Source: a virus. From it: a DNA stretch of 33,306 nucleotides. Below are positions 1 through 33,306 of the stretch, in pieces (the first letter of the stretch is position 1; the number at the start of each line of letters is the position of its first letter). The notes under the pieces were generated by a model that searched no databases, was not told where the DNA came from, and saw only the letters and a list, made by a program, of their open reading frames with translations. The stretch spans positions 1 through 33,306 of the IMG/VR virus record IMGVR_UViG_3300032309_002058; one strand, 5' to 3'. The position numbers were made by a program, and so were the translations under genes.

Positions 1-17
1 TATTCTTGAGTGGCCAT
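1..17 (-). CDS. Start of an unknown gene, cut by the window edge
   Basis: Only the first five codons (MATQE) are inside the window. The ATG is preceded by AGAAGGAGAACACTGGA, a clear ribosome-binding site, and it follows the stop of the second capsid protein by 28 bases on the same strand. In head operons the gene after the capsid proteins is often a head-tail connector, but nothing in five residues can show this. Confidence 0.55.
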
Positions 18-45
18 TCCAGTGTTCTCCTTCTATTGTTTTTGC

Positions 46-927
46 TTAGGTGGTTGGTAGTGCTAGTCGTACTGTGTAATGAATCGATGGATCAAAGTAT
101 ACCGCAGCTGCACGAACCGCTTTGACTGTAAGGTCATTAGTGTTAGTGCTTACTGTAAAGCCTTGTCCAAGGTTTTCGTTTACAACTTCAGGCTTGCTTA
201 GATGTACGTCAATAGGTCCAGTTGCGAACATCCACTTATTAGAAGCAGATGCAGTGGTGTTTGAGTCGCTAATGCGACCAGCACCTGTGTAACCAGAACC
301 AATAACTACCTCTGTACCTAAACGAGTCATAGCCTTGCCTGTTTTTCCGCCATCTGCTGGTGAGTAGATGAGGCGTGATCCAAGGATCGATGCCACATCA
401 CGAGTCATATGGATGACTCCATTAATACCTGCAGGTGAACCAGAAATCGCTTGTTCTAACAGCATCAAAGCTGTTGCTGGAGCTAAAGCACCGCTATTTA
501 CTACGGTTGCTGCTCCTGATTCCCTTAAAAAGTCATTCCCATTTGTTTCTGCAAGAGCTGCTACGCCTTCCCAAAGTTCACGCTCCACTGCCTTCTGTGT
601 TACTACATCTAGTTGAGCAAGTGCAACCTTAAAACGATCTTCTCCAGTTAAACCAAATGCTGAACGAGTGTCAGTTACTTGAATAAAGAATGGATCGTAT
701 TCTTTAAACTGAGGAAGAGTTGAGGTTCCAACTACTCCACCAGTTACAGTTGCATCATTTACTGTAAAAATTTCAACTTCTGGCTGAGAGTCAAATTCAT
801 AGCTAAAGCCACGAACCCAACGCTCATCATAATCTGCACCGCCGTGAGTCATTACACGAGCGACACTCAGAAGGCCACAAGGGGCAGGGGTCAAATCTGG
901 TGCTGGATAAATTCCTCTAAACGCCAT
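46..927 (-). CDS. Second capsid-type structural protein (candidate capsid pentamer subunit)
   Basis: This 293-residue protein belongs, as far as I recognise, to a capsid-like family that follows the main capsid gene in several large actinobacteriophages, where it is annotated as a pentamer capsid or structural protein. Recognisable segments are YDERWVRGFSYE near residue 33, SAFGLTGEDRF near 88, VVTQKAVERELWEGVAAL near 107, GVIHMTRDVASILGSR near 169 and a closing YFDPSIHYTVRL. There is no signal peptide or membrane segment, which fits a cytoplasmic assembly protein. It has no acidic scaffold region, unlike the 697-residue capsid protein just upstream, so the two would play different roles in one shell. 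The ribosome site AAGGAAGATCAAAA precedes the ATG. It is clearly structural; the pentamer role is an inference from gene order and family memory. Confidence 0.75.
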   Translation of the reverse strand: MAFRGIYPAPDLTPAPCGLLSVARVMTHGGADYDERWVRGFSYEFDSQPEVEIFTVNDATVTGGVVGTSTLPQFKEYDPFFIQVTDTRSAFGLTGEDRFKVALAQLDVVTQKAVERELWEGVAALAETNGNDFLRESGAATVVNSGALAPATALMLLEQAISGSPAGINGVIHMTRDVASILGSRLIYSPADGGKTGKAMTRLGTEVVIGSGYTGAGRISDSNTTASASNKWMFATGPIDVHLSKPEVVNENLGQGFTVSTNTNDLTVKAVRAAAVYFDPSIHYTVRLALPTT

Positions 928-997
928 TTTTGATCTTCCTTCTTTCTTCTGAGTGTCGACTCGGGTAATTAACTACTAAGGGTTATTCGTGTACGGT

Positions 998-3091
998 TTA
1001 GTACTCGATAGCCGCAGCTGTTGCGCCACCTGTTGTGTCACGGAGAGCTGCTGCTACACCGTTAACAGAGATGGTTGATGTGACTACAAGTCCTTCAACA
1101 CCAATTCTTGCAACACCTTCGAAGGTTTCAACGAACATCTTGTAGTCGTTTGTACCAACGAGGGTTGAGTCACGGATAACACCAAGATCCAATGTTCCGC
1201 CATCTAGGAACAAGAATGTTCCTTCAGCGAACATGTACCAAACGAATGTATCAGCAAACTCGTTAAGTGCTGATGCACCCTGAGCGTCTGTGAAATCATC
1301 GATGTGGTATGTGATGTTGATGTTGCGTGATGCAATGTAGCCATCGATCTCTGCAGCTGCATTGAGACTTGCATCTCCTGGCATTTGTAGAGCTAGATCT
1401 GCTGCCATTGCGTCCTTGATCCAAGCTGGAGCAATAACACGAAGTGGAGCATCTGCACCTAGGCGATGACGGCCACGGTAGTTAGCTGCTGCACGACCAA
1501 GTGTTACAAGGAAGTCACGAGCTACACCGATTAGTGAAGTTGAAGTAACTGCAGTTGAAAGTGCAGTTAGACGAGTCAAGATTTGACCTTCTGCTTCACG
1601 AGCGTGCTGAATAAGACCAAGCTCGTTGTGACGAGCGATCAATTCAGGATATGCACGAGACATCAAGTTACCGAACTGTAGCTGTAGTGTTACAGCATCA
1701 GTAGCAACTGTTGTCTCTGATGCAGCAGCAACTGTCAAGCTAAGCTTTGCAGATGGGCTTGGAGTCTGTGCTGAGTCGTTTGCTGCAGTCCAGATACCAA
1801 CAGCGTTAGCGTATGAGCTAAGTACTGGTGGAGTTACGAAGCGGATACCGCCACGATCTGCCTGGAAACGAGGTAGTGCGTCACGAAGTGGACGATCAGT
1901 GGTACCAAGACCAAAGATGTCATACTTAACTTCGAATGGTGCTGAGTGGCCACCAGATGCAACAAGTGCTTCTGGACCAGCTACAGCTTGAACCTTTGCC
2001 CAGTTTGATTCTGCATCCTGTGTAAGGGTGCGAGCTTCTGGGTATTGTGTAGTGATAGATGCAACAATGTGCTGCTCTCCATCTCCACCATTAACACGAC
2101 GAAGAGCGTGTAGACGCTTCTCCATCGCTACTGAAACGTCGGACATTGAGTCCATTGAGCTTCCAGCCGTATATCCAGGAATGTCTGCGCCCGCTGTGAT
2201 CGCCACAGCTGCGGCAGAAGTCTCTGTGATAGGACGACGATCAGCCGGGACCTCGATATTGAGGTTGTCTGCATTTGCAGCGGCGGTCACGGGTGCCTCC
2301 ATAATTTCTTGAGTCATTGACTCAGTTGGGTTTTCGGTTGTTGTTGCTACTGAAGCTTCTGCACCATCTGCAACATCAGCTGCTGCATCTGCAACATCAG
2401 AAGCTACTGCTTCATCTGCTACAACTGCTTCTGCTGGTGCTTCTTCTGATACTTCTGCTTCTGCTTCTGCTGTTGCATCTGCAACAACTTCAGCCGCTAC
2501 TGCTGCTTCTGGCTCTGAGCCATCTGCAACAACAGCTTCCTCGGCTACGGCTGCAGCTTCGGTAATATTTGATTCTGCTGAGAACTCTGCGGTCTTATCC
2601 GCTTCGGTTGACGCTTCGGACATTTCTTCCTCTTTCTTTTTCTCTTCCTCATCCATCTCTTCTGATGGTGCTACTTCTTCTTCCATTGGCATTTCTTCTG
2701 CCACTGGAGCTTCGGCTGCAGGAACTTCTTCAGAAGGCATTTCATCTTTCTTGTCTTCACCCATTGCGGCTTCTGACTCTGATGCCATATCTTCTTTCTT
2801 TTCCTCTGAAGAATCGGATTCCATATCCTTTTCTTTGTCATCGCCGTATACACGAGAAGCTGCCTCGGCTGCTCGTTGTGCGAGCTCCTGTGCTGCTGCC
2901 TCACGTCGCTTGAATTCACCACGAACGGTGTCAAGCATGTCGGCTAATGACGACATTGCGTCAACTGTCTGGGGAGTTGGATCTTCTTTCTCAACGGACT
3001 CAAATTCCTTGATGATCGAGTTTTGCAGGTCGGTAACTTGATCGCTATCGAGATCTGCTAACTGGTCCATCATGTCTTTGATTTGGTCCAT
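998..3091 (-). CDS. Major capsid protein with N-terminal scaffold-like region
   Basis: At 697 residues this is about twice the length of a simple HK97-fold capsid protein. Residues 1-80 form a predicted coiled coil, residues about 85-265 are very rich in Glu, Ala, Lys and Ser, and the HK97-like shell part runs from about 300 to the end, with the long helix around RHNELGLIQHAREAEGQIL and the closing LDLGVIRDSTLVGTNDYKMF segment. The acidic front part resembles a delta or scaffold domain that is normally removed during maturation; two motifs, PVTAAAN (267-273) and AITAGAD (297-303), mark the likely cut zone. The maturation protease is the next gene upstream. The ATG has a very strong ribosome site (GGAGGAGGGACAGT), and the gap before it carries a candidate promoter and hairpins, in line with high expression. 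Confidence 0.88.
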   Translation of the reverse strand: MDQIKDMMDQLADLDSDQVTDLQNSIIKEFESVEKEDPTPQTVDAMSSLADMLDTVRGEFKRREAAAQELAQRAAEAASRVYGDDKEKDMESDSSEEKKEDMASESEAAMGEDKKDEMPSEEVPAAEAPVAEEMPMEEEVAPSEEMDEEEKKKEEEMSEASTEADKTAEFSAESNITEAAAVAEEAVVADGSEPEAAVAAEVVADATAEAEAEVSEEAPAEAVVADEAVASDVADAAADVADGAEASVATTTENPTESMTQEIMEAPVTAAANADNLNIEVPADRRPITETSAAAVAITAGADIPGYTAGSSMDSMSDVSVAMEKRLHALRRVNGGDGEQHIVASITTQYPEARTLTQDAESNWAKVQAVAGPEALVASGGHSAPFEVKYDIFGLGTTDRPLRDALPRFQADRGGIRFVTPPVLSSYANAVGIWTAANDSAQTPSPSAKLSLTVAAASETTVATDAVTLQLQFGNLMSRAYPELIARHNELGLIQHAREAEGQILTRLTALSTAVTSTSLIGVARDFLVTLGRAAANYRGRHRLGADAPLRVIAPAWIKDAMAADLALQMPGDASLNAAAEIDGYIASRNINITYHIDDFTDAQGASALNEFADTFVWYMFAEGTFLFLDGGTLDLGVIRDSTLVGTNDYKMFVETFEGVARIGVEGLVVTSTISVNGVAAALRDTTGGATAAAIEY

Positions 3092-3253
3092 ACTGTCCCT
3101 CCTCCGGGTCAGTTGCGACAGGTACTAATAACCTGTCTCGCTTATCAGTCAAAGGCCGAGGGACTCACAGACGCATTAGATGCGTGGAGGCACTCCACCT
3201 AGTTATATATTACATTACTTCTTATTTAGTTATTTGTACGGTTTTTGATCAAC
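3092..3253 (-). promoter_or_regulatory. Leader of the major capsid gene: candidate promoter and three hairpins
   Basis: This is the largest gap within the head operon. On the minus strand there is a TAATAT -10-like box at 3207-3212. Just after it come three hairpins: GTGGAG-TGC-CTCCAC (3184-3198), ACGCAT-CTA-ATGCGT, and CAGGT-TATTAGT-ACCTG, then the ribosome site. The first hairpin begins about at the predicted transcript start. No T-run follows any of them, so they look more like a stable 5' leader than a terminator. No good -35 box was found, so the promoter itself is tentative. Confidence 0.45.
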
Positions 3254-6200
3254 TTAGGTAAGTAACCTAAGAAGCTTTGCCATCTGGGATGAGATCTCTG
3301 ATTGGTTGTAGAGCTCGCTTCCTGAGATAAATTTCTTAAGTTCGACAGTGGCTACATCGGCATCTTCCTTGCCAATCTTTGCCTCTACCTTTGTGATCAT
3401 ATCTTCCATAAGGTCACGAAGCGCTGGGGGAACGTCAGAGAAGCGAATCTTCTGTGCTTCCTCACCAAAAGCAAATGGGAGGTTAGCAATAACCTTTCCA
3501 AGCTCACCTGCGCTATTGCGGACATTCTCTAAAGATTCAGCATTTAGCGCTCCAGAGTCCAATCGGTCAATAATTCCGATCAAATCTGCGGCTGCTTTGG
3601 CTGCTCCAGCGTAGTTGCCAGTGCTGTCAAAGTTCTCTGCCTCTTTTACCTTATCCAAAACATTCTGAAGGCCAGAGGTTCCTAGGTCTTTCTTGATACG
3701 GGCTAGAACTGTTCTAAACTTTCCAGTTGCATCACGAGGTTGAGTTTCGGCTGTGTACTTAACACGGCCATCAGCATCTCTCTCTGGAGGTGCTTCACCA
3801 TCGGTTGCTCTACCCTCTTCACGAGCTTTGGCTTCTTCCTTTAAAGCTTGAATTTCTTCAGGACTTAAGTCCACAATTTCTTCTGTAATTTGCTCTGCAA
3901 AAAGTGCTTCAGAATTGGTTGCAAACTCTGCTCCAAGACGAGTTCCATACTCTTCAGTACGAGACTTCATTGAAGCAACGATCTCATCGAGATTTGAAGC
4001 AGCACCCTTCCAGTTCTCTGGAATAAGTTCTTCTCTACCAAGACCAATAGCACGCTTCATAATGTGGCGCTTTACTTTGCCACGGCTTCCTGGCTTTGCA
4101 CGACCATAAGCACGAATAGCATTCTTTAGGTCTCCAGCATTCCTGATTGGGAATGATCCATCTGGAAGTGCCTTACCTTCTCCAGCTAAACGCTCACGAA
4201 CACGGCGAGAGATAACTGCCATTTCGTTTTCTGGGTTTTCATCAAACATTTGAATCATGTAGTCGATATCTTCTTCTGCATCTTCTTTGACTTTTTTAAC
4301 CTTTGCAGCAAGCTCTAGCTTCTTAGCAGCAAGAACCTCCATGCGGTTTATCTCGAAGCGAGCACGGACATCGTTAGCAGAGGCAACTAACGCCATCTTC
4401 TTATCGCCTTCAAGATCGGCAATACGAGCATTAAGTTCTGCAAGTGGGTCGTTCTTAAGCATTGCAAGAGTGCTTGCACCTGCTGCAACCAAAGCCATTA
4501 CCTGACCTGATGCAACACGAGCACGAGCGATTGGGAATCCTGGAACATTTACCTGACATACGGCAACTAGTTCTAGGGAATTCTTAATTGGGCGCCAGTC
4601 ACCTGAAGGTGCTGATGCACGAAGCGCACGAATTTGTTCTGGGGTTGATCCTGGACGAACAGAACCAGCAACCCAAATACCATAAGCATCTTCTCCAGCA
4701 TGAACATCTGCAATAGCAGACGCTGTGTCGTCATAATGACGAACTGCTTCGGAAGCTGATGCTTCTAGTCCAGCGTGTCCCCCCGCAAGAGTTAATTGTC
4801 CGACAGGAACATCAGTTCCGTTATCGGTGCGAACTACTCCAGTATGGAAGTAGGCATATTTGCTACGGCTACGAGGAGGCTTAGTTCCTGCTGTCATACC
4901 GATGTGGTCGACATGCCATGCAGCAATGTGTCCGAATACTCGGCCATCATCATCTACAGTAAGAGGTGTAGGTCCCTTAAGTTGTGGGTCGTCAAACCAC
5001 TCTGTTGGTGGTGTTACTGGAATTGCTCCAGCAATCATTCCACAAGCAACTAGAGCCGAAGCTTCCAGAGCATTGACTCCCTCGACGTAAACTCCGTCAG
5101 GAATATTCACTTCTTCCTCCTCAACGCTTGCATCATCTGCAAGCTGAATTGTGCACTCTTGGAAAGCAGGTTTAGGCACGATAGTCACAGCCATGACTCG
5201 TGCTTTTGTAATAGTAATTTTACCCGCATCTACCTTAGTGTCAGATCCGTTTTCATCATCTTTGCGCTCATCATCTGCCTCGAACTGGTCTAGGTCAGCT
5301 GACACTCCTCTGATGAAACCTCCACGCACTAAGCGCTCGGCTTCCTTACCATACTCGCCAGTATCAAAGTGACCCTTGGCATTTCCAATACCATCGTCAG
5401 TTCTTTCCATACTAGTAATCTGACCAACTACGACAGAACCATCATGTCCTTCGCCTGTTTTAATCTGCCATAGGAGAGGTAGAGGAAGTTCTCTCATATC
5501 AAGAGCACCCTTCTTCATAATTCTTCCATCGCCAGATTCGACACCTTCAGGGATAACAAGAGGGATTACAAACGCTGAACCCATGGACTTATCGGAGTCG
5601 TAACCACCCGCTGTTAAGACTCTAGACTTAGCATCGGCTGCTTTAGCTCTCATAACAAAAGTGCTCAGAAGTTCGTCATAAGAATGCATAGTATTGACAG
5701 AAAAATCAGACTTTCTATCGTTCTTACGATCTCCTGGCCAGTAGCCATTCATCTCTTTGTGACGAAGAGCGCAGTAGCCTTTGGCACGAGGACCCATGTA
5801 CTTTGCAAGTTGCTTGTAACAACGAGTCCAGTCTCCAGGAGTCTTCCAACGAATCTTGGCTGCACCCTTACCATAGGTCCAGTAGCGACGTAGCTTTTCT
5901 GCTTGTCCACGATTGCGATCTAAACCACCTGCTGCTGTGACAGATTTCTTTCCATCTACCTGCTCTAAAACATCTGCCAAGTTCGTGTCATCTAAAACAA
6001 CAGTTGGAGGTGGTGTGGCACTACGAAGGTCAGACAAAATTTGTGGTTCTGGGATCCACTTTCCATCTTTACGAGTAAATGTTGTTGGTTGAGTGCTTGC
6101 ATCAGATGCTGGTACAAGTGCAACAAGATCCATTACCGCTTGAGGGTCGTCAGGAGAAACAATTGCCATATGCAAGATAGGAACATCAGAAGTCTCTGGT

Positions 6201-8017
6201 GTCATCTCTTTTGGAGCATCGACTGATGCCTTAATTGGTCGACCTTGTGAATCAAGCTTTGGACTCTTAATACCTTTAGGCTCTACAAATTTTTGAGTTT
6301 TTGTTGGATCAACAAAAGGATTGTACTTACGACGAGAATCTGGACCTGACTCTAGCCAAGGCTTTAGTGCAGGAATATTGTATGCATTTACCTCTTGAGT
6401 CCAGTTGTCAAATTTTTCTGGATAATACTTATAAAGAGGGTTATCTTTTGAAACTTCTTTTTGTGGTCCATCAGGTGTTCCAGCTTTTAGATTTGCACCA
6501 CTTTGTGGTGTAGCAGGGGTTGGAGCAACATCTGGAGAAAGTCTTTGCTCTGATACCCACTGAGGGAAGTTATCTAACATTAATTGTAGGTTTGAAGCGT
6601 TAAGTGGAGGAAGTGTTCCTGGCATACGAATAGGTGAATCCATAGGAGTGCGAGGCTCTCCAAGAATTCCGTTTGTATTTAACTCGCCTTCAGCAACTCC
6701 TTGAGGAATTGGTGTGTATGTATCTAAAGGCTCTGTAAGCTTTGCATTAATATCAATAAGGTTTCCATTGTCTAACTCAACCTTGACAGTTCCAGTTGCA
6801 TTATCAATAGAGCGAATATTTCCTTGATAGTTAGGACGACCACCGATAACTACACGGCCACCCATCTTGGCAAACTTACCTGTCTTGTCACGAAGCTGTG
6901 CACCAGCATTTTTTGCACGTTCTTCTGGAGTGTAGTTTCCATCTCTGCTAGATGGAGCTTCGCCAGCCGCAGTTAAAGAGTCATCAAAATCCCACATAGA
7001 TGCTTCATCGTCTGGAAGAATAATTTCATCCATTAGCTCCCAGTCGATTTCTGGTTGAGCATCAACAATCATCTTGTGCTCTTCTGGTTGAAGCTTGTCA
7101 ATCCTATGAGCAATTAAAGGTTCATTATCTAGAAGAGCAGCAATAAGGAGTGCTGTTTCTGTGTCAACTGGCATATGTGTTTTAGGAACAGTATCTTCAA
7201 TATCATCCAACATCTTGTCATAGCTGTGGTGATCGTTCTCTGAGTTGCCCATGTCATCCCAGTTACCGTCATCCCACACATACACTAAACCGCTAGGTTC
7301 AATACGATAAAGACGATCAATACCAGATCCATCCATACGAATACGAACAAAGAATTCAATTACATTATCTTCAGGCATTGTCTTTGAAGTAATGAAAGAG
7401 TCGTAATCAACAGCCTTTGGCATTTCGTGCTCGTATGACTCATAGCCATAAGCAAGCATTGCGTTTGACTTCGCTGCTTTATTTTCACGTTCTACAATTG
7501 CTGATGCCCAACGCTCTGCGGCATCTCCACCCCAAAGTGCCCAAGCAATACGGCCATTAGATGGATAGTTCTTCTGTCCCGGCTTGTAGCCAGTTCCCTT
7601 TTTATCTACTTGGTGGCGTGGGAAGTATTTAGCAATATGACGAACCTTGCGAATGCCAATCTGTCCACCACGAGCAAGAGTGCGAGCAGTATTCAAACCA
7701 ACTGAAGTACCACCACGGTCTTCTTCTTTACGCCAAGCAAGTCCACGCTTTGCTTCTGCAATAACAGAGTCTGGAATTGTGTACATACGGTCGTTATTTG
7801 AGAATACCTTGATATCAAGAGATGTCAAAGCAGCGGCTGCAAGCTCTACTGCTGTATCGGTAGGACGAGCACCTTTTGAATCCCATTCGAAGGATGCGAT
7901 GAGAGGCTCTTTAATATCTAAAGCAGTAACGATGTTTACAGAGTCATCAACAACGACGCCCTTATCATCTGATACAAAGAGGGCTCTAGTTCCGTTACGA
8001 CCGATAAATTCCATCAT
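3254..8017 (-). CDS. Capsid maturation protease inside a large multi-domain polyprotein
   Basis: The start chosen is the ATG at 8017, which overlaps the stop of the gene before it (ATGA) and lies behind GAGGAG; this gives 1587 residues. In order: residues 85-180, a conserved actinophage block (RGLAWRKE, GGQIGIRKVRHIAKYF, IAWALWGGDA); 352-435, a QLRDKTGKFAKMGG motif followed by a small KOW-like barrel; a Pro-rich linker; 700-770, a block with GAAKIRW, GDWTRC and GYCALRHKEMNG; 805-960, an HK97-type prohead protease domain with candidate His858 (GEGHDGS) and Ser906 (RGVSADL); 975-1180, a conserved companion domain (VFGHIAAWH); a coiled coil; 1282-1340, GKALPDGSFPI with HIMKRA; then a helical tail. 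SLTAAG, SVTAAG and VLTAGG lie exactly between the domains. It would process capsid precursors in the prohead. The family is clear; the catalytic residues are by analogy. Confidence 0.85.
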   Translation of the reverse strand: MMEFIGRNGTRALFVSDDKGVVVDDSVNIVTALDIKEPLIASFEWDSKGARPTDTAVELAAAALTSLDIKVFSNNDRMYTIPDSVIAEAKRGLAWRKEEDRGGTSVGLNTARTLARGGQIGIRKVRHIAKYFPRHQVDKKGTGYKPGQKNYPSNGRIAWALWGGDAAERWASAIVERENKAAKSNAMLAYGYESYEHEMPKAVDYDSFITSKTMPEDNVIEFFVRIRMDGSGIDRLYRIEPSGLVYVWDDGNWDDMGNSENDHHSYDKMLDDIEDTVPKTHMPVDTETALLIAALLDNEPLIAHRIDKLQPEEHKMIVDAQPEIDWELMDEIILPDDEASMWDFDDSLTAAGEAPSSRDGNYTPEERAKNAGAQLRDKTGKFAKMGGRVVIGGRPNYQGNIRSIDNATGTVKVELDNGNLIDINAKLTEPLDTYTPIPQGVAEGELNTNGILGEPRTPMDSPIRMPGTLPPLNASNLQLMLDNFPQWVSEQRLSPDVAPTPATPQSGANLKAGTPDGPQKEVSKDNPLYKYYPEKFDNWTQEVNAYNIPALKPWLESGPDSRRKYNPFVDPTKTQKFVEPKGIKSPKLDSQGRPIKASVDAPKEMTPETSDVPILHMAIVSPDDPQAVMDLVALVPASDASTQPTTFTRKDGKWIPEPQILSDLRSATPPPTVVLDDTNLADVLEQVDGKKSVTAAGGLDRNRGQAEKLRRYWTYGKGAAKIRWKTPGDWTRCYKQLAKYMGPRAKGYCALRHKEMNGYWPGDRKNDRKSDFSVNTMHSYDELLSTFVMRAKAADAKSRVLTAGGYDSDKSMGSAFVIPLVIPEGVESGDGRIMKKGALDMRELPLPLLWQIKTGEGHDGSVVVGQITSMERTDDGIGNAKGHFDTGEYGKEAERLVRGGFIRGVSADLDQFEADDERKDDENGSDTKVDAGKITITKARVMAVTIVPKPAFQECTIQLADDASVEEEEVNIPDGVYVEGVNALEASALVACGMIAGAIPVTPPTEWFDDPQLKGPTPLTVDDDGRVFGHIAAWHVDHIGMTAGTKPPRSRSKYAYFHTGVVRTDNGTDVPVGQLTLAGGHAGLEASASEAVRHYDDTASAIADVHAGEDAYGIWVAGSVRPGSTPEQIRALRASAPSGDWRPIKNSLELVAVCQVNVPGFPIARARVASGQVMALVAAGASTLAMLKNDPLAELNARIADLEGDKKMALVASANDVRARFEINRMEVLAAKKLELAAKVKKVKEDAEEDIDYMIQMFDENPENEMAVISRRVRERLAGEGKALPDGSFPIRNAGDLKNAIRAYGRAKPGSRGKVKRHIMKRAIGLGREELIPENWKGAASNLDEIVASMKSRTEEYGTRLGAEFATNSEALFAEQITEEIVDLSPEEIQALKEEAKAREEGRATDGEAPPERDADGRVKYTAETQPRDATGKFRTVLARIKKDLGTSGLQNVLDKVKEAENFDSTGNYAGAAKAAADLIGIIDRLDSGALNAESLENVRNSAGELGKVIANLPFAFGEEAQKIRFSDVPPALRDLMEDMITKVEAKIGKEDADVATVELKKFISGSELYNQSEISSQMAKLLRLLT

Positions 8018-8736
8018 GCTTGTTTTGACTCCTCTGTTACTGGTCCACCAGCTACCCATGCACGACATGTGCGGGATGCAGCGCATTTAAAGTCGAATGC
8101 TTCACAATACCCTAGATCGCCAGCCTCGATTGAGCCCCAAGCATCATTTCCTGCCTCGTTTCCAAGCCCAGAAGCAATGCAATCAAGCATCTTTGGAGTC
8201 TGAATAAACACAGCACAATTGCCACATCTTTGCTGCTTAGCGGTCTCGGTATCTACAGACCACTCGTCTGCAATTGCTTGCCAAAACTTATTATTTGGGA
8301 GTGCTGGATTAAGAGGTCCGTACATTGCTGAGTCAATAGCCTTTTTACGATTATCTAGGTTTATAACAATATCTGAGGTAGCAGGAGGGCACCCTTCAGA
8401 TGTTTCAACTGCAGCAGTCATAGATTTGCCGCTCTCTTCAAAAGAGTATGTAACTTCGTAATCTTTTACTTGATCATATTTAAGGTAAGTTTTTGCTTTC
8501 TGAGCCTCGTCAAACATATCTGTAACTACTTTGTAGTCAGCAGGAAGAATGTCCATAATTGAAAGATTCTCAAGGCTAATATCTTCTGGAGACAACGCAA
8601 GCCATTGTCCATCTACTCTTGTAAAAGTACCAAACTTTTCTGTAGAAAATACAGCTTGATAAACAACATTCTCGCCGTTTGCATAGATTAGAGACATGCC
8701 TTCGAGCGGGTAGGACTTAGCGTTAGAAAGTTTCAT
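8014..8736 (-). CDS. Cysteine-rich head-operon protein
   Basis: This 240-residue protein has an unremarkable N-terminal half of mixed beta character (MSLIYANGENVVYQAVF, FTRVDGQWLAL) and a C-terminal cysteine cluster, CGNC at about residue 171, then LDC, GYCEAFDFKCA and RTCRAWV. The spacing of six cysteines suggests a metal or iron-sulphur binding module; the 383-residue protein in the same operon has a shorter cluster of the same general kind. The segment SMTAAVE near residue 104 resembles the proposed protease site. Its start overlaps the preceding 41-residue gene (ATGA) and its stop overlaps the protease gene (ATGA), so the three are likely translated in a coupled way. Similar cysteine-rich pieces occur fused to head proteins in other actinophages. 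Function is unknown. Confidence 0.7.
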   Translation of the reverse strand: MKLSNAKSYPLEGMSLIYANGENVVYQAVFSTEKFGTFTRVDGQWLALSPEDISLENLSIMDILPADYKVVTDMFDEAQKAKTYLKYDQVKDYEVTYSFEESGKSMTAAVETSEGCPPATSDIVINLDNRKKAIDSAMYGPLNPALPNNKFWQAIADEWSVDTETAKQQRCGNCAVFIQTPKMLDCIASGLGNEAGNDAWGSIEAGDLGYCEAFDFKCAASRTCRAWVAGGPVTEESKQA

Positions 8737-8858
8737 AGCTTTTCCTCATCCTCAGGCTCGTAGGAGTCAGCATTGGGATCAACCTCTGCTAGCTCGATAA
8801 TCTTGCGATAAGCAGCAACGACTGCCTCGTTGTACTTTTCTTTATCTGACTTAGCCAT
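8733..8858 (-). CDS. Small acidic protein of 41 residues
   Basis: The frame runs MAKSDKEKYNEAVVAAYR and on to an acidic end, EPEDEEKL. It starts two bases after the stop of the 39-residue gene and ends by ATGA overlap with the cysteine-rich protein, which is the same packing seen across this operon. It is probably helical and soluble. No domain is recognised. Confidence rests on position, overlap and lack of any other gene in this space. Confidence 0.6.
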   Translation of the reverse strand: MAKSDKEKYNEAVVAAYRKIIELAEVDPNADSYEPEDEEKL

Positions 8859-8860
8859 TA

Positions 8861-8980
8861 TTATACCGTCTTCTCTAGGTCTTCTTCTTCTTCTTCTTCT
8901 GGATAATCTTCTTCAGAAGGCTCTGGGTTGTAGTCAGCAGGTAGAGGATCCACAATTTCATACTCAAAATCATCCGACAT
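8861..8980 (-). CDS. Small, very acidic protein of 39 residues
   Basis: The frame reads MSDDFEYEIVDPLPADYNPE and ends in a run of six glutamates followed by DLEKTV. It starts within the last codons of the giant protein (AATGTCGGATGA), so 11 bases are shared. That is the same AATGTC arrangement used at the portal/383 and 383/giant junctions. The glutamate run is encoded by a GAA repeat. No family is recognised. Confidence 0.6.
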   Translation of the reverse strand: MSDDFEYEIVDPLPADYNPEPSEEDYPEEEEEEDLEKTV

Positions 8981-11900
8981 TTAGATTTGCCTTTCTGTAA
9001 GATTCTTTAAGGTTTTCTGCAGCTTCACGGCCAAGTACTTTATCAGTGATAAAAATATAATTCATTCTATACTCTACACCATGAGCATCATGTCCCTCTG
9101 CTACGCTAATTGTTGTAGCAAAATGAGCGATTTCGTGAAGAATATTTGGTTCACTTTTTGCTAAAAGTCTATTGATTTTTAATGATGATATAAATGAACC
9201 GTTTTTAAAGCCATAAGTATATTTACCACCATGGCTCTTACCACTGAACAGGGTAACTGGAGGTCTTCCTAGTTGTCCTCCATCACCAAAGGCTTCTACA
9301 AACCAATCGGCGGTGATTATATCTTTTACATAGTTTTGAACACCTTTTGGAGACCCGTCTAAATGTTTTTCTCCTATTGAAGATTGAATATTTGTTGATC
9401 TTTCAAGGTAGTAGTTATTAAAGTCTTTAACATATTTTTTATGAGCTGCTATATAAGAGTCACTATCTTGAAAATCTGCACGTCTAGGGGCAGCAGGTGG
9501 TTCCATATCTTTCTGCAGTTGAGGCTGGTATTTTTCTTCTGCACCATATACTTTTTTAATATCTACATCGGTACGATTTACAGCTTTGGTAAATGCCTCT
9601 CTAGGGCTAAGATCGTGTCCACCTTTTATACCAGCAGGTTTTATATCATCTTCTTGAGCAATCTCTTCTCCAGTTTTACCCTGCTCACCGACATTAGGTT
9701 CAGGAGTTGACTCTGGCTTTAGTCCTGCATCTTCTGCAATTTCGTCGCCTGTCTTACCTTCACTGCCAACACTGTCTTCTTTTCTCCAAACAAATATTTT
9801 TTTATTTTTATCAAAAGATTCAATTCCGCCACCTCTAGAGCCTATAACCTTAGTAGATGCAATAACGTTATCTTCTCCAATATTAATAGCTACGACTCTT
9901 TTTTTACCTGAAATATCTAACCTATCTCCAACTTTTAGATCAGTAGGATCTATCTCTGATCGGATATAACCCTTACTAGTAGGTTTAGGAGAAGAGTCTA
10001 CCTCTTCTGAGATTTCTTCTCCAGTCAGACCTTCGCTACCAACACCTTCGCCGACAGGCTCTACAGGATTTCCTTCTTCATCAAACTTAGCTGGCTCTTC
10101 TTGCTTTCCCAGCATGTGGTCTACAGCCTTCTGTGCTTGCTTGGCTGCCTTGATAATCATTTGTGGATCGTTCTTAAGAGCTCCAAGCCATGACTTTGCA
10201 TATGATGCAACGTTACCGAAGTCAATCTCAACGCCTAAGCGTGCTGCAACAAGTGCAACAGAGATCTCTGCAATAAGTTCTTCTTCACCACGGCTTGCCT
10301 TATGAGTTCCGTAGTTATCTGTAAGGTCTTTGCGGTTTACACGAGATGGATGTCCTGTGCTGTGTGCAAGTTCGTGAACTAGTGTCTCAAAGAGATCTTG
10401 TTCTGCACCGAACTGCTCACGCAGTGGTAAATGGATACTGTCAGTTACTGGTGAGTAATAAGCGCCGTCCTGAGACTTGTAGAAAATTTCTGGACGATCC
10501 TTGTATGTATCAAGAAGAGTCTGCTCTGCTTGGCTTACTGGGATTGGCTCACCTTTAACAAGTGGTGGAAGATTAATTCCTTCTGCTTGTTCTACGTTAA
10601 AGACGTTAATAACCTTTGGAGGTGTGTAAATAAATACCTCTTTAGTAGTTCCATCTGGCTGTTCAACTTTTTTGAATTTTGGAGTCCAGTGAATAATTGA
10701 AGTTGCTTTTTCGCCACGCTTAATGTTTCCACCAAGCTTTTCTGCTTGCTTGTATGTAAGCCAACGATTATCTGACCAACCATTGCGCTCCTGAGCTGCC
10801 CAGAGTACGAGGACGTTTGTTCCTTCATACATCTTGCCAGTTGCAACGCTAGTTGGAAGGAATCCTCCACCAGTCCAAGGCTTACGCCAAGGAGCAGTGC
10901 CAGCTTCAAGGGCTGCAATAATTGCATCTGCAATCTTTTGTGTAGCTGGATCAATCTTTTTTGCAGTTTCCTGTACTTCATTATCAAACTCTTCTGGTGT
11001 AACTGGTACTGGATCTGTTTGAATGTTATTTGCTTGTAGTATTAAAGATGATGGAGTTGCTTGCTCATCCTCATCGGATGTGTAGTCATTAACCCAGCTA
11101 AGAGGTCCTAGGTAGACTTCTTTCTGTGCACGAGTAATTGCAACATATGCAAGACGAAGTTCTTCTGGTGCTGGCATATCAATCTCGCCAGTTTCTTTAT
11201 TAAACTTTGGTCCCCAGAAGTCATCGTAAATGCGAACCTTATTCCACTGCAGACCCTTTGACTGGTGAGCTGTTGTTACAACAACATCTGCTGATGCTGA
11301 GTCTATAATTCCAGAAAGTGACTTTTTAATTTTGTTTAACTGATCTGTTCTTTCTAGATCATCTTCAATAACTTTGTCTCTAACCCATACATCAACAGTT
11401 TCACCCTTTTTGTTTTTAGCTTTTTCTCCAGTCTTTCTAGCTGGCATACCTGCATTACGAAGTTTTTCTGCAAGATCTGGAGTTGTATAGCCAGTGACAA
11501 TTATTGTATTTCCTTTAATTTCGTATTTTAATTTAGAACCTAGATCACCTGAAGATCCATCTAGTGCGTCGTCTATTTTAATAGGGACATAGGATTTACG
11601 AGCTGCTTTACTTTCTTCAGTTTCTTCACGCTCTACAACAACACGATCTAAAATGTCACGGATACTTTGCATTCCGTTCTGAGTTACTAAGTCATAGAAA
11701 GCCTTAACTGGACGAGCTTTTCCTTCTCGTACTGCAGTCGAAAGTTCTTCCCAAGAGTCGTACATTCCGATTTCTGCGTTGTACTTAGCTGGCTTTGAGC
11801 CTTTCTTTCCGCCCATTAGCCAACTTGTTGTATCAATAACTTCTTCAAGTCTTGTCTTGGTTGACTGACTAATACCTACAGTTTTTCCTTGCTCAAGATA

Positions 11901-14900
11901 CTCAAGCATTGCCTTAAATCCGCCACCGTTTGTGCGAACAAGAACTGCATCTGGATCTGGCATTTCGTCAAGGCTTTCTACAACTTTTCCTTGATCTTTT
12001 CCAGCTCCAACAACTCTCTCTGGCTTTCCAGCAACAGCAAGGAATCGGTTAGCAGGTGCTGCAATATTTGGACCGAATCGGAATGACTCGTTAATCTGAA
12101 GTTTCTCTGCTCCCTCAAGGGTATCTAGCTGATCCTTAGCCCCACGGAAGCCATAGATAGATTGATTTCCATCTCCAACAAATACCTTTTGTACATTTTG
12201 CTTACGGACCCAGTCGCCAGCAACATCATTAATATCTTGTGCCTCATCAAAGAAAATAATGTCTGCTGCAGGGATCATTGTTGCCGGGTTTGCACCAGCC
12301 TCACTTGGAGACATTGTTACATCAATACCATTTAGCTGAACATACTTCTCTGGGAAAGATTGATTCATAGCCAAGCGACCCGTAGGGCTTGAAATGTCGT
12401 CCCACCAGCGATTTGCATAATCAATAAATACTTCAGGGATGTCTACAAAATTATCTGTAAAGTGTTTAGGCATAATCTTATCGTCTGCACTTTGTGCAAA
12501 AGCTGTAACTGCCTGACGAATAACAGATACTACATCTTTACTTGATAGAGTTGCTTCTACCTTTTCTCCATCTTTTTTAATCTCTGTAACCTTAACTGGT
12601 CCAAACTCAAGATGATCTGCAATATCTGTTGGAAACGCTATAGCTGTCTTATCAAAACTACGCTTTTGCATCCACTTAGGTGAGTGATGCCAAGCAACTT
12701 GTGTATTAGTTCGTGCAATCATATTTGAAGGACGATCTGGATCAGCGTTAAGTTCTGCAGCTACAGCTTTGTTAAATGCAATGTAAAGAATAGTTTTGTC
12801 TGGATCTTTTTCTGCAACAGCTTTTGCAGCCATCTTAAGTGTGCTGGTCTTGCCTGTTCCAGCAAGAGCTTGAACAATTACATCCTTACCAGCAACTACA
12901 GCATCAATAACTGCTTGCTGCTGTTTAGTTGGCTTAATTCCCTTAGGTTCTACATCAGGGCTGTCTACAATAAAATCTGGATCTGTTTCATCATCTGGGC
13001 TACCTGCAGACTCAATTGGGAACTCTCGATTAAATGAGACCATTCCCATATTTTGAAGGTCAGGTTTTTCTCCTAGAGGGAGAGTGACTTCATCTTTCTT
13101 TTCAATAGCTGTATATAGATCTGGAGATCTAACGCTGAACCACCAGTTTGGAATAGATGGATTATCGAAATAGAAAATCTTTCCATCTGATTTGATAACT
13201 GCTTCAGTGTTGCTTGGACCAATTTTGACAATAATATCGTCTGGTTCAAAGTCTTCACGATATTCAAGCTCTTTTTTATTTGGCTTTACAAATGTATATG
13301 TTGCCTTTACAGGTTTTCCAGTAGAAAGACTTGGCATAAATGCTGTAACAGATCTTTGATGACCCTTTTCATATTGAGATATGTCTTGAACTGCAGCTGT
13401 AAGTTCTTTTAATGCTTCAGGACTTACTTGACGGTAGTTGAGGTCAAGAGCGTACTTCATTCTCTTTTCTTCGTTTTCTTTCCAAACTCTGCTTCGTTCT
13501 TCAGCATCCATAACTACAGGCTCTTCAGGAATCTCGACTGTAGGAGTGTTGTCTGCAACATCTCCAGTAAGAAGTGAAGTTAGTTCTTCTGCAGTTTTCG
13601 GAGTTTCGTTAGGATTTACTGGCTCTCCAACTGTTGGAGGTGTTGTATCTACAAAGAAACCGCCACCATCATCTGGATTAATAATCTGTAGTGAACCTGC
13701 TGAAATATTCTCACGCTTAGCAGCGTCATCAAACTTTACCTTGACATAGTTCTTGTATCCACGAGGACCGTATGTTGTAAGGATTGCTCTGACTTCACCT
13801 ATGCGGCCGTGCTTAACTCCACGAACTTTATCGCCAACCTTAAGAGCGACACCATCTGCTGAAAGATGATTGATAGATGCATCTGGGCGAACAGCAAGTA
13901 CTGCAGCCTTAGTTGTGTCATCTACTGGAAGACCCTTAACTGCTTCTTCAACAGTTGCATCTGGCTTAGCACCAGATGTAATTGTTTCGATTGCATCTGA
14001 GACAATACTCTGAGTTTCTTCTGGAGTAATAGACTTCTTACCCTTAGGTGTAGGAGTCTTAGGCTTTGTCTTAGGCTCTGGAGCAACAACTACTGGCTTA
14101 GATACTAGATCTCTAACTTCTGCAGGTGTCTTACCAGCTAGCTCATTGCGACGACGAAGTGTTCCCTTGAGAACCTTGCCATTAGACCAACCAATTCCTG
14201 GAGACTTCTTCTCTGTAACTCGTGTGCTGTAGAGATCGCCAGTTCCAACAATTCTACGAATAACAATAGTTCCGTTTGGATCTTCTGGGTCTTGCTGAAG
14301 ATCTACAACTTCGTGGTATCCGCCACCTTCTGCTGGGACAAAGTCACCAACCTTAATGTCACCAACAGTTGCTCCACCTTCGTCAACAACAAATGTGTTT
14401 TCGTCATCTTCGATCCAAGAGTTGTTAATCTTTCCGCCAAAAATTGACTCGTATGTATACTCTTCAGCAGAGTCTGTGCTTCCTTCAGTGCCAAAACCAG
14501 ATGTTGTTCCAGTCTTGCCAAGCATCTCGTCTACAGATACTTGCTCTCCAGACATACCACGTTTAATTGCTTCAGCTACTGCGAGCTCTGCTTCTTGCTT
14601 TTTAAATGCTTCTAGTTTTTCGTTGTATGAAGAACGCTTAGCTTCAAACTCTGCAAGACGAGTTGCAACATCAAACTCTCTATTGTCAGGCTTCATATCG
14701 CCAAGCAAACCTTCTAGGATTGCTGGAAGAACTTCAGAGTCAGTTCTGGCATCATGCCATTCTTCATCTGTCTTTTCGATGCCGTAACGCTTAGCAACTT
14801 GACCAAGCTTATTGCCTTTAGGAGTTATGCTCTTTGCTAATTCAAGGGTATCAATAACTCCATCTATGTTGTAATCGATTCCAAGCTTCTTAGCCCATTG

Positions 14901-17900
14901 TTCAAAAGTATTTGTATCGAACTCAGCGTTGTGTGCAACAAAAATTGCATCTTGTCCAGCAAACTCTGCAAATGCACGAAGCTGTTCTTCAATAGATGGC
15001 TGGCTTGCTAGGAACGCATCGTCAACTGTTTGACCGTCGGAGCTAAGCAGCTTAGCTGGGTCAATAACTTTATTTCCTTCTGCATCTGTTGTGTAATAGT
15101 AATCTCCAAGAGGCTCTCCTGGATTGATGAATAGGTTGATCTCTCCAACCTTTTCTCCGCCTTCCCAAACAGATGCTGCAACCTGAATAGGTGCATCAGG
15201 ATTATCATTATCAAACTTTCCAGTCCCTACTGTCTCAAAGTCGAAGTAAACAACTCGCTTGCCCTTAAGAGCATCTGAGATTGCTTTTCCATCTTTAAGA
15301 TTTGCAAGTTCTGCAGCTTTACCAAAGAATGCTGGACGATTTCCACGATTATAGCTATTAGGCTTTTCTACAAGTACTGCAGGAATCTCTGATGCTGTTA
15401 GATCAGGTGTGTATACCTTGCCAGCTTCTTTTCTTGCTGCTGAAATTTCTGCATTCTTATCTTTATAAGCCTGACCCTTAAGAGTTCCTGGCTCGATACT
15501 TTCGATTGCTGGCTTATCGCCCTTTGCAGGAATGTTTTCTGCCTTTTCTCCACGGAGAACTTCAACAGATGTACCAGTCTTCCAAGACTTAACTTGTGAT
15601 TCATGCCCTGGATAGTATCCACGGATTTGAACCTTCTCTTCTGCTGGCTTTCCATCAGCACGCTCGACCATAACTGTTCCTGGTAGAACTTCTTCAATAA
15701 CAAAGAACTCGCTCAGCTCGCCGTTCTCGTCACGACGGAACGCAATATCGTTTGGCTTAAGATCTTTACCAAGTGCATTAACAACATGAAGAGTATTTTC
15801 GGGTGTGAATTCTTTTAGAGGTGCATCAACTTCTGGAGCAGACCAAAGAGCCTTCTGAGAAGAAAGTTGCTCTTGATACTTTTCCATATCTTGTTCAAAT
15901 TGCTTTTGCTCAGCTGGGTCTTTTAGCTCCCAATCGCCGTTGACCTTTGTAAGCTTTCCGTAATCGCCCATCTTTGGCTGATTGAGTTCAGGTAGATCTC
16001 CCTTTGCAGGAGGAGTTACATCACGATAAACATCGAAGAGAACATCGTCTGCCCAAAGCTTACTTGACTGCTCTACTCCACCAGGATAATAGCCACTTAC
16101 ACGAGAAGCTGGAACCATCTCTCCATTGCGCTTCTTTTCAAATCCTGGTTCTACCTTTGTAACTGTAAAGAAGTCCTTAGTCATAACATCGCCAGCTTTA
16201 AGATCTACTGTCTTAGATGTTGCAATGCGTGGTGTTACTGCTACTGGAGTTGCAGGAATTGCTTCTGGAGTTGCAGGAGTTGACTCCACAGAAGTTTCTT
16301 CTGCACGAGCCTTCTCATCTTCTTCGATTAGTTTATCTTCACGCTCTCTGCGCTTTCTATCACGAATCTCTTTAACTCTTTGCTTTCTTTCTGCTTCAGC
16401 AATCTCATCTGGAGTCAGTGGGTTAGGTTTGCCTCTATTTGCCTCTTCTTCAAGGCGAGCATCCATTTCGTCATAGAGCATGTTGAGCATGTCAACCATT
16501 TGCTCGTTTGTAAGACCTTCTAGGTTTTTTCTAAATTCCTTCATTGCTGCTTGAATGTAAGGAGATTCGTTTTTAAGAGCTCCAGCCCCCCACTTAAACC
16601 ACATGATTCTGTTGATCATGTCTTTGCGTGACCCGAAGTCTGTTACTGGAGGTTCTGGATTTTGAACGGCATCAATTAGCTCGTCAATTGATGGTGGATT
16701 TTCAGGGTCAGCCATAATGTCAACAATGGCTCCCTTAGCTGTTGTATCCGCTGCGTCATCCAACTCTCCTTCAAAAATTACAGCATCTTGTCTAGCCTTG
16801 TCGTACTCTTCTCTTTGTTCTTTAAGTAGCTGCTCAATTCGCTCTTCCGCCTCTGTAAGAGGTGGAGGGTTTTCAATAAGATCTCTAATCTCGGCATCAA
16901 TTTTTTTCTTCTGCTCGTCTGTTAAAGCTGGCCGTGGGTCATCACCTTCTGGAGGTCCTGGAAGTCTATTCCCATCTTCATCAAAGAAACCTGCTCTTTG
17001 ATCTGGTAGAGACTCTGGTGGAAATAGTTGTTCAATTTCTGAAGTAGATTCATCAAGTGAAGGTAGCTTAATTTCTTCTGAAGAAGACTTGCCCTTCATA
17101 TTCTTTTCGTGGTAATCAAATGCTTCTTGTGGAGAGTTGAACTCTACGGATTGTTCTAGAGAGCCACCAAGAAGGAACCAATACTTAGCGCCGGGTTCAT
17201 CTACAAGATCAAGAATTGTTCCATCTTCATTCTGAGCAAGAGTTGAAGACTCTGGATCCTTTGACCAACCTGCTGGCAAATTGTCTGGAAGAGTATTAGG
17301 AATTTGATCCTTATCTTTTGTAATCTCTGGGCCAGCAACATCTGTAGTATCTGGTGCTGCTTCTTCAGGAGCCTCTGGTGTTTCATCAATTGCATCTAGA
17401 TCAAGTCGAGCTTGTCCTTCTCTTTCGAGTAAGTCTATTCCAAATCTATCTTTAAGTTCCTTGAGGAAAGCCTTAGCTTTTTTCTCATCCATGCCAGACT
17501 TTGTTTCAGCCTTAGCATCTGGGTTCCAATCAAAACCGTTGTCATCTAGAAAGTCTTTAACTTCTTGAATTCTAAATGGAGCCTTCTTACCTGAGCGAAG
17601 CTCTAGGCGATCTCCCCTGAGACGATAAGAGACCTGAGGAGCAATTGCATCCTCTTCTGCTTTTTTCTTATCTTTCTCAATCTGCTTGTCTAGCTTTGCA
17701 ATTTCTTTTGCAAGAGTTTCACGAACAGAATCGATTGCTTTGTTTTCAATAACATCTGACTCTGAAAGATCTCGCTTAGCAAGTTCAAGCTGCTCATCTG
17801 CTGCCTTGAGAATGTTTCTTTCATTCTCTGCTGAGCGCTCGCCAGTTCTAAAATCCTTGAAACCAGCACGAGCTGATTGTGTTGGATCTTGCAAGATATC

Positions 17901-20537
17901 GAGTGCATACTGAACACGGGCGGAAGGTCCTGGTTCAAATCCATATTCTCCAAAATCAATTGCTTCTACTTCACTTCCAGCTTCAAAGCCTTCCATCTCT
18001 TTATCTTGATAATCAGAAAGCAGTGGGCTATCAAATGTTGGATCGTTAAAGAAACCAACAAGTCTTGCAAAATCTTTATTTTTCTTGAGCATCTCTTGGA
18101 AACGAGGATCCTTAGATGTTTCATCGATTACATCTTCTGGTCCCCAACCCTCCTTGAGAGGATCTTTTCCAGACTTAGTTCCCTTGCCTTCATCTGGGAT
18201 TCTTGCTGTAGGAGTCTCTGCTACAGGCTCTTCTTCAAGAGCAACTTCGTCTTCTGAATCTACTTCATCCCAAGTGCCGTCAACAACTTGCTGATTAGTC
18301 TCGTCCATGTCGAAGTTACGAAGCTTCATTGCATCACGAAGTACTTCACTTGGTACTTGAATAGTTTGGACTTCGTTGTTTTCGTCTAGATCGCCAAATG
18401 GTGCAAAGCCGTCTTCGTCATACTTGTTTTTAATTGCACCGTTATATGACTCAACTAAATCTTCATCAGGAATATCTGAGTTAGCAATATCTAAAGCTTG
18501 AGCACGCTCTTCTTCGCTAAGAATTCTATTTTGAGGAGGTGTAGAGCCTTCTGGCCATTCAACTGGAGCATCTTCTGTGAGATATGGAGTGTAATCCTTG
18601 CTCTTATCAAACTCTGCTTGCTCTTCTTCTGTAAGTCCATCAATAAGAGCAGGGTATGTAGATGGCTCTGCATCTTCAGTAATCTCTGGTATCTCTGCAA
18701 CAGGAGTTTCCTCTTCTGCAGGTGCTTCTGGTTCTGGTTCTGGAGCCTTTGTTACTTCGTCAAATACTTCACCAAGCTTCTTTGGCTCTCCAACTTTGCC
18801 TTCTTTATCTAATTCACGCTTTGCAGCAAGTGCATCTTCGTTCTCGTTTGTGCCAAGACGCTTATCGTATGCTTGAGCAAGTGCAAGTTCTGCATCTCCG
18901 CCCTTTTCATCAATTGCCTTAAGGATTGCTTCTGCTGGAACTTCTTGCTCTCCACCAGTAGGTTCTCCATCAGGCCCAACTGAATCTGGGAATGTTAAAC
19001 GACCAAGACCAGTATCAAGTGCATCATCAAGACCTTCAATAAGTTCATCACCTTGAAACATGTTTGCAAGAGATGCAGGGTCGTCATACTCAGAGACTGA
19101 GCGATATGGTGCAGTTGGGTCGGTTACTTCGTAAGTATCTTCTGGAACCTTATAGTTAAATCCTTGAGGTGCTTCTGCAGGAGTTTCTGGTTCTGGAAGA
19201 CGTGCAATCTCTTCCTTCTTAAACTTATCTTGCTGATCTACAAGTGGGGTCTCATCTTCAGGAGTGTTGTCATCCTGAGTAATCTTTGCAAGCGGTGTGC
19301 GACCTTCTTCTTCATCAAGGAATCTTTGATCTGTTTGAATTCTTTGCTGTGCATCGTTCCAATTCTGTGTGTAAGCAAATGGAGTGCCACCACGACGTGA
19401 AACTGCGTAGATTGGCTTCTCTGGATCCCAGAACTGCTTACCTGTGTCTGCATCTGTTTCGCCCTGCTTATCAACTGCAGCATCGTCTAAGTCACGCTCT
19501 GCTCTAATCTTGTTTGTTTCAGTTAAGTCTGCAAGAGCACGCTTGTTGTCATCAAACTTAACTACATCATAAGCCTGATCTGTGTACTTAGTTGTTCCCT
19601 GCTTGCTTCCTCTTTCATCTTTCTCGAATGAGCTAGGGCTTTCCATAAATGTAAGATCTGCTTCATCAATGATTGGATCATCCATATCATCTGCTGTTGA
19701 GCCAGCAGGTGTAAAGCCATCTTTCTTTGCTGCAGGACTTGGAAGAAAATTACTTCCTCGTGCCTGACGAATTGGCATTGCAACAATGCGACCATCACCA
19801 AGTTCAACGTCTGCAAGTTGTGGACTAAAGATGTTCTGACCAACTGCACGACCTGAAAGGCTTGCTGTGCTTCCATCACGACGTCTTACCTTGATACCAA
19901 GGCCGCCAAACATCTCAACCCAACGGCCAAGACGATCACGGAGCTGGAGAGCAACACGAGCACGCTTTGCAGCAGCAGAGTTTCCTCCACCATACGCTGC
20001 AGTCATTGCTTCTAAAGGAATGTGACCTTGTGGAAGATTCTCAAGACGTGTAATTGCATAAAGTTTTTCTGGAGAGTTAGCTGGAGCAAGCATTGCAGAT
20101 GCAATAAGTGCTTTAGCGTTTTCATCTGTGATCCGTGGATCATCTGTAACCCATTGAACGTGTGTACGAATCATCGCTGATGCTGTCATCGAGTGTTCAC
20201 GGGTCGAACGTGGATGTGTAAGAGGCAAAAGATCTGTATTAAAAGCTGTTAAGCCAACTACCTTGTTATATTTTGCAAGAGAAATGTAATTTGAAAGCTC
20301 TGTAAGTGCTTGATGCTTACGAACCGAGAATGGAAGACCTTCAGAAGCATGTAATGAGCGAGAAATAACACGGAAAGCTGATCTGCGATTTACTCTACGA
20401 CTATTTGTTGTAAATTCATTAGCTGATTCGATCATCTGCAACGCTTCGTTGCGAATAATGCGTGCCTGTTGACGAGTACTGAAGATAGTCTCGCTTTGAG
20501 AGAGGATGTGAAGTTGTCTTTGATTTTTCTTAGACAT
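8970..20537 (-). CDS. Giant polyvalent protein: exonuclease, helicase, ArdC-like and metallopeptidase domains
   Basis: The ATG at 20537 (MSKKNQRQ) overlaps the upstream stop by 8 bases, giving 3855 residues. Residues 1-122 resemble the N-terminal module of the 383-residue protein and end in HPRST and SMTASAM. A QLRDRLGRW motif and KOW-like barrel follow (about 195-260). Acidic linkers fill 270-1440. Barrel-like modules recur near 1450, 1590, 2063, 2236 and 3536. A DEDDh exonuclease lies at about 1755-1945 (DFETVG 1766, HNAEFDT 1869, HDARTD 1928). A UvrD/Rep-like SF1 helicase spans about 2530-3140 (ALAGTGKTS near 2559, FFDEAQDIN, GDGNQSIYGFRGA, HQSKGLQW, YVAITRAQ). An ArdC-like region lies at about 3197-3476 with LVHELAHSTGHP. 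A second zincin is at the C-terminus (HEIAHF 3801, then GHDAHG). All key motifs are present. It is probably a virion protein delivered with the genome, but this is inferred from position. Confidence 0.85.
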   Translation of the reverse strand: MSKKNQRQLHILSQSETIFSTRQQARIIRNEALQMIESANEFTTNSRRVNRRSAFRVISRSLHASEGLPFSVRKHQALTELSNYISLAKYNKVVGLTAFNTDLLPLTHPRSTREHSMTASAMIRTHVQWVTDDPRITDENAKALIASAMLAPANSPEKLYAITRLENLPQGHIPLEAMTAAYGGGNSAAAKRARVALQLRDRLGRWVEMFGGLGIKVRRRDGSTASLSGRAVGQNIFSPQLADVELGDGRIVAMPIRQARGSNFLPSPAAKKDGFTPAGSTADDMDDPIIDEADLTFMESPSSFEKDERGSKQGTTKYTDQAYDVVKFDDNKRALADLTETNKIRAERDLDDAAVDKQGETDADTGKQFWDPEKPIYAVSRRGGTPFAYTQNWNDAQQRIQTDQRFLDEEEGRTPLAKITQDDNTPEDETPLVDQQDKFKKEEIARLPEPETPAEAPQGFNYKVPEDTYEVTDPTAPYRSVSEYDDPASLANMFQGDELIEGLDDALDTGLGRLTFPDSVGPDGEPTGGEQEVPAEAILKAIDEKGGDAELALAQAYDKRLGTNENEDALAAKRELDKEGKVGEPKKLGEVFDEVTKAPEPEPEAPAEEETPVAEIPEITEDAEPSTYPALIDGLTEEEQAEFDKSKDYTPYLTEDAPVEWPEGSTPPQNRILSEEERAQALDIANSDIPDEDLVESYNGAIKNKYDEDGFAPFGDLDENNEVQTIQVPSEVLRDAMKLRNFDMDETNQQVVDGTWDEVDSEDEVALEEEPVAETPTARIPDEGKGTKSGKDPLKEGWGPEDVIDETSKDPRFQEMLKKNKDFARLVGFFNDPTFDSPLLSDYQDKEMEGFEAGSEVEAIDFGEYGFEPGPSARVQYALDILQDPTQSARAGFKDFRTGERSAENERNILKAADEQLELAKRDLSESDVIENKAIDSVRETLAKEIAKLDKQIEKDKKKAEEDAIAPQVSYRLRGDRLELRSGKKAPFRIQEVKDFLDDNGFDWNPDAKAETKSGMDEKKAKAFLKELKDRFGIDLLEREGQARLDLDAIDETPEAPEEAAPDTTDVAGPEITKDKDQIPNTLPDNLPAGWSKDPESSTLAQNEDGTILDLVDEPGAKYWFLLGGSLEQSVEFNSPQEAFDYHEKNMKGKSSSEEIKLPSLDESTSEIEQLFPPESLPDQRAGFFDEDGNRLPGPPEGDDPRPALTDEQKKKIDAEIRDLIENPPPLTEAEERIEQLLKEQREEYDKARQDAVIFEGELDDAADTTAKGAIVDIMADPENPPSIDELIDAVQNPEPPVTDFGSRKDMINRIMWFKWGAGALKNESPYIQAAMKEFRKNLEGLTNEQMVDMLNMLYDEMDARLEEEANRGKPNPLTPDEIAEAERKQRVKEIRDRKRREREDKLIEEDEKARAEETSVESTPATPEAIPATPVAVTPRIATSKTVDLKAGDVMTKDFFTVTKVEPGFEKKRNGEMVPASRVSGYYPGGVEQSSKLWADDVLFDVYRDVTPPAKGDLPELNQPKMGDYGKLTKVNGDWELKDPAEQKQFEQDMEKYQEQLSSQKALWSAPEVDAPLKEFTPENTLHVVNALGKDLKPNDIAFRRDENGELSEFFVIEEVLPGTVMVERADGKPAEEKVQIRGYYPGHESQVKSWKTGTSVEVLRGEKAENIPAKGDKPAIESIEPGTLKGQAYKDKNAEISAARKEAGKVYTPDLTASEIPAVLVEKPNSYNRGNRPAFFGKAAELANLKDGKAISDALKGKRVVYFDFETVGTGKFDNDNPDAPIQVAASVWEGGEKVGEINLFINPGEPLGDYYYTTDAEGNKVIDPAKLLSSDGQTVDDAFLASQPSIEEQLRAFAEFAGQDAIFVAHNAEFDTNTFEQWAKKLGIDYNIDGVIDTLELAKSITPKGNKLGQVAKRYGIEKTDEEWHDARTDSEVLPAILEGLLGDMKPDNREFDVATRLAEFEAKRSSYNEKLEAFKKQEAELAVAEAIKRGMSGEQVSVDEMLGKTGTTSGFGTEGSTDSAEEYTYESIFGGKINNSWIEDDENTFVVDEGGATVGDIKVGDFVPAEGGGYHEVVDLQQDPEDPNGTIVIRRIVGTGDLYSTRVTEKKSPGIGWSNGKVLKGTLRRRNELAGKTPAEVRDLVSKPVVVAPEPKTKPKTPTPKGKKSITPEETQSIVSDAIETITSGAKPDATVEEAVKGLPVDDTTKAAVLAVRPDASINHLSADGVALKVGDKVRGVKHGRIGEVRAILTTYGPRGYKNYVKVKFDDAAKRENISAGSLQIINPDDGGGFFVDTTPPTVGEPVNPNETPKTAEELTSLLTGDVADNTPTVEIPEEPVVMDAEERSRVWKENEEKRMKYALDLNYRQVSPEALKELTAAVQDISQYEKGHQRSVTAFMPSLSTGKPVKATYTFVKPNKKELEYREDFEPDDIIVKIGPSNTEAVIKSDGKIFYFDNPSIPNWWFSVRSPDLYTAIEKKDEVTLPLGEKPDLQNMGMVSFNREFPIESAGSPDDETDPDFIVDSPDVEPKGIKPTKQQQAVIDAVVAGKDVIVQALAGTGKTSTLKMAAKAVAEKDPDKTILYIAFNKAVAAELNADPDRPSNMIARTNTQVAWHHSPKWMQKRSFDKTAIAFPTDIADHLEFGPVKVTEIKKDGEKVEATLSSKDVVSVIRQAVTAFAQSADDKIMPKHFTDNFVDIPEVFIDYANRWWDDISSPTGRLAMNQSFPEKYVQLNGIDVTMSPSEAGANPATMIPAADIIFFDEAQDINDVAGDWVRKQNVQKVFVGDGNQSIYGFRGAKDQLDTLEGAEKLQINESFRFGPNIAAPANRFLAVAGKPERVVGAGKDQGKVVESLDEMPDPDAVLVRTNGGGFKAMLEYLEQGKTVGISQSTKTRLEEVIDTTSWLMGGKKGSKPAKYNAEIGMYDSWEELSTAVREGKARPVKAFYDLVTQNGMQSIRDILDRVVVEREETEESKAARKSYVPIKIDDALDGSSGDLGSKLKYEIKGNTIIVTGYTTPDLAEKLRNAGMPARKTGEKAKNKKGETVDVWVRDKVIEDDLERTDQLNKIKKSLSGIIDSASADVVVTTAHQSKGLQWNKVRIYDDFWGPKFNKETGEIDMPAPEELRLAYVAITRAQKEVYLGPLSWVNDYTSDEDEQATPSSLILQANNIQTDPVPVTPEEFDNEVQETAKKIDPATQKIADAIIAALEAGTAPWRKPWTGGGFLPTSVATGKMYEGTNVLVLWAAQERNGWSDNRWLTYKQAEKLGGNIKRGEKATSIIHWTPKFKKVEQPDGTTKEVFIYTPPKVINVFNVEQAEGINLPPLVKGEPIPVSQAEQTLLDTYKDRPEIFYKSQDGAYYSPVTDSIHLPLREQFGAEQDLFETLVHELAHSTGHPSRVNRKDLTDNYGTHKASRGEEELIAEISVALVAARLGVEIDFGNVASYAKSWLGALKNDPQMIIKAAKQAQKAVDHMLGKQEEPAKFDEEGNPVEPVGEGVGSEGLTGEEISEEVDSSPKPTSKGYIRSEIDPTDLKVGDRLDISGKKRVVAINIGEDNVIASTKVIGSRGGGIESFDKNKKIFVWRKEDSVGSEGKTGDEIAEDAGLKPESTPEPNVGEQGKTGEEIAQEDDIKPAGIKGGHDLSPREAFTKAVNRTDVDIKKVYGAEEKYQPQLQKDMEPPAAPRRADFQDSDSYIAAHKKYVKDFNNYYLERSTNIQSSIGEKHLDGSPKGVQNYVKDIITADWFVEAFGDGGQLGRPPVTLFSGKSHGGKYTYGFKNGSFISSLKINRLLAKSEPNILHEIAHFATTISVAEGHDAHGVEYRMNYIFITDKVLGREAAENLKESYRKANLNVG

Positions 20538-21681
20538 TATCTTCTCTGTTTCTAGGTAATAAGTCTGAATCCATGCTTTCATAACCTAGTATTGCAAAAT
20601 TAGATGCTCTCTTAAATGGATCTTCATTATTACGAACTCCACGAAGCCAAGCAGCACGAACTGCATGCTCTGCTTCGTAACCAAATCCAGAAAACTCGGC
20701 TAGAGAAAGAATGGCGTGCTCTGGAGAGTCGTACTCTTCTTCATCTTGTAGTTCTACAGTGAGCTCTTGTTCAAAACGATACTCCTGTGCAATCTGTGCA
20801 AGCTCTTCTACTGATTGGATTTCTGTTCCGAGTTTCTCGGCTTCGAGAACTCCGACATCAACCACCCCATCTGGGATAACAGCGAAGCGACACTTACCCT
20901 CGTCTTCGACTTCCATGTCGATGATTCTGCATGCGCCGTTACCCATGTATAGAACACAAGAAGAGCACTTGACTCCGATACCTCTGACATCGTTTTCTTC
21001 GGGTGGTGTGTATCCTGCCCAGATTCCTGTTGCATCTTCATTAAACTTTCCATACTTCTCAGCGATCTCAATGAGAGCATTAGCTAGGTCTGATTCTTCT
21101 GGAACTAATCCAGCCGAAGCAGTGATTGAGTTGTTCTTTTTTGTTGACCGAGGATGCTTTGCTGGGAGTAAGTCATTATCTGACTTATAAGCTGAGTTCG
21201 CTGGCTTACCAGACTTAAGCAACTTAAGAAACGCATTAACACGAGCCATAGCCCAACCGTTGCGAGTCATACCTGGGCGATGTGATACTGAATAAGCACC
21301 AGCACCACGTCGATAAACAGCCTTAAGCATTCCTAAGGTTGCACGACGACCTTCTCTTGCTTTTTCGTTATGAGTCTCTACTTTTTCTTTAAGAGACTTT
21401 TCTACTGCTTTAGAAAAAACTATTTTACGAGATCCTGATGCAGAACCTTTTTTGTTTTTGCTAGAGCCTTTAATTCTGTCTTTTCTAGGAGCAGGAGTTT
21501 GAGAGATAGTGCGCTTTTTCTTTGCTGCAAACTCTGAATCATCTGAAGCATCGACAGGAACGCAGTTAGGAACCATTTTGCCGTTCTTTTCCTTCATTCC
21601 AACTTGCTTGTAACCTTCCCAGCACGGATCTCCCGCTGATACAAGTGAAGTAACTACATTATCGATTGGCTCGTTAGACAT
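20530..21681 (-). CDS. 383-residue head-operon protein with DUF5824-like and cysteine modules
   Basis: The start is the ATG at 21681 (MSNEPIDN), inside the last codons of the portal gene (AATGTCTAA). Residues 18-44 carry DPCWEGYKQVGMKEKNGKMV and PNCVPVDA, a short block common in phage head proteins. Residues 88-160 match what I recall as a DUF5824-like domain, with YRRGAGAYSVSHRPGM and WAMARVNAFL. NDLLPAKHPRST (169-180) is followed by SITASAG (185-191), a candidate protease site. Four cysteines at about 239, 242, 251 and 264 suggest a metal-binding knot. The very end repeats DSDLLP. It lies between portal and giant protein, where other actinophages have MuF-type fusion proteins, but I see no MuF core. 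It is likely a virion or assembly protein; its role is unknown. Confidence 0.72.
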   Translation of the reverse strand: MSNEPIDNVVTSLVSAGDPCWEGYKQVGMKEKNGKMVPNCVPVDASDDSEFAAKKKRTISQTPAPRKDRIKGSSKNKKGSASGSRKIVFSKAVEKSLKEKVETHNEKAREGRRATLGMLKAVYRRGAGAYSVSHRPGMTRNGWAMARVNAFLKLLKSGKPANSAYKSDNDLLPAKHPRSTKKNNSITASAGLVPEESDLANALIEIAEKYGKFNEDATGIWAGYTPPEENDVRGIGVKCSSCVLYMGNGACRIIDMEVEDEGKCRFAVIPDGVVDVGVLEAEKLGTEIQSVEELAQIAQEYRFEQELTVELQDEEEYDSPEHAILSLAEFSGFGYEAEHAVRAAWLRGVRNNEDPFKRASNFAILGYESMDSDLLPRNREDNV

Positions 21682-23437
21682 TTTCTGTTCCCTCAGGTGC
21701 TGTCTCTGCATCTGGGGATTCAGCAACGTTTCCTGTTGCCTGTGCACCTGCAGATGCTTGCTGAAGTGCTTGCTCAACCTCTGGAGGTAGTGGGGCAACA
21801 GAAGCTGCTTGCTGTGCGGTGCGAATTGCATTCATAACATCTGGTGCAACTGCTCCGAGCATTGCTTCTGTAAGTTCTGGTGTGAGGGTTCCACGCTCTG
21901 AAAGCATACGGATTGCCATCTCTGTTGGAGTTGGTGCATCTTGGTCTGAGAAGCCATGAGCACGACGCCATGTGTCGTATGAAACTGCACCACGGTCAAA
22001 TCCTGAGTCAGCATCTGCTGCACGGTCATTGCGAGTTGCAATTGCTGATGGGTCATACCAAACAACAATGCGGTTTACATCTGTATCTGTAAATCCACTT
22101 GCGATAAGGTATGGACGAAGGTAGACAACAGTAAGAGCATCTGCGATAAGCAACATCATTGGTTCAATGTGTGACTTGTAGAGAGTCTCGTCAATCTGAA
22201 GTGCGTTTGAATACTTAACGTTTGCAAGACCTGTAACAACATCCTTTGGAACATCTAGTCCCTGAAGGATGCGTTCTAGAACACGATCAGAACGCTCGGC
22301 AAGAGCTGGATCGAATGAACGCTCAAACTTAAATTGCTTAATCTTGTCGCCAAGCTCTGCAGGACCACGGATGATTAGCGGAACAACTGCTGATGCGGAC
22401 TCTTCGTCACGAATCGGAGTTGTCATCGCATCCATTAATTGTTCTTCGAATTCGTCCTCTGCTTCTTCAGCAGTAAAGTTTGGACCGATACCATCCTCAG
22501 AATCGTAGGGGTAGTCTGGATCCGCTTGCGCCGCAACCGAAAGACCATCAGGAAGATAAAGAGCACCAGCATTAAGGCGAGAACGAGCAGTAGCACGGAA
22601 TGTCCTATTCAGTAGAAGGAGTTCGGCACATAAATCTAATAAACCACGAAGTGATGAATCTGCTTCATCTGAGAAACGTGGATGTGAACGCCAGATACGT
22701 CCTACGAATGCATTCTTTGAAAGCTTTGTAGCTAAACCGTTGTTGTTGGTCTGTCCAGAACCAGCTTGTTCACGACGACCAATGACATTGAATCCGCCCT
22801 TTGGATCTGTTGTTACTTCATCAACAGAACGAATATCCCAAGACTCGGGTAAACCAGCTCCAGCTCTAGCTGGCATTTGAACGAGGTAGCATTCCCCAGT
22901 AACCGATAAGTTAAGTGCTGCATCTTTAAGTAAACCTGCCTGTCCTCCGTATGCGGAATTTAAACGATCAAGTGCACGCTCTGCTGCTTGAGCTAAGCGA
23001 TCATCAATCTTATCTGAGTTGCGAACAGATACTGGAGACTCTGCTGGATCGTCAATAACTGCTGCATAAATTCTAATTCGTGAAATTACTGATGCAACTA
23101 AGTTAAATGCATATTTAACTTCTCCGATTGCGTCGTAGTATTCCCAAGCTTCTGCTTGCCATGCACTGGACCCTGCTGAACGACGAGTTCTAAACTGCTC
23201 GTATTCACCTTTGTCATTAATCTTTAACTGAGCGGCCGCTGCAGTAAGAGAACGAGGCGTTGAGTAGCTAACAGCTTGAGCTTGATTTGTTGTAAAGATA
23301 GATGAAATAGTTGATGGCGTTGGAGTTGGTGCAACTATCTGAGTTGATCTAGAGAATGCTGAATTTGTTTTTTTACGAGCAGCTTTTTTAGGCGCAGGAG
23401 TTGGCTCGACTGATTCGTCGTTGGTAAAAATTCCCAT
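21674..23437 (-). CDS. Portal protein
   Basis: This 587-residue protein has the features of the large actinophage portal family: WEYYDAIGEVKYAFNLVAS early on, LLKDAALNLSVTGECYLVQM, an EVTTDPKGGFNVI block, RSHPRFSDEADSSLRGLLDL, and FDRGAVSYDTWRRAHGF near the end. It would form the twelve-part ring at the capsid vertex through which DNA is packaged. The N-terminal 70 residues are rich in Pro, Ala, Ser and Thr and contain SLTAAAAQ at 63-70, close to the motif proposed as a protease site. The C-terminus is a flexible Ala/Glu/Thr-rich tail. GAGGAGTAAGA before the ATG is a strong ribosome site. It precedes the 383-residue and giant protein genes with a coupled 8-base overlap. Confidence 0.9.
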   Translation of the reverse strand: MGIFTNDESVEPTPAPKKAARKKTNSAFSRSTQIVAPTPTPSTISSIFTTNQAQAVSYSTPRSLTAAAAQLKINDKGEYEQFRTRRSAGSSAWQAEAWEYYDAIGEVKYAFNLVASVISRIRIYAAVIDDPAESPVSVRNSDKIDDRLAQAAERALDRLNSAYGGQAGLLKDAALNLSVTGECYLVQMPARAGAGLPESWDIRSVDEVTTDPKGGFNVIGRREQAGSGQTNNNGLATKLSKNAFVGRIWRSHPRFSDEADSSLRGLLDLCAELLLLNRTFRATARSRLNAGALYLPDGLSVAAQADPDYPYDSEDGIGPNFTAEEAEDEFEEQLMDAMTTPIRDEESASAVVPLIIRGPAELGDKIKQFKFERSFDPALAERSDRVLERILQGLDVPKDVVTGLANVKYSNALQIDETLYKSHIEPMMLLIADALTVVYLRPYLIASGFTDTDVNRIVVWYDPSAIATRNDRAADADSGFDRGAVSYDTWRRAHGFSDQDAPTPTEMAIRMLSERGTLTPELTEAMLGAVAPDVMNAIRTAQQAASVAPLPPEVEQALQQASAGAQATGNVAESPDAETAPEGTENV

Positions 23438-23477
23438 TCTTACTCCTCGTCAATTCTGCTGCGGAACATGAGGGCTG

Positions 23478-23774
23478 TCACTTATCCTCATATGCGGTCA
23501 ACAATCCTGCAATAGCAGACAACGCTGAAATAGTTGCAACTATGTAGGTTACTTCAGGAATAATGATAGCGGATAATACAAAACCTGATCCTATCCAAAC
23601 TGACATGCACCACTCACAGGTCAGTAGATATCCTACGAAAGACTTCTCTGGAGGAGATTTCTTCCAGATCCAGTTACGGATAGGGTTGAAAATGGTATCT
23701 CTAGTAAAAAGTCGGGTTGTGCGATAGGTAGCAAGACCTAGAAGGATAAATTGAAGGGTAGAGATTTCGCTCAT
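23478..23774 (-). CDS. DUF1360 family membrane protein
   Basis: The 98 residues begin with a hydrophobic stretch (LQFILLGLATYRTTRLF), then DTIFNPIRNWIWKK, then LLTCEWCMSVWIG followed by two more hydrophobic stretches. The YR-TRL, DTIF-P-R and LLTC-WC-S-W pattern is typical of DUF1360. The two cysteines of TCEWC may be redox or metal linked. The start overlaps the stop of the 122-residue gene by ATGA. Members occur in phages and bacteria with no settled function; here it sits in the head operon just before the portal, so a membrane role such as in lysis is possible but not shown. Confidence 0.78.
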   Translation of the reverse strand: MSEISTLQFILLGLATYRTTRLFTRDTIFNPIRNWIWKKSPPEKSFVGYLLTCEWCMSVWIGSGFVLSAIIIPEVTYIVATISALSAIAGLLTAYEDK

Positions 23775-24139
23775 TCGGTTGGGTCCGATGTTGAGAAGAC
23801 TGAATTATTCTGTCCATAGGGATTCCAAGTGCGTAGACGTGATCCACAGCCGCAGTTGTCATCCTTTGTAAAGGCGATGGTCTTGCCTGTGTCGGTTTTA
23901 ATGGTTGTGGTCTTGCCATTTACTAGGCGAGCAGTGAAACCCTCTCTAAAGACCAGCTTAGGGCCTTCTGGAGAGTCCTGAGCGATAAGGATGTTATTCC
24001 CTAGCAAAACAACACGGACTCTATCTATCTTGCGAGTCCCCTCTGGGCTTGGACCACTTGTAGCAAGGTCAGAGACCGCTACAGTGTTAGGTGGGGCAAT
24101 CCAAGCGACCGCTGGAAAGACATCTGCGAGTGAACGCAT
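23771..24139 (-). CDS. Unknown head-operon protein, 122 residues
   Basis: The sequence MRSLADVFPAVAWIAPPNTV leads into a beta-rich middle (RVRVVLLGNNILIAQDS, FTARLVNGKTTTIKTDTGK) and a CGCGSRLRTWNPYG motif. The CGCG pair near residue 95 may bind a metal. There is no membrane segment or signal peptide. It starts two bases after the stop of the upstream gene and overlaps the DUF1360 gene by ATGA. I do not recognise a characterised family. Confidence 0.65.
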   Translation of the reverse strand: MRSLADVFPAVAWIAPPNTVAVSDLATSGPSPEGTRKIDRVRVVLLGNNILIAQDSPEGPKLVFREGFTARLVNGKTTTIKTDTGKTIAFTKDDNCGCGSRLRTWNPYGQNNSVFSTSDPTE

Positions 24140-24141
24140 GG

Positions 24142-24483
24142 CTAGTCTCCTATGTTTGTATATTCGGTAGGTATGTAGAACTCGTCCCAGCCGAGGTAAG
24201 ACTTAGCTAGAGGCAATGGAACCAGTATAGGGGCCTGTCTTGAGGTTGCGCCTATTAGTGAATCAATGTCGTTAGGTGTCTTAACAACCTTAAACTTCTT
24301 CCAAGCATGGTGAGAGGTTAGATCAGAGATTGGAAATGCCATTGGATAGGCAGATCTAGGACTAGTCATAGTCTCGAGTCGGCGGGAGTGAGGGCGCTTA
24401 GAGATTTTAGGGTTACTCCAAATAACTACGGCAAGATCTTCTTCGCTGTAGGTTCCAGAGGCTGTTGTATAGGTTCTAGCCAT
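24142..24483 (-). CDS. Unknown head-operon protein, 113 residues
   Basis: The protein begins MARTYTTASGTYSEEDLAVV and has a Pro- and Arg-rich middle (ISKRPHSRRLETMTSPRSAY) and an aromatic end (YLGWDEFYIPTEYTNIGD). It overlaps the HTH gene by 8 bases and is followed after two bases by the next gene, so it belongs to the same transcript. No domain is recognised. Confidence 0.6.
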   Translation of the reverse strand: MARTYTTASGTYSEEDLAVVIWSNPKISKRPHSRRLETMTSPRSAYPMAFPISDLTSHHAWKKFKVVKTPNDIDSLIGATSRQAPILVPLPLAKSYLGWDEFYIPTEYTNIGD

Positions 24484-24976
24484 TGCTCAAACGCCGTGCC
24501 ATAGCTCTGTAGGTAACACCAGCTGCCTCTGCGATAGCTGCGGTGGGGACCCCACGCCCACGAAGCTGCTGAGCGAGCTCAGTTAACTCTCTGTTGGCAA
24601 CTGCCAGCGGGCTAGTGGGAGAAGTCTTGGCACGATAACGCTTAGATAAAGCTGAAAGCTCCTGAAGTTTAATTCTCAAATCAGCTGGGACGCCGGGAGA
24701 TACGGATCGAAGGCGTGGAGCATTCTTGGTAGGAACAGAAGTCGTAAGGGACTTTGGAGGAGGCAAAGGGACAGCTCTGAACTGCTTTGTATCTTCTGCT
24801 CTACGGACCCAGAAATGAATCGTCGTCTTAGGACGCTTCGGATTAAGGGAGTCTCCAATAATGGCAAGGGACCATCCAGCTTTCCAGAGAGCACGAAGAC
24901 GTGCCTCCATCTCAACTCGGGTAAGGGAGGAGATATAGGTAACTTCATCGATAGGAAGTTTCGGCTGGTTAATCAT
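24476..24976 (-). CDS. Helix-turn-helix protein, first gene of the head operon
   Basis: This 166-residue basic protein seems to hold two helix-turn-helix units. One is at about 25-60 (ALWKAGWSLAIIGDSLNP, then an arginine-rich recognition stretch), and the other is at the C-terminus (RGRGVPTAAIAEAAGVTYRA, then MARRLSNG), which has the form of a Hin/resolvase-like HTH. A small terminase subunit would fit both the fold and the position upstream of the portal, but no large terminase is near, so a transcription factor is equally possible. A TAGAAT box lies 7 bases before the ATG with no room for a ribosome site, so the message may be leaderless. Confidence 0.68.
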   Translation of the reverse strand: MINQPKLPIDEVTYISSLTRVEMEARLRALWKAGWSLAIIGDSLNPKRPKTTIHFWVRRAEDTKQFRAVPLPPPKSLTTSVPTKNAPRLRSVSPGVPADLRIKLQELSALSKRYRAKTSPTSPLAVANRELTELAQQLRGRGVPTAAIAEAAGVTYRAMARRLSNG

Positions 24977-24989
24977 AGATCTTATTCTA
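24977..24989 (-). promoter_or_regulatory. Candidate leaderless promoter of the head operon
   Basis: On the minus strand TAGAAT (24984-24989) is followed by AAGATCT and then the ATG. That distance places the expected transcript start on the start codon itself. No -35 box of the TTGNAA type and no CAGGAA element is seen at the standard spacing, so this promoter, if real, is of a different class from those in the small-gene regions. Confidence 0.4.
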
Positions 24990-25488
24990 CAGGCTTTTGA
25001 AAGGGTCGTTCAGAAAGCTAGAGGGGAAATCGTATTGTACGAAAGGGGAGAATATATGAACCTTTACATAAATTGCTTTTGACCTGTGAGACGGCTCCGT
25101 ATGGTTTTTGGGTTTTTCAAAATCGTTCCGGGCTTTTTTTCTAGACTTTTTTATTTTTTATTTTTTGCCTGATTTTTGTAGTTTTTTCCTATGCAAAGTC
25201 CTTTATAGTTTTTTATTCTGATTTTTTTCCTTTTATAAAGAAAAATTTGATCTTTAGGGGAACTATTTATTTTGTTTATAGTTTCTAAAAAGCTTTTTAT
25301 TTATTTTTTTTTTATTTAAGATTTATTTTCTATCTTCTATCTGACTTCTCTTGCTTTTGTCTTAATTACTAGCGAGTAACTTAGTTATCTTGAGAGTCTC
25401 TATTACTGCCTAGTAACTTAGGCTCATGCCTTTATAGTGGTCAAAGATCTAGCCTAAAAAGTATGACTAGTCATTTGCCTATTATAGT
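24990..25488. other. Non-coding divide with T-tracts between the two transcription directions
   Basis: About 500 bases separate the minus-strand head operon from the plus-strand small genes. From 25110 to 25330 the plus strand is dominated by runs of T (up to about ten) broken by short AT-rich words. At about 25365-25430 there are repeats of the form AGTAACTTAG. No gene over eight codons is supported. Such a stretch could be a replication origin, a control region, or simply a switch point; no repeated initiator sites were seen that would settle it. Confidence 0.5.
25056..25082 (+). CDS. Possible tiny leader peptide (8 codons)
   Basis: ATG at 25056 opens MNLYINCF and stops at TGA. Directly before it stands AAAGGGGAGAATAT, a good ribosome site of the kind used by the small plus-strand genes. 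A weak ACGG-CT-CCGT hairpin with T-runs follows, as in a leader-peptide attenuator, but there is no gene directly downstream for it to control. It may be the remnant of a gene. Weak evidence only. Confidence 0.2.
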   Translation: MNLYINCF

Positions 25489-25543
25489 TTGCAAAGTGCA
25501 GGAAGGTAGGATACCTTTATCTTATTGGGGCAGGGAGTTCCAA
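25489..25543 (+). promoter_or_regulatory. Cassette promoter P1 with AGGGA-loop leader hairpin
   Basis: TTGCAA (25489-25494), 17 bases, TACCTT (25512-25517); CAGGAA at 25499-25504 lies 7 bases before the -10 box. The hairpin TTGGGGC-AGGGA-GTTCCAA (25525-25543, two G-U pairs) begins at about the expected transcript start. The ribosome site AAAGGGAGAAAC and the ATG at 25565 follow. Confidence 0.7.
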
Positions 25544-25564
25544 TACATACAAAGGGAGAAACAA

Positions 25565-25768
25565 ATGTCATACGGAGTAGCAATCACAGTAAAGTATAAC
25601 GAGACAACATCAACAGGAATTGTTTCAAGCGAAAGAGAATACTTTTTCCATGTTGATACCGCATCAAAGGCAATCGATCTAGTTTCAGAAACCGCATCAA
25701 ATTGCAACCGCATGGGTGCAACAATCGAGAAGGTAAGCATCACAGATGAAAGTCGTGTAGCAGCCTAA
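25565..25768 (+). CDS. Unknown small protein, 67 residues
   Basis: The start MSYGVAITVKYNE is chosen because it follows AAAGGGAGAAACAA; an earlier in-frame ATG at 25463 would lie upstream of the promoter and is rejected. The protein looks like a small alpha/beta fold with alternating strands (FHVDTASKAIDLVSETASNC) and an isolated cysteine. It is a single-gene unit: its own promoter before it and a strong terminator after it. The family is not recognised. Confidence 0.7.
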   Translation: MSYGVAITVKYNETTSTGIVSSEREYFFHVDTASKAIDLVSETASNCNRMGATIEKVSITDESRVAA

Positions 25769-25783
25769 AGAAGTAAAGGAAAG

Positions 25784-25809
25784 CCCCTCGGTAACTCGGG
25801 GGGTTTTTT
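25784..25809 (+). terminator. Rho-independent terminator
   Basis: The stem CCCCTCGG with CTCGGGGG (including G-U pairs) and a TAAC loop is followed by six T. It ends the 67-residue gene unit. Confidence 0.85.
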
Positions 25810-25848
25810 CTTTTTCCGACACGCCGTAAAAGCTTTTTTGATTTGAAG

Positions 25849-25902
25849 TTGCAAATGTCAGGAAGATGGTGTATCTTTATCTTAACGGTTCAGGGAGAAC
25901 CG
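25849..25902 (+). promoter_or_regulatory. Cassette promoter P2 with AGGGA-loop leader hairpin
   Basis: TTGCAA (25849-25854), 17 bases, TATCTT (25872-25877); CAGGAA at 25859-25864 is 7 bases before the -10 box. The leader hairpin CGGTTC-AGGGA-GAACCG (25886-25902) is perfect and starts at about +2 or +3. AAAAGGGAGAAACAAA and an ATG follow. Confidence 0.78.
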
Positions 25903-25924
25903 CAAAACAAAAGGGAGAAACAAA

Positions 25925-26194
25925 ATGACAACACTAGCAATGACCGCAACACTAGCGATTAACCCAATTCAACTATCTCTAATCGAGACAGCACTAGAGA
26001 TTGAAATCAAGACATACAGCACAAGCAAAATGAAACTCACTAGAGAACCTGCTCTCCGCACTTTTGCTCGTCTTATCGGTGACCCTCTACACCTTCCAAA
26101 GTTTAGAGGACTACAAGGACGCAAGGACGCACTTGCAATCGTTAAAGACTTCCTCGCACAACTTGAGGACGGCAGGGCTACCGTAGTGAAGTAG
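25925..26194 (+). CDS. Unknown small protein, 89 residues
   Basis: The protein begins MTTLAMTATLAINPIQLSLI and is mostly helical, with a basic middle (YSTSKMKLTREPALRTF) and a LQGRKDALAIVKDFLAQLED helix near the end. The ATG follows AAAAGGGAGAAACAAA. It forms a separate unit between its promoter and terminator. No known domain is seen, and there is no signal peptide despite the mildly hydrophobic start. Confidence 0.7.
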   Translation: MTTLAMTATLAINPIQLSLIETALEIEIKTYSTSKMKLTREPALRTFARLIGDPLHLPKFRGLQGRKDALAIVKDFLAQLEDGRATVVK

Positions 26195-26210
26195 CCAACT
26201 CCCCAAAGAA

Positions 26211-26236
26211 CCCCTCGAGAAATCGGGGGGTTTTTT
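26211..26236 (+). terminator. Rho-independent terminator
   Basis: The stem CCCCTCGA with TCGGGGGG (one G-U pair) around GAAA is followed by six T. The outer part is nearly identical to the terminator at 25784, suggesting duplication of the gene cassette. Confidence 0.85.
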
Positions 26237-26250
26237 GTTGGGCGTGTCTC

Positions 26251-26305
26251 TTTCAAATGTCAGGAAAAGGGTTTATAGTTTTCCTAGTGGTTCAGGGAGA
26301 ACCGC
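26251..26305 (+). promoter_or_regulatory. Cassette promoter P3 with AGGGA-loop leader hairpin
   Basis: TTTCAA (26251-26256), 17 bases, TATAGT (26274-26279); CAGGAA at 26261-26266 is again 7 bases before the -10 box. The hairpin GTGGTTC-AGGGA-GAACCGC (26287-26305) follows at the expected start. Compared with P2 the outer stem differs by a change that keeps pairing (G-U). Confidence 0.75.
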
Positions 26306-26324
26306 AAGAAAGTAGGGAAAGCAA

Positions 26325-26414
26325 ATGTTAATAGCAACAGTAGCAATACTTGCAGGACTTCTAGGAACTGCAATCGCATTGGCTCAAGACCCAATCGAAC
26401 AAGAAAGGAAGTAG
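26325..26414 (+). CDS. Small membrane peptide, 29 residues
   Basis: The peptide MLIATVAILAGLLGTAIALA has one membrane helix and a short charged tail (QDPIEQERK). The ATG follows AGTAGGGAAAGCAA. It is the first gene after promoter P3 and is followed after four bases by the 46-residue gene, whose ribosome site overlaps its stop (AAGTAGGGAAATG). A role in the membrane or as a lysis helper is possible but unsupported. Confidence 0.6.
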   Translation: MLIATVAILAGLLGTAIALAQDPIEQERK

Positions 26415-26418
26415 GGAA

Positions 26419-26559
26419 ATGGCTTCAACTTCACAACTGATCAACGACAGAACGATTGAACAAATTACAAAGCAACTTCTCGAGGCACTATCGGAAGGCA
26501 ACACCGCAAGGGCTGAACTTCTTGAAATGTGGCTAACAGAACTAAAGAACTCTAAGTAA
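26419..26559 (+). CDS. Unknown small helical protein, 46 residues
   Basis: The protein MASTSQLINDRTIEQITKQL continues as an amphipathic helical sequence (EALSEGNTARAELLEMW) and ends in LKNSK. Its ribosome site GTAGGG includes the stop codon of the membrane peptide, so the two are coupled. A bidirectional terminator follows. The family is not recognised. Confidence 0.62.
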   Translation: MASTSQLINDRTIEQITKQLLEALSEGNTARAELLEMWLTELKNSK

Positions 26560-26570
26560 ATCCGTCAAGC

Positions 26571-26607
26571 AAAAAACCCCTCAACCGCAAAGGTTGGGGG
26601 GTTCTTT
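26571..26607. terminator. Bidirectional terminator between convergent genes
   Basis: The stem CCCCTCAACC with GGTTGGGGGG around a GCAAA loop has six A before it and a TTCTTTG tract after it. It can therefore end the plus-strand 26325-26559 unit and the minus-strand lysis cassette that meets it from the right. Confidence 0.82.
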
Positions 26608-26627
26608 GTTTTAAAAGTAAAAAGCTT

Positions 26628-27050
26628 TTAGGCTCCAACTCCTACATCAAGACCATCAAAGAGATAAGCGAGGACTTCTTCATCAAAGCAACCGCACTCC
26701 TCTAGACCTACTGACTTTCGGTAAGCGTTGATAGCCTCAACACTTCCTTCTCCTAATCTGCCAAACTTGTCTCTAACAACTGCGTCAAAACCTAGATCTT
26801 TTAGACGCAACTGAACAGTCTGAACAGAAGAAGAGTTACCCGCAATAGCATTGACCTTAAGTGCAGAAAGAGAAATGACTACATCTGCATCTCTCTTCAC
26901 CTTTGGTGCTGACTTGCTTTCCTTCTTAACTTCTTTGACCTCTACAACTTTAGGCTCTTCTGCGAGCGCAGGTGTTGTCTTAGGTTCTTCCGCAGGTGTC
27001 TCCACAGGCTGAAACATTGAACCTACTAGGGGTCTGAGTTCTTCGCTCAT
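26628..27050 (-). CDS. Peptidoglycan-binding protein of the lysis cassette
   Basis: Residues 1-60 are a Pro/Glu/Lys-rich, probably disordered arm (VEVKEVKKESKSAPKVKRD). Residues 75-135 resemble a PG_binding_1 three-helix domain: VQTVQLRLKDLGFDAVVRDK, then FGRLGEGSVEAINAYRKSVG and a closing helix. Such domains hold cell-wall enzymes on peptidoglycan. The gene begins five bases after the stop of the lysozyme-like enzyme, which lacks a binding domain of its own, so the two products may act as a split endolysin. No signal peptide is visible, unlike its partner. The domain call is by pattern and moderate in strength. Confidence 0.68.
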   Translation of the reverse strand: MSEELRPLVGSMFQPVETPAEEPKTTPALAEEPKVVEVKEVKKESKSAPKVKRDADVVISLSALKVNAIAGNSSSVQTVQLRLKDLGFDAVVRDKFGRLGEGSVEAINAYRKSVGLEECGCFDEEVLAYLFDGLDVGVGA

Positions 27051-27055
27051 GTTTC

Positions 27056-27631
27056 CTACTTTCCTTCAGGGAACTTCTTAAGCCACATTTGAAACTTAGG
27101 TTCCGCCGTAGCACTATTATAGTCGCTCTTTGAGATCTTCCATGCGGAGAAATCTTCTCCACCCTTGCTCATGTGGTGAGCGATCTGAGCGTTGATTACT
27201 GGATTGAAAAGGTCTGAGTTAGAGTCAAGCGAGAATTTAATTCTGCGCTCCGGGCCTAAGTCACCAATCATGTTGATTTGATAGACACCATAGGAACTAT
27301 CGCCTGTCTTTGCGTTGCCATTGAAAGCAAGCGGGCGACCATTGGACTCTTTCTTTGCAATAGCCCACGCAATGCGAAGGGCTCTGCCTTCAAAGCCTAC
27401 GGCAATGAGAAGATCTCTCAACTCTGTATCGGTGAGAGCGGTCTTGTTCTCAAAATCTGAAAGCTTTGGCTTTACTTCTTTTACTACTGGTTCTTGAACT
27501 ACAACTTGTTGAACAGTTTCCATTTGATCTGGACTCTGCGCTACTGCTACTGCGGTAGAGGCTAGAACTACTGTCAAAGACATTAGTGCTACCAACTCCT
27601 GCAAATGGCGTTGCTTTAGAGATTGCTTCAT
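27056..27631 (-). CDS. Secreted lysozyme/transglycosylase-like endolysin
   Basis: The start at 27631 (MKQSLKQRH) follows AAAGGAAAACCAA and gives 191 residues. An N-terminal signal-like segment (LVALMSLTVVLASTAVAVAQ) suggests Sec export, with a possible cut after the AVA-Q region. A linker leads to a lysozyme-like (SLT) domain from about residue 75: IAWAIAKKESNG with the candidate catalytic Glu, then GDSSYGVYQINM, then LFNPVINAQIAHHMSKGG and FSAW. This pattern is typical of transglycosylase-type cell-wall enzymes found in actinobacteria and their phages. A signal peptide on a phage lysin implies export by the host before or without a classical holin. The gene has a long structured leader and pairs with the peptidoglycan-binding protein downstream. 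Confidence 0.82.
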   Translation of the reverse strand: MKQSLKQRHLQELVALMSLTVVLASTAVAVAQSPDQMETVQQVVVQEPVVKEVKPKLSDFENKTALTDTELRDLLIAVGFEGRALRIAWAIAKKESNGRPLAFNGNAKTGDSSYGVYQINMIGDLGPERRIKFSLDSNSDLFNPVINAQIAHHMSKGGEDFSAWKISKSDYNSATAEPKFQMWLKKFPEGK

Positions 27632-27793
27632 TTGGTTTTCCTTTGTTAGGGGACAGGGACAGGCTATTTGTCTTACTAGCCTTGCCACCCCGCTCTTGGG
27701 GACAGCCTTACTTCAAGTGTCTAATCCGTAGATCTCCTTATGTCACTTGTTCTTCTTGCGTTAACTATACCGCAATGTCAGGTTAATCCGACA
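27632..27793 (-). promoter_or_regulatory. Promoter and structured leader of the lysis cassette, with a palindrome
   Basis: On the minus strand TATAGT lies at 27764-27769. Just upstream, 27776-27793 is an imperfect palindrome, TGTCAGG-TTAA-TCCGACA on the plus strand, whose half-site matches the TGTCAGG of the cassette promoters. The leader of about 130 bases contains a CCCC-AAGAGC-GGGG stem and a GGCTA...TAGCC stem. No good -35 box is present, so activation through the palindrome is possible. Confidence 0.5.
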
Positions 27794-27888
27794 CTTTTTT
27801 AGCCTATCAGATTAGGATTTATTTCACACTCTGAGCGTAAATCCCCTGCTGACAGCCTTAAATCTATAATAAAACCTAAATGCTCCAT

Positions 27889-27926
27889 AAAAAATGCAGG
27901 AAGGTAGGTTTTTCCCACCTTCCCGC
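27889..27926 (-). terminator. Terminator before the lysis cassette
   Basis: On the minus strand GCGGGAAGGTGGG and CCTACCTTCCTGC pair (two G-U pairs) around AAAAA and are followed by six T. It ends the transcript of the 51-residue gene. On the plus strand its left arm reads TGCAGGAAGGTAGG, the same words as promoter P1, but no -10 box follows. Confidence 0.72.
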
Positions 27927-27946
27927 ACTTAAAAAGACTTAAAGCT

Positions 27947-28102
27947 TTATCGCTTCTCTCTAGCAGATAGAGTCGCTGAGGCTATTGCGGTAAGACCAAA
28001 GGCGAGCGCCATTGAGTCGTTACCTTGATAACCTGCCACAAGGCAAGCCAATCCAAGGGCTAGGGAGACTACTGCTGTCCAAACTATGTTGTTCGTATTC
28101 AT
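27947..28102 (-). CDS. Small two-helix membrane protein, 51 residues (candidate holin)
   Basis: The sequence MNTNNIVWTAVVSLALGLAC shows one membrane helix; a short turn (GYQGNDSM) and a second helix (ALAFGLTAIASATLSA) follow, ending in the basic tail REKR. Two helices, small size and a charged tail fit a class II holin, and the endolysin gene is the next gene on the same strand. However, a terminator separates the two. Its start overlaps the stop of the HTH gene (ATGA). The holin role is inference. Confidence 0.6.
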   Translation of the reverse strand: MNTNNIVWTAVVSLALGLACLVAGYQGNDSMALAFGLTAIASATLSAREKR

Positions 28103-28293
28103 GCGCTCACTCTCTTATCAGGTCTAGTTCTACCCACAAGGCGAGAGTGTGGGTCTCTAACGACCACTCCAGCCCCATAGACAGCCTTTCTAGCGGTTCG
28201 GTAGGCAACTCCTAACTCCTTGGCTACTGCCTCTAAAGACAGCCCACCTTCATAGAGTCTAACTGCCTCATCTGTGATCTTGTCGATCTTCAT
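28099..28293 (-). CDS. Small helix-turn-helix DNA-binding protein, 64 residues
   Basis: The protein MKIDKITDEAVRLYEGGLSL continues with EAVAKELGVAYRTARKAVYG, a helix-turn-helix of the Hin/resolvase type, and ends with a basic arm (RDPHSRLVGRTRPDKR). Such small proteins usually bind DNA as transcription regulators. Its ATG shares a base with the stop of the 58-residue gene (TAATG) and its stop overlaps the 51-residue membrane protein. It is one of two HTH proteins in the window, and so a candidate for reading the TGTCAGGA element. Confidence 0.75.
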   Translation of the reverse strand: MKIDKITDEAVRLYEGGLSLEAVAKELGVAYRTARKAVYGAGVVVRDPHSRLVGRTRPDKRVSA

Positions 28294-28469
28294 TACTTAG
28301 TTTCTCTCTTCTCTCTGTTTATTTGGGCTTGCAAACTTCTGATGTGTTCATTTTTTAAGTTAATAATTCGGTGCAACTTACCCTGCGCTCTGATACCAAC
28401 CACCATAACAAAGCATGAACCTGCGAGCGCAATAATTATTGCAAGCATTGTTCCCGTATCTAAAACCAT
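28293..28469 (-). CDS. Small membrane protein with coiled tail, 58 residues
   Basis: The protein MVLDTGTMLAIIIALAGSCF has one membrane helix (continuing VMVVGI), followed by a polar helical tail (LHRIINLKNEHIRSLQAQIN, then basic residues). The arrangement resembles small phage spanin- or holin-helper-like proteins, but no family is recognised. The ATG follows GGGGGTAAAAA, which also contains the stop codon of the 63-residue gene before it. Confidence 0.62.
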   Translation of the reverse strand: MVLDTGTMLAIIIALAGSCFVMVVGIRAQGKLHRIINLKNEHIRSLQAQINREKRETK

Positions 28470-28472
28470 TTT

Positions 28473-28664
28473 TTACCCCCTCTCTTTTATAGTGTAAGCA
28501 AAAGTAAAGACGGAGAAACAACCAACCCAGTCGCCCCACCTCTTACCAAAATGAATGGTCTTCCAGTTAGTAGCCACAATGTTAAGCCAAAGGGTATAGC
28601 GACCAACCCCAATAGTTAGATGAGCTAAATAAGTCGGTAGCCCAAAGCCAAGATCAAACATCAT
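28473..28664 (-). CDS. Unknown aromatic-rich protein, 63 residues
   Basis: The frame MMFDLGFGLPTYLAHLTIGV is rich in Trp, Phe and Gly (RYTLWLNIVATNW, FGKRWGDWVGCFSVF). It could be membrane-associated but has no clean membrane helix. Its ATG lies within the last codons of the 75-residue gene, directly after the GGGGTAAAAA element. Its own stop sits in the next copy of the same element. Confidence 0.6.
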   Translation of the reverse strand: MMFDLGFGLPTYLAHLTIGVGRYTLWLNIVATNWKTIHFGKRWGDWVGCFSVFTFAYTIKERG

Positions 28665-28881
28665 TTTTTACCCCTTTGGGAAACCTTACTTCTTTTATCT
28701 GAACAAAACCTTCTTTATCTTTAAGCCAGTCGCAAGCGACCTCCCAAATAAAATCTCGCTTGCCTTCTATGACTCTACTTCTTGGAGGGCGTTCAGGGTT
28801 AGATGAGTCTCCTAGTCCAGTCTGAACAGGAAAATGATGAGTGTCTATGTCTACCTCGATAGTGATAAAGGCTTTAGTCAT
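28654..28881 (-). CDS. Unknown small protein, 75 residues
   Basis: The protein MTKAFITIEVDIDTHHFPVQ, a linker with GDSSNPERPPRSR, and a WEVACDWLKDKEGFVQIKEV segment give an alpha/beta outline. The ATG follows GAGGGGGTTCTAGT, which includes the stop of the 64-residue gene before it. No domain is recognised. It is a middle gene of the tight 27947-29310 cluster. Confidence 0.6.
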   Translation of the reverse strand: MTKAFITIEVDIDTHHFPVQTGLGDSSNPERPPRSRVIEGKRDFIWEVACDWLKDKEGFVQIKEVRFPKGVKNDV

Positions 28882-29072
28882 ACTAGAACCCCCTCTAATC
28901 CTTCATCAGTTCCAAAGTCGGTAGGGCTTACCAACTCCAACCACTCTTTGAATAAATAAACTAAACCCTCTTGCTCTTGTTGCTTCTGTTCGTATAGTTC
29001 TTCATAAAGAGAATAAGCTTCTCTTTCCCAGTTATCGGCAAGAGGTAAATCTTCTAATAGATAGTTATGCAT
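28878..29072 (-). CDS. Unknown acidic protein, 64 residues
   Basis: The protein MHNYLLEDLPLADNWEREAY continues as a Glu/Gln-rich helix (EELYEQKQQEQEGLVYLFKE) and ends with DFGTDEGLEGVLV. It is strongly acidic and probably helical. It overlaps both neighbours by a few bases. The family is not recognised. Confidence 0.6.
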   Translation of the reverse strand: MHNYLLEDLPLADNWEREAYSLYEELYEQKQQEQEGLVYLFKEWLELVSPTDFGTDEGLEGVLV

Positions 29073-29310
29073 TGTCTATCTCCTCATACTCGGCATTTAT
29101 TAACATTAGTTCGTTGCTAATTCGTTGATCTTCTTCACCACGAGCATAAAACTCTTTAGCAATTTTTTCGTAAGCGTCTTTTAGTAGCCCCTTCTCAAAA
29201 CCTGTTGGCTTCCATTTAGGAACTTTAGGGTGTTGAAATGTGGCTCGCATAACCGCATAGAGTTCATCATCATTTAGCATGACTGGCTGAGGTTTTCTAA
29301 GTCTAGGCAT
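29065..29310 (-). CDS. Unknown small protein, 81 residues
   Basis: The start at 29310 (MPRLRKPQPV) is preferred because it follows GAGAGGGGGAGAGCAA; the longer frame runs back into the upstream gene. The sequence has a helix DDELYAVMRATFQHP and then LLKDAYEKIAKEFYARGEED, which is compact and helical. It lies downstream of promoter P7 in the same transcript as the 51-residue membrane protein. No domain is recognised. Confidence 0.62.
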   Translation of the reverse strand: MPRLRKPQPVMLNDDELYAVMRATFQHPKVPKWKPTGFEKGLLKDAYEKIAKEFYARGEEDQRISNELMLINAEYEEIDNA

Positions 29311-29324
29311 TTGCTCTCCCCCTC

Positions 29325-29480
29325 TCACGGATAGAGCAGGTCTTTGCAGAACCCGCTCATTTGCTCGACTGGAACCTTGCATTGTTCAGGTGTTGTAGCG
29401 TCAAACGCCCAAGCAATAAGGGCGAGCGCAATTAGTCCAACTACGATACGGCGTCTAATAAACTTTGCTTCTGTTTTCAT
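29325..29480 (-). CDS. Small single-helix membrane protein, 51 residues
   Basis: With the start at 29480, MKTEAKFIRRRIVVGLIALA has a basic front, a membrane helix (continuing LIAWAF), and a short outer part with two cysteines (PEQCKVPVEQMSGFCKDLLY). The ribosome site is TAGGGAGAAA. An in-frame ATG at 29513 (MAKGAKESREK) lies 7 bases after the -10 box of promoter P7, exactly where a leaderless message would begin, so two products may be made. Function is unknown. Confidence 0.62.
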   Translation of the reverse strand: MKTEAKFIRRRIVVGLIALALIAWAFDATTPEQCKVPVEQMSGFCKDLLYP

Positions 29481-29498
29481 TTTCTCCCTACTTTCTTT

Positions 29499-29549
29499 GG
29501 CTCCCTTAGCCATTAAGTAAATACTACACGACCTTCCTGCTTTTTTCAA
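29499..29549 (-). promoter_or_regulatory. Cassette promoter P7 with leader hairpin
   Basis: On the minus strand: TTGAAA (29544-29549), 17 bases, TAGTAT (29521-29526), with CAGGAA (29534-29539) 7 bases before the -10 box. The hairpin GGCT-AAGGG-AGCC (29499-29511) follows at about the transcript start. Confidence 0.75.
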
Positions 29550-29557
29550 CTTCCCTG

Positions 29558-29758
29558 CTATTCGGCGTGTTGCTTCTCTTTATTCTTTTTAGCGTCTGCG
29601 AGTAATTCCTCTAGGCTTCGTGAGTCCACTCTAAATGCTTCCCAATTTTGAGCGAGGACTTGTTCTTTAGACACGGCACGACCTTTCGTTGCTTTCTTTG
29701 AGGCGTGCTTGATACGACCTAGCGTTCCAAGAACTGCACTATCGGGTAAGAACTTCAT
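29558..29758 (-). CDS. Unknown basic protein, 66 residues, probably leaderless
   Basis: The protein MKFLPDSAVLGTLGRIKHAS continues with a lysine-rich stretch (KKATKGRAVSKEQVLAQNW) and ends as a charged helix (SLEELLADAKKNKEKQHAE). It is basic overall and could bind nucleic acid, though no motif is seen. The ATG stands 6 bases after the -10 box of P6, and there is no ribosome site, so the message should start at the start codon. Actinobacteria commonly translate such leaderless messages. Confidence 0.65.
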   Translation of the reverse strand: MKFLPDSAVLGTLGRIKHASKKATKGRAVSKEQVLAQNWEAFRVDSRSLEELLADAKKNKEKQHAE

Positions 29759-29793
29759 ACCTGTATCTTAACAAACCTTCCTGCACTTTGCAA
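29758..29793 (-). promoter_or_regulatory. Cassette promoter P6, leaderless
   Basis: On the minus strand: TTGCAA (29788-29793), 17 bases, TAAGAT (29765-29770), with CAGGAA (29778-29783) 7 bases before the -10 box. The first 20 bases, GTTGCAAAGTGCAGGAAGGT, are also found in promoter P1 on the other strand. No leader hairpin is possible because the gene starts at once. Confidence 0.78.
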
Positions 29794-29817
29794 CTCTCGG
29801 CGTGTCGTATCCTTAAA

Positions 29818-29873
29818 TAGATTTTGTCAGGTAAGTCTGCTATGATAATACTACCGAACAAGGGAAACGGTAG
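29818..29873 (+). promoter_or_regulatory. Cassette promoter P4 with leader hairpin
   Basis: TATGAT (29841-29846) with CAGGTA (29828-29833) 7 bases before it; the -35 position holds only TAGATT. The leader hairpin CTACCG...CGGTAG (29851-29873) has an 11-base loop containing AAGGGAA. AGAAGGGAGAAAAA and the ATG follow. Confidence 0.68.
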
Positions 29874-29885
29874 AAGGGAGAAAAA

Positions 29886-30077
29886 ATGCCAAAATTTGAT
29901 GTTGAAGTTTCAAGCAAAGGTTGGGGTGACCCTCGATTTATTCTTATAGATGTTGCAAACGCTATCCGCAGTGCTGGCGCAACAACTGAAGAACAAGATC
30001 AGTGGTTTACTGAGGCTACTTCGGGTGACGCTGAAAATGTGCTTCGCACCGCAATGAAGTGGGTGAAGGTCGCCTAA
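29886..30077 (+). CDS. Unknown small protein, 63 residues
   Basis: The protein MPKFDVEVSSKGWGDPRFIL continues with helices IDVANAIRSAGATTEEQDQW and GDAENVLRTAMKWVKVA. It is a compact alpha/beta outline with no known motif. The ribosome site AGAAGGGAGAAAAA is strong, and the gene is a self-contained unit between promoter P4 and the hairpin at 30084. It is transcribed divergently from the leaderless 66-residue gene, with the two promoters about 50 bases apart. Confidence 0.7.
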   Translation: MPKFDVEVSSKGWGDPRFILIDVANAIRSAGATTEEQDQWFTEATSGDAENVLRTAMKWVKVA

Positions 30078-30083
30078 CTGATT

Positions 30084-30111
30084 GAGGGCAAGGACTTCCC
30101 CCCTTGCCCTC
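30084..30111 (+). terminator. Perfect 10-base stem, probable terminator
   Basis: GAGGGCAAGG pairs with CCTTGCCCTC around ACTTCCCC. Only TCTC follows, so release may be weak; the stem may also protect the 3' end of the message. Confidence 0.55.
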
Positions 30112-30139
30112 TCTCGGCGACACGCCAAGAAAGTAAATA

Positions 30140-30168
30140 CAAGAAATATCAGAAAAGTCAGATAGAAT
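30140..30168 (+). promoter_or_regulatory. Cassette promoter P5 (weaker match)
   Basis: TAGAAT (30163-30168) with CAGAAA (30150-30155) 7 bases before it. The -35 position is CAAGAA. No leader hairpin is seen. The ribosome site CAAGGGAGAAAGACA and the zinc-ribbon peptide follow. Confidence 0.5.
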
Positions 30169-30200
30169 TACTACAACAAGCCAAACAAGGGAGAAAGACA

Positions 30201-30308
30201 ATGGCTAGAAAAGCAGTAATGATTTTCATCAACTGTTGGAAATGCGGAAAAAAGTTTCAAATAAATCAAGACCATTACTACAACGGCGCAATTTGCGAGG
30301 ATTGCTAA
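30201..30308 (+). CDS. Zinc-ribbon peptide, 35 residues
   Basis: The peptide MARKAVMIFINCWKCGKKFQ with a closing CEDC gives two CxxC pairs about 19 residues apart, the layout of a small zinc ribbon. Such peptides often bind nucleic acid or partner proteins. The ATG follows AAGGGAGAAAGACA. Its stop codon overlaps the stop codon of the HslV-like gene read from the other side, leaving no room for a terminator between the two. Confidence 0.68.
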   Translation: MARKAVMIFINCWKCGKKFQINQDHYYNGAICEDC

Positions 30309-30874
30309 TCTCGGTATTGAGTCAAGAGGTAAAAAGGTTCGGCAGTCTTATTATCGAACTTAGCTGAAACGGCGAGCGCAGTTTTGATCGTGGCTCTTGC
30401 GGTAGTAAGAGTTCTATTCTTGCCCTCTGATAAAGCATTGAGCGCACCCAAAGCAAAGTTAGCACCTGAACCTATTGCATAAAGACCAGTCGTATCGTGA
30501 CACCAAGAATAATCTTCGCCTATCTCGTAAATGGTTCCATTTATTAAAACCATAATCTGACTTTCTTGGTCGCCATCTTTTGAGTAAGAGGCTTCCTCAA
30601 AACATTTTTTAAGTTCAGGGATAAACACCGCAGTCATAAACTTATCAAGTTTTACCCCTAAAGTTGATCCCGTGCAAGGCGGTGCCTTAAAAACATGAGT
30701 CATTAAGTTGATTGCTCTAACATCTCCCGCAACACCTAATACAAAATTACCGCTCTTAAAAACTTTACCAGCGTCCTTCGGTAAAACATAAGTCCTACCA
30801 TCTTCCTCGGTAACTCTTGAGTCATAGCCAACAACAGCCCAGCCATCACCTTGAACACTCGCTATTGTTGTCAT
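30305..30874 (-). CDS. HslV/proteasome-like N-terminal threonine hydrolase
   Basis: The 189 residues begin MTTIASVQGDGWAVVGYDSR. After removal of Met this exposes Thr1, as in HslV (MTTI-SV---G--V-G-D). The matching Asp17 is in GYDSR, a lysine for the Lys33 position is in LPKDAGKVF, and GNFVLGVAGD and AIGSGANFALGALNA match the family's glycine loops. The length is close to that of HslV (about 175). The fold is a proteasome-type Ntn hydrolase, which cuts peptides inside a ring. No HslU-like ATPase is present in the window. It could be a degradation ring using a host unfoldase, or a related amidase or self-processing enzyme. The ATG follows GGGGTAAAAAATT, behind the 88-residue gene. The family call is good; activity is inferred. 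Confidence 0.78.
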   Translation of the reverse strand: MTTIASVQGDGWAVVGYDSRVTEEDGRTYVLPKDAGKVFKSGNFVLGVAGDVRAINLMTHVFKAPPCTGSTLGVKLDKFMTAVFIPELKKCFEEASYSKDGDQESQIMVLINGTIYEIGEDYSWCHDTTGLYAIGSGANFALGALNALSEGKNRTLTTARATIKTALAVSAKFDNKTAEPFYLLTQYRD

Positions 30875-30886
30875 AATTTTTTACCC

Positions 30887-31153
30887 CTAGTAACGATTAT
30901 CCCACAGCTCATCACGCAAAGCGTATTCATAACGCTCGGCATTACTACTGTTTTTAGTTGAGATGTCCTCATCTTGAATTAAACCATCAAGTGAAAACAC
31001 GGCGGTGCATTCGGGTTCCTCAAACATAATAATTAATTTTGTATCTGCCTCGGCGGGGTCATCAACAATAGCCACAACAAACGGAGCTGAACTCCCATTA
31101 GGGTGATAAACCTTCTGAACTATTTGCATACCTATAAAGATACCTTGATCCAT
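30887..31153 (-). CDS. Unknown small protein, 88 residues
   Basis: The protein MDQGIFIGMQIVQKVYHPNG has a beta-rich front (PFVVAIVDDPAEADTKLIIM, FEEPECTAVFSLDGL) and a charged helical end (NAERYEYALRDELWDNRY). It looks like a compact small domain but matches no family I know. GGGGGTAAAAATCAGGGGTT stands before the ATG. Its stop TAG is 13 bases before the HslV-like start, so the two are probably co-transcribed; a functional link is only suggested by this. Confidence 0.62.
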   Translation of the reverse strand: MDQGIFIGMQIVQKVYHPNGSSAPFVVAIVDDPAEADTKLIIMFEEPECTAVFSLDGLIQDEDISTKNSSNAERYEYALRDELWDNRY

Positions 31154-31182
31154 AACCCCTGATTTTTACCCCCATACAATAG

Positions 31183-31207
31183 AAAAACCCCCACCTCTCG
31201 GCGGGGG
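31183..31207 (-). terminator. Terminator of the DUF3846 gene
   Basis: On the minus strand CCCCCGCC pairs with GGTGGGGG (one G-U) around GAGA and is followed by five T. Confidence 0.82.
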
Positions 31208-31221
31208 CTCCTCTACTACTT

Positions 31222-31560
31222 TTATGCTGAGAGAACTTCGACTAAGTGTTTCGCATAGTCGGGGTCTAGCCCTAGTTGCTCTCCTTCTTCGTCTGTTGCT
31301 CCCGCAAGTACTATGTCCCCCAAGATTACATCAGGGAAGTTAGGGAAGTTGGCTAACCAAATTTCGGTAGCCTTCTCATTTATCGGAAGGTCGTGAAGTT
31401 TTCCTTCTTCATTCATAAACATTGTGTAGCCACTCTGTAGAGTTGCTACCTCAATCAAACCGCCAACGGCACTCTGTAGAGTCAATAACTCGTTGCTGTC
31501 TTCTAGTAGGTCGATTACAGTTGCTGTTCCCTCTGTTGTAACTTTTACCGCTGTTTTCAT
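31222..31560 (-). CDS. DUF3846 family protein
   Basis: The 112 residues contain LLTLQSAVGGLIEVATLQSG, YTMFMNEEGKLHDLPINEKA and a late GDIVLAGATDEEG, which is the order seen in DUF3846 proteins, common on actinobacterial and firmicute phages and plasmids. The family has no settled biochemical role. It has its own cassette: promoter P8, a perfect AGGGA-loop hairpin, the ribosome site AGAGGGAAA and a strong terminator. That independence suggests it is expressed under separate control from its neighbours. Confidence 0.78.
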   Translation of the reverse strand: MKTAVKVTTEGTATVIDLLEDSNELLTLQSAVGGLIEVATLQSGYTMFMNEEGKLHDLPINEKATEIWLANFPNFPDVILGDIVLAGATDEEGEQLGLDPDYAKHLVEVLSA

Positions 31561-31575
31561 TTTCCCTCTTTTTCT

Positions 31576-31627
31576 CTCGCTCCCTGCGAGGTAGGATAAT
31601 CATAGCACATCTTCCTGACTTTTTCCT
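31576..31627 (-). promoter_or_regulatory. Cassette promoter P8 with AGGGA-loop leader hairpin
   Basis: On the minus strand TATGAT (31599-31604) has CAGGAA (31612-31617) 7 bases before it; the -35 position is the poor AGGAAA. The hairpin CTCGC-AGGGA-GCGAG (31576-31590) starts at the expected transcript start. Its stem differs wholly from those of P1 to P3, while the loop is the same. Confidence 0.75.
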
Positions 31628-31629
31628 AC

Positions 31630-31884
31630 TTATCGGGGTTCTTGATTTTCCTCAATTAGAAAGGCAAACCCTGCGCCATTTCCTTCCTCGTCCTGAGAAA
31701 GGATAAGACCTAACCCATTATCAAATTCAAGTATCGGCACAGCGTGGTGGTTACTAAAACCCCAGCCCATTAAGTCTTCTGCTTCATCTTCGGTAGCGCT
31801 TCTAATACTTACGAGCTTGGCACCTACCAATTGTCCCCACTCTTTATTTAGATACTCGGTAAGTTGAATTACATTGTTCGTCAT
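31630..31884 (-). CDS. Unknown protein, 84 residues, with a related gene at the window end
   Basis: The protein MTNNVIQLTEYLNKEWGQLV leads into VGAKLVSIRSATEDEAEDLM and a beta-rich end (LEFDNGLGLILSQDEEGNGA, GFAFLIEE). The last part matches the partial gene at 33238 (DEPTGAGFSFTLIQDEDED), showing that the window holds two members of one unrecognised family. The ATG follows GAGGGGTAAAA. The gap before it is structured and holds no other gene. Confidence 0.65.
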   Translation of the reverse strand: MTNNVIQLTEYLNKEWGQLVGAKLVSIRSATEDEAEDLMGWGFSNHHAVPILEFDNGLGLILSQDEEGNGAGFAFLIEENQEPR

Positions 31885-32076
31885 TTTTACCCCTCTTGTC
31901 GATTTAAACCTAGCTTAGCTAATCTCTATAATAATTACAATTAGACACACCGCACCCCTGCTAGGGAGAGCAAGGGGCGGTGCGATAAGCACAAGTGCTT
32001 ATCTCAACGGGGAGCAGTATAGGGAATTACGCTCGACCCGGAGAGATAATACTATCATAAACGGCATAGCTACTTT
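31885..32076. other. Structured intergenic region, candidate small RNA or leader
   Basis: No gene over 22 codons is found in these 190 bases. On the plus strand a TACAAT box (31936-31941) is followed by an imperfect stem, CGCACC/GGTGCG outside TGCT-AGGGAG-AGCA (31951-31984), and by a near-perfect palindrome GATAAGCAC-AA-GTGCTTATC (31983-32002). On the minus strand TATTAT (31929-31934) could drive the 84-residue gene. The plus-strand loop AGGGAG matches the leader hairpins elsewhere, but no plus-strand gene follows it. Confidence 0.4.
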
Positions 32077-32388
32077 TTACCCCCGACTATTAAAACAATC
32101 GGGACACTCCACATCTCTCATCACGCCAGCTACATCAGCTTTCATCTTTCCAGCTCCATAGCAAGTTTCGCAGTTAGGGTCGCCTTCATCTAGAACACCT
32201 ATGTGGTTTGAAACGGCAACAACATCCCAGCCGTAGTGTTCCTTCATTAAAGTCCCAGCTACTCTAAGGCAAGCATCTTCATAGACTTCGCCTTCTTTTA
32301 CCTGATCTTCGGGGACGCCAACCGTAACCATCATTGAAAAATAATCTCCAATAAACATTACGGTGCGTGTATCCATAATCTGATCCAT
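32077..32388 (-). CDS. Small DnaJ-type zinc-finger protein, 103 residues
   Basis: Residues 1-72 form an alpha/beta part (TVMFIGDYFSMMVTVGVPED, then YEDACLRVAGTLMKEHYGWD), and the end carries CETCYGAGKM...CPDCFNSRG. The CxxCxGxG followed by CxxC is half of the repeat seen in DnaJ central domains and is expected to bind one zinc. There is no J domain, so it is not a chaperone of that family. The ATG lies behind GGGGTAAAAA and a second purine stretch, AAAGGGAAAAG. Function is unknown. Confidence 0.68.
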   Translation of the reverse strand: MDQIMDTRTVMFIGDYFSMMVTVGVPEDQVKEGEVYEDACLRVAGTLMKEHYGWDVVAVSNHIGVLDEGDPNCETCYGAGKMKADVAGVMRDVECPDCFNSRG

Positions 32389-32432
32389 AACTTTTCCCTT
32401 TCTTTTTACCCCTATAAGTTTATCCTATAAAG

Positions 32433-32458
32433 AAAAAACCCCCGCCTTTTAGCGGGGG
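32433..32458 (-). terminator. Terminator of the 30-residue gene
   Basis: On the minus strand CCCCCGC pairs with GCGGGGG around TAAAAG and is followed by six T. Confidence 0.82.
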
Positions 32459-32473
32459 CTTCTCTCTGACTAC

Positions 32474-32566
32474 TTAGTCATTTAGACCTAGCTCATCTAA
32501 CAAATCAGCCATAACAACATCTAAATCTTTTGCCACGGCATCTAGTTTTTCTTGGAGTGTTCTCAT
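32474..32566 (-). CDS. Small acidic helical peptide, 30 residues
   Basis: The frame MRTLQEKLDAVAKDLDVVMA continues to DLLDELGLND and is a regular amphipathic helix. Despite its size it has its own promoter (P9), a leader hairpin, an AGGGAAAGAG ribosome site 13 bases upstream of the ATG, and a strong terminator 16 bases after its stop, so it is very likely a real unit. Such peptides may act by binding a host protein, which is speculation. Confidence 0.62.
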   Translation of the reverse strand: MRTLQEKLDAVAKDLDVVMADLLDELGLND

Positions 32567-32594
32567 TTATTTATTTAACTCTTTCCCTAGTTAA

Positions 32595-32648
32595 TCGGTT
32601 ACTTTAACCGAGTAACTTTATTGTATTCGATTATCCTGACATTTACAA
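32595..32648 (-). promoter_or_regulatory. Cassette promoter P9 with leader hairpin
   Basis: On the minus strand: TTGTAA (32643-32648), 17 bases, TACAAT (32620-32625), with CAGGAT (32633-32638) 7 bases before the -10 box. The leader hairpin TCGGTTA-AAG-TAACCGA (32595-32611) starts about +2; here the loop is AAG and an AGGGA stretch follows the stem instead. Confidence 0.72.
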
Positions 32649-32667
32649 CTTAAGCCTCGGCAAGTCT

Positions 32668-32799
32668 TTATTTAGGGCAATCGGTATAAGGATTTTCGTT
32701 CCCCTCGTTGTCCTCGCAACTGCACCAGTTAAATCTTTCTACCTGCGTAGCGTGAGTTAATTCCGCTAACTCTCCCCAGCTTATCGAGTCTTGATCCAT
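32668..32799 (-). CDS. Unknown peptide with CSC motif, 43 residues
   Basis: The peptide MDQDSISWGELAELTHATQV has a cysteine-bearing end (FNWCSCEDNEGNENPYTDCP) with three cysteines, possibly a small metal site. The ATG follows AGGGGTAAAA, which contains the stop codon of the 83-residue gene, so translation is coupled. The opening MDQ is shared with the 88- and 103-residue proteins. The family is not recognised. Confidence 0.6.
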   Translation of the reverse strand: MDQDSISWGELAELTHATQVERFNWCSCEDNEGNENPYTDCPK

Positions 32800-32801
32800 T
32801 T

Positions 32802-33053
32802 TTACCCCTGCCCTTCATAGTAGTTTGGAATACCTTCGTCCGTTACTTCCCAACCTGTCCCTGCCTCGTTCATAGTGTTTTCCTCGATAGTCCAATCCGC
32901 TTCGTCCCAACGAACCTCGTCCGTCATAACCTTGCCGATTTCATCTATGAACCTCTGCATAACCGCTTCAGCTTCTTGCATACTATTCGCCTTAATTTCC
33001 ACCATTGAGATAGTTAGGTCTTTCCCTGTCGAGTAATACTTTTCTCTTTCCAA
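32802..33053 (-). CDS. Unknown protein, 83 residues, TTG start
   Basis: The start codon is TTG (MEREKYYSTGKDLTISMVEI), behind GGGAGAGGTAAAAAA. The protein has an alpha/beta pattern with a helix MQEAEAVMQRFIDEIGKVMT and an acidic end (WEVTDEGIPNYYEG). The first half resembles small phage proteins with a strand, then a long helix, then a strand, but no family is recognised. A TTG start and a long folded leader both hint at restrained translation. Confidence 0.62.
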   Translation of the reverse strand: MEREKYYSTGKDLTISMVEIKANSMQEAEAVMQRFIDEIGKVMTDEVRWDEADWTIEENTMNEAGTGWEVTDEGIPNYYEGQG

Positions 33054-33078
33054 TTTTTTACCTCTCCCTAGTTATAGA

Positions 33079-33155
33079 CTCGGTGGGGAGTCGTATTGTT
33101 TCCGACCCTCTAGAGTTCAAGCCGTTCAGGTTACCAGCGACTTCCCCCCACCGAG
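33079..33155 (-). promoter_or_regulatory. Long-range leader structure before the 83-residue gene
   Basis: On the minus strand a perfect 10-base stem CTCGGTGGGG/CCCCACCGAG closes the structure (33146-33155 with 33079-33088). A 3-base bulge is followed by AGTCG/CGACT (33138-33142 with 33089-33093). The enclosed 44 bases can form GG-TAA-CC and ACTC-TAGA-GGGT stems. It ends about 7 bases before the ribosome site, so it could regulate translation or stabilise the message. It matches no riboswitch I know. Confidence 0.5.
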
Positions 33156-33163
33156 ATACCTGT

Positions 33164-33192
33164 AGCCTATCATACCTTCCTGCAAAAACAAA
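33164..33192 (-). promoter_or_regulatory. Cassette promoter P10
   Basis: On the minus strand CAGGAA (33177-33182) stands 7 bases before TAGGCT (33164-33169); the -35 position is TTTGTT. A better-looking TATGAT overlaps the spacer, so the true -10 box is uncertain. It overlaps the terminator of the gene before it. Confidence 0.5.
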
Positions 33193-33216
33193 ACCCCCAC
33201 GCCGTAAGCGTGAGGG
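33189..33216 (-). terminator. Terminator of the partial gene at the window end
   Basis: On the minus strand CCCTCACGC pairs with GCGTGGGGG (one G-U) around TTACG and is followed by TTTT. It lies just downstream of the partial gene's stop. Confidence 0.75.
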
Positions 33217-33237
33217 CTTGCCGTAATCTTTTTACCT

Positions 33238-33306
33238 CTAGTCCTCGTCCTCATCTTGAATAAGGGTGAAAGAAAACCCTGCGCCAGTAGGCTCATCGTG
33301 GCTTGA
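33238..33306 (-). CDS. C-terminal end of a paralogue of the 84-residue protein
   Basis: Only the last 22 residues are inside the window, ending DEPTGAGFSFTLIQDEDED before TAG. DE-x-x-GAGF-F is shared with the end of the 84-residue protein at 31630. The terminator that follows supports this being a true gene end. The start lies beyond the window. Confidence 0.6.
   Translation of the reverse strand, partial: SSHDEPTGAGFSFTLIQDEDED

Follow-up and report, generated by a model that had tools for sequence, protein, structure and literature searches.

Genomic context of the giant gene

The window, by which we mean the whole stretch of DNA analysed, is the complete IMG/VR record IMGVR_UViG_3300032309_002058 (33,306 bases), which is not backed by a whole genome. 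We identified in it a minus-strand head operon, listed here in the order of transcription:

21674..23437 (-), portal protein (phrog_776, 5.5e-111), with a candidate cleavage site, SLTAAAA, at residue 64
20530..21831 (-), portal-adjacent gene (DUF5824), bearing DLLPAKHPRSTKKNNSITASA, as does the giant
8970..20537 (-), giant polyvalent protein gene (ORF, 3855 aa)
8014..8736 (-), small gene between giant and protease, with candidate site SMTAAV
3254..8086 (-), head maturation protease ORF, with an S78-like domain near residues 845-1000, sites LTAAG/VTAAG/RVLTAGG and an RDKTGKF module
998..3091 (-), major head protein (phrog_777, 6e-84), with a long acidic N-terminal region and sites PVTAAA / AITAG

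The giant ORF runs unbroken from an ATG at 20537, just preceded by AGAGAAG, to a stop at 8970, and its start overlaps the end of the upstream gene by 8 bases. A first-pass annotation of this DNA had described the reading frame, giving no strand, and had placed it between portal and maturation protease; both the frame and its placement are borne out, with one small gene on each side. As listed, the DUF5824 gene shares its first 158 bases with the portal gene; judged from relatives, its true start is probably an internal ATG near 21681 (MSNEPIDN).

Upstream of the portal lie a pair of small genes (26628-27688, minus strand) whose products have a peptidoglycan-binding domain and a lysozyme/transglycosylase-like domain (SLT_3, 1.7e-13) and likely degrade the cell wall. 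A further minus-strand gene (30305-30874) encodes a proteasome/HslV-like Ntn-hydrolase (Pfam Proteasome, 0.0023, below cut-off), and a gene annotated as HslV lies upstream of the terminase in the lake phage DSL-LC01.

Domain content of the giant protein

Along the giant protein we identified the following features, from N- to C-terminus:

19995..20537 (-), helical putative pro-domain of the header, residues 1-181 (conserved in 24 non-redundant relatives; AlphaFold)
19986..20006 (-), candidate prohead-protease site (A)MTA/AYGGGNS, residues 178-184 (flexible hinge; motif enrichment)
19758..19988 (-), header RDRLGRWVEM motif and SH3-like small barrel, residues 184-260 (alignments; weak Foldseek)
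16098..19640 (-), long acidic linker, residues 300-1480 (composition and drift among relatives)
14727..15251 (-), DEDDh 3'-5' exonuclease domain, residues 1763-1937 (profiles and motifs)
11040..12947 (-), SF1A (FBH1-like) helicase domain, residues 2531-3166 (profiles, PHROGs, PDB, motifs)
10068..10955 (-), ArdC domain pair (ArdC-N and zincin, HELAH at 3388), residues 3195-3490 (profiles, PDB, motifs)
8973..9470 (-), C-terminal zincin-like domain, HEIAH at 3801 with downstream HG, residues 3690-3855 (alignment and TIGR04338)

The first-pass annotation had read the protein as a DEDDh exonuclease, a UvrD/Rep helicase and two HExxH metallopeptidase centres, one of them ArdC-like, joined by acidic linkers. 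Profile searches support the exonuclease, helicase and ArdC regions, and the catalytic motifs of all three are intact in six long IMG/VR relatives (L002-L005, L030, L035). The exonuclease matches the RNase_T/DEDDh profile over residues 1763-1937 (Pfam, 5.6e-16), and its DxE, HNAxFD and HxAxxD elements (DFET, HNAEFD and HDARTD) are kept in relatives, one of which (L035) carries HNAVTD in place of HNAEFD.

The helicase matches UvrD-helicase at 2538-2801 (8e-12) and UvrD_C at 3066-3143 (5e-10) in Pfam, and PHROGs assigns a DNA helicase to residues 2531-3166 (4e-73; nearest phrog_1967). Walker A and B and motifs III, V and VI are present as AGTGKT, DEAQD, GDGNQSIYGFRGA, TTAHQSKGLQW and YVAITRAQK. 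It is thus a UvrD-like SF1A helicase with intact motifs, but its nearest solved relative is human FBH1 (1e-18), with UvrD behind (3e-5), rather than UvrD/Rep proper. This likeness is confined to the helicase core, there being no Pfam match to an F-box N-terminal to it.

The ArdC region consists of an ArdcN match (3198-3295, 3.6e-30) followed by MPTase-PolyVal (3354-3467, 5e-29); PHROGs labels residues 3191-3482 as anti-restriction (3e-69), and the ArdC crystal sequence 6sna aligns with both domains (3.4e-47, 288 aa). The HExxH motif and the downstream glutamates (HELAH, EELIAE) are kept in relatives. Since the first HExxH (3388) belongs to the zincin half of this ArdC, the annotated ArdC region and first metallopeptidase form one unit; both HExxH centres exist, but only the second is a separate domain. 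That C-terminal domain matches TIGR04338 (HEXXH_Rv0185) over residues 3729-3847 with 23.4 bits (4.3e-5), under the curated cut-off of 90 bits, and is at most a distant relative of the family. HEIAH..HG is kept in all five aligned sequences (the window and four relatives), while the predicted fold is a low-confidence model (pLDDT 52) with no PDB match, and a profile search of the domain against PDB gave nothing usable. We know of no substrate for this zincin family.

Acidic linkers are present as annotated, with D+E making up 20-28% across residues 301-1650, and BLASTP found no internal repeats within the protein. In the close relatives L002-L005, identity to the window is 71-80% over the linker at 300-1480, as against mostly 86-96% over the domains, and total length varies between 3527 and 4200 aa.

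A conserved N-terminal header

The first ~260 residues form what we term the header, comprising a helical domain, an RDRxGRW motif and a small SH3-like barrel. An alignment of 24 non-redundant headers, leaving out DSL-LC01, has invariant residues N40, R47, LL103-104, HP108-109, S111, W129, D133, GNS185-187, Q198, RD200-201, GR204-205 and M209. AlphaFold predicts a helical domain at 17-170 (pLDDT about 88), a flexible stretch at 172-212 containing AMTAAYGGGNS and RDRLGRW, and, at lower confidence, the barrel at 213-258. Foldseek neighbours of the barrel are SH3/Tudor-like (probability 0.9-0.99) but weak, with E-values of 0.2-0.8; neither a header profile searched against PDB nor Foldseek against a viral library (E<=0.001) returned a match.

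Elements of the header recur in other head proteins. DLLPxxHPRST, at residues 102-112, precedes a candidate cleavage site, SMTASA, at 116-121, and the combination DLLPxxHPRST....(M/I)TASA is common to the giant and the neighbouring DUF5824 gene, with a variant form in DSL-LC01; a DLLP element is repeated at the C-terminus of the DUF5824 product. The RDxxGKF module is found at residue 399 of the protease ORF (RDKTGKF); DSL-LC01 and the Arthrobacter phage Mimi have it in additional head proteins.

Exchange of cargo within a conserved slot

Cultured phages of Microbacterium, Arthrobacter and Gordonia keep the arrangement portal, giant, maturation protease and capsid. We found the same slot in DSL-LC01, reached by tblastn with residues 1-2745, and in the Arthrobacter phages Mimi and Atuin, the Microbacterium phages Pumpernickel and Cece, the Gordonia phage GMA2, Big4, Phendrix and many IMG/VR contigs, the cultured phages with a large slot gene being reached through a portal search. 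Megablast of the window against phage records gave no match. The header, sought in 85k bacterial and archaeal genomes, produced 243 pattern matches, none of them confirmed and hence no host assignment; the hosts of the virus are probably aquatic actinobacteria.

The DSL-LC01 slot protein (WJZ48510, 3289 aa) shares only the header with the giant (33% over 256 aa) and has kinase-like and ART-like regions recognised by eye, with no Pfam match above threshold. Mimi gp77 and Atuin gp71 have a homologous header and share the helicase as well (38% and 35% identity, respectively, over about 210-220 aa). Neither the exonuclease nor ArdC was detected in the slot proteins of Mimi, Atuin and DSL-LC01. Mimi's protein ends in an HEFGH motif, Atuin's joins the helicase to an ADP-ribosyltransferase, and Pumpernickel's has a C-terminal PI3/4-kinase-like region; kinase-, ParB- and ART-like regions in Phendrix were seen by eye only, without a Pfam match. 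In GMA2, Orf10 (L014:7981-10632) has a C-terminal Acb1/2H phosphoesterase-like domain (Pfam 8e-4, below cut-off), so that this slot protein possibly carries a packaged anti-CBASS activity.

A header search of IMG/VR yielded 258 relatives, of which 80 were kept. Their cargo sets include exonuclease, helicase, ArdC and zincin; exonuclease, helicase and ArdC; exonuclease with a kinase-like domain; a kinase-like domain with NUDIX; the exonuclease alone; and a C-terminal kinase-like domain alone, several of the kinase-like assignments lying below Pfam's cut-off. The C-terminal zincin is missing from L035 and L045. In L004 (16400-17146) it is swapped for a different HEIAH..GGH zincin-like domain, and the exonuclease and ArdC of that relative are 94% identical to those of the window, which reads as a recent exchange of one cargo module.

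As the cargo varies while the header is kept, the header is the constant part. That relatives retain this apparent address and swap the enzymes suggests loading into the particle and delivery with the viral DNA. The same observations bear on another, rather improbable, reading, in which the giant is a head-assembly or packaging accessory of the producing cell. Its header would dock at the portal or inner shell and its enzymes would act on DNA being packaged, trimming ends and clearing recombination intermediates, with little or none of the protein ejected. The slot does adjoin portal and protease, helicase and exonuclease are DNA-processing activities, and the protease ORF shares a motif with the header. 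Yet the cargo of relatives (ADP-ribosyltransferase, kinase-like, NUDIX, Acb1-like 2H) is of the kind usual in effectors aimed at the host rather than in packaging, and in several relatives none of the cargo processes DNA.

No recognised enzyme was found in the slot proteins of Cece and Big4. This would suit a structural internal-core or scaffold protein, its acidic body filling or organising the head and its enzymes being accessory passengers, as would acidic linkers exceeding 1000 residues and a helical header positioned much like a delta/scaffold region. Catalytic motifs that are all strongly conserved, above the level of the linkers, argue against such a role, which we regard as unlikely.

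A predicted prohead-protease motif

The pattern phi-T-A-(A/S)-x occurs in the portal, both small genes, the giant, the protease and the major head protein, and in none of the 12 other window ORFs checked; a wider form gives 10 matches in the head proteins of the window versus about 0.9 expected from per-protein shuffles. The giant header contains it twice (SMTASA and AMTA/AYGGGNS). Site positions are kept in relatives, namely PRSLTAAAAQ in the portal, AITAGADIPGYTAG in the capsid and RVLTAGG right before the S78-like domain of the protease. The genomes of Cece and DSL-LC01, complete or nearly so (121/129 kb for DSL-LC01), were not used in defining the motif, and their head blocks exceed the rest of the genome in motif density 26-fold (9/4693 vs 4/54233 aa, p 7e-8) and 18-fold (9/7542 vs 2/30436 aa, p 2e-5), respectively. 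In an unbiased reduced-alphabet tetramer scan of the window, Cece and DSL-LC01, phi-T-A-S ranked first and phi-T-A-A tenth. The motif is likely the prohead-protease site.

We also considered mere alanine-rich composition as its origin, which the shuffles, the whole-genome contrast and the tetramer scan rule out. A literature search, with the terms used, found no known actinophage cleavage motif, and the major head protein, compared with PDB for a mature N-terminus that might calibrate the motif, had no relative there.

Among giants, strict sites number 10 in 5,005 aa of headers and 2 in 53,412 aa of bodies (OR 53). These nearly site-free bodies weigh against a polyprotein cut into separate enzymes by the prohead protease or by its own zincins, which we judge highly improbable even though zincins are present, an internal site (ELTAAV at 2379) is kept in close relatives and the DSL-LC01 slot protein has GLTAAG at 1951. 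A strict phi-T-A site is missing from the header in more than half of the 24 non-redundant giants; position 117 reads SGAE/TTAE in many relatives, and phi-V-A-A frequently stands at the GNS site. Processing of the giant would therefore not be universal: perhaps only some members of the family are cut, or else the cleavage rule is looser.

The maturation-protease polypeptides of Big4 (L012:25733-30391) and Cece (L013:23483-28129) have 8-9 phi-T-A sites each, as if the long protease ORF were itself cut into many pieces.

Proposed packaging and delivery of the giant

The domains and their intact motifs, the slot, the conservation of the header, the exchange of cargo and the motif enrichment were established here by computation; that the protein is cut, packaged and ejected, and what it does in the host, we infer. 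We hypothesize, as the probable reading, that the giant is a head-packaged polyvalent protein, composed of header and cargo, that is processed and ejected with the DNA. The header would bring it into the procapsid beside portal and protease, where the prohead protease would probably cut within the header, with AMTA/AYGGGNS near residue 181 as the best candidate, shedding a pro-domain; the remainder would be packaged and later ejected along with the DNA. Passing 3855 residues through a tail is demanding, and N4 vRNAP and P1 DarB are precedents.

These steps are proposed by analogy with P1 DarA and SPN3US. In P1, the prohead protease removes a ~9 kDa N-terminal piece from DarA, and Dar proteins are co-ejected (PMC12810830); in SPN3US, one cleavage motif is common to portal and ejection proteins (PMC10052503). 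The N-terminal propeptides removed from P1 DarA and SPN3US head proteins measure about 75-90 aa, the long ones, in SPN3US, 111-254 aa (PMC12810830, PMC10052503). In GMA2, within the stretch examined, the label 'structural protein' is given to the portal, the slot protein and the capsid only, and the paper on this phage included virion MS (PMC4524720).

In a new host, ArdC would bind single-stranded DNA and shield the entering genome from restriction, and the available part of one survey describes ArdC-N as binding ssDNA in a protective role (PMC5512222). The 3'-5' helicase and 3'-5' exonuclease could process or protect the ends of that genome, serving in end processing, in exposing ssDNA for ArdC or in defence against host nucleases. 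End trimming and unwinding are plausible uses of the intact domains; the place of action might just as well be the producing cell. The zincins may release modules through self-cleavage, autoproteolysis being what the same available text proposes for the MPTase domain of ArdC-type proteins (PMC5512222).

The first-pass annotation had pictured a packaged kit, blocking restriction before any gene is expressed and cutting host proteins. For packaging, the conserved slot, the header with exchangeable cargo and the predicted sites common to portal, capsid and protease lend indirect support; for the block on restriction, only the identity of the ArdC domain gives support. Cutting of host proteins we found unsupported, the ArdC-type zincin being proposed as autoproteolytic.

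More generally, large actinophages might possess a general system for delivering proteins from the head, in which a header cut at phi-T-A-(A/S) addresses any enzyme set fused to it into the capsid for ejection and the kit differs from lineage to lineage (exonuclease, helicase, ArdC and zincin in the window; ADP-ribosyltransferase, kinase, NUDIX or anti-CBASS-like 2H in others), a generalisation that we offer tentatively and that may well not hold. The proteins that enter a cell with phage DNA are mostly unknown beyond a few model phages, and a recognisable header and predicted motif would make it possible to catalogue packaged effectors from actinophage sequence, cultured phages included. If true, this would hint at the means by which these phages, before expressing any gene, counter restriction, CBASS-like systems and further defences, and would provide a natural protein-delivery tag.

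Relation to known systems

The P1 Dar system (DarA, DarB and Hdf) likewise links antirestriction to head morphogenesis, with N-terminal removal and ejection of Dar proteins (PMC12810830). It differs in consisting of separate proteins, DarB being a methylase-SF2 helicase. The analogy is a functional one, and no P1 record was among the phage matches listed. Another actinophage product of such size is gp27 of Microbacterium phage Burro (cluster EK group), a protein of over 4,400 aa judged virion-associated by SDS-PAGE (PMC7302621); Burro is podovirus-type, and its gp27 serves here as a precedent.

With at least two unrelated conflict-related domains, including ArdC-N/MPTase, encoded among the virion genes of a portal-terminase phage, the giant belongs to the polyvalent class, as first annotated. 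Polyvalent phage proteins are already known, and the giant is a further variant of them. In the sources consulted we found no earlier description of this domain set, of a conserved header with exchangeable cargo in one large-actinophage slot or of the shared predicted motif, an absence that is not proof of novelty. In the available part of Iyer et al. 2017 (PMC5512222), 'exonuclease' is mentioned once and 'DEDD' not at all, and no phage-head header with a shared cleavage motif was found. The combination of DEDDh exonuclease, FBH1-like SF1 helicase, ArdC and TIGR04338-like zincin differs from those given there. The polyvalent proteins of that text are likewise giant multi-domain phage proteins with ArdC-N and MPTase-PolyVal, encoded among virion genes; they have ART and 2H domains in common with the giant's relatives. 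The text also notes, for a few actinomycetes, giant plasmid-encoded proteins with UvrD helicases.

Follow-up and report, generated by a model that had tools for sequence, protein, structure and literature searches.

Described proteasome homologs

The group I proteasome homologs, which include HslV, BPH, AAH, CPH and PPH, were described by Fuchs, Alva and Lupas in 2021, who also listed homologs that phages spread (PMC8665760). Neither a function nor an AAA+ partner is known for the new homologs of this group, none of which was found to co-occur with such a partner, and the same authors linked the ability to work without an unfoldase to a pore loop of greater length (PMC8665760). BPH has no known unfoldase, and recombinant BPH was inert on standard peptides and on casein (PMC5777263). 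Phage HslV without HslU is already known, having been reported from the Salmonella jumbo phage pSal-SNUABM-04 and from T5-like phages (PMC7823757), and public records name relatives of the protein analysed here protease or HslV. A search of the literature brought up no study of what proteasome homologs of phages do.

The window and its phage type

The window analysed here is a whole virus record of 33,306 bases, which is probably a fragment. Its gene order was reproduced in five IMG/VR contigs (G001–G005) of 105, 135, 134, 106 and 123 kb and also in a complete genome of 129 kb, that of 'Actinomycetia phage DSL-LC01'. The window can be assigned to an actinophage type of approximately 105–135 kb, of which it is a piece. 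WhiB-like genes, which are an actinophage marker, were present in all six of these long kin genomes. Together with the predicted host of DSL-LC01, Actinomycetia (PMC10611076), they make it likely that the phage of the window has an actinobacterial host, probably a freshwater one.

The peptidase gene and its product

The open reading frame running from 30874 down to 30305 on the minus strand starts with ATG and encodes a predicted proteasome-like Ntn threonine peptidase of 189 amino acids. The original prediction had placed an HslV/proteasome-like hydrolase in this interval without naming a strand; on the plus strand the same interval contained many stops, and no reading frame passed through it. 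In the window's phage type the gene was located among short genes.

Comparison of the window protein with PHROG 1040 ('peptidase HslV family') gave an E-value of 2e-25, and Pfam Proteasome (PF00227) gave 18.1 bits, below its cut-off of 22.4. A sequence search of the PDB returned BPH as the top match (E 7.6e-6) and HslV as the next. An AlphaFold2 model made with 24 homologs (pLDDT 83.4, pTM 0.82) had an Ntn fold, in which helices 52–61 and 74–94 precede the second helix pair. A fold search against the PDB placed BPH (5OVS, 5OVT, 5OVU) first with a Z score of 19.7, and HslV and 20S beta followed at 18–19.5; with a spread of about 1 Z these matches count as a tie. The viral model closest to that of the window protein belonged to a phage protein, likewise uncultured, that is annotated as HslV and shares 38% identity with it. 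The general features of proteasome-like proteins, an Ntn sandwich, an N-terminal Thr, Asp17 and Lys33, were all found in the window protein. Between near relatives dN/dS was 0.03–0.12, which indicates purifying selection and hence a functional protein. Given the match to PHROG 1040, the BPH match in the PDB, the Ntn model, the fold matches and dN/dS, the reading frame and its proteasome-type relationship are real and far beyond chance, and the hydrolase of the original prediction is borne out.

The N-terminus of the protein is MTTIASVQGDGWAVVGYDSRV. Its MTT start leaves no space for a propeptide, and by the MetAP rule removal of the initiator Met would expose Thr2 as the N-terminus, so that the threonine is predicted to be exposed as had been supposed.

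Family position

Naming the protein HslV did not survive comparison with curated models. Both NCBIfam HslV models were missed by more than 100 bits (TIGR03692, 27.0 against a cut-off of 157.75; NF003964, 29 against 137), and HMM scores for the window protein were 77 bits with AAH, 20 bits with HslV and 9 bits with 20S beta. Profile-profile comparison of the window family gave the same order, with E-values of 1.9e-30 for AAH (177 columns), 5e-12 for HslV and 4e-6 for 20S beta. The sequences used as AAH were so called by their taxonomic spread (Azospirillum, Rhizobium, Frankia, Streptomyces and some Firmicutes). When the window-family profile was run against Actinomycetota genomes it matched a Frankia AAH (98 bits, E 1.9e-27), and no match was found in 395 other Actinomycetota genomes.

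Phylogenetic analysis placed AAH and the window clade together, apart from HslV and 20S, with support of 97/91 (94/92 in a second tree). The window sequences lay outside a separate group (97/70) that was made up of cellular AAH and some phage relatives. The window clade was recovered as a single clade with weak support (68/63 in the first tree and 90/93 in the second). BPH was represented in the tree by a single 174-residue fragment on a long branch; in profile comparison it had 36 bits to the window profile and 13.8 bits to the AAH profile. The groups sampled were AAH, HslV, 20S beta and BPH, and of these AAH stood nearest to the window protein in both profiles and trees; the window clade may belong to CPH, a group beyond this sample. 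Membership of PPH was rejected, as PPH has approximately 140 residues and no helix H2 (PMC8665760) and the window protein has 189 residues and both helices. Membership of 20S beta was rejected also; TIGR03690 gave no match at E-values up to 1, and there is no room for a propeptide.

AAH resembles the window clade in size, in the missing propeptide and in being partly phage-borne. It differs in that AAH occurs in cells, whereas the window clade was seen solely in phages and viral contigs and was absent from the cellular genomes covered by a pattern scan. The homologs of pSal-SNUABM-04 and the T5-like phages fall in PHROG 1040, as does the window protein, but these phages infect Gammaproteobacteria, which can encode HslU themselves, and the T5-like protein that was sampled (Sw2) grouped with AAH, outside the window clade.

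Active site

All catalytic codons are on the minus strand. Thr2, the predicted nucleophile (mature Thr1), is encoded at 30869–30871, Asp18 (proteasome D17) at 30821–30823 and Lys37 (proteasome K33), which in the window clade is preceded by a short insertion, at 30764–30766. Gly50, the equivalent of oxyanion-hole G47, is encoded at 30725–30727, Ser136 (S129) at 30467–30469, Asp174 (D166) at 30353–30355 and, from the alignment, Thr177 (S169) at 30344–30346. An alignment of 24 homologs showed Thr2, Asp18, Lys37, Gly50, Gly135, Gly137 and Asp174 to be invariant, which agrees with the earlier statement that Thr1, Asp17, the Lys and the glycines are kept. Across the window clade position 129 was Ser except for one Thr, and position 169 was Thr or Ser; in divergent groups positions 129–169 are alignment-dependent.

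In the AAH sampled, G47 is replaced by Ser or Asp, S129 mostly by Cys and D166 mostly by Ser, whereas the window clade retains Gly, Ser and Asp. This AAH pattern (Ser/Asp 47, Cys 129, Ser 166), an unpublished criterion derived here from 16 sequences, was absent from the window protein. HslV (ClpQ) shares with the window protein the fold, the MTT start, T1, D17, K33 and S129, but the sampled HslV has Cys where the window protein has D166. BPH has the same residues as the window protein at S129, D166 and S169, although identity between the two is only approximately 18%, and at the positions compared both 20S beta and BPH agreed with the window clade. By overall sequence the clade therefore appears to stand beside AAH, with a catalytic set that reads as the 20S beta/BPH type.

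The H1–H2 (pore loop) stretch had 27–32 residues in the window clade, compared to 24 in HslV and 29 in BPH. HslV forms a dodecameric double ring that HslU activates, and BPH assembles into tetradecameric rings around an acidic cavity.

Relatives and distribution

One scan of viral contigs revealed 43 relatives with identities from 98% to approximately 32%, and 15 more peptidase copies were present in 14 contigs retrieved through another gene, that of a MoxR-like ATPase. The named phages with a relative were DSL-LC01, the Arthrobacter phages Pitbull and Hum25 and the Microbacterium phage Pumpernickel. A relative was also carried by two records labelled 'Caudovirales sp. ct2KA10' (assembly name LanE43-AprE7); these correspond to E7 and F5, two phages of Planktophila that are in culture (PMC10202952), the assignment to F5 being putative. 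The relative adjoined an HNH gene in Pitbull and lay among tRNAs in Pumpernickel. When the window-family alignment was used for a pattern scan of 84,980 genomes, no relative turned up in a cellular one, and plasmid searches found none.

Two variants of the gene were observed among the relatives. One contig, G432, had beside its copy of the window type another peptidase gene (bases 327–854, L267), whose product is divergent but belongs to the clade (142 bits) and retained the GSG and D..TGG motifs. The DSL-LC01 peptidase (L002, 12001–12690) had an extra Lys/Arg-rich C-terminal tail of approximately 35 residues that was absent from the others.

The upstream gene and local signals

A small gene at 30887–31153 on the minus strand ends 12 nucleotides ahead of the peptidase gene and encodes 88 amino acids, or 80 if the start at 31129 is used; it has homologs in kin, most of which start eight codons later and have approximately 80 amino acids. 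These homologs adjoined the peptidase gene in five kin contigs and in L022–L024, and were one or two genes away in L025–L028. None was found in DSL-LC01 or in more distant members of the clade. The 88-residue protein that had been proposed as a possible partner is therefore a real upstream reading frame, but as an obligate partner it was rejected, its adjacency being conserved only in the closest lineages. A model of the 80-residue form (pLDDT 78) gave no significant fold match.

Just upstream of this two-gene unit is a G+C-rich hairpin followed by a T run (31183–31214, minus strand). A second copy lies at 32434–32465; both are intergenic, are 84% identical and read CCCCCGCC...GGGGG. These copies look like terminators and may separate small transcription units. 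A further element, GGGGTAAAA, is present at 30879–30887 (minus strand), 4 nucleotides before the peptidase ATG, and is common to other genes of the region. Nine copies were found in the window (28471–32808), where 0.15 would be expected; every one is on the minus strand, and most of them immediately precede a start codon. Each of G001–G004 had 22–25 copies, which in G002 were nearly all within 59.7–77.9 kb, and there were none in G005 or DSL-LC01. The element is possibly a phage-specific translation or transcription signal. A promoter scan gave a result no better than shuffles.

Search for an unfoldase

No HslU-like ATPase was found within the window, which confirms the original prediction on this point. 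The proposed search of the rest of the genome was made through kin, and none of 12 kin records had an HslU/Clp-type (AAA_2) match over the cut-off; the control was positive in 14/14 control genomes. No unfoldase of this type was seen in the six long kin genomes or in the complete cultured relatives. Among sampled Actinomycetota, HslU was over its cut-off in one of 246 genomes and HslV in one of 242, this being the same genome (G177). As judged from these genomes of the likely host phylum, the idea of a host ATPase as partner is not supported for HslU. 20S beta was over its cut-off in 55 of 119 Actinomycetota, and none of these genomes was smaller than 1.9 Mb.

Two complete phages with a relative were analysed for AAA-type genes. 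Pitbull had no AAA_2, AAA_5 or AAA match, and in Planktophila phage E7 (OX376640) the sole AAA-type match was a DnaB-like helicase. The P-loop genes tested in G002 were a MoxR-like AAA_5 gene followed by VWA_CoxE, an ABC/GNAT-like gene, a collagen-like gene and AAA_24. The MoxR/CobS-like AAA+ has 352 amino acids and a VWA (CobT-like) partner, and in kin it lies approximately 9 kb from the peptidase gene. Of 18 contigs fetched through this ATPase, 14 also carried the peptidase gene. A match reaching the C-terminal end of the ATPase was present in Gordonia phages such as Sixama, Forza and GMA2, which had no peptidase match, and a 137.5 kb contig (G439) likewise had the ATPase without the peptidase. 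With Pitbull as the reverse case, each gene occurs without the other; an obligate partnership was rejected, and by their occurrence the two genes are not strictly coupled.

The MoxR/CobS-like and VWA/CobT-like gene pair is at L051:6166–9221 (G002, 66166–69221). The C-terminus of the ATPase, ...KPAKI, was strongly conserved, and ...PAKI was invariant in most actinophage homologs; the tail, like the gene, was also present where the peptidase was not. A 74-residue protein encoded at 29325–29549 (minus strand) ends in ...DLLYP, with similar ends in G001 and G002, probably by coincidence. This LLYP end was considered as an HbYX-like docking tail and was set aside because a hydrophobic segment of the protein looks membrane-like and because such short motifs occur on unrelated proteins of the same genomes.

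Head proteases

A 1610-residue head protein encoded at 3254–8086 (minus strand) contains an S78-type prohead protease region. It had 204 bits with PHROG 18402 ('head maturation protease') and 19.7 bits with Pfam Peptidase_S78, just below the cut-off of 21, and the same place in DSL-LC01 is annotated as 'capsid maturation protease'. With a separate prohead protease the Ntn protein is unnecessary as a head protease, and a role in capsid maturation was rejected for the window's phage, in which the peptidase gene lies elsewhere. In Planktophila phage E7 (L270) the peptidase gene is at 7500–8036, between the portal gene and structural-looking genes, and a search for another head protease recognised none.

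The head region of the window also encodes a giant protein of 3870 residues (8970–20582, minus strand) in which helicase and anti-restriction (PHROG 7245) regions occur together with others that resemble an exonuclease; this is perhaps a polyvalent protein delivered with the DNA.

Proposed function and alternatives

The reading we prefer, to which we give an even chance of being correct, is that the gene encodes an active, ring-forming threonine peptidase of group I, beside AAH, that works without a dedicated AAA+ unfoldase as BPH appears to do. As no motor is recognisable in the virus or in its likely hosts, the enzyme probably cuts without an unfolding machine. Removal of the initiator Met would make Thr2 the N-terminal nucleophile, which Asp18 and Lys37 together with Ser136, Asp174 and Thr177 would activate. 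By analogy with HslV and BPH, the subunits may stack as two rings that enclose the active sites. Proteins of host or phage that are unfolded, disordered in part or tagged could enter this chamber unaided or via housekeeping chaperones. The phage would probably make the peptidase early or in the middle of infection and so remove specific host or phage proteins. Intact catalytic residues are no proof of free peptidase activity, since recombinant BPH was inert (PMC5777263). We also count against this reading the MoxR-like AAA+ that lies near the peptidase gene in kin and the fact that the window is a fragment.

The chamber might instead borrow a host AAA+ unfoldase during infection, be it ClpX, ClpC, Mpa/ARC or another, a possibility that we regard as doubtful but deserving of some weight. 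To our knowledge, all other AAA+-linked peptidases of the proteasome fold work with a ring ATPase; sub-threshold matches to the HslU model were present in 246/246 Actinomycetota and may represent ClpX-type proteins, and the 55/119 genomes with 20S beta probably have Mpa too. However, HslU itself is nearly absent (1/246), 20S beta was not found in the genomes below 1.9 Mb, which is the size range expected of streamlined freshwater hosts, and HslU-type docking is not expected to suit the tails of ClpX or Mpa. The phage's own MoxR/CobS-like AAA+, acting as unfoldase with its VWA partner, would fit the AAA_5 and VWA_CoxE domains, the shared genome region, the 14/18 co-occurrence and the ...KPAKI tail. 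We consider it decidedly unlikely, as the ATPase is without the peptidase in the Gordonia phages and G439, Pitbull shows the reverse, and we know of no MoxR/VWA pair that serves as a protease cap.

Other alternatives concern the activity itself. Proteasome-like proteins are functionally diverse, connectase being a ligase (PMC8665760), and BPH is without general activity (PMC5777263), so that the window protein could be a specialised Ntn hydrolase, such as a specific amidase or a connectase-like protein ligase, and no general peptidase. This is improbable in our view, as the entire 20S beta active site is conserved, including S129, D166 and S169, which are lost in AAH, and as the predicted model has both helices H1 and H2, which connectase is without. 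A head-maturation (capsid) or virion-packaged protease is suggested by E7 and F5, where the relative directly follows the portal gene and another head protease was not recognised. The S78-like region of the 1610-residue protein and the position of the peptidase gene elsewhere, among short genes, make such a role very unlikely for the window's phage, and the neighbours of the gene in Pitbull (HNH) and Pumpernickel (tRNAs) indicate a location that is not tied to the head module. We see hardly any chance that the protein disables a proteasome-like ring of the host, by joining it or by competing with it: approximately half of the sampled Actinomycetota have 20S beta and some have AAH, but the score to the 20S beta profile was only 9 bits, and a poison subunit would have no need of the full conservation seen in the active site.

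Extending the preferred reading of a peptidase that acts without an unfoldase, one could speculate, with considerable reserve, that the clade is a virus-restricted lineage near the base of AAH which has a complete 20S-beta site and serves actinophages in degrading selected proteins of the host, such as defence or transcription factors, where that host is without HslUV and, if streamlined, apparently without a 20S proteasome.

Significance of the clade

The present analysis adds a clade of actinophage proteins that branches basally beside AAH, has the catalytic set complete and is represented in phages under culture. The clade, which is widespread in freshwater actinophage contigs, fills a gap, as Fuchs et al. 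had been unable to find AAH in any phage specific to Actinobacteria (PMC8665760). The cultured, complete phages (Planktophila E7 and F5, Arthrobacter Pitbull and Hum25 and Microbacterium Pumpernickel) are laboratory systems for the proposed unfoldase-free viral proteolysis and, if the preferred reading is true, the clade would reveal how proteasome-like rings act when no AAA+ motor serves them.
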